NCBI RefSeq assembly: GCF_040267705.1
Contig: NZ_CP158374.1
Coordinates: 2,542,001-2,606,000 of the forward strand
From: Agromyces sp. G08B096
GTDB taxonomy: Bacteria > Actinomycetota > Actinomycetes > Actinomycetales > Microbacteriaceae
Length of the DNA stretch: 64,000 bases
Direction of reading: 5' to 3'
The notes below the pieces were generated by a model. That model searched no databases. It had not been told where the DNA came from and saw only the letters and a list, made by a program, of their open reading frames with translations. The translations under genes were made by a program, and so were the position numbers. Below are positions 1 through 64,000 of the stretch, in pieces. Numbering within the stretch: the first letter of the stretch is position 1; each line of letters begins with the position of its first letter.

Positions 1-2248
1 TGCCTCGCAGCACCCCGTCCTGTGCGGCCACGACGAGCGTGTCGCCGGCGATGACGGGCGTGGAGAACGTGTTCGCGGTGAACAGCTGCCGGTGCGCCGC
101 GATCGCGGGCGCTGCCGGGTCGAACGAGACGAGCAGGCCGCCCGTGCCCACGAGCCAGACAGTGCCCGTGCGCGGGTCGCGCACCGGTCCGGCGTTCACG
201 ACCCGGGGCACGGCCTGACCGCTCCACCGCTTGGCCCCGGTCGCCGCATCGACGAGATCGAGCACGCCCCACTCCGTCGTCAGCAGGAGGGTGGCGTCAT
301 CCAGCACGAGGCTCGGGGCGAGCAGGTAGCCGCCCGGCGTCCGCCAGAGCTCTGCACCCGTCGCCGGGTCGGCAGCGATCGCGTCGGTGACCGTGCTGAA
401 GAGCACGGCGCCCGTCGGCAGCACCTGCACCCAGTCGTCCCAGGGGCCGTAGATGAGACGGCGATAGGTGTCGGGTCGCTGGTTGGTGAGGATCGACCAC
501 AGGTGCGCTCCCGTCGCGAGGTCGTAGGCGTGGCCGCGGCCGTCGCCGCCGCCGACGTAGACGCGAGCGCCGTCGGCGGTGGCACGCCCCGCGAAGAGCC
601 GGGGTACCTCGGCGGTCCACCGCACGGCGCCGTCGCGGTCGAGGCTCATGAGCCGGTCGCCGGCCGCCACCACGATGTGCTCCTCGCCGCCGATGTCGAA
701 GACCGCGGGGGTCGACATGACCGGGCGCCCGAGATCGGCCCGCCAGCGCCGCCGACCGCTCGCTGCGTCGAGGGCGGTGAGCGTGTGGTCGGCGCTCGGC
801 ACGTAGACGGCCGACCCGTCGGCGGAGAACGCCGCACCGCGATGCACCGCGCCGAGGTCGACGCTCCAGCGCACGTCGGCGCGCGGGCCGCGGTCGGCGC
901 GCACCGAGACGACCCGGCCCGACGTCGAGACCGCGAGAACCGTCGCACCCGATGCCGCCAGAGCGCCCTGCAGGCGGCCGCCGATCGGCAGCTCCCAGTC
1001 CGCCGACGCTGGGCGGGCCGGGCGCACCTCGAGCGGCGTCGTCTCCGTCCGGGATGCCCCGGACGCGTCGACGGCACGCATCTGGATCCGATGCCGCCCC
1101 GGCGTGAGCGCGGCGGCATCGAGCCCGCCGTGCCAGCGCTGCCCGCGCGCCGAGAGCGCGGTCCAGGCGCCGGCGCTCGCCGCACCGAAGAGATGCTGCG
1201 GGTACACCTGCGCCTCCACGCGGACGGCCGCCGGACCGGGGTCGGCGGTGACCTCGATGGTGGTGCCGACCGCCTGCACCTTCGGCCGCATCGCGGTGAG
1301 CGCGGCGCCGGGCGCGGCATCCAGGGGCATCTCGGCGACGGGGGCGAGCTGCACGGGGTCGGCGTCGGTAGCGCCGAGCGTCACCTGCTCGACCACCAAT
1401 CGCCGGCCGACGCCGTCGCGCTGCTCGGTGACGCGCAGATAGAACGGGCCCGACCGGGTCGCCACCCCCGCGACCTGGGTCAGCCCGTTGCAGCGGTCGA
1501 CCTCGTTGCGGTGGATGTGACCCGCGAAGATGCCCCGTACCGGGAAGGGCTCGATGGCGCGCAGGAATTCGTCGGCGTCGTTGACGTAGGCGTACCGGTC
1601 GCCGAGCGGGAAGTGCAGGAACATCACGGTCGGCCGGTCGCCCGCGGCCACGAGGTCGCTGCGGATCCAGTCCAGATCGTCGCCGAAGAGGCCGGGCTCC
1701 TGCAACGTCTGCGTGGGGTCGAGCGCGACGAAGTGCACGCCGCCCGCGTCGAAGCTCGAGCTCGTCGGACCGAACCACCGCTCGAAACGCTCCCGTGCCG
1801 TGACGTCCCATCGGATCTCGTGGTTGCCCGGGACGTGGCGGATCCGGTCCCACAGGCCGGCGGGGATCTGATCGCGGTACGCGGCGAACTCGGATTCCTG
1901 GCCGGAGTCGCTGATGTCGCCGCAGTGCAGCACGAAGTCGGGGTTCTCTGCCTCGATCGCTACGAACACGCGGGCGAGGTTGGCCAGGCGCGCCGTCTCC
2001 TCGTCGTTGCCGTGCGTGTCGGTGAGGACCGCGAAGCGCAGCGGCGCCGTCTCCGCCCGTGCGGCTCCCATCGCGCGGCCGGGCCACGGCCCCCATCCGC
2101 CGACGGCGTCGAGCGCCCCGAGACCGAGTCCGATGGTGCCGAGGCCGAGCACCCCCCTCCGGGTCATCCCTGCAGCGTGTGGCATCCGCTCCGTCGACGG
2201 CGTCGCCCCGGCCCGCGGCCGGTCCCTGTTGGCTCGGTCCTGCGTCAT
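1..2248 (-). CDS. exported metallophosphoesterase fused to a PQQ-type beta-propeller (3' end beyond window)
   Basis: The minus-strand frame starts at ATG 2248 and is still open at base 1, so the C-terminus is missing (749 codons visible). After about 27 residues comes TRRGVLGLG followed by a hydrophobic stretch, a probable Tat signal. The phosphoesterase domain follows with its metal motifs in order: TDTHGND, HCGDISD, PGNHE and FAGHIHRNE. A linker with a Fn3/CalX-like feel leads into repeated beta-propeller blades with the recurrent pattern VYVGGGDG...G..LW and ...ALDAASGRRWRADLG, typical of PQQ-like repeats. The likely role is an extracellular phosphoesterase acting on a nucleotide, phospholipid or wall phosphate; the propeller may bind a substrate or partner. 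GGAGGA lies just before the ATG, very close; the internal MTRRG Met is a possible alternative start. Substrate unknown. Confidence 0.85.
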   Translation of the reverse strand, partial: MTQDRANRDRPRAGATPSTERMPHAAGMTRRGVLGLGTIGLGLGALDAVGGWGPWPGRAMGAARAETAPLRFAVLTDTHGNDEETARLANLARVFVAIEAENPDFVLHCGDISDSGQESEFAAYRDQIPAGLWDRIRHVPGNHEIRWDVTARERFERWFGPTSSSFDAGGVHFVALDPTQTLQEPGLFGDDLDWIRSDLVAAGDRPTVMFLHFPLGDRYAYVNDADEFLRAIEPFPVRGIFAGHIHRNEVDRCNGLTQVAGVATRSGPFYLRVTEQRDGVGRRLVVEQVTLGATDADPVQLAPVAEMPLDAAPGAALTAMRPKVQAVGTTIEVTADPGPAAVRVEAQVYPQHLFGAASAGAWTALSARGQRWHGGLDAAALTPGRHRIQMRAVDASGASRTETTPLEVRPARPASADWELPIGGRLQGALAASGATVLAVSTSGRVVSVRADRGPRADVRWSVDLGAVHRGAAFSADGSAVYVPSADHTLTALDAASGRRRWRADLGRPVMSTPAVFDIGGEEHIVVAAGDRLMSLDRDGAVRWTAEVPRLFAGRATADGARVYVGGGDGRGHAYDLATGAHLWSILTNQRPDTYRRLIYGPWDDWVQVLPTGAVLFSTVTDAIAADPATGAELWRTPGGYLLAPSLVLDDATLLLTTEWGVLDLVDAATGAKRWSGQAVPRVVNAGPVRDPRTGTVWLVGTGGLLVSFDPAAPAIAAHRQLFTANTFSTPVIAGDTLVVAAQDGVLRG

Positions 2249-2529
2249 CGCTCCTCCATCGCATCGTTCCGGTGCCTGCACCCAATCGGCCCCGGCGACG
2301 GCCTGCCAACGCCGCGGCGCGGGAATGCGAGGGATCGCCACCGGGCAGGGCCGGCGCGCAAGGAAACGTCAGCGGGTGCGCCCGGCCGCTGTCGCTTTCC
2401 CGTCACGTCGTGCAGTGCGATCGCCGCTTCCTTGCACGAACGGGCCCGGGCGTTGCCCGTCCCGTCGTCCGGCGCGAGCGTCGTTCGCAGCCGGCCGGTG
2501 CCGGGCACCGAATCGAGTCAGGAGACCGC

Positions 2530-3843
2530 GTGCGCAACCGATCCCGTCCCCGTCCCCTCGCCCTCCTCGCCGCCGGCGGCGTCGCGCTCGCCGGCACCGC
2601 CGGTTTCGGCGCGGCGCCGGCCCTCGCCGATCCGCCCGCCCACGTGCCCCCGCCCGCCGACCACGTCGTGCTCATCGCGCTCGACGGCTTCGACGTCGAC
2701 TACCTCGATGACGCGCCGATGCCGAACCTCAGCGCCCTCGCGCAGCGCGGCAGTCTCACCGCCTCGACCGGTGTGATGACGTCGATCACCAACCCGTCCT
2801 GGTCGTCGATCGCGACCGGAGCCTGGCCGTCGACCCACCGCAACACCGCCTACTGGTTCGACCAGACCACCGGCACCGCCCGCGGGCAGCAGCGCGACCT
2901 CGCCGTGCCCACGATCGCCGAGGCCATCCGCGAGCAGGGAGGCACGGTCATGGCGTCCCAGTGGTTCATCGTGCAGAACCACGGCGTCGCGTTCGGCGAC
3001 CCCGACGGGTTGTACACGCAGCCGGGCGGGAACTGCGCCAGGCGCACCGACGACGCGGTCGCCGTCCTGAACGGCCGGCCGGTGCTGAGCGGCGGGCAGC
3101 TCGTGGCCGCCAACGGGATCCCCGACCTCGTCGCCGTCTACTGCGACACGCTCGACGCGCTCGGACACGCCGACGGCGCCGAGGCGCCCGGCATGCCGGC
3201 CGCGCTCGCCGACGTCGACGCGCAGATCGGCCGCCTGGTGCAGGCGGCGAAGGACGCCGGCATCTTCGGGCGGACCGCGTTCGTCGTCACGGGCGACCAC
3301 GGCATGGGCACGTTCACCCAGGGCATGCGCGACGAGCTCCTCGGCGCCATCGCAGCGGCCGGCTACCGTGCCGAGATGCTCACCGCCGGACAGGCGCCGG
3401 CCGCCGACACCGACGTGGTCATCGTCGTCGGCGGGGTCGGCTCGCTGCACCTGGTCGGCGACGCGGCGGGCGACGAGCACGCGCTCGCCGCCATCGAGGC
3501 CGTCGTCACGGAGCTGCCGCATGTGGCTGCCGTGTACGACCGCGCCGAGCAGGCGGCCATGCACGTCTCGCCGAACTACGGCGAGCTGGTGATCGAGCCC
3601 GAGGCCGGCTGGTCCCTCGGCGCCGCGCCGGCCGATCCGGCGGGCGTGCACGGCACGACCCGCGAGCTCGAGGTGCCGCTCGTGCTCTCCGGCGCCGGCG
3701 TCCGACCCAACGTCGCCCCGGCGGCACCTCGCCACATCGATCTCGCGCCGACGATCGCGGCGCTGCTCGGGTATGCCGGTCCGGACGGTGCCGACGGCCG
3801 GGTGCTCGAGGAAGCGATCCGCGCCTCGGCCGTCACACGCTGA
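2530..3843 (+). CDS. secreted alkaline-phosphatase superfamily phosphodiesterase/nucleotide pyrophosphatase
   Basis: GTG start with an AGGAGA ribosome site just upstream; 437 residues. The N-terminus RNRSRPRPLALLAAGG...APALADP is a Sec signal peptide. The mature protein begins with DHVVLIALDGFDVDYL, the first metal-binding Asp of type I phosphodiesterases, followed by MTSITNPSWSSIATG (nucleophile Thr/Ser region), a conserved Asp/His pair in CDTLDALGHADG, and VVTGDHGMG. It therefore probably hydrolyses phosphodiester or pyrophosphate bonds of nucleotides or lipids outside the cell. It is divergent from the metallophosphoesterase gene at the left edge, so the pair may share a promoter region (2249-2529). 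Its stop codon overlaps the convergent GAPDH gene by 11 bases. Family assignment is firm, substrate is not. Confidence 0.85.
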   Translation: MRNRSRPRPLALLAAGGVALAGTAGFGAAPALADPPAHVPPPADHVVLIALDGFDVDYLDDAPMPNLSALAQRGSLTASTGVMTSITNPSWSSIATGAWPSTHRNTAYWFDQTTGTARGQQRDLAVPTIAEAIREQGGTVMASQWFIVQNHGVAFGDPDGLYTQPGGNCARRTDDAVAVLNGRPVLSGGQLVAANGIPDLVAVYCDTLDALGHADGAEAPGMPAALADVDAQIGRLVQAAKDAGIFGRTAFVVTGDHGMGTFTQGMRDELLGAIAAAGYRAEMLTAGQAPAADTDVVIVVGGVGSLHLVGDAAGDEHALAAIEAVVTELPHVAAVYDRAEQAAMHVSPNYGELVIEPEAGWSLGAAPADPAGVHGTTRELEVPLVLSGAGVRPNVAPAAPRHIDLAPTIAALLGYAGPDGADGRVLEEAIRASAVTR

Positions 3844-5326
3844 CCGGCTCCCCCGCCTCGGCCCGCACCGGCTCACGCTCGGGCAGGACGACGGGGTGGC
3901 TTCCGGCCATCGCCTCGATCACCCGCACCACCTGGCACGAGTAGCCGTACTCGTTGTCGTACCAGACGTACAGTACGACGTCGGTGCCTGAGGCGATGGT
4001 CGCGAGCCCGTCGACGATGCCCGCCCGGTTGGAGCCGACGAAGTCGGTGGAGACCACCTCGGGCGATTCGATGTAGTCGACCTGCTGGCGAAGCGGCGAC
4101 GTGAGCGAGACCTGGCGGAGGTACCGGTTCAGGCTCGTCTTGTCGGTCGGGCGCTCGAGCTGGAGATTGAGGATCGCGAGCGAGACATCCGGCGTGGGCA
4201 CACGGATCGCCGACCCGGTGAGCTTGCCCTCGAGCTGCGGGAGGGCCTTCGACACCGCCTTGGCGGCACCCGTCTCGGTGATGACCATGTTGAGCACCGC
4301 GGAGCGGCCGCGCCGGTCGCCCTGGTGGAAGTTGTCGATGAGGTTCTGGTCGTTGGTGAACGAGTGGACCGTCTCGACGTGGCCGCGCACGACGCCGTAG
4401 GCCTCGTCGATCGCGGCGAGCACGGGCGTGATGGCGTTCGTGGTGCAGGACGCGGCCGAGAGGATCCGGTCGGCGTCGTCGATGGCGTCGTGGTTGATGC
4501 CGTGCACGATGTTCTTGATCGCGCCCTTGCCGGGCGCGGTGAGGAGCACCCGCGAGACGCCGGTCGAGCGCAGGTGCTGCGAGAGCCCCGCTTCGTCGCG
4601 CCAGCGGCCGGTGTTGTCGACGACGATCGCGTCGTTGATGCCGTAGGCGGTGTAGTCGATGGAGGCGGGGTCGTCGGAGTAGATGACCTGGATGAGCGTG
4701 CCGTTCGCGAGGATCGTGTTGCGCTCCTCGTCGACCTCGATGGTGCCCTGGAACGGCCCGTGCACCGAGTCGCGGCGCAGCAGGCTGGCCCGCTTCTGCA
4801 GGTCATTCGGGCCGCCCTTGCGCACGACGACGGCCCGGAGCCGAAGCCCCTGGCCGCCGCCCGTGTGCGCGACGAGGATGCGGGCGAGCAGCCGCCCGAT
4901 GCGGCCGAAGCCGTAGAGCACGACGTCGGTGCCGCCGGCCGCTTCGGCGCCGTCGTCGACGAGGACGCTCGCCAGCTCGCTGCGGAGGAACGCGACGAGA
5001 TCGGATGCCCCGCCGGCGTCCTCCTGCTCGCGGTGGCGCTGCACGAGCCGGGCGACGTCGATCGACGCCGGCCCCGGCGCGATCTCGCGGAGCGCCTCGA
5101 GCACGCGGATCGTGTCGGCCGGGTCGAGCTCGACGTCGCCCGCCTGCCTGGCGAAGCGGTGCGCCTTCAGGAGGTCGACGGGCGAGCGGTTGATGAGCCG
5201 CCGGCCGTGGATCGAGGTGACGACCCCGTGGTCTCGGTAGAGGCCGCCGATGAGCGGGATCATCCGCTCGGCAAGCTCCTCTCGGGCGATCCAGTCCTGA
5301 CGGCGGGCGATGAACTCGTGGCTCAC
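3833..5326 (-). CDS. gap: glyceraldehyde-3-phosphate dehydrogenase, long form
   Basis: 497 residues from GTG 5326, preceded by GAGAGGAA. The NAD-binding domain starts only near residue 120 (VVLYGFGRIGRLLARIL), after an N-terminal extension of about 115 residues (HEFIARRQDWIAREELAERMIPLIGGLY...). The catalytic Cys sits in SAASCTTNAITP (about residue 294), followed by HVETVHSFTNDQNLIDNFH, GAAKAVSKALP and WYDNEYGYSCQVV. It catalyses NAD(P)-dependent oxidation of glyceraldehyde-3-phosphate. The extended form is a second type of GAPDH in actinobacteria and some proteobacteria, distinct from the roughly 335-residue glycolytic enzyme; its direction in vivo (gluconeogenic or glycolytic) cannot be told from sequence. 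Confidence 0.93.
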   Translation of the reverse strand: MSHEFIARRQDWIAREELAERMIPLIGGLYRDHGVVTSIHGRRLINRSPVDLLKAHRFARQAGDVELDPADTIRVLEALREIAPGPASIDVARLVQRHREQEDAGGASDLVAFLRSELASVLVDDGAEAAGGTDVVLYGFGRIGRLLARILVAHTGGGQGLRLRAVVVRKGGPNDLQKRASLLRRDSVHGPFQGTIEVDEERNTILANGTLIQVIYSDDPASIDYTAYGINDAIVVDNTGRWRDEAGLSQHLRSTGVSRVLLTAPGKGAIKNIVHGINHDAIDDADRILSAASCTTNAITPVLAAIDEAYGVVRGHVETVHSFTNDQNLIDNFHQGDRRGRSAVLNMVITETGAAKAVSKALPQLEGKLTGSAIRVPTPDVSLAILNLQLERPTDKTSLNRYLRQVSLTSPLRQQVDYIESPEVVSTDFVGSNRAGIVDGLATIASGTDVVLYVWYDNEYGYSCQVVRVIEAMAGSHPVVLPEREPVRAEAGEPVSV

Positions 5327-5475
5327 GGTCTTCCTCTCGGGCGAGCCGCCGGTGGGCAGCGTCGACCACAACTCGAATCCGGGGGGATGCCTCGATCCTA
5401 CGGGCCGCCCGCCCGTCCGCCGTTGTACAGGCCGGCGTGCGGAGCCGCCGTCACCCGACACAGCGGCGACGGACG

Positions 5476-5778
5476 TTACGCCTGCGCGTCGTCCACGAAG
5501 CCGATGACCGACGCCGCGACCCGCTGCGGCACCCCGTCGAAGGCGGCCGCACGTTCGGGCGAGACGAGGTAGGCCGCCTCCCGCTCGACGAACGCGTCGC
5601 GGTCGCCCTCGGCGCTGACGGCCCACACGAACTCGTTCGTCTCGGGCACGCCGTACGCGAACTCGATGGCGAACCCGGCCTCGGGCCGCACGCGCGGCAT
5701 CCATTCCTTCCACCAGGCGACGAACGCCTCGTACTCCCCGTCGACGATCGTGTACCGGCGCAGCTGGATGGTCTTCAC
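5476..5778 (-). CDS. NIPSNAP/dimeric alpha-beta barrel-like small protein
   Basis: 100 residues from GTG 5778 (GGCGGG directly upstream), beginning KTIQLRRYTIVDGEYEAFVAWWKEWMPRVR. The pattern 'xIxLRxYxI..GexexFvxww' with later VWAVSAEGDRDAFVEREAAYL is that of NIPSNAP-like or other dimeric alpha-beta barrel proteins, which are small cytosolic homodimers with mono-oxygenase or structural roles. A longer in-frame start exists at 5847 (MSRARPAGERP...), but that extension is low-complexity and has no ribosome site. It lies about 150 bases upstream of the GAPDH gene in the same direction, perhaps in one transcript. Function unknown. Confidence 0.7.
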   Translation of the reverse strand: MKTIQLRRYTIVDGEYEAFVAWWKEWMPRVRPEAGFAIEFAYGVPETNEFVWAVSAEGDRDAFVEREAAYLVSPERAAAFDGVPQRVAASVIGFVDDAQA

Positions 5779-5921
5779 CCCGCCATTCTGCCGTGCCCGG
5801 CCGGCCCCGGACGCCGGACGTTCACCGGCCGGCCGCGCCCGGGACATCCGGCCGCCCTACCGTCGTCGCTCGACCGCACCGAGCGACGAGCTCGACCGCA
5901 CCGACCGATGAAGGAGTCTCC

Positions 5922-7127
5922 ATGACCGAGCAGTCCGGCCTCAGCCGCCGAGCGATCCTCGCCGCCGGAGGGCTCGGCGCGATCGGCGCCGCCATCCCCG
6001 CGGGCGCCGCCCACGCCACCCCGCAGGGCGCCGCGAAGACCGCGCCGGCCGGACGACCCGCCGGGGGCGCGCCGAAGCTGCGGTTCCGCGACGACGGCAC
6101 CTTCAAGGTCGTCCAGTTCAACGACACCCAGGACGACGAACTCACCGACCGCCGGACGGTCGAGCTCATCGAGAAGACCCTCGACGCCGAGCAGCCCGAC
6201 TTCGCGCTCATCAACGGCGACGTCATCACGGGCGGGTGCGAGACCCGGCTGGCCGTGAAGCAGGCGATCAACAACGTCGTCTGGCCGATGGAGAGCCGGG
6301 GCATCCCGTGGGCCGTCACCTACGGCAACCACGACGAGGACTCGCTGCCGCAGTCGGGCGTCGACGAGGCGGGGATGCTCGAGTTCTACCGCAGCTACGA
6401 CTTCAACCTCAACGCCGAGAACATCGCCGGCGTGACCGGCACGGGGAACACGATCGTGCCGATCCGCTCCTCGCAGGGCGGCCGCGAGGCGTTCGCGCTG
6501 TGGCTGCTCGACTCGGGGCGCTACGCGCCGGACTCCATCAACGGGCAGGACTTCGCCGGCTACCCCACCTGGGACTGGCTGCGCATGGACCAGGTGGCCT
6601 GGTACCGCGACGAGTCGATCCGCCTCGAGCAGCGTCTCGGCCGGAAGCTGCCCGGGCTCATGTTCATCCACATCGCGCTGTGGGAGCACCGCTTCATGTG
6701 GTGGGGCGGCGTCGACACGCGCACCGAGGCGGACGCCGCGCGCGGCCGCGCCAGGCACGGCATCGTCGGCGAGCGCAATGAGGACGAGTGCCCCGGGCCG
6801 ATCAACTCGGGCATGTACAACGCGATCCTCGAGCGCGGCGACGTGAAGGGCGTCTTCGTCGGGCACGACCACGTGAACGACTACGTCGGCGACTACTACG
6901 GGGTGCTGCTCGGCTACGCGCCCGGCACCGGGTTCGGCGCGTACGGCCTGCCCGGCCCGGAGCGGAACCGGATGCGCGGTGGCCGGGTGTTCGAGCTCAC
7001 GGAGACGGGCGACGAGGTCTCGATCGCGACGCGCGTGGTGTACGCCCGCGACCTCGGCATCGATCTCACGGCGAACGACCAGCCGATGGAGCCGACGCCG
7101 CTCGCGCCGAAGCAGGCGGCGATCTGA
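5922..7127 (+). CDS. Tat-exported metallophosphoesterase
   Basis: 401 residues; AAGGAG lies six bases upstream of ATG 5922. The N-terminus MTEQSGLSRRAILAAGGLGAIGAAIPAGAAHA is a clear twin-arginine signal with an AHA cleavage site. The calcineurin-like domain shows FNDTQDDE (an unusual variant of the usual D-x-H: Asn-Asp-Thr-Gln), INGDVITGG, VTYGNHDED, and VGHDHVNDY near residue 310. A tryptophan-rich central part (YPTWDWLRMDQVAWYRDES, ALWEHRFMWWGG) is typical of purple-acid-phosphatase-like or DUF-type extracellular phosphoesterases. The first motif has Gln where His is usual, so metal use may differ. It is the third exported phosphoesterase within 7 kb. Confidence 0.87.
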   Translation: MTEQSGLSRRAILAAGGLGAIGAAIPAGAAHATPQGAAKTAPAGRPAGGAPKLRFRDDGTFKVVQFNDTQDDELTDRRTVELIEKTLDAEQPDFALINGDVITGGCETRLAVKQAINNVVWPMESRGIPWAVTYGNHDEDSLPQSGVDEAGMLEFYRSYDFNLNAENIAGVTGTGNTIVPIRSSQGGREAFALWLLDSGRYAPDSINGQDFAGYPTWDWLRMDQVAWYRDESIRLEQRLGRKLPGLMFIHIALWEHRFMWWGGVDTRTEADAARGRARHGIVGERNEDECPGPINSGMYNAILERGDVKGVFVGHDHVNDYVGDYYGVLLGYAPGTGFGAYGLPGPERNRMRGGRVFELTETGDEVSIATRVVYARDLGIDLTANDQPMEPTPLAPKQAAI

Positions 7128-7278
7128 GCGGGCGGCAGCCCGTCGCGTAGACTCGGCTCGTCCAGGCGGAACGAGCCGCCGGTGCTCGAAAAATGGGCAC
7201 GAAGCCGACCGGCGGCGAGCCGCTCGCGCGAGACACATACGGAAAACCCCATCCGTCATCGTCTCGAGAGGCTTCAGC

Positions 7279-8940
7279 ATGCCCACCGTCTCCGCCCACG
7301 TCGCCCGCACCCTCGCCGCCCACGTCGACCACGTCTTCGGGGTCATGGGCAATGGAAACGCTTGGTTCCTCGATGCGCTCGAGCGCGAGACGGATGCGAC
7401 ATTCACCGCAGTGCGTCACGAGGCGGGCGGCGTCGTCTCGGCGGACGCGCACTTCCGGGCGTCCGGACGACTCGCGGCGGCGACGGCGACGTACGGTGCG
7501 GGGTTCACGAACACGCTGACCGCTCTCGCCGAGGCGGCGCAGGCGCGGGTGCCGCTGGTCCTCGTCGTCGGCGACGAGCCCACCTCGGGGCCGCGCCCGT
7601 GGGACGTCGACCAGATCGCGCTGGCCTCCGCGGTCGGTGCGCGCACGTATACGGTGGGCCGGGCGGATGCCGCGGCGACGACGGTCATCGCGGTCGAGCA
7701 CGCGCTCGCGTACGGCGTGCCGGCCGTTCTCGCGATCCCGTACGACGTGGCGGCGCTCGAGGCCGGCGAGGTTCCCGCGGCGCCGGCCGTGCGCCTGCCG
7801 GGGCCGCTCGCGCCGCGGGGCGAGTTCGCCGCCGGCGTGGTGCGAGAGCTCGCCGAGGCGCTCGCGGGCGCGAGCCGCCCGCTCCTGCTCGCGGGGCGCG
7901 GGGCGTGGCTCGCCGGCGCGGGCCCGGTGCTCGGCGAGCTCGCCGACGCCACGGGCGCCGTCACGGCGACGACGGCGCTCGGCCGCGGCGTCTTCCCCGA
8001 CCACCGATACGACCTGGGCGTGACGGGCGGGTTCGGGGCGGCGGGCGCGATGGAGCTCGTGCGCGAGGCCGACGTCGCCGTCGTCTTCGGCGCCTCCCTC
8101 AACCAGTTCACGATGCGCTTCGGCGAGCTCTTCGCGCCGTGCACTCGCGTGTTCCAGGTCGACACGGCGCCGGCGGCGACGCATCCCCATGTCGGCGGCT
8201 TCGTCCGCGGGGACGCCGCGCTCGTGGCCCGGGCGGTGCTCGAGGCGCTCGACGTGCTCGGCGCGGAGACCTCGGGCTGGCGCGAGCAGGCCGACGTGTC
8301 GCGGCTTCGCGCGCAGCCGGCGCCCGAGCGCACCGACGGCCGCTGCGAGGACGGCCGGCTCGACCCGCGCGCCGTCGCCGCGAAGATCGCCGGCCTGCTG
8401 CCCGAAGACCGCGTCGTCGTCTCCGACGGTGGGCACTTCATCGCCTGGGCGAACATGTACTGGCCGGTGGCCTCGCCCGACCGGATGATCATGGTCGGCA
8501 CCGCCTATCAGTCGATCGGGCTCGGGTTCCCGAGCGTGCCGGGCGCGGCGATGGCGCGCCCGGAGTCGACGATCGTGCTGACGACGGGCGACGGCGGCGG
8601 GCTCATGGCGCTCGCCGACCTCGAGTCCGCCGTCCGGTCGGCGGCGGGGCGCGGGCTCGCGGTCGTGTGGAACGACGCCGCCTACGGCGCCGAGGTGCAC
8701 CTGTACGGTCGCAAGGGCCTCGCCGAGGCGCCGATGCGGATCCCGGAGACCGACTTCGCGGCCCTCGCCGCGGCCGTCGGGGCCGAGGGCGTGGTCGTGC
8801 GCGAGCTGGCAGATCTCGACCGTCTTGCGACGTGGGCTGCGGAACCCGCCGCCTCGCGCCGGTTCCTCCTGCTCGACTGCCGCATCTCCCGCTCCGTCGT
8901 GGCGCCGTACCAGCACGAGGTCATCCGGGTGAACAGCTGA
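7279..8940 (+). CDS. thiamine-pyrophosphate-dependent decarboxylase/acetolactate-synthase-like enzyme
   Basis: 553 residues from ATG 7279 (GAGAGG upstream). The three-domain TPP enzyme layout is visible: PYR domain with catalytic Glu in RHEAGGVVSADAHF (about residue 44), a central Rossmann-like domain (RPLLLAGRGAWLAGAGP...), and the PP domain with GDGGGLMALADLESAV...VVWNDAAYG (about residues 436-466), the GDG-N motif that binds Mg-TPP. Candidates are acetolactate synthase-like, phenylpyruvate/indolepyruvate decarboxylase-like or benzoylformate decarboxylase-like activity. Its place immediately before the homoprotocatechuate genes suggests, without proof, an aromatic 2-oxoacid substrate such as 4-hydroxyphenylpyruvate. 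It is separated from hpaH by an operator region, so it may be a separate unit. Confidence 0.82.
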   Translation: MPTVSAHVARTLAAHVDHVFGVMGNGNAWFLDALERETDATFTAVRHEAGGVVSADAHFRASGRLAAATATYGAGFTNTLTALAEAAQARVPLVLVVGDEPTSGPRPWDVDQIALASAVGARTYTVGRADAAATTVIAVEHALAYGVPAVLAIPYDVAALEAGEVPAAPAVRLPGPLAPRGEFAAGVVRELAEALAGASRPLLLAGRGAWLAGAGPVLGELADATGAVTATTALGRGVFPDHRYDLGVTGGFGAAGAMELVREADVAVVFGASLNQFTMRFGELFAPCTRVFQVDTAPAATHPHVGGFVRGDAALVARAVLEALDVLGAETSGWREQADVSRLRAQPAPERTDGRCEDGRLDPRAVAAKIAGLLPEDRVVVSDGGHFIAWANMYWPVASPDRMIMVGTAYQSIGLGFPSVPGAAMARPESTIVLTTGDGGGLMALADLESAVRSAAGRGLAVVWNDAAYGAEVHLYGRKGLAEAPMRIPETDFAALAAAVGAEGVVVRELADLDRLATWAAEPAASRRFLLLDCRISRSVVAPYQHEVIRVNS

Positions 8941-9013
8941 GGGGCGACCCGGGCGGGGCATCCCACCGTGGCGGCGCCGGTGACGACCAGCCTGCCGACG
9001 CGAGGCGAGTGCA

Positions 9014-9038
9014 GGTATCGTATATGATTTGAGATACC
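9014..9038. promoter_or_regulatory. candidate GntR/FadR-type operator before hpaH
   Basis: GGTATC at 9014-9019 and GATACC at 9033-9038 form an inverted repeat. Inside it ATCGTATATGAT (9017-9028) matches, with one mismatched pair, the perfect 14-base dyad found before the FAH-RraA gene, and resembles the FadR-subfamily pattern TnGT-nn-ACnA. A further half site ATACGAT occurs at 9058-9064. TATGAT at 9023-9028 could serve as a -10 box. The GntR gene of the same cluster is the natural candidate regulator (inference). Confidence 0.6.
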
Positions 9039-9097
9039 AAATGCGACGCCCGGTCCGATACGATCGCGGATGACGCTCACGACGAAGTGGAGGCCCC

Positions 9098-9883
9098 GTG
9101 CCCGACCCCGCCCGCATCCAGGCGATCGCCGACGAGCTCGTCGCGGCCGACCGAGACCGCACGACCGTCCCGCTCCTGACCGCCCGTCATCCTGACCTCA
9201 CCGTCGACGACGCGTACGCCATCCAGCGCCTCTGGGTGGAACGCCGCCAGGCCGACGGCGCCCGGCTCGTCGGGCGGAAGATCGGGCTCACCTCCAAGGT
9301 CATGCAGGTCGCGACCGGCATCACGGAGCCGGACTACGGGGCCATCCTCGACGATATGGTCTTCGAATCGGGCTCGGTGCTCGAGTTCGACCGCTTCTCC
9401 AACGTCCGCATCGAGGTCGAGCTCGCCTTCGTGCTCGGGGCCCCCCTCGCGGGCCCGGGCACCACGATCTTCGACGTGCTGCGGGCGACCGACTACGTCG
9501 TGCCGGCCCTCGAGGTGCTGAACTCGCACATCGAGCTCGAGGGGCGGACGATCGTCGACACCATCTCCGACAACGCCGCGATGGGCGCGATGATCCTCGG
9601 CGGCCGGCCCGTCAAGCCCGACCAGGTCGACCTCCGGTGGGTCGGTGCCCTGCTCTCGCGCAACGAGACCATCGAGGAGTCGGGCGTCGCCGGCGCGGTG
9701 CTCGGCCACCCCGCGATGGGCGTCGCCTGGCTCGCGAACAAGCTCGCCCAGCACGGCCAGTCGCTCGGCGCCGGCGAGATCGTCCTCGCCGGGTCGTTCA
9801 CCCGGCCGATGTGGGTCGAACGCGGCGACACCGTCCACGCCGACTACCGCGACCTCGGGAGCATCTCATGCCGGTTCGTCTGA
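9098..9883 (+). CDS. hpaH: 2-oxo-hept-4-ene-1,7-dioate hydratase
   Basis: 261 residues from GTG 9098 with GGAGG eight bases upstream. Typical features of the HpaH/MhpD (FAH-fold) hydratase family are seen: LVGRKIGLTSKVMQ, EPDYGAILDDMVF, RIEVELAFVLG (metal-binding Glu pair) and APALEVLNSHIE-like VPALEVLNSHIE. It adds water to the dienoate made by decarboxylation of homoprotocatechuate meta-cleavage product, giving 2,4-dihydroxyhept-2-ene-1,7-dioate, the substrate of HpaI encoded next. The stop overlaps hpaI by 16 bases. The related 2-hydroxypenta-2,4-dienoate hydratase is the main alternative; the presence of hpaI, hpaE and hpaD favours HpaH. Confidence 0.9.
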   Translation: MPDPARIQAIADELVAADRDRTTVPLLTARHPDLTVDDAYAIQRLWVERRQADGARLVGRKIGLTSKVMQVATGITEPDYGAILDDMVFESGSVLEFDRFSNVRIEVELAFVLGAPLAGPGTTIFDVLRATDYVVPALEVLNSHIELEGRTIVDTISDNAAMGAMILGGRPVKPDQVDLRWVGALLSRNETIEESGVAGAVLGHPAMGVAWLANKLAQHGQSLGAGEIVLAGSFTRPMWVERGDTVHADYRDLGSISCRFV

Positions 9884-10686
9884 CCCTGCCCGACACCTTC
9901 GCCGCCCGGCTCGCCGCCGCCGACCGCCCGCTGGTCGGCATGTGGGTGTGCTCGGGCAGCCCGATCATGGCCGAGGTGGCGGCCGGAAGCGGCCTCGACT
10001 GGGTGCTCATCGACGCCGAGCACTCCCCCAACGGGCTGGAGTCGATCCTGGCGCAGCTCTACGCGGTCTCGGCCTACCCCGTCGCACCGGTCGTGCGGGT
10101 GCCATTCGGCGACGCCGTGGTCATCAAACAGGTGCTCGATCTCGGTGCGCAGAACCTGCTCGTGCCCATGGTCGACTCCGCCGAGCAGGCGCGCGAGCTC
10201 GTGCGCGCCGTCCGCTACCCCGGCGCGGGCATCCGGGGCGTGGGCGCCTCGCTCGCACGCTCGTCGCGCTGGAACCGGGTGCCCGGGTACCTGGCGGGTG
10301 CCTCGTCGGCCGTCAGCCTCACGGTGCAGATCGAGTCCGCGGCCGCGGTCGAGGCGGCCGAGGAGATCGCCGCCGTCGACGGCGTCGACGCGGTCTTCAT
10401 CGGGCCGGCGGATCTCGCCGCGTCGATGGGGCTGCTCGGGCAGCCGGGGCATCCGGATGTCTCGGCCGCGGTGATCCGCGCCCTCGAGGCGGCCGCGCGC
10501 GCGGGCACCCCGGCCGGCGTCAACGCGTTCGTGCCGGAGGAGGCCGACCGCTACCTCGCGGCCGGGGCCGCGTTCGTCGCAGTCGGCGCCGATGTCGCGA
10601 TCGTCGCGCGCGCGTCGGAGGCGCTCGCGGATCGGTTCATCGCACCGGGAGCAGGTGCCGGGGAGGCCGGCGCCGCCAGCTATTGA
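9868..10686 (+). CDS. hpaI: 4-hydroxy-2-oxoheptanedioate aldolase (HpaI/HpcH family)
   Basis: 272 residues; ATG 9868 lies inside the end of hpaH, so translation is probably coupled. Class II pyruvate aldolase motifs: GMWVCSGSPIMAEVAAGSGLDWVLIDAEHSPN, a catalytic Arg region YPGAGIRGVGASLARSSRW, metal-binding Glu in LTVQIESAAAVE (about residue 155) and Asp in FIGPADLAASMG (about residue 179). It splits 4-hydroxy-2-oxoheptane-1,7-dioate into pyruvate and succinate semialdehyde, the last step of the homoprotocatechuate pathway. The next gene starts 61 bases later behind its own operator. Confidence 0.93.
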   Translation: MPVRLTLPDTFAARLAAADRPLVGMWVCSGSPIMAEVAAGSGLDWVLIDAEHSPNGLESILAQLYAVSAYPVAPVVRVPFGDAVVIKQVLDLGAQNLLVPMVDSAEQARELVRAVRYPGAGIRGVGASLARSSRWNRVPGYLAGASSAVSLTVQIESAAAVEAAEEIAAVDGVDAVFIGPADLAASMGLLGQPGHPDVSAAVIRALEAAARAGTPAGVNAFVPEEADRYLAAGAAFVAVGADVAIVARASEALADRFIAPGAGAGEAGAASY

Positions 10687-10691
10687 GCACC

Positions 10692-10721
10692 TTGTCCCGG
10701 CTCGCACAATCGTATACGATT
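10692..10721 (+). promoter_or_regulatory. promoter and perfect dyad operator of the FAH-RraA/gntR/hpaE/hpaD unit
   Basis: TTGTCC (10692-10697) and TACGAT (10715-10720) are spaced by exactly 17 bases, a good sigma-70-type promoter. The perfect 14-base palindrome AATCGTATACGATT (10708-10721) covers the -10 box, the classic position for a repressor. Its core fits the FadR-subfamily GntR consensus, and a GntR-FCD gene is the second gene of this unit, so autorepression relieved by an aromatic acid or pathway intermediate is the likely logic. Confidence 0.75.
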
Positions 10722-10747
10722 TCACATATTGTCAGACGAGGGAGTCC

Positions 10748-12247
10748 ATGAGCACCATCGCCACGCCCGGCAAGATCATCGCCGTGCACCTGAACTACCC
10801 CTCGCGTGCCGCGCAGCGCGGGCGCACGCCCGCCCAGCCGAGCTACTTCCTGAAGCCCCAGAGCTCCCTCGCCGGCACCGGCGGCACCGTCGTCCGCCCG
10901 GCCGGGACCGAGCTGCTCGCGTTCGAGGGCGAGATCGCGATCATCATCGGCGAGCCCGCTCGCTACATCACCCCCGCCGACGGCTGGCAGCACGTGGCGG
11001 CCGTCACGGCCGCGAACGACTTCGGCCTGTACGACCTCCGCGCGGCCGACAAGGGCTCCAACCTCCGTTCGAAGGGCGGCGACGGCTTCACGCCGCTCGG
11101 CCCCGTCGCGATCCCCGTCGACGGCATCGGCCCCGGCGACTGGCGGGTGCGCACCTGGGTGAACGGCGAGCTCGTCCAGGAGGACACCTCCGACACCCTC
11201 CTCTTCGACTTCGGCCGGCTCGTCGCCGATCTCTCCCAGCACCTCACCCTCGAGACCGGAGACGTCATCCTCACCGGCACCCCCGCGGGATCCTCCGTCG
11301 TCGTGCCCGGCGACGTCGTCGAAGTCGAGGTCGACGCCCCCGCCGCGCCGGGGGCGCCCACGACCGGCCGACTCGTCACCACGGTCACGCAGGGCGACGT
11401 CCCGTTCGGCGACTTCGGCTCGGTGCCGGCCGCCGACGACCTCCAGCGCGTCGAGGCGTGGGGGTCGGAGGCGGCCCTCGCCGAGGCCGTCGCCGCCGGG
11501 CGCGCGACCGCGCCGGACGTGCCGCCCGCCGCCTCGCCGTCCCCCTCGTCGTCCGGCCTCGACGACGACCTGCGGGCCCGGCTCGGCGCCGTGGGCGTCG
11601 CGACCCTCTCGGTCGCGCTCAGGAAGCGCGGCTACCACGACGTCTTCGTCGAGGGCGTCGCGCCGCTCGCCCGGGGCATGCGGCTCGTCGGCCCCGCCCG
11701 CACGCTCCGGTTCATCCCGTTCCGGCCCGACCTGTTCCAGTCCCACGGCGGCGGATTCAACGCGCAGAAACAGGCCTTCGACACCGTCGAGCCGGGCGAG
11801 GTCATCGTCATCGAGGCCCGCGGCGAGCGCACCACCGGCACGGTCGGCGACGTCCTCGCGCTGCGGGCCCGCGTGCGCGGTGCGGCGGGCGTCGTCACCG
11901 ACGGCGGGGTCCGCGACGCCGACGTCGTCGCCGGGCTCGGCCTGCCCGTCTACGCGCAGGGCCCGCACCCGAGCGTCCTCGGCCGCAAGCACGTGCCGTG
12001 GGAGACCGACGTCACCGTCTCCTGCGGCGGCGCCGCCGTGCAGCCCGGCGACATCATGGTCGGCGACGGCGACGGCGTCATCGTCATCCCCCCGGCCCTC
12101 GTCGAGGAGGTCCTCGCCGAGGCCGAGGCGCAGGAGCGCGAGGACGCCTGGGTCGCCGAGCAGGTCGCGGGCGGGGCATCCGTCGACGGGCTGTTCCCCA
12201 TGAACGCGGAGTGGCGCGCCCGCTACGAACGCGAGGCCGGGCGATGA
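10748..12247 (+). CDS. fusion: FAH-family OPET decarboxylase/HHDD isomerase (HpaG-like) + RraA-like domain
   Basis: 499 residues; GAGGGAG precedes ATG 10748. Residues 1 to about 270 are a fumarylacetoacetate-hydrolase fold: FEGEIAIIIGEPAR (metal Glu pair near 60), AANDFGLYDLR, and DVILTGTPAGS...VPGDVVEVEVD. After a Pro/Ser-rich linker (about 270-290: PPAASPSPSSSG), residues 290-499 are an RraA/HMG-aldolase-like domain with GPARTLRF, GTVGDVLALRAR...GVVTDGGVRD (about 384) and VQPGDIMVGDGDGVIVIP. HpaG normally consists of two FAH repeats; here the second is replaced by an RraA-like domain, which in other enzymes acts as a 4-hydroxy-4-methyl-2-oxoglutarate aldolase/oxaloacetate decarboxylase. It probably performs decarboxylation and isomerisation between HpaE and HpaH. 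ATGA overlap with gntR. Confidence 0.85.
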   Translation: MSTIATPGKIIAVHLNYPSRAAQRGRTPAQPSYFLKPQSSLAGTGGTVVRPAGTELLAFEGEIAIIIGEPARYITPADGWQHVAAVTAANDFGLYDLRAADKGSNLRSKGGDGFTPLGPVAIPVDGIGPGDWRVRTWVNGELVQEDTSDTLLFDFGRLVADLSQHLTLETGDVILTGTPAGSSVVVPGDVVEVEVDAPAAPGAPTTGRLVTTVTQGDVPFGDFGSVPAADDLQRVEAWGSEAALAEAVAAGRATAPDVPPAASPSPSSSGLDDDLRARLGAVGVATLSVALRKRGYHDVFVEGVAPLARGMRLVGPARTLRFIPFRPDLFQSHGGGFNAQKQAFDTVEPGEVIVIEARGERTTGTVGDVLALRARVRGAAGVVTDGGVRDADVVAGLGLPVYAQGPHPSVLGRKHVPWETDVTVSCGGAAVQPGDIMVGDGDGVIVIPPALVEEVLAEAEAQEREDAWVAEQVAGGASVDGLFPMNAEWRARYEREAGR

Positions 12248-12942
12248 GCGCCGAGAGCAAGTCGCAGCAGGCGTACCGGTTCATCCGCGAACGCATCGAC
12301 GACGGCCGCTTCGTGCCCGGCTACCGGCTCGTGCTCGCCCAGATCGCCGGCGACCTCGACGTGTCGGCCGTTCCCGTCCGCGAGGCCATCCGGCGCCTCG
12401 AAGCCGAGGGCCTCGTCACCTTCGAACGCAACGTCGGCGCCCAGGTCGCGCTCATCAAGGAGACCGAGTACCTGCACACCATGCAGACGCTCGCCCTCGT
12501 CGAGGGCTTCGCGACCGCGCTCACGGCACCCGAGCTCACCGCCGCCCAGCTGCGGCGCGCCCGCGAGATCAACGAGCGGATGCGTCGCACGCTCGACGAC
12601 TTCGACCCGCACCGCTTCACCGAGCTCAACCTCGAGTTCCACGCCGTGCTGTTCGAGGGGTGCCCGAACCCGCACGTGCTCGACCTCGTGCACCGCGGCT
12701 GGAACCGGATGCGGGTGCTGCGCGACTCCTCGTTCAGCTTCGTGCCGGGGCGCGCCCGCGCGTCGGTCGACGAGCACGAGCACCTCGTTGCCCTCATCGA
12801 GCGCGGGGCCGACCCGCTCGAGATCGAGCTCGCCGCCCGGGCGCACCGCACCGCGACCCTCGATGCCGTGCTCGCCTACCAGTCCGACCACCGACCCGCC
12901 CACTCCGCGCCGGCCCACGAGGCCGCCGCGGCCGCCGAATGA
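12244..12942 (+). CDS. GntR-family (FadR/FCD subfamily) transcriptional regulator
   Basis: 232 residues, starting in the ATGA overlap with the fusion gene. The N-terminal winged helix reads SQQAYRFIRERIDDGRFVPGYRLVLAQIAGDLDVSAVPVREAIRRLEAEGLV, and the C-terminal all-helical FCD effector domain shows EFHAVLFEGCPNPHVLDLV and EHEHLVALIERGADPLEIELAARAHR with the His residues that usually bind a metal. It likely represses the surrounding homoprotocatechuate genes at the two dyads before hpaH and before the fusion gene; the effector is unknown. Position within the operon implies autoregulation. Confidence 0.9.
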   Translation: MSAESKSQQAYRFIRERIDDGRFVPGYRLVLAQIAGDLDVSAVPVREAIRRLEAEGLVTFERNVGAQVALIKETEYLHTMQTLALVEGFATALTAPELTAAQLRRAREINERMRRTLDDFDPHRFTELNLEFHAVLFEGCPNPHVLDLVHRGWNRMRVLRDSSFSFVPGRARASVDEHEHLVALIERGADPLEIELAARAHRTATLDAVLAYQSDHRPAHSAPAHEAAAAAE

Positions 12943-12950
12943 GGAAACCG

Positions 12951-14486
12951 ATGACCCACCGCGTGCCCGAGGGGCTTCCCGACCGCATCCGCCACTACAT
13001 CGACGGCGAATTCGTCGACTCGATGGGCGGCGAGACGTTCGACGTGCTCGACCCGGTCTCGAACGAGACCTACGTGCAGGCTGCGGCCGGCCAGCAGGCC
13101 GACGTCGACGCCGCCGTCGCCGCCGCCCGCCGCGCCTTCCGCGAGGGGCCGTGGCCGAGGATGCTGCCCCGCGAGCGCTCACGCGTGCTGCACCGGATCG
13201 CCGACCTCGTCGAGTCGCGCGACGCCCAGCTGGCGGAGCTCGAGTCCTTCGACTCGGGCCTGCCGATCACGCAGGCGCTCGGCCAGGCCCGCCGTGCGGC
13301 CGAGAACTTCCGCTTCTTCGCCGACCTGATCGTCGCCCAGTCCGACGACGCCTTCAAGGTTCCCGGCCGGCAGATGAACTACGTCAACCGCAAACCCATC
13401 GGCGTCGCAGGGCTCATCACCCCCTGGAACACGCCGTTCATGCTCGAGTCGTGGAAGCTCGGCCCCGCCCTCGCGACCGGCAACACCGTCGTGCTGAAGC
13501 CCGCCGAGTTCACGCCGCTCTCGGCGTCGCTCTGGGCCGGCATCTTCGAAGAGGCCGGGCTGCCGAAGGGCGTCTTCAACCTCGTCAACGGCCTCGGCGA
13601 GGAGGCGGGCGACGCGCTGGTGAAGCATCCCGACGTGCCGCTCATCTCGTTCACCGGCGAGAGCCGAACCGGGCAGATCATCTTCGCCAACGCGGCGCCC
13701 TACCTGAAGGGCCTCTCGATGGAGCTCGGCGGCAAGAGCCCCGCCGTCGTGTTCGCCGACGCCGAACTCGACGTCGCGATCGACGCGTGCATCTTCGGCG
13801 TGTTCTCGCTGAACGGAGAGCGCTGCACCGCCGGCAGCCGCATCCTCGTGCAGCGCGAGGTGTACGACGAGTTCGTCGAGCGTTACGCGGCGCAGGCGAC
13901 GCGCGTGAAGGTCGGGCACCCGAGCGACCCCGACACCGAGGTCGGCGCACTCGTGCACCCCGAGCACTACGACAAGGTGATGAGCTACGTCGAACTCGGC
14001 AAGACCGAAGGGCGGCTCGTCGCCGGCGGAGGCCGCCCCGAAGGCTTCCCTACGGGCAACTACGTCGCCCCGACCGTCTTCGCCGACGTCGCCCCCGACG
14101 CCCGGATCTTCCAGGAGGAGATCTTCGGCCCCGTGGTCGCGATCACCCCCTTCGACACCGAGGAGGAGGCGCTCGCGCTCGCGAACGACACGAAGTACGG
14201 CCTCGCCGCCTACGTCTGGACGAACGACCTGAAGCGCGCGCACACGTTCGCGCAGGCCGTCGAGGCCGGCATGGTGTGGCTGAACTCGAACAACGTGCGC
14301 GACCTCCGGACGCCGTTCGGCGGGGTCAAGGCCTCCGGCCTCGGCCACGAGGGCGGCTACCGGTCGATCGACTTCTACACCGACCAGCAGAGCGTGCACA
14401 TCACCCTCGGCGCCCCCCACAACCCCACGTTCGGCAAGCAGGACCCGCACGAGGCATCCGACCTCGACGACCCCGACCCCCGCTGA
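12951..14486 (+). CDS. hpaE: 5-carboxymethyl-2-hydroxymuconate-semialdehyde dehydrogenase
   Basis: 511 residues; GAGGAAACCG precedes ATG 12951 (an in-frame ATG 12 bases earlier, overlapping the gntR stop, is less well placed). Aldehyde dehydrogenase superfamily hallmarks: ITPWNTPFMLESWKLGPALATGNTVVLKPAE, SFTGESRTG, MELGGKSPAVVF (general base Glu near 258) and NGERCTAGSRI (catalytic Cys near 291), EEIFGPVV. The position between gntR and hpaD indicates the HpaE reaction: NAD-dependent oxidation of the ring-cleavage semialdehyde to the triacid. Other semialdehyde dehydrogenases cannot be excluded by motif alone. Confidence 0.9.
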   Translation: MTHRVPEGLPDRIRHYIDGEFVDSMGGETFDVLDPVSNETYVQAAAGQQADVDAAVAAARRAFREGPWPRMLPRERSRVLHRIADLVESRDAQLAELESFDSGLPITQALGQARRAAENFRFFADLIVAQSDDAFKVPGRQMNYVNRKPIGVAGLITPWNTPFMLESWKLGPALATGNTVVLKPAEFTPLSASLWAGIFEEAGLPKGVFNLVNGLGEEAGDALVKHPDVPLISFTGESRTGQIIFANAAPYLKGLSMELGGKSPAVVFADAELDVAIDACIFGVFSLNGERCTAGSRILVQREVYDEFVERYAAQATRVKVGHPSDPDTEVGALVHPEHYDKVMSYVELGKTEGRLVAGGGRPEGFPTGNYVAPTVFADVAPDARIFQEEIFGPVVAITPFDTEEEALALANDTKYGLAAYVWTNDLKRAHTFAQAVEAGMVWLNSNNVRDLRTPFGGVKASGLGHEGGYRSIDFYTDQQSVHITLGAPHNPTFGKQDPHEASDLDDPDPR

Positions 14487-14530
14487 GCCGCGCCGCTCCC
14501 CCGCTCGATCCCAGGCAAGGACGCCCCCGC

Positions 14531-15673
14531 ATGACCCGCCGCGACGACATGACCCTCACCTCCTCGGGCTTCTACGTGAGCCAGGAGGCCCCGATCCGGA
14601 GCGACGACCCGGTGCCGACGCCGTCGGTGCCGGCCCCCGACATCCTGCGCTGCGCGTACATGGAGCTCGTCGTCACCGACCTCGCCGCCTCGCGCGAGTT
14701 CTACGTCGACGTGCTCGGCCTGTACGTCACGGAGGAGGACGACGAGGCGATCTACCTCCGCTCGACGGAGGAGTTCATCCACCACAACCTCGTCCTCCGC
14801 CAGGGGCCGGTGGCCGCCGTGGCCGCCTTCTCCTACCGCGTGCGCACGCCCGAGGACCTCGACAAGGCCGTTGCCTTCTACTCCGAGCTCGGCTGCCGCG
14901 TCGAGCGACGCTCCGACGGCTTCACGACGGGCATCGGCGATTCGGTGCGCGTCGAGGACCCGCTCGGCTTCCCGTACGAGTTCTTCCACCAGACCGAGCA
15001 CGTCGAGCGGCTCTCGTGGCGCTACGACCTGCACACGCCGGGCGAGCTCGTGCGCCTCGACCACTTCAACCAGGTCACGCCCGACGTGCCGCGCGCCGTG
15101 AACTTCATGCAGTCGCTCGGCTTCCGCGTCACCGAGGACATCCAAGACGAAGAGGGCACCGTCTACGCGGCATGGATGCGTCGGAAGCCCACGGTCCACG
15201 ACACGGCGATGACCGGCGGCGACGGCCCCCGCATGCACCACGTCGCGTTCGCCACGCACGAGAAGCACAACATCCTCGCGATCTGCGACAAGCTCGGCGC
15301 GCTCCGGCGCTCCGACGCGATCGAGCGCGGGCCCGGCCGGCACGGGGTCTCGAACGCCTTCTACCTGTACCTGCGCGATCCCGACGGGCACCGCGTCGAG
15401 ATCTACACGCAGGACTACTACACCGGCGACCCCGACAACCCGGTCGTCACGTGGGACGTCCACGACAACCAGCGCCGCGACTGGTGGGGCAACCCGGTCG
15501 TGCCGAGCTGGTACACCGAGGCCTCGCTCGTGCTCGACCTCGACGGGAACCCGAAGCCCGTCGTCGCCCGGACCGACGACAGCGAGATGGAGGTCACGAT
15601 CGGGGCCGACGGCTTCTCGTACACGCGGAAGGGCGACGAGGAGCAGGGTTTCAAGCTCGGCAACACGCTCTAG
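14531..15673 (+). CDS. hpaD: 3,4-dihydroxyphenylacetate 2,3-dioxygenase (extradiol, vicinal oxygen chelate type)
   Basis: 380 residues from ATG 14531 (AAGGA upstream; ATG 14549 is an alternative). Two VOC modules are visible: DILRCAYMELVVTDLAASREFYVDVLG and VRLDHFNQVTPDVPRAVNFMQSLGF. The 2-His-1-Glu metal triad is in RLDHFNQ (about 177), MHHVAFATHEKHN (about 236) and HRVEIYTQDYYTGDPDNP (about 289). This architecture matches the homoprotocatechuate dioxygenases of Brevibacterium and Arthrobacter, which use Fe or Mn. It opens the aromatic ring, giving the substrate of HpaE. Last gene of the operon, followed by a strong terminator. Confidence 0.94.
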   Translation: MTRRDDMTLTSSGFYVSQEAPIRSDDPVPTPSVPAPDILRCAYMELVVTDLAASREFYVDVLGLYVTEEDDEAIYLRSTEEFIHHNLVLRQGPVAAVAAFSYRVRTPEDLDKAVAFYSELGCRVERRSDGFTTGIGDSVRVEDPLGFPYEFFHQTEHVERLSWRYDLHTPGELVRLDHFNQVTPDVPRAVNFMQSLGFRVTEDIQDEEGTVYAAWMRRKPTVHDTAMTGGDGPRMHHVAFATHEKHNILAICDKLGALRRSDAIERGPGRHGVSNAFYLYLRDPDGHRVEIYTQDYYTGDPDNPVVTWDVHDNQRRDWWGNPVVPSWYTEASLVLDLDGNPKPVVARTDDSEMEVTIGADGFSYTRKGDEEQGFKLGNTL

Positions 15674-15685
15674 GCTTCGCAGACG

Positions 15686-15725
15686 ACGACGGGGGTGCGA
15701 CGCCGCGGCGTCGCACCCCCGTCGT
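15686..15725. terminator. bidirectional terminator after hpaD
   Basis: A perfect 40-base palindrome (20-base arms, left arm ACGACGGGGGTGCGACGCCG) between hpaD and the convergent lipoprotein gene. No long T-run, as is common in high-GC actinobacteria. Confidence 0.85.
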
Positions 15726-15735
15726 GTGAGGTTGG

Positions 15736-16221
15736 TTACTGCGTGCAGAGCTCGCCGATGGCGACAAGCTCGGTCTGCACGCCCTGCGCCGTCGTGAGGA
15801 AGGCGGTCGCGTCGAACGCAGCGGGGTCGGCGACGCCGGCCTCGAGCGCGACAATCATCTCGTCGAGCTTCGCGCCCGCGGCCTCGGCCTGGGCCTTCAC
15901 CTCGGCGTTGCCAAGCTCGGCGCGGACGGCCTCGAACTCGTCGGCGAACGACGTGAGCGCGGCCACGGCCGCGGCCGGGTCCTGCGAGAAGGTCGACATG
16001 CCGTCCTGCAGGGCGGTGGCCGACTCGTTGAGCGTGGTCTGCAGCTCGGTGCAGGCCTCGGCGATCGACTGCTCGGCCGGGGCCTCGGCGGCGGTCGACT
16101 CCTCGGCCGTCGCGGCCGGCTTCGTGTCGGCCGTCGAGTCCGTGCCCGCGGCGCAGCCGGTGAGCAGAAGGCCGGCGATGGCGGCGAGGGCGAGCATGGG
16201 CGCGGCGGAGCGCGTGGACAT
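15736..16221 (-). CDS. small surface lipoprotein, alanine-rich helical
   Basis: 161 residues from ATG 16221, with CAGGGAG upstream. The signal peptide STRSAAPMLALAAIAGLLLTGC ends in a lipobox (LLTGC), so it is probably lipid-anchored. The mature protein has a flexible Thr/Ala/Glu tether followed by helical segments (IAEACTELQTTLNESATALQDGMSTF..., EFEAVRAELGNAEVKAQAEAAGAKLDEMIVALEAG) and two Cys residues (ACTEL and the C-terminal GELCTQ) that could form a disulphide. No enzyme motif seen; function unknown. Confidence 0.82.
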   Translation of the reverse strand: MSTRSAAPMLALAAIAGLLLTGCAAGTDSTADTKPAATAEESTAAEAPAEQSIAEACTELQTTLNESATALQDGMSTFSQDPAAAVAALTSFADEFEAVRAELGNAEVKAQAEAAGAKLDEMIVALEAGVADPAAFDATAFLTTAQGVQTELVAIGELCTQ

Positions 16222-16309
16222 GAAGACTCCCTGAGTGATGAAGTGGGGGACGGCAACGGATCTCGCGCCGGGAGCCACCCTACCCGGCCCGGGTGACGCG
16301 GGCGAGCCG

Positions 16310-17098
16310 TCAGCCGGCGAGGAACCCGATCGCCGCGTCCTTGAAGGTGCGACTGGTGAGCGTCGAGACGTGGTCGCGGCCGGGCACCGTGATCACGTCG
16401 CTGCCTCGATCACGGGCGAGCTGCTCGACGCCCGCCGGAACCGGATCCAGCTCGCCGACGACGAAGAGCGCGGCAAGCTCGCTCGGCAGCTCCAGCGGCG
16501 CGCCCGCGATGCCCTCGATGCAGGCGAGCAGCGCCTCACGGTCGGCCCCGCTCTCGAGGGCCGGACGGAGGACCTGCGCGATGACCGGGTTCCGCGGCGG
16601 CGCTCCGCGGAGCAGCAGGCCGCGCGCCTCCTCCGGATCCCAGGTGGCGAACAGCTCGCTCGGGCCGGCGCCGCCGATCACGACGCGACGGACGCGCCCG
16701 CTCGCCCGGCCCGTCAGCGCGGACACGATGCGACCGCCCAGCGAATAGCCGACGGCATCCACGACCTCGACGCCGGCGGAGTCGAGCACGGCGACGAGGT
16801 CGTCGCCCAACCGGTCGCGCCCGTACGACGCCGCGTCCACCGGCTTGTCGCTGTCGCCATGCCCCCGCAGATCGGTGACGATCACGTCACGGCCGGCCGC
16901 CTGCAGCGCGCGAACCCAGCCCGTGCCCTCCCACGTCACTCGCGCCGTCGTCGCGAAGCCGTGCACGAGCAGCACGGGCGGAGCGGCATCCGCGGCGTCC
17001 GTCGCACGCTCGCCGGCGAACCTGCGGTACGCCACGAGGACACCGTCGGGCGCCTCGGCGTGCAGCGTCGGCACGTCGGGCGCGCCCGCGATGATCAC
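16310..17098 (-). CDS. alpha/beta-hydrolase fold protein
   Basis: 262 residues. GTG 17098 forms a GTGA overlap with the stop of the nicotinamidase gene, so the two are translationally coupled. Hydrolase features: oxyanion region LLVHGFATTA, VTDLRGHGDSDKP, nucleophile elbow VGYSLGGRIV, acid Asp probably in VVGELDPVP, and catalytic His in PGRDHVST. Substrate cannot be inferred; the family includes esterases, haloperoxidases and C-C hydrolases. Coupling to the nicotinamidase gene suggests only co-expression. Confidence 0.85.
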   Translation of the reverse strand: MIIAGAPDVPTLHAEAPDGVLVAYRRFAGERATDAADAAPPVLLVHGFATTARVTWEGTGWVRALQAAGRDVIVTDLRGHGDSDKPVDAASYGRDRLGDDLVAVLDSAGVEVVDAVGYSLGGRIVSALTGRASGRVRRVVIGGAGPSELFATWDPEEARGLLLRGAPPRNPVIAQVLRPALESGADREALLACIEGIAGAPLELPSELAALFVVGELDPVPAGVEQLARDRGSDVITVPGRDHVSTLTSRTFKDAAIGFLAG

Positions 17099-17730
17099 TC
17101 GGATGCCTCGTCCGAGCGCTCCTCCTGGGGCACGGGCGACTCGGCGAGCACCGACGACTCCGCGAGCACCGCGCCAGCGTGCGCGAGCTCGGCGAGCGCG
17201 CGCTCCGACGACTCCGGTGCGACGCCGGCGACGAGGTCGGTGAAGATGCGGACGTGTCGGCCGTGCTCCACGGCGTCGAGTGCGCTCGCGCGGACGCAGT
17301 AGTCGGTCGCGATGCCCACGACGTCGACGTCGGTGACGCCGTGCTCGTCGAGCAGCTGCGAGACGGTGCGTCCCTCGTCGTCGACACCTTCGAACGCCGA
17401 GTAGGCGGGCTTGCCCTGCCCCTTCCTGATGTGCGCGTGGACGCCGGAGGTGTCGAGGGACGGGTGATACTCGGCACCGTCGGTGCCGGCCACGCAGTGC
17501 TCGGGCCAGGTCTCGACGAAGTCGGGGTCGCCGGCCGTGGCGAAGTGCCCGCCGTTGTCGTTGTCGGCGTCGTGCCAGTCGCGCGACGCGATGACGAGCG
17601 CGTACTCGTCGCCATGGGCGGCGAGCAGGTCGGTCACGCCGGAGGCGACGGCGGCGCCGCCGTCGACCCCGAGGGCGCCGCCCTCGGTGAAGTCGTTCTG
17701 CACGTCGACGATGAGGAGTGCCTTGGTCAT
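17095..17730 (-). CDS. pncA: nicotinamidase / isochorismatase-family amidase
   Basis: 211 residues. The catalytic triad of nicotinamidases is visible: Asp in LIVDVQNDFTEGG, Lys in HIRKGQGKPAYSAFEG and Cys in VGIATDYCVRASALDA; SRDWHDADNDNGGHF supplies the metal-binding Asp/His region and ETWPEHCVAGTDGAEYHP is the typical nicotinamidase segment. It would convert nicotinamide to nicotinate for NAD salvage. A roughly 25-residue Ser/Glu-rich tail follows the fold. Confidence 0.92.
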   Translation of the reverse strand: MTKALLIVDVQNDFTEGGALGVDGGAAVASGVTDLLAAHGDEYALVIASRDWHDADNDNGGHFATAGDPDFVETWPEHCVAGTDGAEYHPSLDTSGVHAHIRKGQGKPAYSAFEGVDDEGRTVSQLLDEHGVTDVDVVGIATDYCVRASALDAVEHGRHVRIFTDLVAGVAPESSERALAELAHAGAVLAESSVLAESPVPQEERSDEASE

Positions 17731-17808
17731 GCTTTCATTGTCCCCCTTCGGGTGGCGGACGCGCCCGGCGTTCCGCGAGTAATGCGGCCGCGCGTCACCC
17801 GGGGGGCG

Positions 17809-19326
17809 TCAGAAGTTGCCGAGGTTGTCGCCGCAGAGGAAGAACCCGGTCGTGAGCGTGTCGATCGCCTGCTTCGCCTCGTCGGTCACGTCGCCGAGCG
17901 CGTACACGGCGAACGTGAGCGTGCTGCCGTCCTGCGCGTGGACGACGCCCGCGAGCGTGTACCCGGTCTCGATCCACCCGGTCTTGGCGAACACGGCGCC
18001 GTCGGCGACCGCGTTCTCGCCCGCGAAGCGGTCGCTGTACGACAGCGACCCCCGCACACCGGAGACCGGCAGGCCGTCCATGATCACGCCGAGGTTCCCC
18101 TCGCGCGCGTTGATCTTCACGAACAGCCGGGTCAGGTACGACGGCGGCACGGCGTTCGAGTCCGACAGCCCGGACCCGTCGACGACCACGACCGCCGTCG
18201 TGTCGACGCCGTAGGCCTGGAGTCCCTCGAGCACCCCGGCGTTGATGGCGTCGAAGGTGTTGCCCGCACCGGTCTCGATCGCGACGAGCCGCGCGAGCAT
18301 CTCGGCGACGCTGTTGTCGGAGACCACGAGGGCCTTGTCGACGAGTTGCGCGACCGTCGGCGACGACACCTGGCCGAGCTGCGCGGCACCTGCCGGCGCC
18401 GTGCCGCGTTCGATGCTCGCGATGCCGCCGAGCTCTGCGGCGAACGCGTCGCCGGCCCGCCCGATGGGGTCGGTGCTGCGCCACGACGTGTTCGCGCCGG
18501 GGTCGTCGCGGTCGCCGTCGACCTGGAGCGCGGTGATCTGCGACATGTAGCCGTCCTCGCGCTCCACCGGATCCCACGTCGGATGCCATTCATCGCCGCC
18601 GAACGCGCTCGCATCGAGGATGAGCTTCGTGAGCGGCGGGTTCGACGGGTCCGCCGCCCACGCCGCACGCACCTGAGCGGCGAGGTCGTCGAGGTGGGCG
18701 GCCCCCGGATACACCGTCTCGGTGCCGCTCGGCGTCCGCGAGAGCGTCACATCGCCGCCGCCGACCAGGACGACCGAGCCCGGCTCGGCGCCCGTCACGA
18801 CGGTCGTCGCGGCCCGGTAGTCGGGGCCCAGCACCGACAGCGCCGCCGCGGAGGTCAGCACCTTCATGACGCTCGCGGTGCGCGAGGGCGTCGTGCCGCC
18901 GCGGTCGTACAGCACCTCGCCGGTCGCGGCATTCACGACCTGCGCCTGCAAGTTCGCCAGCCGTGGGTCGGCGGCCCGGTCGGCGACGGAGCAGGTGCGC
19001 ACGCGCGCCGCTGCCGGGAGGGCTGCCGGGACGGGCCGGCCCGGGTCGACGGTGGGGGTGGGCGTCGGGCTCGGCTCGGCCGTGGCCGGCGCGACGGTCG
19101 CCCCCGCGTTGCCGACGCCCATCCCCGCGGCCAGCGCGCCGCCGCCGAGGAGGGTCACGGCGAGCACGCCGCCGCCGATGGCGACGGGCAGGCGGTGCCG
19201 TCGCGTGAACGCGGTCAGCCGTGTGAGGATGCCTCCCCGCCCTGCGGGCGGGCCGTCGGGCGTCGACGGCTCTGCGGGGTCGACGGGTTCCGGCGCGTCG
19301 CGCGGGGCATCCGTCTCTTCGCTCAC
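17809..19326 (-). CDS. dacB: D-alanyl-D-alanine carboxypeptidase/endopeptidase, PBP4 (S13) family
   Basis: 505 residues. A cytoplasmic acidic/Pro-rich N-terminus and basic LTRLTAFTRRHR stretch are followed by one membrane segment (about 47-69) and a Thr/Pro linker. The penicillin-binding motifs are SVMK (Ser152-Lys155), SDN in VVSDNSVAEMLAR and KTG in FAKTGWIETGY. It trims or cleaves D-Ala cross-links in peptidoglycan at the outer membrane face. Unlike classical secreted PBP4, it appears membrane-anchored (signal-anchor without a clear cleavage site). Confidence 0.92.
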   Translation of the reverse strand: MSEETDAPRDAPEPVDPAEPSTPDGPPAGRGGILTRLTAFTRRHRLPVAIGGGVLAVTLLGGGALAAGMGVGNAGATVAPATAEPSPTPTPTVDPGRPVPAALPAAARVRTCSVADRAADPRLANLQAQVVNAATGEVLYDRGGTTPSRTASVMKVLTSAAALSVLGPDYRAATTVVTGAEPGSVVLVGGGDVTLSRTPSGTETVYPGAAHLDDLAAQVRAAWAADPSNPPLTKLILDASAFGGDEWHPTWDPVEREDGYMSQITALQVDGDRDDPGANTSWRSTDPIGRAGDAFAAELGGIASIERGTAPAGAAQLGQVSSPTVAQLVDKALVVSDNSVAEMLARLVAIETGAGNTFDAINAGVLEGLQAYGVDTTAVVVVDGSGLSDSNAVPPSYLTRLFVKINAREGNLGVIMDGLPVSGVRGSLSYSDRFAGENAVADGAVFAKTGWIETGYTLAGVVHAQDGSTLTFAVYALGDVTDEAKQAIDTLTTGFFLCGDNLGNF

Positions 19327-19429
19327 CCGGGCATTCTAGGAAGGCAACCCGAAAGAACCCCGAGGCAGCCTCGGCTTCCGCCAGGCTCCACCGCGGTGAG
19401 CGGCGGCTCCCATGCGCCGGGACGGCGGG

Positions 19430-20413
19430 TCACTCGCCGGGGTAGCGCAGCCCGATCTGCTCGCGGATGGCGTCCAGCGTGCCCATGATGGCGACGGTCT
19501 CCGCGATGGGCAGCACGTCGCCGCCCAGCGTGCCCGCGGCGACGAGGCGCTCGACGGCCTCCGCCTGGTAATGCATCCCCCGGCCGGTCACCTCGGACCG
19601 GTACTCCTCGAGCACCGACCCGTCGTGCGACACCACGCGGAAGGTCGTCGGCGTGTACCAGATGGGGTCGATGTCGATGCGCGCCTCGGTGCCGATGATG
19701 CTCGCCGTGTTCGGCCCGCGGGTGTCGCTCGCCGAGACAGTCAGCGCGACCCTGGCGCCGTCGTAACCGAAGATCGTCGCGATCTGCGCGTCGGCGCCAG
19801 TGCCCTTGAACGTGGCGGTCGCCTGGATGGTGCGCGGAGCGCCGAAGAGGTCCCAGGCGAACGAGATCGGGTAGATGCCGAGATCGAGCAGCGCACCGCC
19901 GCCGAGCTCGAGCGCGTTGATGCGGTGCGCCGGGTCGTCGGTGATCTTCTGCGTGTGGTCGGCGATGAGCGTGCGCACATCGCCGAGCGTCCCCTCGGCG
20001 ATGATCTCGCGCAGCCGGACCATGTGCGGCAGGTAGCGCGTCCACATGGCCTCGAGGACGAGCACCCCGCGCTCGGCCGCGAGGTCGGCGACGCGCTGCG
20101 CCTCGGCGGCGTTCAGGGTGAACGGCTTCTCGACCAGCACGTGCTTGCCGGCCTCGATCGCGAGGGCGGCGTTCTCCGCGTGGAACGGATGCGGCGTCGA
20201 GACGTAGATCGCGTCGACCTCCGGGTCGGCGACGAGCTGCTCGTAGCTGCCGTACGCCGTGGGGATCTCGTGCGCCGCGGCGAACGCGTCGGCCGCCTCC
20301 TGCCGCCGCGAACCCACCGCACGCACGTCGAAGCCGTTGAGCTTCAGGTCGGTCGTGAAAGCGTGGGCGATGCCGCCCGTCGCGAGGATGCCCCAGCGCA
20401 GTCGTTCCGTCAT
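19430..20413 (-). CDS. Gfo/Idh/MocA-family NAD(P)-dependent oxidoreductase
   Basis: 327 residues from ATG 20413. Rossmann start RWGILATGGIAHAFTTDLKLNGFDVRAVGSR, then VDAIYVSTPHPFHAENAALAIEAGKHVLVEKPFTLN, where EKP carries the conserved Lys, and LEAMWTRYLPHMVRLREIIAEGTLGDVR, all typical of the dihydrodiol dehydrogenase/glucose-fructose oxidoreductase-like branch. It probably oxidises or reduces a sugar, inositol or related polyol; substrate unknown. It stands alone between dacB and tRNA-Thr. Confidence 0.88.
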   Translation of the reverse strand: MTERLRWGILATGGIAHAFTTDLKLNGFDVRAVGSRRQEAADAFAAAHEIPTAYGSYEQLVADPEVDAIYVSTPHPFHAENAALAIEAGKHVLVEKPFTLNAAEAQRVADLAAERGVLVLEAMWTRYLPHMVRLREIIAEGTLGDVRTLIADHTQKITDDPAHRINALELGGGALLDLGIYPISFAWDLFGAPRTIQATATFKGTGADAQIATIFGYDGARVALTVSASDTRGPNTASIIGTEARIDIDPIWYTPTTFRVVSHDGSVLEEYRSEVTGRGMHYQAEAVERLVAAGTLGGDVLPIAETVAIMGTLDAIREQIGLRYPGE

Positions 20414-20508
20414 GCGCGCCAGCCTATCGGCGGGCGGAGGGTCGTCCTGACGACGCGGACCCGCGACGACATGCGGGCTGGACCACGGTGGACGGACGCG
20501 ATCACGAG

Positions 20509-20560
20509 CCCTCGAACGATGATGGGCGCTGAGACGACGGGCCCTCGAACGACGATGGGC
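20509..20560. repeat. imperfect direct repeat pair downstream of tRNA-Thr
   Basis: CCCTCGAACGA-C/T-GATGGGC occurs at 20509-20527 and again at 20542-20560, one mismatch in 19 bases. The second copy runs into the tRNA terminator hairpin. Function unknown; it may be a partly duplicated terminator. Confidence 0.6.
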
Positions 20561-20581
20561 CCGGATCTCTCCGGGCCCATC
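20554..20581 (-). terminator. terminator hairpin of tRNA-Thr
   Basis: Perfect 12-base arms (GATGGGCCCGGA and its complement) with a TCTC loop, five bases beyond the encoded CCA end of tRNA-Thr in its direction of transcription. Confidence 0.75.
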
Positions 20582-20585
20582 ATGG

Positions 20586-20661
20586 TGGAGCCGCCTGTGG
20601 GAATCGAACCCACGACCTATTCATTACGAGTGAATCGCTCTGCCGACTGAGCTAAGGCGGC
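20586..20661 (-). tRNA. tRNA-Thr (anticodon CGT)
   Basis: 76 bases including an encoded CCA. Acceptor stem GCCGCCT/AGGCGGC, D-loop region TAGCTCAGTCGGCAGAG, anticodon arm ATTCA-CTCGTAA-TGAAT with CGT at the anticodon, T-arm GTGGGTTCGATTCCCAC. Reads ACG codons. Confidence 0.97.
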
Positions 20662-20778
20662 GTGACACCGGGGCGCGAGGCGCACCGTGGCACGAGCATC
20701 AATAGTAGCGGGTTTTCCAGACGCTCATGACCACCCGCGGCACCCGCGAACCGCCCGGATGCTGCGGCGCGTTCACGG

Positions 20779-22305
20779 TCAGCAGTTCGGGTCCGAGCCG
20801 GGCGCGACACCCTCGATGAGGTACCGCTCGACGGCGTCGTCGACGCAGGCGTTCGACTTGTTGTACGCCGTGTGCCCCTCGCCGTCGTAGCTGACGAGCA
20901 CGCCGCTCTCCAGCTGGTCGGCGAGCGAGACCGCCCAGTCGTACGGCGTGGCCGGGTCGCCGGTGGTGCCGACGACGAGGATCGGGGCCGCGCCCTCGGC
21001 GTGGATGGGAGCCCGCACCGCCTCACTCGGGACGGGCCAGTCGGTGCAGCTCGGGGCGCCGAAGTACGGCCCGATGAGCGGCGCCGCGGCCGCGATCTCG
21101 GCGGCGGAGGCCCGGACGGCGTCGATGCCGACGAGCGGCTCGTAGTCGAGGCAATTGATGGCGGTGAACGCCTCGCTGGAATTGTCGAGGTAGGTGCCGT
21201 CGGCGTCGCGGCCGTTGTAGCCGTCGGCGAGGGCGAGCGCCAGGTCCGCCTCCCCGAACTGCACGGAGGTGAAGAGATCGTCGAGATACGACCAGCTCTC
21301 GGGGCTGTACAGCGGGTAGATGATCGCGGTGATGAACGTGTCCGACCCGACCATGCGCCCGTCGGTGCCCCGGAGCGGGCTCTCGCCGACGGACGCGATG
21401 AGCGCGCCGATCTCGTCCATCGCCTCGTCGGTGCTGCCGGTGAACGGGCAGTCGTCGGTGGCGAGGCAGTCGTCGAGGTAGGCACGGAGGGCCTCTTCGA
21501 AGCCGACGGCCTGCGCCGCGGACACCTCGGTGAGGCTCGCGGCCGGATCGATGGCGCCATCGAGCACGAGTCGCCCGACGTGCTCGGGGTAGAGGCCGGC
21601 GTACGTCGCACCGAGGAAGGTGCCGTAGGAGTACCCGAGGTAGTGCAGCTGCTCGTCGCCGAGCACGGCGCGCAGCAGGTCGAGGTCGCGCGCAGCGCTC
21701 ACGGTGTCGACGTTCGCGAGCAGCTCGCCGGTCCGGTCGGCGCAGGCGGCGCCGAAGTCGGCCTGCGCCTGCCCGACCTCCTCGATCCAGGCGTCGGTGC
21801 CCCGCGCGTTCTCGGGGATGCCGTACAGGTACTCGTCCATCTCCGCCGCGTCGTAGCAGGCGACGGCCGACGATCGGCCTACCCCGCGGGGGTCGAAGCC
21901 GACCACGTCGAAGCGCTCCTGCAGGGGCTGTCCGACGGCGTAGTCGAGCGAGTCGTGCACGAAGTCGTAGCCCGAGGCACCGGGGCCGCCCGGGTTGACC
22001 AGCAGCGACCCGATGCGGTCGCCCGTGGCGACGTGCCGCACGAGTGCGAGCTCGATCTCGCCGGCCGACGGGTCGTCCCAGTCGAGGGGCGCCGTGGCGG
22101 TGGTGCATCCCAGCCGGTCGCCGCACTGCTCCCACTCGAGCACCTGGTGATAGAACGGCTCGAGCTCGGGCGCGACCTCCTCCCCGGTCGGCGTGGAGGT
22201 GGGCGCGGGCGGCTGCAGGAACGACGGCACGCAGCCGCTCAGCAGCAGCACGGCTGCGGTCGCGAGCGCCGCGAGCGCCCCGGTGGTCTTCTTCCGCCGG
22301 CTCAT
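20779..22305 (-). CDS. exported alpha/beta-hydrolase, tripeptidyl-aminopeptidase (TAP) family lipoprotein
   Basis: 508 residues. Lipoprotein signal MSRRKKTTGALAALATAAVLLLSGC. The hydrolase core shows SLLVNPGGPGASGYDFV (oxyanion hole), FDVVGFDPRGVGRSS, nucleophile YLGYSYGTFLGATYAGLYPEHVGRLVLDGAIDP, and a C-terminal TAP-like segment APILVVGTTGDPATPYDWAVSLADQLESGVLVSYDGEGHTAY with acid Asp and catalytic His. Conserved Cys pairs (WEQCGDRLGC; SDPNC) fit an extracytoplasmic fold. It likely releases N-terminal peptides outside the cell, supplying amino acids. The gene overlaps holB by ATGA. Confidence 0.9.
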   Translation of the reverse strand: MSRRKKTTGALAALATAAVLLLSGCVPSFLQPPAPTSTPTGEEVAPELEPFYHQVLEWEQCGDRLGCTTATAPLDWDDPSAGEIELALVRHVATGDRIGSLLVNPGGPGASGYDFVHDSLDYAVGQPLQERFDVVGFDPRGVGRSSAVACYDAAEMDEYLYGIPENARGTDAWIEEVGQAQADFGAACADRTGELLANVDTVSAARDLDLLRAVLGDEQLHYLGYSYGTFLGATYAGLYPEHVGRLVLDGAIDPAASLTEVSAAQAVGFEEALRAYLDDCLATDDCPFTGSTDEAMDEIGALIASVGESPLRGTDGRMVGSDTFITAIIYPLYSPESWSYLDDLFTSVQFGEADLALALADGYNGRDADGTYLDNSSEAFTAINCLDYEPLVGIDAVRASAAEIAAAAPLIGPYFGAPSCTDWPVPSEAVRAPIHAEGAAPILVVGTTGDPATPYDWAVSLADQLESGVLVSYDGEGHTAYNKSNACVDDAVERYLIEGVAPGSDPNC

Positions 22306-23483
22306 GCGGCTCCCCGTTCTGGTCTGCGGATGGCTGAGACGAGCATGGCCTCGAGCGCGAGCACGGGCTGCACGTTGCCCTCGATCCGAGTGCGGGCCTC
22401 CTGGATGGCGTCGAGCGTGCCGAGCGTCTGCGCCGGCGTCGACGCGGACGCGGCCTGCCGGAGCTCGGGCTCGAGTTCACGGTTGACGAGCGCGACCCCG
22501 GCGTCGAGCTGCAGCACGAGCAGATCGCGGAAGAGCGAGGCGAGGTCGACGAGGATGCGGTCGATGCCGTCTCTCAGGCTCCGTGTGGCGCGGCGCTTCT
22601 GGTCGTCTTCGAGGGTCTTGATCTGCGCGCGGAGCGCGGGCGGGATGGCTTGCCCGGGGTTGAGCCCGAGCGAGCGGAGGGCGTGCTCGCGCTCTTCGGC
22701 GTCGCGCAGCTCGGTGATCGCCTTCGCGTCGTCGCCGGCGATCTCGAGGAGACGTGCCGCGGTCCGCACGGCACCGGATGCCGATCGCACGCCGAGCGCC
22801 AGCCGCAGGGTCTCCTCGCGGCGGAGGCGGGCCTCATCGCTCGTGGCGAGCCGGTGCGCCATGCCGATGTGGCTCTGGGCCTCACGAGCCGCGCGTTCGG
22901 CGACGGCGGGGTCGACACCATCGCGCCGGACGAGGAGCGCCGCGACGTCGTCGACGGAGGGCACCTGCAGCCGGACGGTGCGCACGCGCGAGCGGATCGT
23001 CGGGATGAGGTCGGCGTCGCTCGGCGCGCAGAGCAGCCACACCGTCCGCTCGGGCGGCTCCTCGAGCTCTTTCAGCAGCACGTTCGAGGTGTGCTCGGTC
23101 ATGCGGTCGGCGTCTTCGACGATGATGACCCGGTGCCGTCCGACCGACGGCGCGTAGTGCGACCGCCGGACGATGTCGCGCACGTCGTGCACGCGGATGA
23201 TGACGCCCTCGGTCGAGAGGACGTGCAGGTCGGGGTGGCTGCGGGCTTCGACCTGGATGCGGGTCGCCTCGTCGCCGTCGGGGTCACCGGAGATGAGCGC
23301 GGTCGCGAACGCGAACGCGATGTTGCTGCGCCCCGACCCGGGCGGGCCCGTGATGAGCCACGAGTGCGTCATCTGGCGGGATGCCTCGGCCGAGGCATCC
23401 GCCGCTCCCACGGCCGCTGCGGCGGCCTGGCGGAACGTCGCGATCGCGGCATCCTGCCCGGTCAGCTCGCTCCACACGCTCAC
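22302..23483 (-). CDS. holB: DNA polymerase III subunit delta'
   Basis: 393 residues. Clamp-loader AAA+ core: SWLITGPPGSGRSNIAFAFATAL carries Arg where an active ATPase has Lys, as expected for the non-hydrolysing delta' subunit, with VIIVEDADRMTEHTSNVLLKELEEPPERTVWLLCAPSDADLIPTIRSRVRTVRL containing the sensor 1 region. It helps load the beta sliding clamp at replication forks. The tmk-holB neighbourhood is a widely conserved bacterial arrangement; here holB is followed by the TAP-family gene with an overlap. Confidence 0.94.
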   Translation of the reverse strand: MSVWSELTGQDAAIATFRQAAAAAVGAADASAEASRQMTHSWLITGPPGSGRSNIAFAFATALISGDPDGDEATRIQVEARSHPDLHVLSTEGVIIRVHDVRDIVRRSHYAPSVGRHRVIIVEDADRMTEHTSNVLLKELEEPPERTVWLLCAPSDADLIPTIRSRVRTVRLQVPSVDDVAALLVRRDGVDPAVAERAAREAQSHIGMAHRLATSDEARLRREETLRLALGVRSASGAVRTAARLLEIAGDDAKAITELRDAEEREHALRSLGLNPGQAIPPALRAQIKTLEDDQKRRATRSLRDGIDRILVDLASLFRDLLVLQLDAGVALVNRELEPELRQAASASTPAQTLGTLDAIQEARTRIEGNVQPVLALEAMLVSAIRRPERGAA

Positions 23484-23538
23484 GCGTCCACGCTACCCGC
23501 AGCCGGCGACGCGCTTCGGCCGCTGGGGCGCGGCCGGC

Positions 23539-24159
23539 TCATCGGAGCGCGCGGACGCGCTCGCGGATCTCCGCGGCGATCTCCTCGACGGGCCGTGCCG
23601 CGTCGACGACGAGGAACCGATCCGGCTCGTCGCGCGCGAGGTCGAGATAGGCGCGGCGGACCCGGTCGTGGAACTCGGATGCCTCGGCCTCGAGTCGGTC
23701 GTACCGGGTGCGGGCGGCGTCGAGCCGGGTTCGTGCCGTCTCCGCGTCGAGGTCGAGCAGCACGGTGAGGTCGGGCAGCAGCCCGCCGGTCGCCCATTCC
23801 GAGAGCCGCCGCACCTCGACGGGGTCGAGCACGCGGCCGGCGCCCTGGTACGCGACGGACGAGTCGAGGTAGCGGTCCTGCACGACGACCTCGCCGCGCG
23901 CGAGCGCCGGGCGGACGAGCGTGGCGACGTGGTGCGCACGGTCGGCGGCGTAGAGCAGCGCCTCGGCACGCGGGTCGATGTCGCCGCGGTGGTGCAGCAC
24001 CAGTTCGCGGATCTCGACGCCGACGTCGGTGCCGCCGGGCTCCCGGGTGCGCACGACGGTGCGCCCTTCGGCGGTCAGCCAGTCGCGCAGCAGCTCGGCC
24101 TGCGTGGACTTGCCCGATCCGTCGCCGCCCTCCAGCGTGATGAAGAGTCCGCGGCTCAC
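23539..24159 (-). CDS. tmk: thymidylate kinase
   Basis: 206 residues; GTG 24159 overlaps the topA stop (GTGA), so translation is coupled to topA. P-loop FITLEGGDGSGKSTQAELL, substrate motif TREPGGTDVGVEIRELVL, DR motif VVQDRYLDSSVAYQGAGR (DRY/H), and a short Arg-containing LID region ARTRLDAARTRYDRLE. It phosphorylates dTMP to dTDP with ATP. The gene lies between topA and holB and is probably co-transcribed with both. Confidence 0.96.
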   Translation of the reverse strand: MSRGLFITLEGGDGSGKSTQAELLRDWLTAEGRTVVRTREPGGTDVGVEIRELVLHHRGDIDPRAEALLYAADRAHHVATLVRPALARGEVVVQDRYLDSSVAYQGAGRVLDPVEVRRLSEWATGGLLPDLTVLLDLDAETARTRLDAARTRYDRLEAEASEFHDRVRRAYLDLARDEPDRFLVVDAARPVEEIAAEIRERVRALR

Positions 24160-26963
24160 GCCTGGCTCTTCTTCGGCGCCGACTTCCGGGTCGTCGTCTT
24201 CGCGGCGGTCTTCGCCGTGGTCTTCGCACCCGACTTCGAGGTCGCCCGCTTCGTCCGCGGCGCCGCCGGCCCCTTGTCGCGCTTGATCTGCAGGAGCTCG
24301 ATCGCGCGTTCGAAGGTGAGGTCCTCGACGTTCTCGCCGCGCGGGATGGTGGCGTTCGTCGTGCCGTCGGTGACGTACGGGCCGAACCGCCCGTCCTTCA
24401 CCTTCACCGGCTTGCCGCTCACGGGGTCGGCGTCGAACTCCTTCAGGGCGCTGGAGGCGCGGCGTGCGCCGTACTTCGGCTGGGCGTACAGCTCGAGTGC
24501 GCCCGCCAGGTCGATCTCGAAGATCGCGTCCTCGCTCGGAAGCGTTCGGGTGTCGGCGCCCTTCTTCAGGTACGGGCCGTACCGGCCGTTCTGCGCGGTG
24601 ATCTCCTCGCCCGACTCGGGATCGGTACCGACGACCCGGGGCAGATCGAGCAGCTTCAGCGCCGTGGCGAGATCGACCTCCTCGATCTGCATCGACTTGA
24701 ACAGCGACGCGGTGCGAGGCTTCGGCGCGGCCGCCTTCTTCGCACCCCGCTTCGGCTTCGCAGGTTCCGTCACCTCGCCGCTCGCGGGGTCGACGGATGC
24801 CTCGGCCGCCTCGGGCTCCGGTTCGAGCTCGGTGACGTACGGGCCGAACCGGCCGTCCTTCACCACGACCTGCTTGCCGTTCTCGGGGTTCAGACCGAGG
24901 ACCCGGTCGCTCTGCACCGGTGCGTCGATGAGCTCGCGCGCCTTCTCGGCGGTGAGCTCGTCGGGCGCGAGGCCCTCGGGCAGGTTCACCCGGCGAGGAG
25001 GCGCATCGGGCGTGGCATCCTCGGCCGGCGTCTCGAGGTAGGGGCCGTACTTGCCGATCCGCAGCGTGATGTCTGGCGCGATCTCGACGGAGTTGATCTC
25101 GCGCGCGTCGATGTCGCCGAGGTTGTCGACGATCTGCCGCAGGCCCTTGTGCTTGTCGCCGCCGAAGTAGAACTCGTTCAGCCAGTCGACGCGGTCGGCC
25201 TCGCCGGAGGCGATCCGGTCGAGGTCGTCCTCCATCTCGGCGGTGAAGTCGTACTGCACGAGGTCGCCGAAGTGCTCCTCCAGGAGGCGCACGACCGAGA
25301 AGGCCGTCCAGCTCGGCACGAGCGCCTGGCCGCGCTGGGTGACGTATCCGCGGTCGAGGATCGTCGAGATGATCGACGCGAAGGTCGAGGGGCGGCCGAT
25401 GCCGAGCTCCTCCAGGCGCTTCACGAGGCTCGCCTCGGTGTAGCGCGGCGGCGGCGAGGTCTCGTGACCCTTCGCCTCGAGGTCGTCGAGGCCGACCTGC
25501 TGGCCCTCCTCGAGCGGCGGCAGCTTGGCCTCGCCAGGCGTGTCGTCGCCGTTGCGCTCCTCGTCGCGGCCCTCCTCGTAGGCGGCGAGGAAGCCGCGGA
25601 AGGTGATGACGGTGCCGCTGGCCGTGAACTCCGCGACGGTTCCCGCGACGGGCGCCGTGGCGGCCTCCGGGGTCGCGGCATCCCGCGACGTCGGCCCGAC
25701 CTCGATGGTGACGGTCGCCGTGTGGCCCTTGGCGTCGGCCATCTGGGAGGCGACGGTGCGCTTCCAGATGAGGTCGTACAGCTTGAACTCGCTGCCGCGG
25801 AGCTGCCCCTCCACCTCCGCCGGGGTGCGGAACACCTCGCCCGACGGGCGGATCGCCTCGTGCGCCTCCTGCGCGTTCTTCGACTTGCCGGCGTAGGCGC
25901 GGGGCTTTTCGGGCACCGAGTCGGCGCCGTAGAGCTTCGTCGCCTGCGTCCTGGCCGCCGTGATCGCCTGCTGCGACAGCGACGACGAGTCGGTGCGCAT
26001 ATAGGTGATGTAGCCGTTCTCGTAGAGCGACTGGGCGACCCGCATGGTGTCGCGCGCGGAGAGGCGGAGCTTGCGCGCGGCCTCCTGCTGCAGCGTCGAC
26101 GTCGTGAAAGGCGCGGCCGGGCGGCGCGAGTACGGCTTGGACTCCACCTTCGAGACGCGGCGGGCGACCGTGTCGTCGCGGAGCGCCTCGGCGAGCGCCG
26201 TCGCGGTCGCCTCGTCGAGGACGACGGCCTTGCCGGTGAGCCGGCCGGCGTCGTCGAAGTCGCGTCCGGTGGCGACCCGCTCGCCGGCCAGTCGCACGAG
26301 ACGGGCGTCGAACGAGGAGCCGGCTCCGGAGAACCGGCCGACGAGGTCCCAATAGGATGCCGCGACGAACGCGAGCCGCTCGCGCTCGCGGTCGACGACG
26401 AGGCGCGTCGCGGCCGACTGCACACGGCCGGCGGAGAGGCCGGGGCCGACCTTCCGCCAGAGCACCGGAGAGACCTCGTACCCGTACAGCCGGTCGAGGA
26501 TGCGCCGGGTCTCCTGCGCGTCGACGAGCGAAGTGTCGAGGTCGCGCGTCCGGTCCTTCGCGGCGAGGATCGCGTCCTTGGTGATCTCGTGGAACACCAT
26601 GCGCCGCACGGGCACCTTGGGCTTCAGCTCCTGCAGCAGGTGCCACGCGATGGCCTCGCCCTCGCGGTCTTCATCGGTGGCGAGCAGGAGCTCGTCAGCG
26701 TCCTTGAGGGCGCGCTTGAGTTCGGCGACCGTCTTCTTCTTGGCATCCGAGACGACGTAGTACGGCTCGAAGCCGTTCTCGACGTCGACCGAGAACTTGC
26801 CGAGCGAGCCCTTCTTCAGCTCGGCAGGCAGGTTCTTGGGCTCGATCAGGTCGCGGATGTGCCCGACCGACGACAGCACCTCGTAGCCGTCGCCAAGGTA
26901 CTGGGCGATGGACCGCATCTTGGTCGGCGACTCGACGATGACCAACTTCTTCGCGCCTGACAC
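24156..26963 (-). CDS. topA: DNA topoisomerase I (type IA)
   Basis: About 935 residues. I chose GTG 26963 because GAGGAG lies just upstream; ATG 26981 (adding MESEES) is in frame but lacks a ribosome site. Toprim domain KKLVIVESPTKMRSIAQYLGDGYEV and LLLATDEDREGEAIAWHL (acidic triad), then the active-site Tyr in NGYITYMRTDSSSLS and IRPSGEVFRTP. Instead of zinc fingers the C-terminus has repeated modules VVKDGRFGPYVTE... (at least four GRFGPY/GRYGPYL copies) and a Lys/Thr/Ala tail (KTTAKTAAKTTTRKSAPKKSQA), both typical of actinobacterial TopA and thought to aid processivity. It relaxes negative supercoils. Confidence 0.96.
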   Translation of the reverse strand: MSGAKKLVIVESPTKMRSIAQYLGDGYEVLSSVGHIRDLIEPKNLPAELKKGSLGKFSVDVENGFEPYYVVSDAKKKTVAELKRALKDADELLLATDEDREGEAIAWHLLQELKPKVPVRRMVFHEITKDAILAAKDRTRDLDTSLVDAQETRRILDRLYGYEVSPVLWRKVGPGLSAGRVQSAATRLVVDRERERLAFVAASYWDLVGRFSGAGSSFDARLVRLAGERVATGRDFDDAGRLTGKAVVLDEATATALAEALRDDTVARRVSKVESKPYSRRPAAPFTTSTLQQEAARKLRLSARDTMRVAQSLYENGYITYMRTDSSSLSQQAITAARTQATKLYGADSVPEKPRAYAGKSKNAQEAHEAIRPSGEVFRTPAEVEGQLRGSEFKLYDLIWKRTVASQMADAKGHTATVTIEVGPTSRDAATPEAATAPVAGTVAEFTASGTVITFRGFLAAYEEGRDEERNGDDTPGEAKLPPLEEGQQVGLDDLEAKGHETSPPPRYTEASLVKRLEELGIGRPSTFASIISTILDRGYVTQRGQALVPSWTAFSVVRLLEEHFGDLVQYDFTAEMEDDLDRIASGEADRVDWLNEFYFGGDKHKGLRQIVDNLGDIDAREINSVEIAPDITLRIGKYGPYLETPAEDATPDAPPRRVNLPEGLAPDELTAEKARELIDAPVQSDRVLGLNPENGKQVVVKDGRFGPYVTELEPEPEAAEASVDPASGEVTEPAKPKRGAKKAAAPKPRTASLFKSMQIEEVDLATALKLLDLPRVVGTDPESGEEITAQNGRYGPYLKKGADTRTLPSEDAIFEIDLAGALELYAQPKYGARRASSALKEFDADPVSGKPVKVKDGRFGPYVTDGTTNATIPRGENVEDLTFERAIELLQIKRDKGPAAPRTKRATSKSGAKTTAKTAAKTTTRKSAPKKSQA

Positions 26964-27180
26964 AGACTCCTCTGATTCCATTCGAAAGCGAGAACGCACG
27001 ATTTCCGCGCCCCCGAGCGGTGTGCCGTCAATCGGCGGGATGTCGCGCCGACAGCCACACCATACACACCGGAGCCGGGAGCGCACCGCCTCCACCCGGT
27101 CGATCGGCCCGCGATCGCCTCGCCGCAGGAGGTGGTCGGGGCCCCTTGCGGACACCGGCAAGCGGAGGACAATGGGCCGC

Positions 27181-27417
27181 ATGGACACGTCATCCGCCGG
27201 CTCGTACACCGCCAAGTTGATCGACGGACCGCTCGAGGGCAAGACCGTCGCGACCGCCTTCGCCGAGACCGGGGACCCGCAGCCCCGTCTCGAACTGCAC
27301 GCCGATCCGGGCAAGCGCTACGTCTATACGCGCGGCGGCGGCCTCGAGTTCACCACCGAGGGCGACGGCCGGCCCACCGCCGTCGAGTACCGGTTCATCG
27401 AGACCGTCTTCGACTGA
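27181..27417 (+). CDS. small conserved-type hypothetical protein
   Basis: 78 residues: MDTSSAGSYTAKLIDGPLEGKTVATAF..., with LELHADPGKRYVYTRGGGLEFTTEGDGRPTAVEYRFIETVFD. The beta-rich pattern, a Tyr-containing middle and a clear codon bias argue that it is real. GGAGG at 27164-27168 would fit ATG 27172 (adding MGR) or, more loosely, ATG 27181. It is divergent from topA and converges on the Tad-like operon, its last 23 bases overlapping the terminal gene of that operon. Family not recognised; function unknown. Confidence 0.72.
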   Translation: MDTSSAGSYTAKLIDGPLEGKTVATAFAETGDPQPRLELHADPGKRYVYTRGGGLEFTTEGDGRPTAVEYRFIETVFD

Positions 27418-27820
27418 GACGCGGCCAGGGGGTACCCCGGGCGCGCGCACGGCGGCGAGGCGCTGGAGCCGGACCGGCCCGTGCCCGAGCCGTGACCTCG
27501 AAGACGAGGGCCTCGACCACCACCGCGACCGTCGCTTCCCCATCGTCGCCCCCCGTGCACCCGGTGAGCCGCGCTCCGTTCCGCGCGGCCACCGTCGCGG
27601 CCAGCGCACACGGCTCGCCCGCGACGGCTCCGGACACGGCGTCCGCCGCGGCGAGCGCCGCCGCGTCCGCCGCGTTGGCCGCACGCTGCGACTCGACGAA
27701 GACGGCGAGCACCGGGACGAGGCCGAGCGTGACGGCGACCACGGCCCCGACGAGCGCCAAGGCGAGCACCGAGCCGGCGCCGCGTTCGCTCACCCGTACG
27801 GCGGCGCCGACGCCCATCAT
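27395..27820 (-). CDS. TadE/TadG-like pilus-assembly protein (Rv3654c-type)
   Basis: 141 residues; ATG 27820 overlaps the stop of the preceding TadE-like gene (ATGA). VSERGAGSVLALALVGAVVAVTLGLVPVLAVFVESQRAANAADAAALAAADAVSG is the hallmark N-terminal membrane helix plus the 'AANAADAAALAAA' segment of the TadG-like proteins found next to Tad secretion genes in actinobacteria. A Cys pair (EPCAL...LTGCTGG) may form a disulphide outside. The C-terminus becomes Arg/Pro-rich. It ends the operon TadA-GspF-DUF4244-TadE-TadG. Confidence 0.8.
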   Translation of the reverse strand: MMGVGAAVRVSERGAGSVLALALVGAVVAVTLGLVPVLAVFVESQRAANAADAAALAAADAVSGAVAGEPCALAATVAARNGARLTGCTGGDDGEATVAVVVEALVFEVTARARAGPAPAPRRRARARGTPWPRLSRRRSR

Positions 27821-28161
27821 CCGCCGCCCGCGACGGCGCACGATTCAGCGCTCAGCGAGATCCCGCCGAGGAGGCCGCCGGCGGTCGCGGTGAGTCGAGC
27901 GCACACGAGCGGCGTCTCGTCCCACACGGTCATCCCGACCCCTCCGCCCGCGACCCGTTCGGCAATGCCGCCCGCGACATCCGCTGAATCGCCCCGGCCG
28001 AGCGCCCGGGCTGCGTCGGCGGCGGCATCCGTGAGCCGGACCTGCCGCCCCACGACGTGCACCGCGCCGAGGCAGAGCGCCAGCACGAGCGCGACCGCGG
28101 GCAGTGCGACCGCGAGCTCCGCGGTCGCACTGCCGCGATCATCAGCCCACCGTGAGCGCAT
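27817..28161 (-). CDS. TadE-like pseudopilin
   Basis: 114 residues from ATG 28161. DDRGSATAELAVALPAVALVLALCLGAVHVVGRQVRLTDAAADAARALGRGD is the TadE signature: a GSATAE-like prepilin cleavage/processing region and one hydrophobic helix. Two Cys residues (PLVCARL and AESCAV) lie in the exported part. It probably forms a minor pilin of a Flp-type system. It begins inside the end of the DUF4244 gene and ends overlapping the TadG-like gene, indicating strict co-translation. Confidence 0.85.
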   Translation of the reverse strand: MRSRWADDRGSATAELAVALPAVALVLALCLGAVHVVGRQVRLTDAAADAARALGRGDSADVAGGIAERVAGGGVGMTVWDETPLVCARLTATAGGLLGGISLSAESCAVAGGG

Positions 28162-28429
28162 TCCGCACGAGATCGGTGAGGATGCCGCGCACCTCGTCAC
28201 CCCGCAGGATGATGACGAGGAGGCCGGCGAAGCCGACGGCCGCCATCGTGGCGACGGCGTACTCCGCGGTCGCGGCACCTCGTTCGCCGACCAGCCGGCG
28301 GAGCAGGCGAGCCGGGCGACTGCTGAGGCGTCGTGACGCGCCGGCCCGGCGGGTCGCGGACGCGGGGTTCGCGCTGGGTGTGGCGTCGGATGCCTGGACG
28401 GCACGAGCGGCACCGGAAGGTCGGGACAT
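28142..28429 (-). CDS. DUF4244 Flp-pilin-like protein
   Basis: 95 residues from ATG 28429, with AAGGATCCGCC upstream. A basic Ala/Ser-rich N-terminus precedes VGERGAATAEYAVATMAAVGFAGLLVIILRGDEVRGILTDLVRNALTVG, a short pilin: the GAATAEYA motif marks the processing region and the helix ends in an amphipathic tail. This is the likely major Flp-type pilin of the cluster (the counterpart of Rv3656c). In frame extension to 28501 is possible but lacks a ribosome site. Confidence 0.82.
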   Translation of the reverse strand: MSRPSGAARAVQASDATPSANPASATRRAGASRRLSSRPARLLRRLVGERGAATAEYAVATMAAVGFAGLLVIILRGDEVRGILTDLVRNALTVG

Positions 28430-28490
28430 GGCGGATCCTTTCGTCGATGGCCGCGGGGCGGCCGCTGGTCGGCACGAGTCGGAGCGGACC

Positions 28491-29513
28491 TCACGAAGCA
28501 CCGCCGAGGGTGCCCGTGACGACCGAGATCATGAGGGGCGCGACCCCGAGGAGCACGAAGGCCGGCAGGATGCAGGCCCCGAGCGGGAGCATGAGTCGCA
28601 CACCGAGCGCGGCGGCGCGCGTGGCACCGTCCGTCCGTGCGGTCCGCCGTCGGCGCGCGGCCTCCGACCGGAGCAGTTCGGCGATGGGAGCGCCGGCTTC
28701 GGATGCCAGCCGGACGGTGGCCGCGATGTCCGCTCCGGCGTCGGACGCGGACGGGAGGTGCTCGCGCATGGCCCGCCGGGTCACCTCGGTCGCCGCGTCG
28801 AGCGATGCGCCGCTCGACATGGCGATCGCCAGCAGGTCGAACTCGAGGCCGGGGGACGCGGACGGCGGTGCGGCGCGCGCGGCGAGCGCGCGGTTCCATC
28901 GGGCGCCCGCCCACAGAAGGCCGCCGCCGACGGCGAGGCACGCCCAGCCGAGCGGGTTGCCGAACAGGATGCCGACCGTGTCGAAGCCCATCGCGAGCCC
29001 GAGCACGACGGCGATGGCGGGAAGCGCGGTGACCAGCCTCGCGCTGGCCTTCGGCCCGGCGAGCGCGGCCCGCACCTCGCGTCGGAGGTGCGCGTCGTCT
29101 CGAAGCGCAGCCGCGAGCTCCCTGAGGCTCAGTGCCAGCGGCGCCCCGGTCGCGTTCGCCACCTCCCACGCCGCAGCGACGGCCGCCCACGCGCCGGTCG
29201 CACCGGCCTCCGCAGGGGGACGCCCGCGGCGGGCACCGCATCCCCGCCCGGGCCGACCCGGATCGTCGTTCCGAGTCGCCCGCCGGATGGCGGCCGCGAC
29301 GGGCTCGCCCTCCTCGGCGGCCACCGCCGCGGCTCGAGTCGCGGGCTCGGCAGCGTCGTCGGACGCGAGCTGCCGCCACGCGATCGGTGCGGAGACGCCC
29401 GCGGCCAGCAGAACGGCGAGGCGTTCGGCGAGCGCGACGACCCGATCGGTGCTCGCGGACTCGTCGACGCGGCCGGCTGAGCGGAGTGCGCGAAGCCGCG
29501 CACCGACGCTCAC
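28491..29513 (-). CDS. type II secretion system F / TadB-TadC-like inner-membrane protein
   Basis: 340 residues; GTG 29513 overlaps the TadA stop (GTGA). A GspF-type arrangement with membrane helices (LVTALPAIAVVLGLAMGF, PLGWACLAVGGGLLWAG, LGVRLMLPLGACILPAFVLLGVAPLMISVV) and a cytosolic helical part LEFDLLAIAMSSGASLDAATEVTRRAM. In mycobacteria the same function is, as I recall, split over two genes (Rv3657c/Rv3658c); here one polypeptide carries an N-terminal F-like segment (RVVALAERLAVLLAAGVSAPIAWRQL) and a C-terminal one. It is the platform on which the TadA ATPase acts. Confidence 0.84.
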   Translation of the reverse strand: MSVGARLRALRSAGRVDESASTDRVVALAERLAVLLAAGVSAPIAWRQLASDDAAEPATRAAAVAAEEGEPVAAAIRRATRNDDPGRPGRGCGARRGRPPAEAGATGAWAAVAAAWEVANATGAPLALSLRELAAALRDDAHLRREVRAALAGPKASARLVTALPAIAVVLGLAMGFDTVGILFGNPLGWACLAVGGGLLWAGARWNRALAARAAPPSASPGLEFDLLAIAMSSGASLDAATEVTRRAMREHLPSASDAGADIAATVRLASEAGAPIAELLRSEAARRRRTARTDGATRAAALGVRLMLPLGACILPAFVLLGVAPLMISVVTGTLGGAS

Positions 29514-30589
29514 TCCGCCTCCACCGCGAGTCGCCCGGTCTCGTCGAGCTGGAAGCGGCCGATGCCGCCGAGCCGTCGCGAGCCCGCGCGCCGCTCGAGG
29601 TGCACGACGAGATCGAAGGCACTGACCGCCTGCCGCGCCACCGCGTCCGCGGACATGCCGGCGATCGAGCCGAGCGCCTCCAGCCGGGCCGGGACGTCGT
29701 CCACCGAGTTCGCGTGCAACGTGCCCGCTCCCCCGTCGTGCCCGGTGTTGAGCGCGGCGAGGAGCTCACGGAGCTCGGCGCCCCGGCACTCCCCCACGAC
29801 CAGCCGATCCGGGCGCATCCGCAGCGCTTCCCGGAGCAGCGCGTCCAGGCCGATGCGCCCCGTGCCCTCGAGGTTCGCCTGCCGCGCCTCCAGCGAGATC
29901 ACATGCGGGTGCGACACGTCGAGTTCCGCGACATCCTCGATGATGACGAGCCGCTCGCGGTCGGGCGCCTCGGCGAGGAGCGCCGCGAGCAGGGTGGTCT
30001 TGCCGGTGCCTCCGGCGCCGGTGACGAGGAGGTTCTTGCGCGACAGCACCGCGTCGCGGAGCAGCCGCTCGTCGTCTGCGGTGAGCATGCCCGCCCGGGC
30101 GAGTGCGGCGAGCGAGAATCCTCCCGGGCGCGGGATGCGGATGGAGAGCAGGGTCCCTCCGGTCGAGACGGGCGGCAGCACGGCGTGGACCCGCATGCCG
30201 CGACCCAGCCGCACGTCCACCGCCGGAGTCGCCTCGTCGATGTGGCGCCCGCCCCGGGCGATGAGCTTCACGGCGAGCGCCCGCACCTCGGGCTCGGTCG
30301 CCGTCCACGCGGGCTCGTGCTCCGGACCGGTGCCGCGGTCGACCCAGAGACCCTGCGCACCGTTGACGAAGAGATCGGTGACCGGACCGGAGGCCGCGAA
30401 CGGTGCGAGCGGGCCGAGAACGTCGAGATCGGCCGCCGAGGCGGCCCCATCCATCGACGCCCCCGAGCCCAGCGGCGCGGTCGGCGCCGCGGACGCCGCG
30501 AACCTCCGAGGAACGCCCGGACGTTCCGGCCGGGGCAGGTGCTCGCCCGGCTCCTCCCACGATGGCGTGGCGACGAAGGGGATGGTCAT
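29510..30589 (-). CDS. TadA/GspE-family secretion ATPase
   Basis: 359 residues from ATG 30589. Features: DLFVNGAQGLWVDRG (N-terminal domain), HIDEATPAVDVRLGRGMRVHAVLPP, Walker A LLVTGAGGTGKTTLLAALL, Walker B VIIEDVAELDV, and the His-box LLAALNTGHDGGAGTLHANSVDDVPARLEAL. It powers assembly or secretion through the GspF-like protein encoded next. The septum-site/CpaE-like gene that precedes tadA in mycobacteria (Rv3660c) is not present here. A longer in-frame start (30667) gives MTWRRLF..., without support from a ribosome site. Confidence 0.9.
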   Translation of the reverse strand: MTIPFVATPSWEEPGEHLPRPERPGVPRRFAASAAPTAPLGSGASMDGAASAADLDVLGPLAPFAASGPVTDLFVNGAQGLWVDRGTGPEHEPAWTATEPEVRALAVKLIARGGRHIDEATPAVDVRLGRGMRVHAVLPPVSTGGTLLSIRIPRPGGFSLAALARAGMLTADDERLLRDAVLSRKNLLVTGAGGTGKTTLLAALLAEAPDRERLVIIEDVAELDVSHPHVISLEARQANLEGTGRIGLDALLREALRMRPDRLVVGECRGAELRELLAALNTGHDGGAGTLHANSVDDVPARLEALGSIAGMSADAVARQAVSAFDLVVHLERRAGSRRLGGIGRFQLDETGRLAVEAE

Positions 30590-30652
30590 GCGGCGAGCGT
30601 AGGCATCCCGCTCGCCCGCGCCCGGGCCGTTCGACCGCAGAACGAGAAAGAG

Positions 30653-30678
30653 CCTCCTCCACGTCATTGTGGAGGAGG
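30653..30678. terminator. hairpin between the 6C RNA and the tad operon
   Basis: Ten-base perfect arms CCTCCTCCAC/GTGGAGGAGG with a GTCATT loop. It stands between the end of 6C RNA and tadA, both read leftward, so it may be a second terminator for the RNA or a leader structure of the tad mRNA. Confidence 0.5.
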
Positions 30679-30713
30679 ACTCGTTCGGAGTGGGCGGCTC
30701 GCGCAGACCCGTT

Positions 30714-30818
30714 AAAAGAAGGGGGCGGCACCCATTGGGGGGAACAGGTGCCGCCTCGGCAGCGCGAGGATTGGGGGGAATCTCAGCGCGCTGCAGGCCT
30801 CGAAACGAGTGTTCGGGC
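30714..30818 (-). ncRNA. 6C RNA
   Basis: On the minus strand two hairpins each expose six consecutive C residues. The first has stem GCAGCGCG/CGCGCTGC (30787-30794 with 30759-30766) and a loop with CCCCCC at 30773-30778; the second has stem GGCGGCACC/GGTGCCGCC (30747-30755 with 30724-30732) with CCCCCC at 30737-30742. The second stem is followed by CCCCCTTCTTTTAA, a rho-independent terminator. This is the defining layout of the actinobacterial 6C RNA (B11 of M. tuberculosis, scr3559 of Streptomyces). A promoter TTGCGC-16-TACACT (-10 at 30826-30831) fits a start near 30818. It sits upstream of the tad operon, as I recall it does in mycobacteria. Exact 5' end is uncertain. Confidence 0.88.
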
Positions 30819-31063
30819 GGTACTCAGTGTACGGGTTCGCGATCCATGCGCAAGTACTTTTTGTCCTCATTTGTGCGGACACACAGATTTCTCTGCGCAA
30901 AGGCACAGGGATGCCCATGAGAGCGATTCCCTGAGGCATCGTACGACCCCTGGTGACGGAACGGAATGGGAGGCGGCCGAATCCGGCGCTACAGTGCTAG
31001 CGGGGCAGGCGAAACCCACGAATCCATCGAATCCCTGATTCGCGAAGGAGCGACCGGAGAACC
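30819..31063 (+). promoter_or_regulatory. upstream region of acs
   Basis: No gene seen. TACAGT at 30990-30995 is a possible -10 box without a good -35; a start near 31003 would leave a leader of about 60 bases ending in GAAGGAGCGACCGGAG before ATG 31064. The left part carries the leftward 6C promoter. The sequence between about 30841 and 30910 is noticeably AT-richer than its surroundings. Confidence 0.5.
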
Positions 31064-33019
<1,956 letters not shown>

Positions 33020-33028
33020 GACCCCCAG

Positions 33029-33074
33029 AAGACGGATGCCTCGGCGGGAACGTTCCCGCCGAGGCATCCGTCTT
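33029..33074. terminator. bidirectional terminator after acs
   Basis: A perfect 46-base palindrome with 23-base arms (left arm starts AAGACGGATGCCTCGGCGGG) between acs and the convergent RidA gene. It contains two copies of the over-represented GGATGCCTC/GAGGCATCC motif of this window. Confidence 0.85.
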
Positions 33075-33101
33075 CGTGTCGAGGCCTGTTCAGAGCGAGG
33101 C

Positions 33102-33569
33102 CTACGCGAACTCGACGATCAGCTCGAGCTCGACGGGCGAGTCGAGCGGCAGCACGGCGACGCCGACGGCGGAGCGGGCGTGGCGTCCGGCGTCGCCGAA
33201 GACGTCGCCGAGCAGCTCGGACGCGCCGTTGATGACACCCGGCTGCCCGGTGAACGACGGGTCGGATGCCACGAACCCGACGAGCTTCACGATGCGGGTC
33301 ACCCGGTCGAGCGAGCCGAGCTCGGCGCGCACGGCGGCGAGGGCGTTGAGCGCGGCCGTCCGGGCGTAGCCCTTCGCGTCGTCCGCGGGGACGAGGCCGT
33401 GACCGTCGCCGACCTTCCCCGTCGCGGGCAGCGCGCCCGCGGTGAAGGGCAGCTGCCCGCTCGTGTAGACGTAGGGGCCGGAGACGACCGCTGGGATGTA
33501 CGCCGCGACGGGTGCGGCGACCTCAGGCAGTTCGATGCCGAGCTCGGCCAGACGCTGCTCGGCCGACAT
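33102..33569 (-). CDS. RidA/YjgF-family protein
   Basis: 155 residues from ATG 33569 (GGGAGGCG upstream). EQRLAELGIELPEVAAPVAAYIPAVVSGPYVYTSGQLPF, YARTAALNALAAVRAELGSLDRVTRIVKLVGFVASDPSFTGQPGVINGASELLGDVFGDAGRHARSAVGVAVLPLDSPVELELIVEFA is the fold of RidA trimeric enamine/imine deaminases in the longer actinobacterial form; the usual substrate-binding Arg is in GRHARSAVGV. It probably removes reactive 2-aminoacrylate or related imines. The gene begins where the DUF4177 gene ends (TGATG). Confidence 0.92.
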   Translation of the reverse strand: MSAEQRLAELGIELPEVAAPVAAYIPAVVSGPYVYTSGQLPFTAGALPATGKVGDGHGLVPADDAKGYARTAALNALAAVRAELGSLDRVTRIVKLVGFVASDPSFTGQPGVINGASELLGDVFGDAGRHARSAVGVAVLPLDSPVELELIVEFA

Positions 33570-33796
33570 CACGCCTCCCCCTCGAACTGCTTCGCGGCCT
33601 GTGCGGCCGCAGCGGCTCCGGCAGCGGCGGCCGTCGACGACTCGCCGCCCACCGGCCGCTTCAGGTACGCGACGAGGCCGCCCTCGGGCCCCTGCACGAT
33701 CTGGACCAGCTCCCAGCCCTCCGATCCCCAGTTGTTCAGGATCGCGGCGGTGTTGTGGATCAGCAACGGGGTGGTGATGTACTCCCAGGCCGGCAT
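33569..33796 (-). CDS. DUF4177-type small protein
   Basis: 75 residues from ATG 33796 with GAGGAG upstream. PAWEYITTPLLIHNTAAILNNWGSEGWELVQIVQGPEGGLVAYLKRP is the compact beta-alpha-beta pattern 'WEY...LN..G.eGWELV' of DUF4177, followed by an Ala-rich helix. In actinobacteria this small gene accompanies the RidA gene beside ponA2 (as I recall, Rv3678A in M. tuberculosis). Function unknown. Confidence 0.87.
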   Translation of the reverse strand: MPAWEYITTPLLIHNTAAILNNWGSEGWELVQIVQGPEGGLVAYLKRPVGGESSTAAAAGAAAAAQAAKQFEGEA

Positions 33797-33931
33797 GGGC
33801 TCCTCGTCTCGGTGAGCGGAATCGGTCGGAAATCCGGTACGGATCCCCGCGGAGTCGGCGTGTCGGCGCCGGATTCCGGCACACAGCCCGCATAGCGGGT
33901 TTCCCCAGCCTTCTCCGTTAGGCTCCACTAT

Positions 33932-36571
33932 ATGTCTGCCCAGAATCGTTCGACGAGCGGTGCCGCGACAGGCGTTCTCGCCTTCCTCGGACTGAGCGCG
34001 CTCACCGGTGTGCTCGTCACCGCTGCCGTGACCCCCGCCATCGCCGTGACCGGCATGGCCGCGAGCAGCAGCATCAACATGTTCGAGAACATCCCCGACT
34101 ATCTCGACATCAACGAGCTCTCCGAGAAGACCGACATCTATGCGACGCGCCCGGACGGCTCGCAGCAGCTGCTGGCCTCGTTCTTCAGCGAGAACCGCGA
34201 GGAGGTCCCACTCGACCGCATCAGCCAGTTCGTGAAGGACGCGGCGGTCGCGGGCGAAGATCCGCGGTTCTTCGAGCACGGGGGCATCGATATCCAGGGC
34301 ACGACGCGCGCCGTGCTGAACGAGTTCGTCCTCGGCGGTGACACGCAGGGTGGCTCGTCGATCACGCAGCAGTACGTGAAGAACGTGCTCATCAACAACG
34401 GAATCCGCGAGGCGAAGACCGAGGAGGAGAAGCAGGCCGCGTATGAGGCCGCGACCGCTTCGGACGGCAACGCGGGCATCACCCGCAAGCTGCAGGAGAT
34501 GCGGTATGCAATCGCACTCGAGAAGAAGTACGACAAGAACGAGATTCTCAAGGGCTACCTCAACATCGCGGCATTCGGCGGCCGCGTCTACGGCATCGAG
34601 TCTGCGGCGCAGTACTACTTCGGCAAGCCCGCGGCGGACGTGTCGCTCGCCGAAGCCGCGAGCCTGATCGCGATCGTGAACCACCCGGAGAAGTTCCGCC
34701 TCGACCGGCCGGACGACCCCGAGAACGGCGTCGCTTCCGTGAACGACGCAGGCGAGCCGACCCCCTACGCGGCCAATAAGCAGCGCCGAGATTACATCCT
34801 CGGCGAGATGCTGAAATACGGCAAGATCGCGCAGGCCGACTACGACGCGGCGATCGCCACACCGGTGGCACCGGTCATCACCGAGCCGAGCACCGGATGC
34901 CAGACCGCCGCAGGAGCCGCCTACTTCTGCGACTACGTGAAGAACATCATCCTCAACAATTACGACGACCCGAACACCCCAGATGTGGACGAGGGTCTGA
35001 CGATGCTCCAGGAGGGCGGCCTCCAGGTCTACACCACCCTCGACATGGAACTCCAGGCGAAGGCGGAGGAGGCCATTACCGCGAACGTCCCGTTCAGTGA
35101 CGAGCGGTTCGATGTCGGATCGGTCGCGGTCACCGTTCAGCCGAACACCGGCAAGGTGCTCGCGATGGCCCAGAACAAGTGGTACACGAATGTCCAGGAG
35201 ATTCTCGATACCAACCCCGAAACGATGGCTGTGAACCTCAGCACCGATTATGCGTACGGTGGCTCCAGCGGTCTGCAGCCGGGCTCGACGTTCAAGGTGT
35301 TCACCCTGGCCGAATGGCTCAACGAGGGGCACTCCCTTCTCGAGTCGTTCAACGGGTCTCGGCGCGCGTTCACCAGCTTCCCCGACAGCTGTGAAGGCAA
35401 CTGGAGCGGCTCCTTCAACCCGCGAAACGACGACGGGCGGATCGCCAACAACGCGGTCAACGCGACGAAGTGGTCGGTGAACACCTCCTTCATGGCCATG
35501 GCGCAGCAGCTCGATCTCTGCAAGATCAAGCAGACCGCCGCGGCATTCGGTGTCCACCGGGCCGACGGCTCACCGCTCGGCGAAGGCCTCGATGCCGACG
35601 GCAACCGGATCCCGTTCGGCCCCAGTGCGGTGCTGGGCACTGAGGAAGTCGCCCCTGTCACGATGGCCGCCGCGTTCGCCGGTATCGCGAATGACGGTCT
35701 CACCTGCACCCCCATCGCGATCGAGTCCATTACCAAGGCGGACGGCACGCCCGTCGACCCGCCGAAGTCGAGCTGCACGCAGTCCGTGAGCCCGGAAGTC
35801 GCGCGGGCGATGCAGTATGCCATGCAGGAGACCTTCCGCGGTGACGGTACTGCGACCGCGTCAAACACCGGAACCGGGATCGCCCACATCGGCAAGACCG
35901 GTACGACCGACGATGCCTTCGACACCTGGATGGTCGGGGCCAGCAAGACAGCTTCGACGGCGGTGTGGGTCGGCAATATCACGGGCGGCAGCGACCGTAC
36001 GAATCTGCGCAACGTGAGCTTCGACAGCGGCCCGGCTGCCACCGCGCGCCACCGCATCTGGCCGATGATCATGGAGCTCGCCGATAACAAGTACGGCGGG
36101 AATGACTTCACCGAGCCCGACCAGTCCGCGTTCAAGCAGGTCTTGGTCGATATTCCCCAGGTGACGGGGCTGTCCTTCGACGCGGCGAAGCAAGCACTGG
36201 AAGCCGCTGGGTTCGTCGTCGAGGACGGCGGTCAGCAGGATTCGAACCTTCCGGCCGGCCAGGTGACTGGAACGGACCCCTCAGGCCAGGCGGGTCGTGG
36301 TGCCACCGTCCGCGTCTTCACCAGCAACGGCCAGGGCACGAGCGTGCCGAACGTAGTCGGGATGAACCAGCAGCAGGCGAAGGCCGCGCTCGACCAGGCC
36401 GGGCTGAAGATGCAGGGCGGCGGTGGCGGCCAGAACAACCAGGTCGTCACGAGCCAGAACCCGGCGGCGGGCACTCCGATCAAGCGGGGCGAGACCGTGA
36501 CGGTGACGTTCGGCGCGCCGAGTACCGAGGGTCCGATCATCCCCGGTGGCGACACCGACGGAGACGGTTGA
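33932..36571 (+). CDS. class A penicillin-binding protein with PASTA domains (PonA2-type)
   Basis: 879 residues. A short cytosolic part and one membrane helix (about 12-40), transglycosylase domain with catalytic Glu in AGEDPRFFEHGGID (E109) and GGSSITQQYVKN, EKKYDKNEILKGYLN, then the transpeptidase with SxxK in GSTFK (about 451), SVN in KWSVNTSF and KTGTTDD (about 654). Two C-terminal PASTA repeats (VPQ/IPQVTGLSFDAAKQALEAAGF, VPNVVGMNQQQAKAALDQAGL) and a Gly-rich tail follow. It polymerises and cross-links peptidoglycan. No ribosome site precedes ATG 33932; a TAGGCT -10 box ends eight bases upstream, so the mRNA is probably leaderless. Its codon use is visibly less GC-biased than the neighbours. 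TTGA overlap with the next gene. Confidence 0.95.
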   Translation: MSAQNRSTSGAATGVLAFLGLSALTGVLVTAAVTPAIAVTGMAASSSINMFENIPDYLDINELSEKTDIYATRPDGSQQLLASFFSENREEVPLDRISQFVKDAAVAGEDPRFFEHGGIDIQGTTRAVLNEFVLGGDTQGGSSITQQYVKNVLINNGIREAKTEEEKQAAYEAATASDGNAGITRKLQEMRYAIALEKKYDKNEILKGYLNIAAFGGRVYGIESAAQYYFGKPAADVSLAEAASLIAIVNHPEKFRLDRPDDPENGVASVNDAGEPTPYAANKQRRDYILGEMLKYGKIAQADYDAAIATPVAPVITEPSTGCQTAAGAAYFCDYVKNIILNNYDDPNTPDVDEGLTMLQEGGLQVYTTLDMELQAKAEEAITANVPFSDERFDVGSVAVTVQPNTGKVLAMAQNKWYTNVQEILDTNPETMAVNLSTDYAYGGSSGLQPGSTFKVFTLAEWLNEGHSLLESFNGSRRAFTSFPDSCEGNWSGSFNPRNDDGRIANNAVNATKWSVNTSFMAMAQQLDLCKIKQTAAAFGVHRADGSPLGEGLDADGNRIPFGPSAVLGTEEVAPVTMAAAFAGIANDGLTCTPIAIESITKADGTPVDPPKSSCTQSVSPEVARAMQYAMQETFRGDGTATASNTGTGIAHIGKTGTTDDAFDTWMVGASKTASTAVWVGNITGGSDRTNLRNVSFDSGPAATARHRIWPMIMELADNKYGGNDFTEPDQSAFKQVLVDIPQVTGLSFDAAKQALEAAGFVVEDGGQQDSNLPAGQVTGTDPSGQAGRGATVRVFTSNGQGTSVPNVVGMNQQQAKAALDQAGLKMQGGGGGQNNQVVTSQNPAAGTPIKRGETVTVTFGAPSTEGPIIPGGDTDGDG

Positions 36572-37548
36572 CCGAGCGCCGCGGCCTCTCCCCCGTCGCG
36601 CGGACCGCACTCGCGGTCGGCGGGGCGGGGGCGGCCGCATTCGCCTGGGGGTCGCTCGTCGAGCGCACGCGCTGGACGCTGCGTCACGTCGACGTGCCGG
36701 TTCTGCCGGCCGGCGCCCGACCCATCCGCGTCCTGCACCTGTCGGATCTGCACATGGCGCCGTGGCAGCAGGGCAAGCAGGAGTGGGTGCGTTCGCTCGC
36801 GGAGCTCAAGCCCGACCTCATCGTCGACACCGGCGACAATCTGGGGCATGAACGCGGACTCGAGGGCATCCGCCGCGCGTTCGACGCCTTCCAGGGGGTG
36901 CCCGGCGTCTTCGTCAACGGCTCGAACGACTACTTCGGGCCGGTCCCGAAGAACCCGTTCGCCTACTTCGCTGGCCCCTCTCGACTCGCCCCGCGTTCGC
37001 GCCGCCTCGACATCGACGCGCTCCACGGCTATTTCGACGAGCTCGGCTGGGTCGATCTCGACAACGCCGCCGCGGCGCTCGAGGTCAACGGCACCAGGCT
37101 GGAGTTCTTCGGCGTCGACGACCCCCACAAGGGATACGACCGGCTCGACGTGATCACGGGCGCCATCGATGACCTCCGGGCCGACGATCCCCTTGCCGAT
37201 GAGACCTGGCCCGACGAGGCATCCGTCACGGTGAAGCGGCCGACGCTCACCATCGGGGTGACGCACGCGCCGTATCAGCGCGTCCTCGACTCGTTCGTGA
37301 ACCACGGGGCGCAGCTCATCCTCGCCGGCCACACGCACGGCGGGCAGGTCTGCGTTCCCGGGTTCGGGGCGCTGGTGACGAACTGCGACATCCCGCGCCG
37401 GCAGGCGAAGGGGCTCAGCGTCTGGCGGCATGGGCTGCGGTCGGCGTTCCTGAACGTCTCGGCGGGTCTCGGCACGTCGATCTACGCTCCGGTGCGCTTC
37501 GCCTGCCCGCCCGAGGCCACGCTGCTCACGTTGCGGGCGGCCGCATAG
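36568..37548 (+). CDS. membrane-anchored metallophosphoesterase (downstream of ponA2, Rv3683-like)
   Basis: 326 residues; TTG 36568 overlaps the PBP stop (TTGA) and GGAGAC precedes it. One N-terminal hydrophobic segment (TALAVGGAGAAAFAWGSLV), then calcineurin-like motifs RVLHLSDLHMAPW, LIVDTGDNLG, VNGSNDYFGP (Asn-Asp in place of the usual NHE), GVTHAPYQRVLD and ILAGHTHGGQVCVPG. The invariant coupling to a PonA2-type PBP suggests a wall- or envelope-related phosphodiesterase role, but no substrate is known to me. Confidence 0.9.
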   Translation: MTERRGLSPVARTALAVGGAGAAAFAWGSLVERTRWTLRHVDVPVLPAGARPIRVLHLSDLHMAPWQQGKQEWVRSLAELKPDLIVDTGDNLGHERGLEGIRRAFDAFQGVPGVFVNGSNDYFGPVPKNPFAYFAGPSRLAPRSRRLDIDALHGYFDELGWVDLDNAAAALEVNGTRLEFFGVDDPHKGYDRLDVITGAIDDLRADDPLADETWPDEASVTVKRPTLTIGVTHAPYQRVLDSFVNHGAQLILAGHTHGGQVCVPGFGALVTNCDIPRRQAKGLSVWRHGLRSAFLNVSAGLGTSIYAPVRFACPPEATLLTLRAAA

Positions 37549-37612
37549 CGGCCGCGGCGGTGGTCTGAGGCCGGCCGAATATGGGCTATTCTTGTGGAGG
37601 CCCTCGGGCCGC

Positions 37613-37689
<77 letters not shown>

Positions 37690-37692
37690 CGT

Positions 37693-37722
37693 GAACGGCC
37701 CCTCCATTCGGAGGGGCCGTTC
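37693..37722 (+). terminator. terminator of tRNA-Pro
   Basis: Perfect 13-base arms GAACGGCCCCTCC/GGAGGGGCCGTTC with an ATTC loop, starting four bases after the tRNA; it may also stop the convergent dehydrogenase gene. Confidence 0.85.
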
Positions 37723-37760
37723 GGCGTTTCCCGGTGGTGCGGCGGAGGGCTAGGGCGTCA

Positions 37761-39071
37761 TCACGGCCGCCCGATGCCGCGGTACTGCCAGCCTGCGGCT
37801 CGCCACGCAGCCGGATCGAGGGCGTTCCGGCCGTCGATGATGCGCGCCGTCGCGACCTTGCGCCCGGCATCCGCGGGGTCGAGGGTACGGTAGTCGCGCC
37901 ATTCGGTCGCGAGGACGACGAGATCCGCATCGGCCAAGGCCTCGTCGATCGAGGTGGTGTATTCCAGCTGCGGGTGGCGTCGACGGGCGTTCTCCACGCC
38001 TTCGGGATCCGTGGCGACCACCTCGGCGCCGAGGCCTTTCAGCTGCACCGCCACATCGAGCGCGGGCGAGTCGCGCACGTCGTCGGAGTCGGGCTTGAAC
38101 GTGACGCCGAGCACGGCGATCCGCTTCCGGTAGGCGGAGCCGCCGAGGGCTGCGACGGCGAGGTCGACCACTCGCTGGCGTTGACGGAGGTTGATCTGGT
38201 CGACTTCCTTGAGGAAGGCGAGGGAGTGCCCGACTCCGAGCTCCTCGGCGCGCGCGGTGAACGCCCGGATGTCCTTGGGAAGGCAGCCGCCCCCGAAGCC
38301 CACGCCGGCGTTCAGGAACCGCCGTCCGATGCGAGCGTCGTGGCCGATGGCGTCGGCCAGGGCGGTGACGTCGGCGCCCGAGGCATCCGCGATCTCGCTC
38401 ATCGCGTTGATGAAGCTGATCTTGGTCGCGAGGAAGGCGTTCGCCGCGACCTTCACGAGCTCGGCCGTCGCGTAGTCGGTGACGATTCGGGGAGTGCCGG
38501 CTTCCACCGCAGCGCGGTAGAGGTGGTCGAGGACCGATGTCGCGTCGACGTGCCCGTCGCTCGCCACCCCGTACACCAGACGGTCGGGTTCGAGCGTGTC
38601 CTTCACGGCGAATCCCTCTCGGAGGAACTCGGGGTTCCACGCGAGCGCGGCGTGCGGCGCAGCATCGGCGAGTCGATTCGCGAGTCTCGCCGCTGTGCCG
38701 ACCGGCACCGTGCTCTTGCCGACCACGAGCGCTCCATGCCGAAGATGTGGGAGGAGCGACTCGAATGCGGCGTCGACGTAGCTGAGGTCGGCCGAGTATC
38801 CGCTCGCCTGCTGAGGCGTCCCGACGGCGATGAAATGCACATCCGCTTCGGCGGCCGCGGCGATGTCGGTGCTGAAACGCAGCCGGCCGCTCGCGGTCGC
38901 GCTCTCGAGGATCTCGGGCAGCCCCGGCTCGAAGAAGGGCGGCCGCGCGGCAGCCAGCTGGCTGATCTTGCGCTCGTCGACGTCGATGCCGACGACGTCA
39001 TGGCCGAGCTCGGCCATCGCCGACGCGTGGACGGCTCCGAGATAGCCGCAACCGATGACCGAGATGCGCAT
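37761..39071 (-). CDS. UDP-glucose 6-dehydrogenase family (UDP-glucose/GDP-mannose dehydrogenase)
   Basis: 436 residues from ATG 39071 with AAGGGGACC upstream. N-terminal NAD domain MRISVIGCGYLGAVHASAMAELGHDVVGIDVD, substrate region STVPVGTAARL, FNPEFLREG-like WNPEFLREGFA, catalytic Cys in GVGFGGGCLPKD (about 262), and the C-terminal domain VLGVTFKPDSDDVRDSPALDV. It oxidises a nucleotide sugar, most likely UDP-glucose, to the uronate for cell-envelope polysaccharides. No glycosyltransferase lies next to it, so the final polymer is unknown. Confidence 0.92.
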   Translation of the reverse strand: MRISVIGCGYLGAVHASAMAELGHDVVGIDVDERKISQLAAARPPFFEPGLPEILESATASGRLRFSTDIAAAAEADVHFIAVGTPQQASGYSADLSYVDAAFESLLPHLRHGALVVGKSTVPVGTAARLANRLADAAPHAALAWNPEFLREGFAVKDTLEPDRLVYGVASDGHVDATSVLDHLYRAAVEAGTPRIVTDYATAELVKVAANAFLATKISFINAMSEIADASGADVTALADAIGHDARIGRRFLNAGVGFGGGCLPKDIRAFTARAEELGVGHSLAFLKEVDQINLRQRQRVVDLAVAALGGSAYRKRIAVLGVTFKPDSDDVRDSPALDVAVQLKGLGAEVVATDPEGVENARRRHPQLEYTTSIDEALADADLVVLATEWRDYRTLDPADAGRKVATARIIDGRNALDPAAWRAAGWQYRGIGRP

Positions 39072-39111
39072 GTGGTCCCCTTCCAATGGGCGGATGCTGA
39101 CCGCCATTCTC

Positions 39112-40227
39112 TCAGGCGGGCCTGGTCCGCCCGCTCGCCCACCGCAGGAGCTGCTCCAGCGGTCCGCGGCCGATCCATTTGCGCCAGCACCAGGCGAGCA
39201 CCATCGATCCGAGGATGAGTCCGATGGTCAGCGGCCAGGAGTCGTCGGTGCGGTAGCCGTTCTCGACGCGAATGGAGGCGGCGAGCACGAGGAGGTGGGC
39301 GGTGTAGATGGTGAGTGGCATCGCCCCCATGGCCGTGATCGGCGAGAGCATCGCGGCGGCGACGCGCCGGGCGCCTTCCGCTTTCAGGATGCCCGGCGCG
39401 GTGAGGGCGACCGCCGCCGCGACGATGAGCGCGCACACGCCGACGTTGCCGAGCACCTGCAGCGACTCCCCGAGAGCGAGGGCTCGGAGCGCCTCGTCGG
39501 CGAGGACGACCTCGGTCTGCTGCCGCTCCCCCAGCCGGAGCAGCGCGACGCCCGGCGGAAGGAAGACGACGGCTGCCAGCGTGCCGAGCAGGGCGGTCCA
39601 TGCGAGCAGCCGCGGCCGGGTGATGCCGTACCTGGCGAGGGCGATGCCGACGAGCATCACGGGTACCCACTCGATCACGGGGTACGCGCCGGCGAAGAAC
39701 CAGTCGACCGGCAGGCCCCAGCCGGCGAGCCTCGCCTCGGCGACCCAGGGCATCCGGCTGACGGCGACCGCGATGCCCGGCGCCAGCGCCGCACCCGCGA
39801 TGCCGACCCCGAGCGCGACGCCGCGCGGAAGGAAGAGGAGCGGGAGCAGCACGAGGAACGCGACCCCGTACACATCGAGGATCACGAAGACGAGCGGCGC
39901 CAGGCCGAAGGTGATCCCGAGTCCGAGAGCGATCAGCAGGAGCGCGCGGATCGTGATCTGCCGGCGGAGCCGCGCCCTCGCCGGTCCCCCGCCGAACCCC
40001 GGCGCGGCCGGGATCGGCCGGATGCCTCCGCTGATGAGGCCGAGCGCGATGCCGGCGGTCAGCGCGAACAACAGGCGCGGACGTTCGTCGGCGATCGCGA
40101 GCAGCTCAGCGCCGGTGACGGATGCCGCTGCCGGCGCCGCGTGCGCGAGGAACATGCCGATGAGCGCCAGACCGCGGGCCGCGTCGACGCCGTCGACCCG
40201 GGCGGATGCCTCGGCCGCGTCGGTCAG
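39112..40227 (-). CDS. multi-span membrane protein, DUF1624/DUF418-like acyltransferase family, probable CTG start
   Basis: From ATG 40155 the protein would have 347 residues, but the frame upstream encodes ARVDGVDAARGLALIGMF, the characteristic 'R..G.D.aRGLAl.GM' N-terminus of this family (heparan-alpha-glucosaminide acetyltransferase-like/DUF418). No ATG, GTG or TTG is available there; CTG at 40227 overlaps the TGA stop of the universal stress gene exactly as NTGA couplings do, giving 371 residues. At least nine hydrophobic helices follow (e.g. IALGLISGGI, ALLLIALGLGITFGLAPLVFVIL, VPVMLVGIAL, LTIYTAHLLVLA with the family His). It may transfer an acyl group to an envelope sugar. The start is inferred. 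Confidence 0.75.
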   Translation of the reverse strand: MTDAAEASARVDGVDAARGLALIGMFLAHAAPAAASVTGAELLAIADERPRLLFALTAGIALGLISGGIRPIPAAPGFGGGPARARLRRQITIRALLLIALGLGITFGLAPLVFVILDVYGVAFLVLLPLLFLPRGVALGVGIAGAALAPGIAVAVSRMPWVAEARLAGWGLPVDWFFAGAYPVIEWVPVMLVGIALARYGITRPRLLAWTALLGTLAAVVFLPPGVALLRLGERQQTEVVLADEALRALALGESLQVLGNVGVCALIVAAAVALTAPGILKAEGARRVAAAMLSPITAMGAMPLTIYTAHLLVLAASIRVENGYRTDDSWPLTIGLILGSMVLAWCWRKWIGRGPLEQLLRWASGRTRPA

Positions 40228-41078
40228 CGCACCACCACGGTCGGCCCCTCGAGGTGGGCGAGCACCCCGTGGCTGACCGAACCGAGCAGGAATCGGGCGA
40301 GCGCGCCGCGGCCGTGACTGCCGACGACGAGGAGCGAGGCATCCGCTGCTTCGTCGACGAGGGCGCTGACCGGATCGCCGGCGACGACACGGCGTACGAC
40401 GTCGAGTTCCGGATGCTCCGCCTCGACGGGTGCGATCACCTCGTCGAGCACCTCGGCCGCCGCGGCGCCGAGTTCCTCGGTGCCGACCATCGCGACCCCG
40501 TACCCGTACTCCCCGCCGACCATCACCGCGATGTCCCAGGCGTGGACGGCGATGAGCGGCTCATCGAGCCGGATCGCCTCCGCGACGGCGAAGTCGAGCG
40601 CCCGCTGCCCCTCGACGGATCCGTCGACACCCACCACGACGCCGCGGCGCGCGCTCGTGTCGATGTCTGGGATCACTGCGACGGGCGCGCGGCTCGCCGC
40701 GGCGATGCGCAGGCTATGCACGCCGCGCCGACTCGGACGCTTGCCGCCGTGCCAGTCGCTGCCGACGACGAGCAGCTCGGCGTTCTTCGACACCCGTTCG
40801 AAGACCTCGACGGGCTGGCCCTGTTCGAGATCGGTGACGATCTCGACGCCGCCGCCGACTTCTCGCTCCGCCGTCTCACGGGCGGCAGCGAGGCTGTCGC
40901 GGGCGGCGGTATGGGCGGCGAGCAGCAGCTCCGCATCGCCCGTGGCTTCGATGGCCCCGTCGACGACGTGGACGAGCCGAAGCCGGAACCCGCGGGCCGC
41001 AGCCCGCTGCGCCGCCCACCGCACCGTGCGTTCGCACGCGTCGCCCGCCGTGCTCACTCCGACCGCGATCTCCGTCAT
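40224..41078 (-). CDS. universal stress protein with two UspA domains
   Basis: 284 residues from ATG 41078 (GAGGGCGAG upstream). The first domain TEIAVGVSTAGDACERTVRWAAQRAAARG...VVGSDWHGGKRPSRRGVHSLRIA has a degenerate nucleotide loop. The second, starting GVVVGVDGSVEGQRALDFAVAEA, ends LLVVGSHGRGALARFLLGSVSHGVL, an intact G-2x-G-9x-G(S) ATP-binding motif. Tandem UspA proteins bind ATP and are induced by stress or dormancy in actinobacteria. It is coupled to the membrane protein gene downstream. Confidence 0.93.
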   Translation of the reverse strand: MTEIAVGVSTAGDACERTVRWAAQRAAARGFRLRLVHVVDGAIEATGDAELLLAAHTAARDSLAAARETAEREVGGGVEIVTDLEQGQPVEVFERVSKNAELLVVGSDWHGGKRPSRRGVHSLRIAAASRAPVAVIPDIDTSARRGVVVGVDGSVEGQRALDFAVAEAIRLDEPLIAVHAWDIAVMVGGEYGYGVAMVGTEELGAAAAEVLDEVIAPVEAEHPELDVVRRVVAGDPVSALVDEAADASLLVVGSHGRGALARFLLGSVSHGVLAHLEGPTVVVR

Positions 41079-41218
41079 CTCGCCCTCGCTTCCGACCGGC
41101 CCGCCCGGCGATCCCCCGCCGCCCTCACGACCGTGCACATCGATCTGCCCCCATCATGCTGCCGCACCGTGTCGATCGGAAGGGGCGGGGGCGGCATGGC
41201 GACGGCGCGGCCGGGCCC

Positions 41219-41839
41219 TCAGCGCCCGGGGTGCCCGTTCAGCACGCCACCCGACTCCTGCAGGTAGCAGACGCCGCACAACGACTCGTAGGTGACCTCG
41301 GCGCCGTCGATCGCGACCTGGTCGCCGTCGAACACGTAGACGCCGTCGATCTTGCGGCCGTTGAAGATGGCCTTCCGTCCGCAGCGGCAGATGGTCTTCA
41401 GCTCTTCGAGGCTGTGCGACACCTCGAGGAGCCGCCGGCTGCCGGGGAACGCGACGGTCTGGAAGTCGGTGCGGATGCCGTAGGCGAGCACCGGGACGCC
41501 GTCGAGCAGCGCGATGCGCAGCAGATCGTCGACCTGCCCCTCGGTGAGGAACTGCGCCTCGTCGACGAGGAGGCAGCTGACGTCGCGGCCGGTCGACTCG
41601 ATGACCCGGGTGCGGTGGTGCTGGAACGTCTCGAGCACGGGTTCGTCGGGCGAGATGGTGAAGTCGACCTCGCGCGTGACGCCGAGGCGGGAGACGATGT
41701 CGCGGTCGCCCTTGGTGTCGACCGACGGCTTGGCGAGCAGGACCTCGTGCCCGCGCTCCTCGTAGTTGAAGGCCGCCTGCAGCAGCGCCGTCGACTTGCC
41801 GGAGTTCATCGCCCCGTAGCGGAAGTAGAGCTTGGCCAT
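41219..41839 (-). CDS. tdk: thymidine kinase (type II)
   Basis: 206 residues. P-loop LYFRYGAMNSGKSTALLQ, Walker B CLLVDEAQFLTEGQVDDLL, DFQTVAFPGSRRLLEVS (lasso region), and a structural zinc site from CRCG and CGVC. It phosphorylates thymidine for DNA precursor salvage. Note that the de novo/salvage partner tmk is also in this window at 23.5 kb. A long alternative start far upstream is not supported. Confidence 0.95.
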   Translation of the reverse strand: MAKLYFRYGAMNSGKSTALLQAAFNYEERGHEVLLAKPSVDTKGDRDIVSRLGVTREVDFTISPDEPVLETFQHHRTRVIESTGRDVSCLLVDEAQFLTEGQVDDLLRIALLDGVPVLAYGIRTDFQTVAFPGSRRLLEVSHSLEELKTICRCGRKAIFNGRKIDGVYVFDGDQVAIDGAEVTYESLCGVCYLQESGGVLNGHPGR

Positions 41840-41955
41840 GCAGTGCGCCGTTCGGTGGTTCGCGGTCGGTCGGTCGGCCCTCCCCCGCTGCACGCCGAGT
41901 GCTGTGGCGTGCGGTGCGCCGGACGGCCCACCCGATCGTACTTCTCCTCGGCCCA

Positions 41956-43044
41956 TCACTCGATGACGTAGTCCAGTTCGACGGTGATCTCCTCCCGCGA
42001 GATCGCCGTCCTCGTGCGGAATCCGACGACGCTCGCGACGGCTGCGAATCGTTCGAGCTCGCGCCGACGGACCTGGCGTGTCCCGCGTTCGGCGAGGATC
42101 ACGAGTCGGCCGTTCGGGTCGTCGAGATCCCGCTCGGCGCGCACGCGCACCGCGGCGGCACGCTCGTCCGCGGCGAGCCAGGTGAGCAGTGCGGCGACGG
42201 CGGCCCACTGATCGTCGGCGAACTGCCCGGCGTCGCCGTCGCGGTCGGCGATGTCGACGGGGATGCCTCGCGCCGAGGCGAGGCTCGCCGCGAGGTCGTC
42301 GAGCCAGGTCGCCTCGATCCCAGCGCGGAGCGCCCGCCGCAGCGCCTCCGCGAGCTCGCGCGCCCGGTCGGCGTCCTGGACGGTGATGCGGTCGGCCGTC
42401 ATGATCTGCGCGAGGAACGGCAGGACCTCGCGCCCGAGCACTGACACCCGGGACTGCTGCGCGCTGCGGGCGAGGCCGGTGCGGAGCTCCTGGTCGCGGC
42501 GGAGCACCGCGCGATTGGCCTCGCGCTGCCAGGCGAGGACGGCGTCGACGATCGTCGACGAGTACACCGCCGCGGCGGCGGTCAGCGCGAGCACGACCGC
42601 GACGTCGACGAGGATCAGCGAGGCGAGCGGCCCGTCGGTGGCGGTCGTCGCGGCCGCGCCGACGACGAGGATGGAGAGCACCCCGGCGGCGAGGACGCCG
42701 GCGATGGCGAGAGCGGTCCAGTTGCAGAACGGCGCGAGCGCGAGGATGAGCATCCCGATCACGGCGGGACCGTAGTCGTCGTACAGGTACCGATTGTGCC
42801 CGGCGGTAGAGACGTACTCGGCGATGGCCGCACCGACGGCCAACGTGACGACGAGCCCGAGCCGTTCCGACGTGAACGGGGCGCGAGCCGGGGCCGTACC
42901 CGTCGCGGCGGCGACGGCCGCGGCGCCGACCAGCATGATGCCGATGACGGCCACGGCCGGCAGTCGCACCTCGCCCCAATGCGCAATGGTGAGCGCGATC
43001 GAGAGTGCGACGGCGAGCGCCGCACCGATCGACGCGATCCACAC
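41956..43044 (-). CDS. membrane protein resembling a degenerate sensor kinase
   Basis: 362 residues from GTG 43044. Six hydrophobic segments in the first half (WIASIGAALAVALSIALTIA, LPAVAVIGIMLVGAAAVAAA, GLVVTLAVGAAIAEYV, AVIGMLILALAPFC, ALAIAGVLAAGVLSILVVGAA, LILVDVAVVLALTAAAAVY) are followed by a cytosolic part: LAWQREANRAVLRRDQELRTGLARSAQQSRVSVLGREVLPFLAQIMTADRI..., shaped like the dimerisation helices of the partner kinase but without an obvious phospho-acceptor His, and a C-terminal part without clear N/G boxes. It follows the kinase gene by 54 bases in the same direction. I infer a pseudo-kinase or accessory subunit. Confidence 0.65.
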   Translation of the reverse strand: MWIASIGAALAVALSIALTIAHWGEVRLPAVAVIGIMLVGAAAVAAATGTAPARAPFTSERLGLVVTLAVGAAIAEYVSTAGHNRYLYDDYGPAVIGMLILALAPFCNWTALAIAGVLAAGVLSILVVGAAATTATDGPLASLILVDVAVVLALTAAAAVYSSTIVDAVLAWQREANRAVLRRDQELRTGLARSAQQSRVSVLGREVLPFLAQIMTADRITVQDADRARELAEALRRALRAGIEATWLDDLAASLASARGIPVDIADRDGDAGQFADDQWAAVAALLTWLAADERAAAVRVRAERDLDDPNGRLVILAERGTRQVRRRELERFAAVASVVGFRTRTAISREEITVELDYVIE

Positions 43045-43098
43045 GGCCGAGATCCCCCCCGATCGGGTCGACCTCCTGCTGGGTGAGCCTGAGGCGTC

Positions 43099-44304
43099 TC
43101 ACTCGGCGGCTCCGATCGGGACGGTGAGCACGATCGTCGTGCCGACGCCTTTCGTGGACCACAGCCTGACACCGCCGCCCACCTGCTCGATCCGGCCGCG
43201 AATCGAGGTGCGCAGGCCGATGCGGTCGGCCGGCACCTCGTCTTCCTCGAAGCCCGCACCGGAGTCCATGACGGCCACAGTCAGCTCCCCGCCGCCGACG
43301 CCGATGGCCAGTTCGGCGTCGGCGACGCCGGCGTGGCGCCCGACGTTGACGAGGCACTGCGCGACGGCCGCGTCCAGCGCCTCAGCGCGCGCGGTGGTGA
43401 CCAGCTCGAGTGCGCCGAGGTCGCCCATGATCCGCACGGTGACGCCGGCGGTGGCCGCCGCCTCGAGCGCGGTCGCGAGACCGCCGGGCGGATCGGATGC
43501 GTCGGCGGTCGGGGTGCCACGCGGTGACGGTTCGGGCCGCTGGTCGATCGCCCAGTCGCGGCCGACGATGAGACCGAGGTCCTGGCGGATGCCCGCCCTC
43601 AGCCGCTCGTCCACGCGGCCCGAACCGGCCGCGGCGATCGCGACGAGGTGGCTGAGCGCCGTGTCGTGCAGCCGTGCCGTGGCCCGCAGTTCGTCGTCGT
43701 GTCGCAGTGCGAGCTCACGCGCCTGCTCGCTCGCGCGGTGCAGCCCGGTGTCACTTCTCGCGCCCCGGTTGCGGCTCACGCCGTCGAAGACACGGGTCGT
43801 GAGCACGAGCCCGAGGGCGAACAGCGCGGCGATGCTGGGCGACCACGTCGCCCCGACGAGGGCGCAGCCCAGGAAGGCCGCGGCTTCGCCGAGCCCGAAG
43901 CCCAGCACCGCCCAGGTGACCGCGATCGCGGTGCCCGAGCCGGCGCCGCCGACGAGCACCATCGCCACACGCGGCAGTGCCAGCACCGCGTTGTTGGAGG
44001 TCGCGAAGCGGCTGTCCTCCCCCATCACGATCATCGTCACGCCGACCATCACCGCGGTGCCGACGACGAGATAGGCCACCGTCGCCGTGACCGTCGGGGC
44101 GAACCAGAGGACTGCGAGCAGGGCGATCATGACGAGTACGGCGCCCGACGCGGCCCACGCCACGTGCCGGTCGAGCGCGACGGCGCTGACGACGCCGACC
44201 AGGACGGCGATGGTGAGGCAGACGAGCGCCGCCGCCTGCCCCGCCCGGTCGAGCGCGTGGCTCAGGGCGTCGCGAGCAAGATGCCCGGGCAGCCCCAGCG
44301 CCAT
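43099..44304 (-). CDS. sensor histidine kinase (HisKA_3/HATPase-type)
   Basis: 401 residues. Membrane part (about residues 20-170) with helices ALVCLTIAVLVGVVSAVAL, WAASGAVLVMIALLAVLWF, ATVAYLVVGTAVMVGVTMIVM, TAIAVTWAVLGFGLGEAAAFLG. The dimerisation region has RLHDTALSHLVAIAAAG, with His as probable acceptor. The ATPase domain shows an N-box-like QCLVNVGRHAG, G1 VMDSGAGFEEDE, and G2 GLRTSIRGRIEQVGGGVRLWSTKGVGTTIVLTVP, as in NarX/DesK-type kinases that pair with LuxR-type regulators. No response regulator gene is seen in the window. Confidence 0.83.
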   Translation of the reverse strand: MALGLPGHLARDALSHALDRAGQAAALVCLTIAVLVGVVSAVALDRHVAWAASGAVLVMIALLAVLWFAPTVTATVAYLVVGTAVMVGVTMIVMGEDSRFATSNNAVLALPRVAMVLVGGAGSGTAIAVTWAVLGFGLGEAAAFLGCALVGATWSPSIAALFALGLVLTTRVFDGVSRNRGARSDTGLHRASEQARELALRHDDELRATARLHDTALSHLVAIAAAGSGRVDERLRAGIRQDLGLIVGRDWAIDQRPEPSPRGTPTADASDPPGGLATALEAAATAGVTVRIMGDLGALELVTTARAEALDAAVAQCLVNVGRHAGVADAELAIGVGGGELTVAVMDSGAGFEEDEVPADRIGLRTSIRGRIEQVGGGVRLWSTKGVGTTIVLTVPIGAAE

Positions 44305-44450
44305 GCGTCCCTCCGGATACGGTCCTCCTGCGGATTATCGCACCGGGGCGACGCGCGGGGCGGTCGGGTTTCGTCCGGCGTCGGTCGATCCGGCCATGAG
44401 CCGCGTCGGACCGGACCGTCGCCCGTGGCCGGACCGGCCGCAGCCCGGAC

Positions 44451-45530
44451 TCAGAAGAGCGCCGACGGGTCGGGCGGCGGCGCGAACGTCGGCACGGGCT
44501 GCCGGCCGGGCGCGAGCTGCTCCCGGCTGCCGCGCGGCGCGCTCGAACGGACGCCGCCGGTGGTCGGATCGGGGGCCCGGGTGCCCATGCCGTGCGACCG
44601 CAGGATCGGGCGGACGCGTTCGGCGAGCCACGCGCGGTACGCCTTCGGCGCGTACGCGTTGCGACCGTAGTACATCGAGCGGTACTTCGGCACGAGATCG
44701 GGATGCTCCCGCTCGAGCCACTGCATGAACCACGGCTTCACCGACCCGCGCAGGTGCAGGGCCGCCCACGTCACATGGGTCGCGCCGGCCGCCTTCGCCC
44801 GGCCGATCGCGTCGTCGAGGTGTGCCCGCGTGTCGGTGAGGTACGGCAGGATCGGCATGAGGAAGACGCCGCAGTCGAAGCCGGCCTCGCGCACCGCCGT
44901 GACGGTCTGCAGCCGGGCCTTCGTCGACGGCGTCCCTGGCTCGACCGACTGCTGCAGGTCGTGGTCGTACACCGCGATCGACATGGCGAGGTCGACCGGC
45001 ACGTGCTGCGCAGCATCGGTGAGCAGCGGCAGGTCGCGCCGAAGCAGCGTGCCCTTGGTCAGGATGCTGAGCGGCGTGCCGCTCGCCGCGAGCGCCTCGA
45101 TGATGCCCGGCATGAGCGCGTACCGGCCCTCGGCGCGCTGGTACGGGTCGGTGTTCGTGCCGAGCGCGACGTGCTCGTGCCGCCAGGACGGCTTCGCGAG
45201 CTCCTTGCGGAGCACCTCGGCGACGTTGACCTTCACGATGATCTGGCGGTCGAAGTCGTCGCCGGCGTCGAGGTCGAGGTACTCGTGCGTCGGGCGGGCG
45301 AAGCAGTACGCGCACGCGTGGCTGCACCCGCGGTAGGGATTGATGGTCCAGGCGAACGGCATCGCCGACTGGCCGGGCACGTGGTTGAGCGCCGACTTCG
45401 CAAGCACCTCGTGGAAGGTCATGCCGGCGAACTCGGGCGTCTGCACCGACCGGACCAGGTTGTTCAGGCGCGCGAGCCCCGGCAGCGCGTCGGACTGATC
45501 GACGCCCAGTTCCTGCCCGCTCCACCGCAT
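44451..45530 (-). CDS. radical SAM protein, Rv2578c/SplB-like (probable DNA-damage response)
   Basis: 359 residues from ATG 45530 (MRWSGQ...), chosen because the next upstream ATG lies inside the SOS box. The 4Fe-4S motif is CSHACAYC (C69, C73, C76), followed by GTNTDPYQ and radical SAM barrel elements ILTKGTLLRRDLPLL, DLAMSIAVYD, FLMPILPYLTD. It is related to spore photoproduct lyase-like proteins; the M. tuberculosis counterpart Rv2578c (splB) is, as I recall, in the LexA regulon. A perfect SOS box directly before the start supports a DNA repair role. The last 40 residues are a Pro/Ser-rich tail. Confidence 0.88.
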   Translation of the reverse strand: MRWSGQELGVDQSDALPGLARLNNLVRSVQTPEFAGMTFHEVLAKSALNHVPGQSAMPFAWTINPYRGCSHACAYCFARPTHEYLDLDAGDDFDRQIIVKVNVAEVLRKELAKPSWRHEHVALGTNTDPYQRAEGRYALMPGIIEALAASGTPLSILTKGTLLRRDLPLLTDAAQHVPVDLAMSIAVYDHDLQQSVEPGTPSTKARLQTVTAVREAGFDCGVFLMPILPYLTDTRAHLDDAIGRAKAAGATHVTWAALHLRGSVKPWFMQWLEREHPDLVPKYRSMYYGRNAYAPKAYRAWLAERVRPILRSHGMGTRAPDPTTGGVRSSAPRGSREQLAPGRQPVPTFAPPPDPSALF

Positions 45531-45536
45531 TTCCTT

Positions 45537-45556
45537 ATTCGAACACATGTTCGAAT
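45537..45556. promoter_or_regulatory. LexA binding site (SOS box)
   Basis: TCGAACACATGTTCGA at 45539-45554 matches the actinobacterial SOS box TCGAAC-N4-GTTCGA perfectly; two further flanking bases on each side keep the symmetry (8-base arms, ATTCGAAC/GTTCGAAT). It ends seven bases before ATG 45530 of the radical SAM gene, so LexA would cover its transcription start. Confidence 0.88.
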
Positions 45557-45594
45557 CGATCGCAAGACGACTCGCGTGCCCGGATCGGAGGCGC

Positions 45595-45625
45595 GGGCGG
45601 GCGGGCGAGGAGCGCCCGCCCGCCC
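45595..45625 (-). terminator. terminator hairpin of the ABC-F gene
   Basis: Perfect 13-base arms GGGCGGGCGGGCG/CGCCCGCCCGCCC around an AGGAG loop, seven bases past the ABC-F stop. It insulates the SOS-controlled gene downstream. Confidence 0.75.
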
Positions 45626-45632
45626 CCACGGG

Positions 45633-47384
45633 TCACCCCGCCGCGGCGATCGCCGCTTCGGCCGGACGGCCCGCCTCGAGCCGGAGCTCCGCATCGCTCC
45701 AGCGACGCCGCATCCACCGGTCGTGGCTCGCGATCAGGACCGCGCCCGGATACCCGCCGAGCGCCGCCTCGAGCTCGGTCGCGAGCCCGAGGGAGAGGTG
45801 GTTCGTCGGCTCGTCGAGCAGGAACAGGTGCGGCGGCTTCGCGATGACGAGCGCGAGCGCCAGCCGTCGCTGCTGCCCGACCGACAGCGCGCCGACCGGG
45901 CGGTCGGCATCGCGCGGCGCGATGAGCCCGAGCGAGGACAGCGGCACCTGCTCGGCGCGCCGCTCGCCGAGCGTCCGCTCGTACAGCTCACGCGGCGAGG
46001 CATCCGGATCGGCGAAGCGCACATCCTGCTCGAGCAGGCCGATGCGCAAGCCGCGGCGCCGGTGCATCGTGCCGCCGTCGAGCGGCACCCGCCCCGCGAG
46101 GACGCCGAGCAGGGTCGACTTGCCCGCCCCGTTCGCGCCGGTGACCAGCAGCCGCGCGGTCGGCGCGATCTGCAGCGAGCCGATCGACAGCCGCCCGGTG
46201 ACCGACGCATCCGTCAGCTGCACGAGCAGCCCCGCCTCCTCGGTGAGCGCGTGCGCGCCGGTCGGGATGCCGGTGAACGCCAGCGCCTGCGGGGGCTTCT
46301 GCACCTGCTCGCGCTCGAGCGTCTCGAGGCGCAGCTCGGCGTTCCGCACCCGCCGTGCCACCGTGCGGGCGACGTTCTCGCCCTTGAAGTGGCGGATGAA
46401 CTTGTCGTTGTCGGTCGCCGCCCGGCCGTGCGCGACGGTCCGCGCACTCTGGTCCACGACGCTCCGCAGCCGCGCGAGCTCGTCCTGCTCGTCCTCGTAC
46501 TGGCGCTGCCACCTGGCGCGCTCGTCGGCCTTCACCCGGAGGAACTCCGAGAAGCTGCCGCCGAACACGGTCGCCCCGGCGGCCGGCTCCCCGGAGCCAG
46601 CCGTGGCCACCGCCCCCGAGGCGAGCCGGCGTGCGGGATCGAGGTCGAGCAGCCCGGTGGCCACGCGATCGAGGAACGCGCGGTCGTGGCTCGCGAAGAC
46701 GACCGGACCGCGCCACGCGCGCAGCCGATCCTCGAGGAACGTCGCCGCCGTGTCGTCGAGATGGTTCGTCGGCTCGTCGAGCAGCAGCGCATCGGACGCG
46801 CGGAGCAGCAGCGCGGCCAGCGCGAACCTGCTCCGCTGCCCGCCCGACACCTCGCCGATCGTGCGATCGAGCGGGATGCCGGCGACACCGAGCCCCTGGA
46901 GCAGCTCGTCGCGGCGCGCGCCGGCCGACCACACGTCGGCCCGCTCGGCGGCGTCGAGCGCGGCGGAGTAGCGGGCGGATGCCTCGGGCGAGGCATCCGT
47001 CAGCGCGGCGGCCGCCGCATCGAGTTCGCGCTCGATGGCGCGGACCTCGGCGAGCGCGGCCTCGAGGATGGCGTCGAGGCGCTCCGACGGGGCGAAGGGC
47101 ACCTCCTGCAGCAGCAGGCCGATGCGGGAGGGCCGGGTGATGCGGCCCGCGACCTCGGGTGGGACGCCGCCGGTCGGCAGCGGCACCGCGGCCGCGTCCG
47201 CATCGCTCAGCCCCGCGAGCAGGCGCAGCAGCGTGGACTTGCCGGCGCCGTTCTCGCCGATGAGGCCAAGGCGTTCGCCCGGCGACACGGTGAGGGACAG
47301 GTCGGCGAGCACTCGTCGCTCGCCGTAAGACACCGACAGGCCGTCGGCGCGGAGATGGTGGGAGAAGGAGATCGTAGTGGGCAA
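45633..47384 (-). CDS. ABC-F family ribosomal protection ATPase (antibiotic resistance type)
   Basis: 583 residues if TTG 47384 is the start (GGGCGGACTTC upstream; no better start in frame before the first ATPase domain). Two ATPase domains without membrane segments: Walker A GENGAGKST, signature VSGGQRSR, Walker B LLLDEPTNHLDD; then GANGAGKST, LSVGQQRR and LLDEPTNHLS. The linker between them (about ARWQRQYEDEQDELARLRSVVDQSARTVAHGRAATDNDKF) is the interdomain helix pair that enters the ribosome in Msr/TlrC/OleB/Lmr(C)-type proteins. It likely dislodges a macrolide, lincosamide or streptogramin-like drug. The long structured leader and short peptide upstream argue for induction by attenuation. 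House-keeping ABC-F roles remain possible. Confidence 0.85.
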   Translation of the reverse strand: MPTTISFSHHLRADGLSVSYGERRVLADLSLTVSPGERLGLIGENGAGKSTLLRLLAGLSDADAAAVPLPTGGVPPEVAGRITRPSRIGLLLQEVPFAPSERLDAILEAALAEVRAIERELDAAAAALTDASPEASARYSAALDAAERADVWSAGARRDELLQGLGVAGIPLDRTIGEVSGGQRSRFALAALLLRASDALLLDEPTNHLDDTAATFLEDRLRAWRGPVVFASHDRAFLDRVATGLLDLDPARRLASGAVATAGSGEPAAGATVFGGSFSEFLRVKADERARWQRQYEDEQDELARLRSVVDQSARTVAHGRAATDNDKFIRHFKGENVARTVARRVRNAELRLETLEREQVQKPPQALAFTGIPTGAHALTEEAGLLVQLTDASVTGRLSIGSLQIAPTARLLVTGANGAGKSTLLGVLAGRVPLDGGTMHRRRGLRIGLLEQDVRFADPDASPRELYERTLGERRAEQVPLSSLGLIAPRDADRPVGALSVGQQRRLALALVIAKPPHLFLLDEPTNHLSLGLATELEAALGGYPGAVLIASHDRWMRRRWSDAELRLEAGRPAEAAIAAAG

Positions 47385-47414
47385 GAAGTCCGCCCTTTCG
47401 CGATGGTGCTCCCG

Positions 47415-47479
47415 GGCGGGCGAGCCGGCGACGCGGGTCGGCGACCGGTTCGCGCGACGGCGCAGAGGGCTCGCCCGCC
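47415..47479 (-). promoter_or_regulatory. long stem in the ABC-F leader
   Basis: GGCGGGCGAGCC (47415-47426) and its exact complement (47468-47479) can form a 12-base stem enclosing 41 bases, ending about 30 bases before the TTG start. A second hairpin, TGCCGTGC/GCACGGCA (47515-47522 with 47531-47538), lies upstream. Such structures between a leader peptide and an ABC-F start are typical of attenuation control. Confidence 0.6.
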
Positions 47480-47574
47480 TCTGGAGCGGAAACGGATGAC
47501 TCCCGCCGGGCATCTGCCGTGCGCGAGGGTGCACGGCAACGCTGTCGCGATCAGCGGAACGGGCACACCACGGG

Positions 47575-47613
47575 TCAACGGCGCCTCAGGCGCGGGACGG
47601 TGGGTGTGCTCAC
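47575..47613 (-). CDS. predicted leader peptide of the ABC-F gene
   Basis: GTG 47613 to TGA 47575 encodes 12 residues, MSTPTVPRLRRR. It is the first reading frame after the predicted transcription start (near 47621-47624), about 190 bases before the ABC-F start. The terminal PRLRRR contains an R-L-R element; drug-dependent stalling at such +x+ motifs in erm and msr leader peptides is known. A three-codon ATG-AAG-TGA overlaps it just upstream. Existence of translation is inferred. Confidence 0.5.
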   Translation of the reverse strand: MSTPTVPRLRRR

Positions 47614-47627
47614 TTCATAGCCGTACG

Positions 47628-47658
47628 ACCATAGCAGACCGGGAGGTCTGCTCGTCAA
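47628..47658 (-). promoter_or_regulatory. MerR-like promoter of the ABC-F gene with dyad operator
   Basis: Minus strand: -35 TTGACG (47658-47653) and -10 TATGGT (47633-47628) separated by 19 bases, longer than optimal. The spacer is almost filled by a perfect dyad, AGCAGACC-N4-GGTCTGCT (47633-47652). An overlong spacer with a centred palindrome is the hallmark of promoters activated by MerR-family regulators, which untwist the DNA. No MerR gene is in the window. Confidence 0.6.
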
Positions 47659-47693
47659 GTACTGATCCGCCGTACCGGCGCCCGCGCACCGCC

Positions 47694-47713
47694 CCGAAGC
47701 GCTGCCGCTTCGG
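47694..47713 (-). terminator. terminator hairpin after mqo
   Basis: CCGAAGCG-CTGC-CGCTTCGG starts directly after the mqo stop codon. Eight-base perfect arms, no T-run. Confidence 0.65.
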
Positions 47714-47714
47714 C

Positions 47715-49193
47715 TCAGGCGGTGAGGTGCAGCGCCTTCGCCGTCGCCGCGAGCGACTCGGCCGCCGCGGCCGGATCGTCGTTGAGCTTCTCCCCGTAGT
47801 GCGGGATCATCTCGCGGATCTTCGGCTCCCACGCGGAGAACCGGTCGGGAAAGCAGCGCCGCAGCACGTCGAGCATGATCGGCGCTGCCGTCGAGGCGCC
47901 GGGCGACGCACCCAGGAGACCGGCGATCGTGCCATCGGCACCCGTGATGACCTCGGTGCCGAACTGGAGCACACCGCCCTGCTCGGGGTCCTTCTTCATG
48001 ACCTGCACGCGCTGGCCGGCCGTGATGAGCTCCCAGTCCTCCTTCTTCGCGGTCGGCATGAACTCGCGGAGGGCCTTCATCTTCGCGTCGCGGCTCGCGA
48101 GCAGCTCGCCGACGAGGTACTTCACCAGGTCGAAGTTCTTGAACGCGACCTGCAGCATCGGGCCGAGGTTGTGCAGACGCACCGAGAACGGCAGATCGAA
48201 CCAGGTGCTCGACTTCAGGAACTTCGGGGTGAACCCGGCGTACGGACCGAACAGCAGGGCCGTCTCGCCGTCGACGACCCGGGTGTCGAGGTGCGGCACC
48301 GACATGGGCGGCGCGCCCACGGCCGCCTTGCCGTACACCTTGGCCTGGTGCTGGGCGACGATCTTGGGGTTGGTGGTGCGCAGGAACTGGCCCGAGATCG
48401 GGAAGCCGCCGAAGCCCTCGATCTCGGGGATGCCCGAGTGCTGCAGCAGCGCGAGCGCGCCGCCGCCGGCACCGACGAACACGAAGCGGGCGCGCACCTC
48501 GTCGGGGGTGTTCCCGACGAGCCGGCGGAGCCGCAGCTTCCATGCGCCGTCCTTCTGGCGCTTCAGCCACGTCACCTGGGTGTCGGTGTGGACCTCGGCG
48601 CCGCGGCGCGAGAGGTCGTCGAAGAGGTGGCGGGTGAGCGCACCGAAGTCGACGTCGGTGCCGGCCTCGATGCGGGTCGCGGCGACCTTCTGCTTCGGGT
48701 TGCGCTTCTTCGCGAGCAGCGGCGTCCATTCGGCGATCTGCTCGAGGTCTTCGGTGTACTCGAGGCCCGGGAAGAGGGGCTGGTCCTTCAGGGCGTCGAC
48801 GCGCTTGCGCAGGTACTCGATGTTCGACTTGCCCTTGACGAACGTCATGTGCGGCGTGGAGTTGATGAACGTGTTCGGCTCGGGCAGGTCGCCCTGCTCG
48901 ACGAGGTGCGCCCAGTACTGGCGGCTCACCTGGAACTGCTCGTTGATGCTGATCGCCTTGGCGGGGTCGACGGTGCCGTCCTTCGCCTCGGGCATGTAGT
49001 TCAGCTCGCACAGCGCCGCATGGCCGGTGCCGGCGTTGTTCCACGCGTTCGAGGACTCCTGCGCGACCTCACCGAGGCGCTCGTAGACCCGGATGCTCCA
49101 GTCGGGCTGGAGCCGGGAGATGAGGGAGCCGAGCGTCGCGCTCATGATGCCCCCGCCGATCAGCACGACGTCGACGGTTTCCTCTGAATGCAC
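47715..49193 (-). CDS. mqo: malate:quinone oxidoreductase
   Basis: 492 residues from GTG 49193. FAD-binding start TVDVVLIGGGIMSATLGSLISRLQPDWSIRVYERLGEVAQESSNAWNNAGTGHAALCELNYMP is a diagnostic Mqo sequence; FPISGQFLRTTNPKIVAQHQAKVYGKAAVGAPPMSVPHLDTR and SPGASTAAPIMLDVLRRCFP follow. A peripheral membrane flavoprotein that oxidises malate and reduces quinone, the common TCA route in actinobacteria. A short hairpin follows the stop. Confidence 0.97.
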   Translation of the reverse strand: MHSEETVDVVLIGGGIMSATLGSLISRLQPDWSIRVYERLGEVAQESSNAWNNAGTGHAALCELNYMPEAKDGTVDPAKAISINEQFQVSRQYWAHLVEQGDLPEPNTFINSTPHMTFVKGKSNIEYLRKRVDALKDQPLFPGLEYTEDLEQIAEWTPLLAKKRNPKQKVAATRIEAGTDVDFGALTRHLFDDLSRRGAEVHTDTQVTWLKRQKDGAWKLRLRRLVGNTPDEVRARFVFVGAGGGALALLQHSGIPEIEGFGGFPISGQFLRTTNPKIVAQHQAKVYGKAAVGAPPMSVPHLDTRVVDGETALLFGPYAGFTPKFLKSSTWFDLPFSVRLHNLGPMLQVAFKNFDLVKYLVGELLASRDAKMKALREFMPTAKKEDWELITAGQRVQVMKKDPEQGGVLQFGTEVITGADGTIAGLLGASPGASTAAPIMLDVLRRCFPDRFSAWEPKIREMIPHYGEKLNDDPAAAAESLAATAKALHLTA

Positions 49194-49250
49194 GATTTCC
49201 AGTCTATGTCTCCGGGGCGGCGCGCTTGACCGCGGGTCGGGGCTGCGCTA

Positions 49251-50297
49251 TCAGGCCCGGGCGGCCGCCGGGGTCTCCCCGAGCGGCACCGCGGCGGCCG
49301 TCCCGAACGCCGCGCGGGCGCGCGCGAGCGCGTCGGGGGCGGCCCCCGCGTGCTGCAGGGCGAGCAGGCCCGCCCCGACGATCGGCGGGCCGTCGAAGAT
49401 CTCGACGACGGCGAGCGGGGCGTCGAGGGCGAGGCGGTCGAGGATGCCGCCGATGAGGCGCGGGTCCCTCGCCTGCACGATGCCGCCGCCGAGCACGACC
49501 GGCACCGGGCGGTCGAGCAGGTCGAGACGGGTGAGGCACGCCCGCGCGAACGCGACGATCTCCTCGGCCTGGCGGTCGACCAGCTGAGCCGCGACCGCGT
49601 CGCCCTGCCGCGCCGCCTCGAACACGGAGGGGGCGAGCACGGCGAGCTCGGCCGAGTCGCGCCGGCCGAAATGGAGATCCTCGATGAGCTCGGCGACCGA
49701 GCCCAGCCGCAACTGCTCGAGCAGCATGCCGGTGAGCAGCGTGCGCGGCCCACGACCGTCCACCTCGCGGGCCGCGTGCCAGAGCACCTCCTCGCCGAGC
49801 CCGCTGCCCCCGCCCCAGTCGCCCGAGAGCGGCCCGAGCGAGGGGAACCGCGCATCGGCGCCGTCGGCCCGCACGCCCACGGCGTTCACGCCCGTGCCGC
49901 ACACCACGACGACCGCGTCGGGCGAGTCGGTGCCCGCCCGCAGCAGGGCGTACAGGTCGTTGTCGATCACCGTCGAGGGCGACACCCATGGCCGGCCCTC
50001 GATCGCGGCGCGATACTCCGCGAGTTCCACGGGAAGGTCGATGCCCGAGAGGTACAGGTCGGCCTGCACCACCGGGTGCTCGCCCGCGACCTCGCGCACG
50101 AGCGCGTCGACGACGCCGACGGAGGCGTCCAGCCCCTCGAAATGCGGACTCGAGCCCGGGCCCCGCCGCCGCGACACGATCCGGCCGTCGAGGGTCAGCG
50201 CCGCGGCATCCGTCTTCGAACCGCCTCCGTCGACACCCACCACCACCGGCTCGAGGGCACCTGACGCCGCGGCATCCGGCCGCCCGGTCACGCCCAC
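49251..50297 (-). CDS. BadF/BadG/BcrA/BcrD-type sugar kinase (N-acetylglucosamine/glucosamine kinase-like)
   Basis: 348 residues from GTG 50297; GTG 50291 would give a GTGA overlap with the GH4 stop. Actin-like ATPase fold: VVVGVDGGGSKTDAAALTLDGRIV (phosphate 1), VIDNDLYALLRAG, VVVVCGTGVNAVGVRADG (phosphate 2), GPLSGDWGGGSGLGEEVLWHAAREVDGRG, VVLGGGIVQARDP. This branch contains the GlcNAc and GlcN kinases. Being coupled to a GH4 phospho-glycosidase and next to an Opp-type importer, it probably phosphorylates an imported amino sugar or its disaccharide. No PTS genes are present to do that. Confidence 0.85.
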   Translation of the reverse strand: MGVTGRPDAAASGALEPVVVGVDGGGSKTDAAALTLDGRIVSRRRGPGSSPHFEGLDASVGVVDALVREVAGEHPVVQADLYLSGIDLPVELAEYRAAIEGRPWVSPSTVIDNDLYALLRAGTDSPDAVVVVCGTGVNAVGVRADGADARFPSLGPLSGDWGGGSGLGEEVLWHAAREVDGRGPRTLLTGMLLEQLRLGSVAELIEDLHFGRRDSAELAVLAPSVFEAARQGDAVAAQLVDRQAEEIVAFARACLTRLDLLDRPVPVVLGGGIVQARDPRLIGGILDRLALDAPLAVVEIFDGPPIVGAGLLALQHAGAAPDALARARAAFGTAAAVPLGETPAAARA

Positions 50298-51544
50298 TCC
50301 AGGAACCGTGCGTTCTCGGCGAGCAGGAGATCGGTGAGCCGTTCGGCCCGCTCGTGCTGCAGCACCAGCGGGTGCGCCCGCATCGCGCGAAGCACCCGGT
50401 CACGTCCGCCGTGGACGGCGGCGTCGAGCGCGAGCCGCTCGTACCCGGCGACCCCCGCGATGAGCCCCGCGATATCCGCGGGGAGCGGCTCGACCGGCTC
50501 GGCCTCGAACCGGTCGTCGCGGTAGCGGGCCGGCACCTCGACGACGTGGTCGTCGGGCAGGAACGGCAGGAGCCCGTCGTTGCGGAGATTCACGACGCGC
50601 GGGGCATCCGCGCCGCGATGCATCGCGGCCAGCAGCTCGATCGCCGCCTCCGAGTAGAACGCACCGCCCCGCCCCTCGAGCGCGGCCGGCTTGTCGTGCT
50701 GCGCCGGGTCGGCGTAGAGCTCCAGCAGCTCGCGCTCGATCGCGCGCACGGCCTCGGCCCGGGTGGGCTCGCGGAGCTGCTCGGCGAGCACCTCGTCGTG
50801 CGCGTAGTAGTAGCGCAGGTAGTAGGAGGGCACCACGCCCAGCTGGGCGAGCAGCTCGGGCGCCAGGTGCACCTCCCCGGCGAGGTCGCCCAGCCGGTCG
50901 GCGAGCAGCGACGGCAGCGCGTCCCGTCCGTCGACCGAGACGCTGCGCTCCCAGGTGAGGTGATTGAGCCCGACGTGCCCCAGCCGGACCTCGTCGTGGC
51001 CGACGCCGAGCATCGCGGCGAAGCGTCGCTGGAAGCCGATCGCGACGTTGCACAGGCCGACGGCCCGGTGGCCGTGCTCGAGCAGGGCCCGGGTGACGAT
51101 GCCCACCGGGTTGGTGAAGTCCACGATCCACGCGTCGGGCTTCGCGTGGCGTCGGACGACGTCGGCGATCCGCAGCACGACCGGCACCGTGCGCAGCGCC
51201 TTCGCGAGCCCGCCCGGCCCGGTCGTCTCCTGGCCGATGCAGCCCGCCTCGTGCGGCCACGTCTCGTCGGCGTGCCTGGCGTCCTGCCCGCCGACCCGCA
51301 ACTGGACGAGCACCGCGTCGGCGTCGGCGACGCCCGCGACGAGGTCGGTCGTGCCCACCACGCGAGCGGGATGAGCCGCGTGGCGGAGCATCCGCTCGCT
51401 CATGCCCGCGACCAGCGCGAGCCGGCGCTCGTCGGGGTCGACGAGGTGGATCTCCTCGAGCGGCAGCTGCTCGCGCAGCCGGGCGAATCCGTCGATGAGC
51501 TCCGGCGTGTAGGTCGAGCCTCCGCCGACGATGGCGAGTTTCAT
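50288..51544 (-). CDS. family 4 glycoside hydrolase (6-phospho-beta-glucosidase / ChbF-like)
   Basis: 418 residues. GH4 enzymes use NAD and a divalent metal: KLAIVGGGSTYTPELIDGF (NAD loop), QLRVGGQDARHADETWPHEAGCIGQETTGPGG, DFTNPVGIVTRALL, metal ligands Cys165-Asn166 in GLCNVAIGFQ and His195 in HVGLNHLTWERSV. The GH4 branch with 'GQET.G.GG' includes 6-phospho-beta-glucosidase and the chitobiose-phosphate hydrolase ChbF. With the kinase downstream it may cleave a phosphorylated disaccharide such as chitobiose-6-phosphate. Other GH4 substrates (alpha-glucosides, uronides) are less likely from the motifs. Confidence 0.87.
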   Translation of the reverse strand: MKLAIVGGGSTYTPELIDGFARLREQLPLEEIHLVDPDERRLALVAGMSERMLRHAAHPARVVGTTDLVAGVADADAVLVQLRVGGQDARHADETWPHEAGCIGQETTGPGGLAKALRTVPVVLRIADVVRRHAKPDAWIVDFTNPVGIVTRALLEHGHRAVGLCNVAIGFQRRFAAMLGVGHDEVRLGHVGLNHLTWERSVSVDGRDALPSLLADRLGDLAGEVHLAPELLAQLGVVPSYYLRYYYAHDEVLAEQLREPTRAEAVRAIERELLELYADPAQHDKPAALEGRGGAFYSEAAIELLAAMHRGADAPRVVNLRNDGLLPFLPDDHVVEVPARYRDDRFEAEPVEPLPADIAGLIAGVAGYERLALDAAVHGGRDRVLRAMRAHPLVLQHERAERLTDLLLAENARFLEWA

Positions 51545-51624
51545 GGGTCCTCCGATGGGTGGATGGGAAGCGGATGAGCGGGCGAGCCGCCGGATCCGGG
51601 CAGACGGATGCCGCGTACGGGTGA

Positions 51625-51649
51625 CGATCGACCGGTGGGCGGTCGATCG
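51625..51649. terminator. hairpin between ROK gene and GH4 gene
   Basis: CGATCGACC (51625-51633) and GGTCGATCG (51641-51649) with a seven-base loop, in the 148-base gap between the ROK stop and the GH4 start. It may attenuate or process the operon mRNA. Confidence 0.45.
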
Positions 51650-51692
51650 GATGTGGCGATCGATGGTGGCGCGGCGGTGTCGCCGCGCGGGG

Positions 51693-52850
51693 TCAGACGG
51701 CGACCGTGATGTCGGCCTCGAGCCGGTCTCGGATGCGATCGACGAGCAGCTGGCGGGCGCCGAGCAGCACCGGCTGATCGCCGGTTCCGCTCGCGCGGAC
51801 CACGAGCTTCGGATGCGCCGCCGCGTCGATGCGGTCGCCGACGAGTTCGGCGAGCCGCGTGCCGCCCGCCCGGCCCGTCGGGCCGCCGAGGACGATCATC
51901 GCGGGATCGAGCACCGCGAGGAGCGGCGCGACGGCATACGCGACCCGGTCGGCGACCGCCTCGAGGGCGGCGGCATCGCCGGCGAGCCGCGGCAGCACCT
52001 CGGCGAGCGCGGTGCCCTCCTCCGCCCCGAGCAGGTGCGCCACGGCGGGCCCGCCGAGCAGGTCGGTGAGGTCGTTCGCGGTCGGCGCGATCGCGGTCGC
52101 GCTCCGCGCCACTTCGAGGTAGCCGACCTCGCCCGCACCGCCGGCGGCGCCGCGGTGGACGACCCCGCCGAGGTCGATGCCGACGCCGAGCCCGTCGCCG
52201 ATCCAGAGCAGCACGAAGCTCGACGCGGTGGTCGCCACGCCTCCGGATCGCTCGGCCATGGCCGCGAGGTTGACGTCGTTCTCGATGAGCACGGTGCGGC
52301 CGAGCGCGCGCTCGAGCCGGCGCCGGCTGCCGACCTGCGGCCAGCCGGGCAGCGTGTCGGTGAACGAGAGCTCGTCGCCCTCGTCGTCGAACGCGGCCTG
52401 GACGCCCGCGACCACGAGGCCGACGGAGTCGACATCGACGCCCGCGGCCCGGCACGCGGCCTCGACGGCGCCGAGCACGTCGGACTCGGGCGTGCGCCCG
52501 GCCGTCGCGGCGGGGACCTCGACCACGGGGTGGTCGGCGTCGGCCGCGTCGACCACGACGGCCTCGATGGCGCCGGCGAGCACGCTGATCGCGACCCCGG
52601 TCACCCGGTCGGTGCGCACCCCGTAGCTCACCGCGTTGGGACCCCGGCCTCCCGACACCTCGCCCACCGCGTGGATCAGCTCGACGCGCTCGAGTCGCGC
52701 GATCATCTGCGCCGCGGTCGGCTTGGACATGCCGGAGAGCTCGCCGAGCTGGGCCCGCGTGAGCGGGCCGTGCTCGAGCAGCAGGCGGAACGCGGTGCGG
52801 TCGTTGTGCGCGCGCAGCCACGTGGGCGTGCCCGGGTCGATCCGGTTCAT
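51693..52850 (-). CDS. ROK-family transcriptional regulator
   Basis: 385 residues from ATG 52850 (GGAGGAGGCG upstream). The N-terminal winged helix DRTAFRLLLEHGPLTRAQLGELSGMSKPTAAQMIARLERVELI binds DNA; the ROK sugar-kinase-like domain follows with VLLWIGDGLGVGIDLGGVVHRGAAGGAGEVGYLEV, where the usual zinc Cys cluster (CxCGxxGC) is absent. It likely senses a sugar or sugar phosphate from the neighbouring importer/kinase system. A 25-base dyad lies over its promoter and the same dyad lies before the importer gene, so it probably represses both. Confidence 0.9.
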   Translation of the reverse strand: MNRIDPGTPTWLRAHNDRTAFRLLLEHGPLTRAQLGELSGMSKPTAAQMIARLERVELIHAVGEVSGGRGPNAVSYGVRTDRVTGVAISVLAGAIEAVVVDAADADHPVVEVPAATAGRTPESDVLGAVEAACRAAGVDVDSVGLVVAGVQAAFDDEGDELSFTDTLPGWPQVGSRRRLERALGRTVLIENDVNLAAMAERSGGVATTASSFVLLWIGDGLGVGIDLGGVVHRGAAGGAGEVGYLEVARSATAIAPTANDLTDLLGGPAVAHLLGAEEGTALAEVLPRLAGDAAALEAVADRVAYAVAPLLAVLDPAMIVLGGPTGRAGGTRLAELVGDRIDAAAHPKLVVRASGTGDQPVLLGARQLLVDRIRDRLEADITVAV

Positions 52851-52903
52851 CGCCTCCTCCTGCCCCGCCGGTGCATCCGGCGCTCGGTCGTCATCGATCA
52901 CTG

Positions 52904-52928
52904 TATCTGAAAGGTTTCTTTCCTGAAT
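52904..52928. promoter_or_regulatory. ROK operator site 1 (autoregulatory)
   Basis: Pattern TATCT-G-AAAG-N5-TTTC-C-TGAAT, a less perfect copy of the 25-base dyad at 58497. On the minus strand TACAGT (52905-52900) is a good -10 box for the ROK gene, so the dyad lies directly over that promoter. Confidence 0.65.
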
Positions 52929-52934
52929 GACGCC

Positions 52935-53779
52935 TCACCCGCCTCTCCGGACTTCGTCCCGGAGCGCCCCGAGGCGGTCCGGGTCGGCCGCGGCCTCGAG
53001 CAGGGTCTTCGTGTACTCGTGCTGCGGTCGCAGGATGACGTCATCGGCCGGTCCGCGCTCGACGATCTCGCCGCGGGTCATCACGAGGATCTCGTCGGAG
53101 AAGTGCCGCGCCGTGGCGAGGTCGTGCGTGATGTAGAGCACGCCCAGCCGCTCCTCCCGCTGCAGGTCGGCCAGCAGGTTCAGCACGCCGAGCCGGATGG
53201 AGACGTCGAGCATCGACACCGGTTCGTCGGCCACGATGAAGCCCGCCCCCGGCGCGAGCGCCCGCGCGATCGCGACCCGCTGCCGCTGACCGCCCGACAG
53301 CTCGTGCGGCCGACGGTTCGCGAAGCTCGCCGCCGGCTCCAGCCGCACCCGCTCGAGCAGCTCGTACGCGCGCTCGCGCGCCTGCGCCGCCGACAGCTGC
53401 GGATGGTGGATCCTGACCGGCCGCTCGAGGTGGTGCAGGATCGTGTGGAACGGGTTCAGCGAGGCGAACGGGTCCTGGAAGACCATCTGCACGTGCCGCC
53501 GGTACCGCGCGAGCCCCGCACCCCGCGTCGCCGTCGGCCGCCCGTCGAGGAACACCCCGCCCGACGTCGGAGACTCCAGCTTCGCCAGCATCTTCGCGAT
53601 CGTCGACTTCCCCGACCCGCTCTCGCCCACGAGCGCGACCGTGCGGCCGGGCTCGAGGGTGAACGAGACATCCTTCACCGCGTGCAGCGTCTGGAACCGC
53701 ACGCCGCTGCGGAGCCGGAAGTCCTTCACGAGGTTCCGCGCCTCCAGGCGCTCCGGTCGCGCGTCGCGTTCGGTCGCCC

Positions 53780-53783
<4 letters not shown>
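52935..53783 (-). CDS. ABC transporter ATP-binding protein, OppF/DppF-like
   Basis: 282 residues from ATG 53783, overlapping the OppD-like gene by four bases. LHAVKDVSFTLEPGRTVALVGESGSGKSTIAKML (Walker A 53-61), Q-loop MVFQDPFASLNPF, signature ELSGGQRQR, Walker B FIVADEPVSMLDVS and H-loop YITHDLATA. It energises the importer together with the OppD-like subunit. Opp-type systems carry peptides but also chito- and cello-oligosaccharides; the sugar kinase, GH4 and ROK genes nearby favour a saccharide. Last gene of the five-gene operon. Confidence 0.92.
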
Positions 53784-54681
<898 letters not shown>

Positions 54682-54685
<4 letters not shown>

Positions 54686-55671
54686 GCGAACGCCCCCGAG
54701 TCCGCGACGCCGCGACCGGCCTTCTCGGCCTTCCGCTGGTTGCGGGCCGCCTGCGGCGCGATGCGCAGCTTCGGGTTCACGACCTCGTCGATCGCGAAGT
54801 TGATCAGCGACAGCCCGGCGCCGAGGAGCGCGATGACGAGGCCCGGCGGCACGAACCACCACCAGGCCCCGGTGCCGACCGCCTGCCCGGTCTGGGCGTC
54901 GTTCAGCATCGTGCCGAGCGTGATCGAACCGGTCGGACCGAGCCCGAGATAGGAGAGGCCGGCCTCGCCGAGCACCGCGAAGATGATGCCGAAGATGAAC
55001 TGCGCGGCCAGCAGCGGCACCAGGTTCGGCAGGATCTCGACGAAGATCACCCGCATCGGCTGCTCCCCCGCGACCCGGGCCGCGGCGACGTACTCGCGCG
55101 TGCGCAGCGACTTCGCCTGCGCCCGCAGGACGACCGCGGACCCGGCCCAGCCGGTGACGCCCAGCACTAGCGCCACGAGCAGCGAGCTTCGGGCGAGCGG
55201 CCCGAGCCCCTCGGTGTTCTGCACGTACGCCGCGATCACCATCACGAGCGGCAGCCCCGGGATGACGAGCATGATGTTCGTGAACAGGGTGAGCACCTCA
55301 TCGAGCACCCCGCCGAAGTAACCGGCGAGCACGCCGAACACGATCGCGAGCAGCAGCGCCACCACGCCCGCCACGAGGCCGACGAACAGCGACCCCTGCG
55401 TGCCCCAGGCGAGCTGGGCGAAGACGTCGTAGCCGAGCTTCGTGGTGCCGAGCCAGTGCTCGGAGTTCGGCGGCAGCAGCGCCGGGTTGCTCGAGTCGCG
55501 CGGCGGCTGCGCGATCATCGGCCCGAAGAGGCCGAACGCGACGATCGCGCCGACGATGACCAGCCCTGCGATGAGTTTGCCGGATCGCTGCGGGAGCAGG
55601 TGCGCGAACCGCGACGGGCGCTCGACGCGCGTCGCCGCGACCGCGGCGGTGGTGGCTGGAGCGTCAACCAT
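54682..55671 (-). CDS. ABC transporter permease, OppC/DppC-like
   Basis: 329 residues. N-terminal OppC segment LLPQRSGKLIAGLVIVGAIVAFGLFGPMIAQ...HWLGTTKLGYDVFAQLAWGTQGSLFVGLVAGVVALLLAIVFGVLAGYFGG, five to six membrane helices, and the cytosolic coupling loop EYVAAARVAGEQPMRVIFVEILPNLVPLL (EAA motif). It begins eight bases inside the end of the OppB-like gene. Forms half of the membrane channel. Confidence 0.93.
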
Positions 55672-56665
55672 GGTGCCTCGCTCTCGGGTCGATGAAGCCG
55701 TAGACGAGATCCATGACGAAGTTCGCCGCGAGCACGGTGAGGGTGATCACGAGGAACACGCCCTGCATGAGCGCGTAGTCGAGCCCCTGCACGGCCTGGA
55801 TCATGAGTTTGCCGATGCCCGGGTAGCTGAACACCTGCTCCATCACGATGGAGCCGGCGACGACGAACCCGAGCGCGATGCCGAACCCCGCGAGGCTCGG
55901 GATCGCCGCGTTGCGCGCGGCGTAGCGGGTGCGGATGCGCCGGGGAGTCAGGCCCTTGGCCTCCGCGGTGACGACGTAGTCCTCCGACATCGTCGAGACC
56001 ATCATGTTGCGCATGCCGAGCAGCCAGCCGCCCACGGAGGAGAGCACGATCGTGGTGGCCGGCAGGATGGCGTGCACCACCGCGCTGCCGACGAACGCCC
56101 AGCTCCACTCCGGTCCCGCCGGGAACTCGAACACGTCGTACCCGCCGATGATGGGCAGCAGGCCGAGCTGCACGGAGAACACCGCGACGAGCACGAGCGC
56201 GAGCCAGAAGTACGGGATCGACTGGAAGACCGTCGTCACCGGCACGAGATGGTCGAGCCAGGTGCCGCGCTTCCAGCCCACCCATGCACCGACCGCGAGC
56301 CCCAGGACGAACGAGATCACCGTGGCCGTGCCGACGAGGATGACCGTCCACGGCAGCGCGCTCGCGATGAGCTCGCCCACCGGAGCCGGGTACCGCGTCG
56401 AGGAGACGCCGAGGTCTCCGGCGAGCAGCCGGCCCCAGTAGGCGAGGTACTGGTCCCAGAGCGACATCCCCCGCTCCGCGCCGAGGATCGAGGTGATCGC
56501 CTGCACCGTCTCCTCGGAGAGGGGACGCCCGCCGTTGGCACGCCGGAGCTTGCCGAGCATGATCGCGGCCGGGTCGCCCGGCAGCAGCCGGGGGAGCAGG
56601 AAGTTGAGCGAGATCGCCGCCCAGAGGGTCACCAGGTAGAAGACGACGCGACGCACGTAGAACAT
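55664..56665 (-). CDS. ABC transporter permease, OppB/DppB-like
   Basis: 333 residues. Six membrane helices (YLVTLWAAISLNFLLPRLLPGDP at the start, VILVGTATVISFVLGLAVGAWVGW, and others) and the EAA-type loop DYVVTAEAKGLTPRRIRTRYAARNAAIPSLAGFGIALGFVVAGSIVMEQVFSYPGIGKLM. It pairs with the OppC-like permease. The gene starts 46 bases after the end of the frameshifted binding-protein gene. Confidence 0.93.
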   Translation of the reverse strand: MFYVRRVVFYLVTLWAAISLNFLLPRLLPGDPAAIMLGKLRRANGGRPLSEETVQAITSILGAERGMSLWDQYLAYWGRLLAGDLGVSSTRYPAPVGELIASALPWTVILVGTATVISFVLGLAVGAWVGWKRGTWLDHLVPVTTVFQSIPYFWLALVLVAVFSVQLGLLPIIGGYDVFEFPAGPEWSWAFVGSAVVHAILPATTIVLSSVGGWLLGMRNMMVSTMSEDYVVTAEAKGLTPRRIRTRYAARNAAIPSLAGFGIALGFVVAGSIVMEQVFSYPGIGKLMIQAVQGLDYALMQGVFLVITLTVLAANFVMDLVYGFIDPRARHHG

Positions 56666-56711
56666 CAGGTCGCCTCCCCTCGGGCGCGGAGCAGGGATGC
56701 CACGGCCGGGC

Positions 56712-58378
56712 CTACTTCTCGACGGGCTTCAGGTGCGTGAGCACGACCGCCGATGCCGCCGACAGGTACGGCAGCGGCGCCGCGTAGAGGTCGGACTCGC
56801 TCGGCCAGCCGCTGAACTTCGCGGTGTTGAAGAAGGCCTGGGAGGCGTTCAGCACCACGGGGATGTAGGGCAGGTCGCGGGCGATCTCCGTCTGATCTGC
56901 GCGTACGCGGCCTGCTTCGTCGGAACGTCCTGCGTGGCGCCCGCCGCGAGCACGGCCTGGTCGACGACCGGGTTGCTGTAGCGGGAGTAGTTCTGCCCAG
57001 CCAGGGGGTCCTCCCCGACGGGCGCGGTCGAGGTGCCGGCGAAGTACTCGCTGTAGTTGGAGTACGGGTCGGCGACGAGCGACTGCGTGAGTCCGTACAG
57101 CGCGCTCTGGAAGTCGCCGGCCGAGATCGGCGTCCAGTACTCCGCGTCGGAGACGGTGCGCGCGTTGATCCGAATACCGGCCTCGGCGGCCTGCTCGGAG
57201 ATCAGCTTGGCGGCGTCGTTGTAGTCGGTCCAGCCGTCGGGCGAGAACAGGTCGATCTCAATCGCCACCCCGTCCTTGCCGTAGAAGCCGTCGGCGTCCT
57301 TCGTGTAGCCGGCCGCCTCGAGGATGGCGCCGGCCTCGGCGGCGTCGGACTCCTGCGGGCTCGTCGCGAGGGACGGGTCGGAGAGCCACTGCTCGTCGCG
57401 CGGCTGCAGCGTGAACGAGGGCGTGGCCTCGCCCGCGAGGCCGGCGAAGGCCTTCTCGCGGATCGTGGCCCGGTCGATGGCGACGTTGATCGCCTGGCGG
57501 ACGGCGGGGTCGGTCTGCGGGCCCTCGCAGCCGAGCTCGGCATTGGCGCACGTGATCATGACGGTCGGATCCTGCTGCTGGTTCAGCGTGGAGATCTCGC
57601 CCGAGCCGGTGACGGCGTCGGGGTTCGCGATGAACTGGCCGACCCAGTCGATCTTGCCGGTGGCGAGGAGGTCCTGCGAGGACTGGTTGGAGTCGAGCCC
57701 GAGGTACTGCACCTCCTTCACGGCCGGCGCCCCGTCGCGGAACAGCTCGTTCGCCTCGACGGTGTAGGCGGCCTCGGTGAAGCTCTTCACCGTGTAGGGC
57801 CCGGAGCCGACGGGCTCGGGGTTCGTCTCGCTCATGAAGTCGTCGATGTCCTCCCAGATGTGCTTGGGCACGATCCAGGTGGCGCCGAGGATGAGCGACG
57901 CGGCGGTGAACTTCGGCTCGCTGTAGGTGAGGACGACGGTCGTCTCGTCGGTCGCCTCTGCCGAGACGAGCTGCTCGTCGACGTTCGAGCCGTAGGTGAA
58001 GGTGAAGGCGACGTCCTCGGCGGTGAGCGGCTCGCCGTCGCTCCACTGCTGGTCGGGCTTGATGGTGATGGTGAGGGTCGTGCCGTCTTCGCTGTACTCG
58101 TAGCTCTCGCCGATGAGCCCCGTGGGCGGCTCGGCGGAGAGCTGGTTGAAGAAGAACAGCGGCTCGTAGATCGCGCCGTAGGTGGCGTGCACGGCGGTGT
58201 CGACCGCGAAGGGGTTGAAGTTGTGGTTGATGGGCGTGGCGCTGCCGGCCCAGACGCGGAGCACGGCATCACCGCTCCCGCTCGAGCCATCGGAGGGCGC
58301 GCATCCCGTGAGCGCGAGCGTGACTGCGGTCGCCCCGGCGGCGAGGACCGCCGCCACGGAGCGTCTGGTTCGAATCAT
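56712..58378 (-). pseudogene. Opp-type (family 5) substrate-binding lipoprotein with a one-base frameshift near its 3' end
   Basis: The first 509 codons from ATG 58378 encode a lipoprotein signal (VTLALTGC) and the family 5 binding fold: NFNPFAVDTAVHATYGAIYEPLFFFN, EPLTAEDVAFTFTYG, PEPVGSGPYTVKSF, INVAIDRATIREKAF. Near 56894 the frame is lost (YAQIRRRSP...stop 56849). One extra base there would restore QTEIARDLPYIPVVLNASQA... running to TAG 56712, the expected C-terminus (about 555 residues). It is either a sequencing error or a true mutation; the lost part helps close the binding cleft. It would be the specificity subunit of the importer. The vibrio chitobiose-binding protein belongs to this family. 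Confidence 0.85.
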
Positions 58379-58496
58379 CGTTCCGTCGTTCCTTTCAGTG
58401 CTTCGTTGCGTGGAAGGTGCTGGGTTGCAGTGACGCCGCTGCGATGCAGGAACCGGTGCCCGGCGTTACTGGAAGCGACCCTAACAGAAAGGAGAC

Positions 58497-58521
58497 TATC
58501 TAGAAACAACTTTTCCAGATA
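58497..58521. promoter_or_regulatory. ROK operator site 2 (importer promoter)
   Basis: Perfect dyad TATCT-N-GAAA-N5-TTTC-N-AGATA, the clear version of the site at 52904. It lies upstream of a TAGGGT -10 box (minus strand, 58483-58478) for the substrate-binding gene, so it would overlap the -35 region. Confidence 0.75.
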
Positions 58522-58660
58522 CTGTGAACGGTGGGTTACGGGTGCGCTCCGCCCGTGTTTCGGGCGCGCCGAAGCGCGGACGGCCGCACGCGTCACGGGA
58601 ACGGTCGGCGGTGCCGCCGCGTCCGCCGGTGCCGTCGCAGACACCGATCCGCGACGCGGC

Positions 58661-59278
58661 TCAGCGGTCGAGCAGCCTCGCGAGCGCGGGCAGCTGCGCC
58701 GGGTCCTCCAGCGCCGAGCCGACGGCGACGACGCGCACGCCCGCGGCGAGGAACTCGGCGGCGTTGCCTGCGTCGAGTCCACCGGTCGCCACGAACCGGA
58801 CGTCGGGGAACGGCCCCCGCATCGCACGGAACCAGCCGGTGCCGAGCACCGAGGCCGGGAACGCCTTCAGCCACGTGAGCCCGAGACCCATGGCCGCCAT
58901 GACCTCGGAGGGCGTCGCCACGCCGGGCAGCGGCGGCAGGCCCGCGTCGAGACACGCGCGGACCACCGCGGCGTCCAGTCCCGGACTCACGGCGAACGCC
59001 GCGCCGGCCGACGCGGCGACCTCGACCTGGTCGACCGTGACGACGGTGCCCGCGCCCACGCGGGCGCCCCGCGCGCGACCGGCCTCGACGACCGCGGCGA
59101 GCGCGTCCACGTCCTCGGCCGACTGGATGGGCAGCTCGACCACCTCGATGCCGAGGTCCCACGCGGTGACCGCGAGCTCGAGGCTCCGCTCGACGCCGAG
59201 CCCGCGGAAGATCGCCATCAGCGGGCGCCCCGCGAAGAGGTCTTCGAACACCGTGTCGCAGGCGGCCGCGGCGCTCAT
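58661..59278 (-). CDS. KDPG/KDPGal aldolase family (Eda/DgoA-like)
   Basis: 205 residues; overlaps the kinase stop (ATGA). Schiff-base Lys in LTWLKAFPASVLG (K138), VGAGTVVTVDQVE, and PPLPGVATPSEVMAAM. In Eda the motif is EVTLRT; here it is VELPIQS, closer to the VEIPLNS of the galactonate-type enzyme DgoA, so the Arg of Eda is replaced (Gln52). It splits a 2-keto-3-deoxy-6-phospho-hexonate into pyruvate and glyceraldehyde-3-P, but gluco or galacto configuration is open. It follows the PfkB kinase in one unit. Confidence 0.88.
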   Translation of the reverse strand: MSAAAACDTVFEDLFAGRPLMAIFRGLGVERSLELAVTAWDLGIEVVELPIQSAEDVDALAAVVEAGRARGARVGAGTVVTVDQVEVAASAGAAFAVSPGLDAAVVRACLDAGLPPLPGVATPSEVMAAMGLGLTWLKAFPASVLGTGWFRAMRGPFPDVRFVATGGLDAGNAAEFLAAGVRVVAVGSALEDPAQLPALARLLDR

Positions 59279-60195
59279 TCGTCGATCCTCTCGGCTCGTG
59301 GGAAGTCGGCGGTGTCGGCGAGCGCGGTGGCCGCGCGCGCATGCCCGGCCGCGAGGCGGGCCTCGACGGGCCGGCCGTCGAGCAGGGCGTCGAGGTACCC
59401 GGCGGCGAACGCATCACCGGCGCCCACCACCTCCACGACCTCGACCGACGGCGTGGGCACCACGACGAGCTCGCCGCTGCGCGAGACGGATGCTGCGCCG
59501 ACAGCACCGTCCTTCACGATGAGTTCGCGCGGCTCGGGCAGCAGGGCGCGAACGGCCTCGGGCGTCTGCGCGCCCCAGAGCGCCTCGGCCTCGTCGAGCC
59601 CGACGAAGACGACGTCGGCGCGTCGGGCGAGAGCTCGGAGCCGCTCGGCCGCCGACTCGGCGTGGGCGGAGCCCGTCCAGAGCACGGGGCGGTGGTTGAC
59701 GTCGAACGCGAGGAGCGCACCCGCGGCGCTCACGCGGTCGGTGGCCGCCTCGAGGAACGCGTCGCAGTCGGGTGAGAGCGCCGGCGTGATCCCGCTCAGA
59801 TGGACGACGCGCGCCGTCTCGATCGGCAGCGCGTCGAGGAAGGCCGGGCCCATGCGCGAGGCGGCCGACCCCGCCCGGTAGTAGCGGACGCCGGCGCCCG
59901 GGTCCTTCAGGTACAGCCCGGTCGGCGCGTCGGGGTCGAACTCGATCCAGCGCGTGTCGACGCCGCGGGCGTCGAGTTCGTGGGCGATGCGGTGGCCGAG
60001 GGCGTCGTCGCCGAGGCGGCCGGCGAAGGCGGCCGTGCGGCCGAGCGCCGCGGCGTGCGACGCGACGTTCGCCTCGGCGCCCGCGGTGTCGATGCGGAAC
60101 TCGCGGGCGGTGGCGAGCGGCTCGGCCACGGCGGGTGCGAGGAGCGCCATGGCCTCGCCGACGGCGAGGATCTCGGGCTGCGGGCGGGTCTCCAC
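59275..60195 (-). CDS. PfkB-family sugar kinase (2-keto-3-deoxygluconate kinase-like)
   Basis: 306 residues from GTG 60195 (AGGGCGC before it); ATG 60222 is an alternative. PfkB signatures: LAVGEAMALLAP, GAEANVASHAAALGRTAAFAGRLGDDALG, FDPDAPTGLYLKDPGAGVRYYRAGSAASRM (the YYR element and 'GLY.K' are typical of KDG kinases), and the C-terminal VVGAGDAFAAGYLDALLDG with catalytic Asp. It would make the 6-phosphate used by the aldolase downstream. Divergent from the dehydratase/deacylase/IclR operon across a shared control region. Confidence 0.87.
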   Translation of the reverse strand: METRPQPEILAVGEAMALLAPAVAEPLATAREFRIDTAGAEANVASHAAALGRTAAFAGRLGDDALGHRIAHELDARGVDTRWIEFDPDAPTGLYLKDPGAGVRYYRAGSAASRMGPAFLDALPIETARVVHLSGITPALSPDCDAFLEAATDRVSAAGALLAFDVNHRPVLWTGSAHAESAAERLRALARRADVVFVGLDEAEALWGAQTPEAVRALLPEPRELIVKDGAVGAASVSRSGELVVVPTPSVEVVEVVGAGDAFAAGYLDALLDGRPVEARLAAGHARAATALADTADFPRAERIDE

Positions 60196-60227
60196 GCGCC
60201 CTATGCTGACTCCTGTGCACATGTGAC

Positions 60228-60252
60228 GCAAACGCGTTGCAAGATATGCAAC
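60228..60252. promoter_or_regulatory. IclR-type operator in the divergent control region
   Basis: Perfect dyad GTTGCA-AGATA-TGCAAC at 60236-60252, preceded by GCAA-ACGCG-TTGC (60228-60240), so TTGC/GCAA half sites overlap in tandem. IclR-family regulators often bind such TTGCA/TGCAA dyads. It lies between the kinase and dehydratase genes, and an IclR gene ends the rightward operon. Confidence 0.65.
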
Positions 60253-60274
60253 ACAGTGAATGGAGCAACGCGGG

Positions 60275-61612
60275 ATGCCCCGACTCGACCCTTCGGCCCT
60301 CGCCGCCCTCGGCGACGAGCGGCTCGGCGCCGCGGAGAAGGGCCTGCCTGCGCGGGCCGCCGGCTCGACCGTGCGCGACTTCCTCGCGACGACGCCCTCC
60401 CTCGACGAGTTCTGGACCCCCCTCCTCGTGCTCGACCGCGCGGCGCTCCGGCACAACGCGCGGGTCATCCAGCACTGGGCCGGATCGCGCGGTCTCGAGC
60501 TCATGCCGCACGGCAAGACGACGATGGCTCCCGAGCTCTGGCAGCTGCAGCTCGAGGCGGGCGCGACCGGGCTCACCCTCGCGACCCCCGGCCAGGTGCG
60601 CGCGGCCCGCGCGTTCGGTGCGGATTCGGTGCAGCTCGCCAATGCCTTCGTCGCGCCCGCCGCGCTCGCCTGGCTCGCCGCCGAGCTCGAGGACCCCGGC
60701 TTCGCGTTCTGCTGCTGGGCCGACTCGGTCGCGACGGTCGACGCCATGGAGCGCGGCCTCGCGGAGACCGGCGCCGCGGCCTCCCTGCCCCGGCCCATCG
60801 ACGTGCTCGTCGAGCTCGGGGCGCCCGGAGGCCGGACGGGCGCCCGCACCGTGGGGGAAGCCGTCGAGGTGGCCCGCCGCGTCACGGCCTCGCCCGTCCT
60901 CCGCCTCGCCGGCGTGGCCGGCTACGAGGGCAGCCTCGGCCATGATCGCTCCCCCGAGTCGCTCGGCGCCGTCCACGACTACCTCGATGCGCTCCGCGCC
61001 CTCTTCGACGTCGCCCGCGACCTCGCCGCCGACGCGCGCGACGACGTCACCGCGCCCGTGCTCTCGGTCGGCGGCAGCGCCTACCTCGACCTCGTGGCCG
61101 AGACGGTCGCGCCGGTCGTGGCGGCGGCACGCGACTCGGGTGAGGCCGCCCGCGTCGTCGTGCGCTCGGGCGCCTCCCTCGTGCACGACGAGGGCTTCTA
61201 CCGCGGCATCTCCCCGCTCGAGGGCGAGCTGACCGCGGCGATGCGCGGGCTCGCGCGCGTCGTGTCCCACCCCGAGCCCGGGCTCGCGCTCCTCGACGCG
61301 GGCAAGCGCGACCTGCCCTACGACGAGGGGCTCCCCGTGCCGCTCGACGTCGCCGCCGGCGTCGGCGCCGCACTCGCGCAGGCCGCCGGCGTCGTGCCGG
61401 GAGCGGGCCGGCTCGCCGACGCATCCGTCTCGGCCATGAACGATCAGCACGCGTTCCTCCGCGCCCACGGGGCGTTGCCGGTGGCCGTCGGCGACGTCGT
61501 CGCGCTCGGCCTCTCGCACCCCTGCACGGCGTTCGACAAGTGGCGATTCGTCCCGATGGTCGAGGGCGGCGGGTCCGACACCGTCGTCGGCCTCGTGCGG
61601 ACCCTGTTCTGA
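60275..61612 (+). CDS. PLP-dependent D-amino-acid dehydratase/aldolase-like enzyme (DSD1/alanine-racemase fold)
   Basis: 445 residues from ATG 60275, where GGAG lies nine bases upstream; ATG 60260 has no ribosome site. N-terminal alanine-racemase-like barrel with PLP Lys81 in LELMPHGKTTMAPELWQLQLEAGATGLTLATPGQV, VLVELGAPGGRTGAR. The C-terminal domain has LSHPCTAFDKWRFVP (His and Cys near 415-417), the zinc pair of D-serine dehydratase (DSD1) and D-threonine aldolase. In the context of KDG-type kinase and aldolase, I infer a D-glucosaminate dehydratase (deaminase) giving 2-keto-3-deoxygluconate; D-serine or D-threonine enzymes are the alternative. Confidence 0.85.
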   Translation: MPRLDPSALAALGDERLGAAEKGLPARAAGSTVRDFLATTPSLDEFWTPLLVLDRAALRHNARVIQHWAGSRGLELMPHGKTTMAPELWQLQLEAGATGLTLATPGQVRAARAFGADSVQLANAFVAPAALAWLAAELEDPGFAFCCWADSVATVDAMERGLAETGAAASLPRPIDVLVELGAPGGRTGARTVGEAVEVARRVTASPVLRLAGVAGYEGSLGHDRSPESLGAVHDYLDALRALFDVARDLAADARDDVTAPVLSVGGSAYLDLVAETVAPVVAAARDSGEAARVVVRSGASLVHDEGFYRGISPLEGELTAAMRGLARVVSHPEPGLALLDAGKRDLPYDEGLPVPLDVAAGVGAALAQAAGVVPGAGRLADASVSAMNDQHAFLRAHGALPVAVGDVVALGLSHPCTAFDKWRFVPMVEGGGSDTVVGLVRTLF

Positions 61613-61619
61613 GGCCCGC

Positions 61620-63263
61620 GTGTCCGATCTGCTGATCCGCGAGGTCGTCGCCGTCGACGGCGACGGCGAGGTGCGCGGCGGCGAGGCATCCGATGTGCTC
61701 GTGGTCGACGGCCGCATCGCCGCCATCGCTCCGGCCGGCTCCCTCGCACGCGACGCGCCCGCCGCGGCAGCCGTCGTCGAGGGCGACGGCCGGCTGCTGC
61801 TGCCCGGCTTCGTCGACGCGCACTCGCACGCGAGCGGCCGGGTCTTCGACGCCGACGTGCAGCTCGCGCTGCTGCGCCAGGGCGTGACGAGCGTGATCGC
61901 CGGGCAGGACGGCGTCGGCTGGGCGCCCGGCGACGGCGCGTACGCCACCGAGTACTTCGCCGCGATCGACGGACCGCACCCCGGCTACGCGGGCGGCGGC
62001 GTCGCGGAACTCCTCGCCGCGCACGACGGCACGACGCCGCTGAACGTCGGATACCTGGTGCCCGCGGGCACCGTGCGCCACCTGGTCACGGGGCGGTCGA
62101 CGGATGCCCCCTCCCCCGATGAACTCGCCGCCATGGTGCGCCTCGTGGCCGAAGGGCTGGAGGCCGGCGCACTCGGTCTCTCGACGGGCCTCGACTACGT
62201 GCCGGGCATCTTCGCCTCCACGACCGAGCTGACCGCCCTCGCCCGCCCGGTCGCCGAGGCCGGCGGCGTGGTGGCCTCCCATCTCCGCGGCGGGTACGAG
62301 TCGGGGTCCGCGGCGGGCGTCGCCGAGCTCGCTGCGATCGCCCGCGACGCCGGGACGCGGGTGCACATCTCGCACTTCCACGCCGAGCCAGCGATCGTGC
62401 TGGAGCTCATGGCCGGGCTCGCCGCCGGCGACCTCGCGGGCGGGCGACCCGTCGACGCGACGTTCGACGCGTATCCGTACGGTCGCGGTTGCTCGATCCT
62501 CGCGATGCCCATCCTCCCCGCTTCCCTCACCGTCCGCCCCGTCGACGAGGTGCTGGCCGTGCTCCGCGACCCGGCCGAGCGGGCGCGCCTGCTCGACGAG
62601 TGGTTCCCCACGATCGTCGACTACCCGAGCCTCGGACCCGACTGGCCGTCGATGCTCACCTTCGCCCACGTGGCCGCCGCCGAGTACGACTGGGCGCACG
62701 GGCTCACCCTCGCCGAGGCCGCGGCCCGCCACGGCGTCGCACCCGCCGACCTCGCGCTCGACGTGCTCGTCGCGAGTCGGCTCGAGGTGAACGTGGTCAT
62801 GTCCGTCCGCGCCGAACGCTCCGACGCGGACCTTGCCCGCATCCTGGCTCATCCGGCCGCGCTCGGCGGCTCGGACGGCATCTTCGTCGGCCGGCATCCG
62901 CACCCGCGCGCCCGCGGCACCTTCGCGCGCTACCTCGACCTGCTCGTCCGCACGGACCACGGGCCGGGCGCGCGGCTCGACTGGGCGGGCGCCGCCGCGC
63001 TCTGCTCCACCCGCGCGGCCGACCGGTTCGCGCTCGGCGACCGCGGCCGGGTGCGCGTCGGCGCCGTCGCCGACCTGGTGCTGGTCGACCCGGCAGCGGT
63101 GCGGGACCGCGCGACGTACGACCGCCCGCTCGAGCTCGCCGAGGGCATCGACGACGTCGTCGTGGCCGGTGTGCCGGTGCTCGCGCGCGGCGCGCTCACC
63201 TGCCGGACGCCCGGACGCGGGCTCCGGCGCGCTGCCCGCGCCGCCCGACCGGAGGTGGGCTGA
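61620..63263 (+). CDS. N-acyl-D-amino-acid deacylase (D-aminoacylase family amidohydrolase)
   Basis: 547 residues from GTG 61620, seven bases after the dehydratase gene. Amidohydrolase core: DAHSHASGRVF (His68, His70), IAGQDGVGWAPG (GQDG where classical D-aminoacylase has a Cys ligand), GALGLSTGLDYVPGIFAS, VHISHFHAEP, and LGGSDGIFVGRHPHPRARGTFARYL with the Asp. A small beta-sandwich made of both ends is implied by GRIAAIAPAGSL and GAVADLVLVDP. It removes an acyl group from an N-acyl-D-amino acid; in this operon N-acetyl-D-glucosaminate is a good candidate. Ends TGATG with iclR. Confidence 0.88.
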   Translation: MSDLLIREVVAVDGDGEVRGGEASDVLVVDGRIAAIAPAGSLARDAPAAAAVVEGDGRLLLPGFVDAHSHASGRVFDADVQLALLRQGVTSVIAGQDGVGWAPGDGAYATEYFAAIDGPHPGYAGGGVAELLAAHDGTTPLNVGYLVPAGTVRHLVTGRSTDAPSPDELAAMVRLVAEGLEAGALGLSTGLDYVPGIFASTTELTALARPVAEAGGVVASHLRGGYESGSAAGVAELAAIARDAGTRVHISHFHAEPAIVLELMAGLAAGDLAGGRPVDATFDAYPYGRGCSILAMPILPASLTVRPVDEVLAVLRDPAERARLLDEWFPTIVDYPSLGPDWPSMLTFAHVAAAEYDWAHGLTLAEAAARHGVAPADLALDVLVASRLEVNVVMSVRAERSDADLARILAHPAALGGSDGIFVGRHPHPRARGTFARYLDLLVRTDHGPGARLDWAGAAALCSTRAADRFALGDRGRVRVGAVADLVLVDPAAVRDRATYDRPLELAEGIDDVVVAGVPVLARGALTCRTPGRGLRRAARAARPEVG

Positions 63264-63994
63264 TGTCGCAGTCCGTCACCCGCGCCGCTGCGATCATCGA
63301 CCGCGTCGCCGCCGAGGCCCGGACCGTCGCCGAGCTCGCCGAGGAGTTCGGCCTGCACCGCTCGACCATGTTCCGCGAGCTGCAGGCCCTCGAGCGGGTC
63401 GGCTGGGTGCGCCGTCGTCCGAGCGGGCGGTATGCCCTCGGCACACGGCTCGCCACCCTGTCGAAGCAGGCACTCGACTCCCTCGATCTGCGCGATGTCG
63501 GCGGCGAGCACGTGCGGCGCCTGCACCGGCGGACGGGTAACACCGTGCACCTCGCGGCGCTCATGGACCGCTCGATCGTCTACGTCGACAAGGCGGAGGA
63601 CGAGGCGGGCGTCCGCATGTACTCCCGCGTCGGCAAGGCCGTCATCCCGTACTGCTCCGCCGTCGGGAAGGCGATCCTCGCCGAGCTCGACGGACCCGGG
63701 CGCGACACAGTCCTCGCGGGCGCCACGTGGGAGCGGTACACCGACACCACGATCACGACGCGAGAGCGGCTCGACCGCGAGCTCGCCACGGTCGCCGCAC
63801 GCGGCTACGCGACCGACGACCGCGAGTTCGAGGCGTTCGTCAACTGCATCGCCGTGCCGATCGTCTCGAGCGCCGGCGTCGTCGGAGCGATCTCGGTCAC
63901 GGCCATCCGCATGGTCGCCGACCTCGACCGCCTCGCCGCGCACCTGCCGGCCATGCGGGAGGCCGCCGACGCGATCTCCCGCGAGCTCGGCTGA
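63263..63994 (+). CDS. IclR-family transcriptional regulator
   Basis: 243 residues from ATG 63263, with GGAGGTGG upstream; the stop lies six bases before the window end. Winged helix TRAAAIIDRVAAEARTVAELAEEFGLHRSTMFRELQALERVGWVRRRPSGRYALG, then the effector domain HVRRLHRRTGNTVHLAALMDRSIVYVDKAEDEAGVRMYSRVGKAVIPYCSAVGKAILAEL and NCIAVPIVSSAGVVGAISVT. It probably binds the TTGCA dyad in the divergent region and responds to a keto-acid such as KDG (inference; KdgR-like IclR regulators do so). Confidence 0.93.
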   Translation: MSQSVTRAAAIIDRVAAEARTVAELAEEFGLHRSTMFRELQALERVGWVRRRPSGRYALGTRLATLSKQALDSLDLRDVGGEHVRRLHRRTGNTVHLAALMDRSIVYVDKAEDEAGVRMYSRVGKAVIPYCSAVGKAILAELDGPGRDTVLAGATWERYTDTTITTRERLDRELATVAARGYATDDREFEAFVNCIAVPIVSSAGVVGAISVTAIRMVADLDRLAAHLPAMREAADAISRELG

Positions 63995-64000
63995 CCGAGC

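Follow-up and report, generated by a model that had tools for sequence, protein, structure and literature searches.

The closest described system is the ong cluster of Pseudoalteromonas prydzensis, an oxidative chitin utilization pathway. The chemistry of OngB, OngC, and KdgK was shown there, and ongD was needed (PMC9537276). This cluster combines a D-aminoacylase-fold deacetylase, a DSD1-like deaminase, RidA, and a 2-keto-3-deoxygluconate (KDG) kinase with an SSS symporter, a TonB receptor, a GH20 enzyme, and a MurR/RpiR regulator; the ong clusters of Vibrio, Klebsiella, and Serratia include an aldolase gene. The same source searched with gammaproteobacterial queries, asked for four or more genes occurring together that matched the ong genes of ACAM 620 at E < 1e-5 with identity above 30%, and reported complete pathways only in Gammaproteobacteria and one Betaproteobacterium (PMC9537276). 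Searches of open-licence PMC papers, including one on Microbacterium and chitin, listed no actinobacterial pathway for N-acetyl-D-glucosaminate (GlcNAc1A), the oxidised sugar that remains after oxygen-using enzymes attack chitin (passages considered: PMC11653859, PMC12343721, PMC7014002).

We analyzed a 64,000-nucleotide stretch of the Agromyces sp. G08B096 genome (the window). Five adjacent genes occupy positions 58661-63994, and ORF, Pfam, and NCBIfam analyses assigned all of them to the families that a sequence-only reading had claimed (Table 1). The best family matches of the KDG kinase and the KDPG aldolase lie below the NCBIfam cut-offs, while each protein clears the threshold of its broader Pfam family (PF00294 for the kinase, PF01081 for the aldolase). 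All frames are open. The aldolase and kinase genes overlap by 4 nt, the deaminase and deacylase genes are separated by 7 nt, and the deacylase gene overlaps iclR by 1 nt. The kinase likely starts at GTG 60195, and for the deaminase ATG 60275, with GGAG nine nt upstream, is a more likely start than 60260. A scan of 58300-60400 for sigma-70 promoters and terminators found none.

Table 1. Features of the locus and its neighborhood
Feature	Position	Strand	Basis and remarks
KDPG/KHG-type aldolase (eda/kdgA)	58661..59278	-	PF01081, 130.8 bits; TIGR01182, 154.1 bits (cut-off 156.05); proposed last step, yielding pyruvate and glyceraldehyde-3-P
PfkB kinase, KDG-type (kdgK)	59275..60195	-	PF00294, 172.9 bits; best NCBIfam, KDG/KDGal kinase models, 141.8 bits (cut-off 440)
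Palindrome GTTGCAAGATATGCAAC, presumed IclR operator	60236..60252	.	Divergent kdgK/dsd intergenic region
DSD1-like fold-III PLP/Zn amino-acid deaminase (dsd; OngC-like role)	60275..61612	+	PF14031 and PF01168; best PDB 3gwq
D-aminoacylase-type amidohydrolase, GQDG subfamily deacylase (dac; OngB-like role proposed)	61620..63263	+	PF07969
IclR-family regulator, KdgR-like	63263..63994	+	PF01614, PF09339; best NCBIfam KdgR, 141.8 bits (cut-off 275)
ridA, sixth gene of the set	G000:C1:2606053-2606439		Just past the window end, after iclR
Substrate-binding protein (SBP) of ABC importer	56712..58378	-	PF00496; frame broken near 3' end; close PDB include 1zty
Two permeases of the same importer	55664-56665, 54682-55671	-	ORFs; families by reading, not scanned
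Two ATPases of the same importer	53780-54697, 52935-53783	-	ORFs; families by reading, not scanned
ROK-family regulator, presumed for importer module	51693..52901	-	PF00480, 82 bits
GH4 phospho-beta-glycosidase-like enzyme	50288..51544	-	PF02056/PF11975; best PDB 5c3m, 1s6y (6-phospho-beta-glucosidases)
BadF/NagK-type amino-sugar kinase	49251..50297	-	PF01869; best PDB 8zo3 (MurNAc/GlcNAc kinase)

With ridA, the cytoplasmic ong counterparts for GlcNAc1A are all present (OngB, OngC, OngD/RidA, KdgK, and an aldolase), so that deacetylase-, deaminase-, RidA-, and KDG-kinase-type genes co-occur in the same order of chemistry as in the available description of ong. The aldolase gene is shared with the Vibrio, Klebsiella, and Serratia clusters. 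In contrast to ong, the regulator belongs to the IclR family, and none of the genes assigned in 47715-63994 encodes an SSS symporter, a TonB receptor, or a GH20 enzyme. Identities to the proteins of Pseudoalteromonas CF6-2 are 27.7% (OngB), 31.6% (OngC), 32.7% (RidA), and 28.0% (KdgK). With CF6-2 as a stand-in for ACAM 620, OngC and RidA exceed the published 30% threshold and OngB and KdgK do not, placing the locus outside the survey's definition of ong.

We propose, with somewhat better than even confidence, that these genes form an actinobacterial catabolic regulon for GlcNAc1A. After its entry into the cell, GlcNAc1A would be deacetylated by the GQDG deacylase to D-glucosaminate, from which the DSD1-like PLP/Zn enzyme would eliminate the C3 hydroxyl, with loss of ammonia via an enamine/imine, to give KDG. 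RidA would accelerate the enamine/imine hydrolysis. The PfkB kinase would then convert KDG to KDPG, which the aldolase would split into pyruvate and glyceraldehyde-3-P. The KdgR-like IclR protein may repress both divergent transcripts from a GTTGC-N7-GCAAC operator, with KDG relieving the repression. In some genera, GH20 enzymes could cut disaccharides such as GlcNAc-GlcNAc1A, and in this genus the neighboring importer, kinase, and GH4 module may feed the pathway.

The deacylase shares with PpOngB (PMC12017989, as far as available; PDB 9kb1, 9kb3) the subtype V amidohydrolase fold and the counterparts of His68, His70, His222, His252, Tyr285, Asp368, and Arg379. It differs at Cys97, which is replaced by Asp, at Lys254, where the GQDG deacylases have His, Thr, Ala, or Gly, and at Gln298, which gives way to a hydrophobic residue; the Glu226 and Ser290/291 counterparts are lost, the insertion domain is longer, and His249 is invariant in the GQDG deacylases. 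Thus the Cys/His/His metal site of the OngB family is absent, as are residues that bind the sugar hydroxyls in PpOngB. Asp97 occurs in the window protein, in 32/32 loci of the genus, and in all 18 family loci at ≥36% identity; of the 20 family loci, all chosen by identity and not by motif, the remaining two, at ≤34%, have Cys. Two further counts are biased by their selection: 77/80 named loci carry GQDG, but these loci had been sought with two patterns of which GQDG was one, and Asp97 was found in 27/27 rows drawn from a GQDG-pattern scan. By its residues, the deacylase is no OngB, and we assign it to a separate subfamily in which the metal-binding Cys is exchanged for Asp (GNCG becoming GQDG) and one more His is present. 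The comparison with the Ong proteins, which the sequence-only reading had suggested as a check, shows agreement in the gene content of the pathway but not in the deacylase itself.

These features also bear on an alternative, ordinary D-amino-acid salvage, in which the deacylase would free D-amino acids such as D-serine for deamination by the DSD1 enzyme, and the kinase and aldolase would serve another sugar acid. The AlphaFold model of the deacylase (pLDDT 93.1) has a fold like 1m7j/9kb3. By Foldseek E-value, the D-aminoacylase 1m7j and its relatives are closest, with PpOngB slightly behind, and the TM-score by target is 0.87 for both 1m7j and 3gip. We rejected the fold as a criterion for the substrate. 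AfDam (1m7j) and BbDam (3gip, an N-acyl-D-glutamate deacylase) share the overall fold, and most GQDG members have the Thr292 and hydrophobic residue 298 of AfDam. In the OngB family, Ser292 and Gln298 are sugar-binding residues. The alignment, which is less sure near the longer insertion, shows Thr at position 292 in 14 of the 18 family loci chosen by identity and Ser there in the window and 32/32 genus loci; residue 298 is hydrophobic in the window, genus, and 18 family loci, with Gln in none. The pocket thus leans toward AfDam-like D-aminoacylases at these two positions, which lowered our confidence in GlcNAc1A as the substrate and raised that in salvage. However, the full AfDam-like set (Thr292, Leu298, Cys97, Lys254) is incomplete, with Cys97 and Lys254 missing, and Asp97 at the metal site, His249, and the loss of Lys254 separate the deacylase from the D-aminoacylases as much as from OngB.

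The deaminase keeps the PLP lysine motif PHGKTTMAP and the zinc motif SHPC (HxC). A tree of 43 rows, whose deep forks are weakly placed, puts it among actinobacterial sequences and tentatively separate from OngC. Its DSD1 family includes D-serine deaminases (3gwq), a point in favor of salvage. A GntP-type transporter gene lies within 10 kb in 23/80 named loci (TIGR00791 above cut-off in Tsukamurella), and the GntP family also holds the D-serine carrier DsdX, which again favors salvage. A GH20 match occurs within the fetched stretch in 10/80 named loci.

Around the deacylase orthologue in 32 loci of the genus, we found dsd and ridA in all 32, iclR in 29, kdgK in 28, and eda in 27. Such conservation shows that the arrangement did not arise by chance. 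All six genes are present in 27/32 loci and part of the set is missing in five, three of which retain dsd, dac, and ridA without kdgK, eda, and iclR, a combination compatible with salvage. The 18 family loci at ≥36% identity contain dsd (17), ridA (17), kdgK (9), and eda (7), and the two at ≤34% have neither dsd nor ridA. In the fetched stretches of the 80 named loci, the counts were dsd 63, ridA 62, kdgK 40, and eda 16. The frequent scattering of the complete set counts against the GlcNAc1A proposal. The kdgK/iclR/eda genes also occur without a deacylase orthologue in two genomes, again as salvage would allow. These sets carry the same palindrome as the kdgK/dsd intergenic region, which fits KDG as the common intermediate.

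A genome-wide search located GTTGCRNNNNNYGCAAC once in this genome (G000), in the kdgK/deaminase intergenic region. The GTTGC-spacer-GCAAC form recurs at the same place in 24/32 genus relatives. A looser form was found in 39/42 named loci with an iclR match versus 2/21 without, and upstream of dsd in only 4/10 iclR loci of the family set, which weighs against the proposal. Across the 80 named loci, the pattern RTTGCRN5YGCAAY gave 44 sites, of which 36 separate kdgK from a dsd gene lying head to head with it, four others precede dsd, three are beside GH20 genes confirmed by Pfam, and one is elsewhere. We presume that the palindrome is the operator of the IclR regulator. The coupling of kdgK to dsd and the palindrome-bearing GH20 genes argue against salvage, which we regard as unlikely.

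The substrate could also be another N-acyl-2-amino-2-deoxy-aldonate, such as N-acetyl-D-galactosaminate, with KDGal as the intermediate. The best models for the kinase are bifunctional KDG/KDGal kinases, and annotations of KDGal kinase and KDPGal aldolase appear in the ong-like clusters of Klebsiella and Comamonas. Because GH20 enzymes can act on GalNAc too, the GH20 partners do not decide between glucosaminate and galactosaminate. The aldolase, however, scores 154 bits for eda versus 124 bits for KDPGal aldolase, and we judge a galactosaminate route quite improbable.

For GlcNAc1A import, the sequence-only reading had supposed a dedicated transporter. An ABC importer does lie next door; in this genome the reading frame of its SBP gene is interrupted close to the 3' end. 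The SBP belongs to the same family as the Vibrio cholerae-type 'Chitin Oligosaccharide Binding Protein' 1zty, a close PDB sequence; PDB 6lzu and 5yqw are presumably Vibrio chitooligosaccharide binders as well. Unlike in the 1zty system, the SBP gene here lies beside GH4, ROK, and BadF kinase genes, and chitooligosaccharides are the predicted ligand of its product. The palindrome is found at the SBP gene in 0/18 genus loci, and this gene has its own conserved promoter tract. The ABC/ROK/GH4/BadF genes resemble a separately controlled module for chitooligosaccharides, and a dedicated role of the transporter is not supported. A single operon spanning 49251-63994 was likewise weakened by the missing palindrome.

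As an extension of the GlcNAc1A proposal, not exclusive of it, 49251-63994 could constitute one chitobionate (GlcNAc-GlcNAc1A) locus. After ABC import, BadF would phosphorylate the GlcNAc end and GH4 would release GlcNAc-6-P and GlcNAc1A, the latter to be broken down by the core genes. The affinities of the SBP to a chitin-oligosaccharide binder and of GH4 to 6-phospho-beta-glucosidases are consistent with this arrangement. The SBP and GH4 genes adjoin the core in 18/32 genus loci (the permease gene at 55664 is also present in 18/32), 22/23 genomes with a GH4 orthologue carry the deacylase (phylogeny-aware p 0.0013), and in Glaciibacter superstes L211 the deacylase gene stands in a single series with genes for ROK, GH4, BadF, and a different type of ABC importer (by reading). 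Against it stand, besides the separate promoter tract and the missing palindrome, the location of GH4 elsewhere in three genomes (G033, G034, G043) and the module without a deacylase in a fourth (G046). Among the matches listed for 299 family genomes, a deacylase-like gene and GH4 lie within 10 kb of each other outside the genus only in G248 and G257, the latter with a deacylase match of 34% identity. Neither GH4 nor BadF is near the deacylase in any of the 18 family loci, and BadF could equally serve plain GlcNAc. We consider this extension doubtful, although less so than salvage.

The search for LPMO and chitinase genes that the sequence-only reading had suggested was borne out in part: the genome has GH18, but no AA10 LPMO. 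Within the genus, 29/30 GH18 genomes carry the deacylase and 29/34 carriers have GH18 (Fisher 1.2e-10), a link that persists in a phylogeny-aware test (LR 33.1, p 1.2e-6). Outside the genus, the GH18 link is absent in the family (strong matches 3/19, p 1.0; over cut-off 14/66, p 0.27), and we dropped it as decisive general proof. AA10 LPMO genes occur in 8/60 genus genomes, all eight with the deacylase (Fisher 0.0077), but this signal fades to p 0.09 after phylogeny and was not retained as proof; in the family, the LPMO link is weak (4/9, p 0.046, a statistic that ignores kinship). The pathway logic of the earlier reading is supported by the gene content, by RidA, which lay outside the letters available to that reading, by GntP-type and GH20 genes that certain relatives carry close to the set, and by the shared operator, but not by the LPMO content of this genome.

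In the published survey, breakdown of oxidised chitin was confined almost entirely to Gammaproteobacteria (PMC9537276). We tentatively suggest, at less than even confidence, that Actinobacteria independently evolved another class of enzyme for deacetylating GlcNAc1A, distinct from that of the marine ong route (Asp/His/His metal site plus an extra His), with one KdgR-like operator and, in some lineages, GntP and GH20 partners. Such a pathway would be widespread and unrecognized, and species like this one may scavenge GlcNAc1A made by others. Should actinobacteria have such a parallel route, a defined six-gene regulon would allow a direct test of what becomes of LPMO products in non-marine settings, and the metal-site change in the D-aminoacylase fold would be a clean case of repeated recruitment.

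All five adjacent genes named in the sequence-only reading, encoding a deacylase, a DSD1-like deaminase (dsd), a PfkB kinase (kdgK), an aldolase (eda) and an IclR regulator (iclR), are present where it placed them. eda and kdgK are transcribed leftward, and dsd, the deacylase gene and iclR rightward, with 7 nt between dsd and the deacylase gene and a 1-nt overlap between the latter and iclR. ridA completes a core of six genes, next to a neighbouring ABC importer module (table) in which Pfam assigned the substrate-binding protein (SBP), ROK, GH4 and BadF genes, while the permeases, ATPases and mqo were identified by reading.

Features at and around the core gene set of Agromyces sp. G08B096 (genome G000)
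Feature	Position	Location	Remarks
SBP gene with broken frame	56849-58378 (-)		break near the 3' end
Palindrome GTTGCAAGATATGCAAC	60236-60252	kdgK/dsd gap	
ridA	G000:C1:2606053-2606439	past the window end, 58 nt after iclR	PF01042, 119 bits
Neighbouring module and mqo		left of the core, minus strand	SBP, two permeases, two ATPases, ROK regulator, GH4 enzyme, BadF/NagK-type kinase, then mqo

Deacylase matches at E ≤ 1e-10 occur in 35 of the 60 genus genomes. We counted 34 carriers, G000 included, comprising 33 orthologues at ≥62% identity (two split in two pieces, in G035 and G057) and, in G021, a fragment at a contig end; G042, where all matches are distant paralogues, was excluded. The loci fetched around the deacylase in 32 relatives, G021 left out, contain dsd (32), ridA (32), iclR (29), kdgK (28) and eda (27), and the six-gene core is complete in 27. 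Since some flanks ended at contig ends or at the 20 kb limit, the module counts are lower bounds: SBP and GH4 in at least 18 loci each, ROK in at least 19 and BadF in at least 17. The listed deacylase matches of the carriers G023 and G028 have one in-frame TGA, and their loci (L036, L039) lack iclR, kdgK and eda. Among the best 80 loci of the named scan, six of them non-Actinomycetota by title (L163, L164, L177, L195, L206, L209) and several on short contigs, the fetched stretches matched dsd (63), ridA (62), iclR (44), kdgK (40), GntP-type (23), eda (16) and GH20 (10) by tblastn at E ≤ 1e-6. The annotated run in Tsukamurella tyrosinosolvens comprises RidA, IclR, sugar kinase / alanine-racemase-like, D-aminoacylase, KDPG aldolase and gluconate:H+ symporter.

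The pattern GTTGCRNNNNNYGCAAC occurs at a single place in the whole G000 genome, the kdgK/dsd gap. GTTGC-spacer-GCAAC is found at the equivalent position in 24/32 genus relatives and is absent from all three genus loci without iclR; L051, the locus at the window end, begins inside dsd, and its loose-form match was ignored in these counts. Across the 60 genus genomes we observed 58 palindrome places, 25 of them at the cluster, versus 12 for a reversed control. Eleven of the 33 off-cluster places were inspected: those in G042 and G046, two genomes without a deacylase orthologue, lie at a kdgK/iclR/eda set, and reading the ORFs at the other nine revealed no common link to the pathway. The two fetched stretches (L253 and L252) contain neither deacylase nor deaminase, corresponding to a stand-alone KDG regulon. 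A looser palindrome stands 5' of dsd in 39/42 named loci with an iclR match versus 2/21 others, against a background of 3.3% of random 360-nt pieces. It precedes dsd in only 4/10 iclR loci of the family set, and the arrangement therefore varies. The named loci, 1.5 Mb in total, contain 44 RTTGCRN5YGCAAY sites, with 36 in the kdgK/dsd gap, four others before dsd, three beside GH20 and one elsewhere. The GH20 sites belong to L166, L179 and L185, three of the ten named loci with a GH20 match; these genes exceed the Pfam cut-off, and their start codons are provisional, making the palindrome placement approximate.

The deacylase was aligned with OngB proteins from ong clusters of Pseudoalteromonas, Vibrio and Klebsiella. 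In comparison with PpOngB, the GlcNAc1A deacetylase of Pseudoalteromonas prydzensis, it retains His68, His70, His221, His252, Tyr285, Asp419 and Arg430 (PpOngB His68, His70, His222, His252, Tyr285, Asp368 and Arg379). However, it has Asp97 in place of the metal ligand Cys97 and His in place of the carboxylate-binding Lys254 (roles as described in the main text of PMC12017989), lacks a counterpart of Glu226, and has Ile for Gln298. Among 20 family loci picked on identity alone, the 18 at ≥36% identity all have Asp97 and His249 and none has Lys254, with dsd adjoining in 17 and ridA in 17, whereas the two at ≤34% have Cys97, Glu249 and Lys254 and adjoin neither gene; motif and gene context therefore go together. 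At position 292, where PpOngB has Ser and D-aminoacylases have Thr, 14 of these 18 loci carry Thr, whereas the window and 32/32 genus loci carry Ser. Residue 298, Gln in PpOngB and Leu in the D-aminoacylase AfDam, is hydrophobic in all of them. These two positions would speak against a GlcNAc1A deacetylase. An AlphaFold model (27 sequences; pLDDT 93.1) has a D-aminoacylase fold about equally near 1m7j (AfDam), 3gip, 9g5m (a Klebsiella protein) and 9kb3 (PpOngB), and hence the fold leaves the substrate undecided. Regarding the proposed similarity to ong, the enzyme, judged from its sequence, belongs to a distinct subfamily outside the OngB family as defined.

In a Klebsiella pneumoniae plasmid record (L082), an ong-type cluster encodes a deacylase whose first residues match those of 9g5m, titled D-acylase; it may be a GlcNAc1A deacetylase. 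The ong-like clusters of L072 (Comamonas odontotermitis) and L083 include an oligopeptide-type ABC importer, and their deacylase carries the Thr292/Leu298 pair of AfDam-like D-aminoacylases; its substrate may be other than GlcNAc1A.

The dsd product retains the PLP lysine and the HxC zinc motif. Its identity is 31.6% and 33.4% to two OngC proteins, and 48.6% to the Tsukamurella enzyme. A 43-row tree, uncertain in its deep forks, places it within an actinobacterial group.

A search for chitinase and LPMO genes elsewhere in the genome, as the sequence-only reading had proposed, gave one GH18 match in G000 and found no AA10 LPMO there; GH20 occurs at two places. Within the genus (n = 60), the deacylase is present in 29/30 GH18 genomes (Fisher 1.2e-10) and 8/8 LPMO genomes (Fisher 0.0077), and GH20 in 34/34 deacylase carriers versus 15/26 non-carriers (Fisher 2.3e-5). 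In a two-trait Markov test of GH18, GH4 and LPMO over a 59-genome rpoB tree, the deacylase association was retained with GH18 (LR 33.1, p 1.2e-6) and GH4 (p 0.0013) but lost with LPMO (p 0.09). Outside the genus, among 299 family genomes, the GH18 link is absent (strong deacylase matches 3/19, p 1.0; over cut-off 14/66, p 0.27) and the LPMO link weak (4/9, p 0.046). Chitin as the source is therefore a best guess and not proven.

The chitin-oligosaccharide binder 1zty is among the close PDB sequences of the SBP, and the nearest PDB relatives of the GH4 and BadF proteins are 6-phospho-beta-glucosidases and a MurNAc/GlcNAc kinase, respectively. The module may deliver GlcNAc-GlcNAc1A; plain chitobiose fits equally. 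Upstream of the SBP gene lies a separate conserved tract (8-mers common to 17/19 sequences), and the palindrome was found there in 0/18 genus loci. The SBP reading frame is intact in 17/18 genus relatives, L032 being apparently broken too, and the break in G000 may be a sequencing error. In L255 (G046), the ABC-ROK-GH4-BadF module is followed by a deaminase gene without a deacylase, perhaps a decayed cluster. In L211 (Glaciibacter superstes), a single run of genes comprises deaminase, deacylase, ROK, a sugar ABC importer of another kind (assigned by reading), GH4 and BadF kinase, so that GH4/BadF recurs alongside the deacylase with a different transporter.

According to the main text of PMC9537276, the ong chemistry is proven in Pseudoalteromonas and complete pathways occur in Gammaproteobacteria and one Betaproteobacterium; the string 'actinobact' is absent from the main text of that paper and of PMC12017989. 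The window gene set probably works like the ong pathway, and in pathway type the proposed similarity probably stands. With two of four genes above 30% identity, compared with a stand-in strain, the window falls below the criterion of PMC9537276, which may explain why such clusters went unfound.
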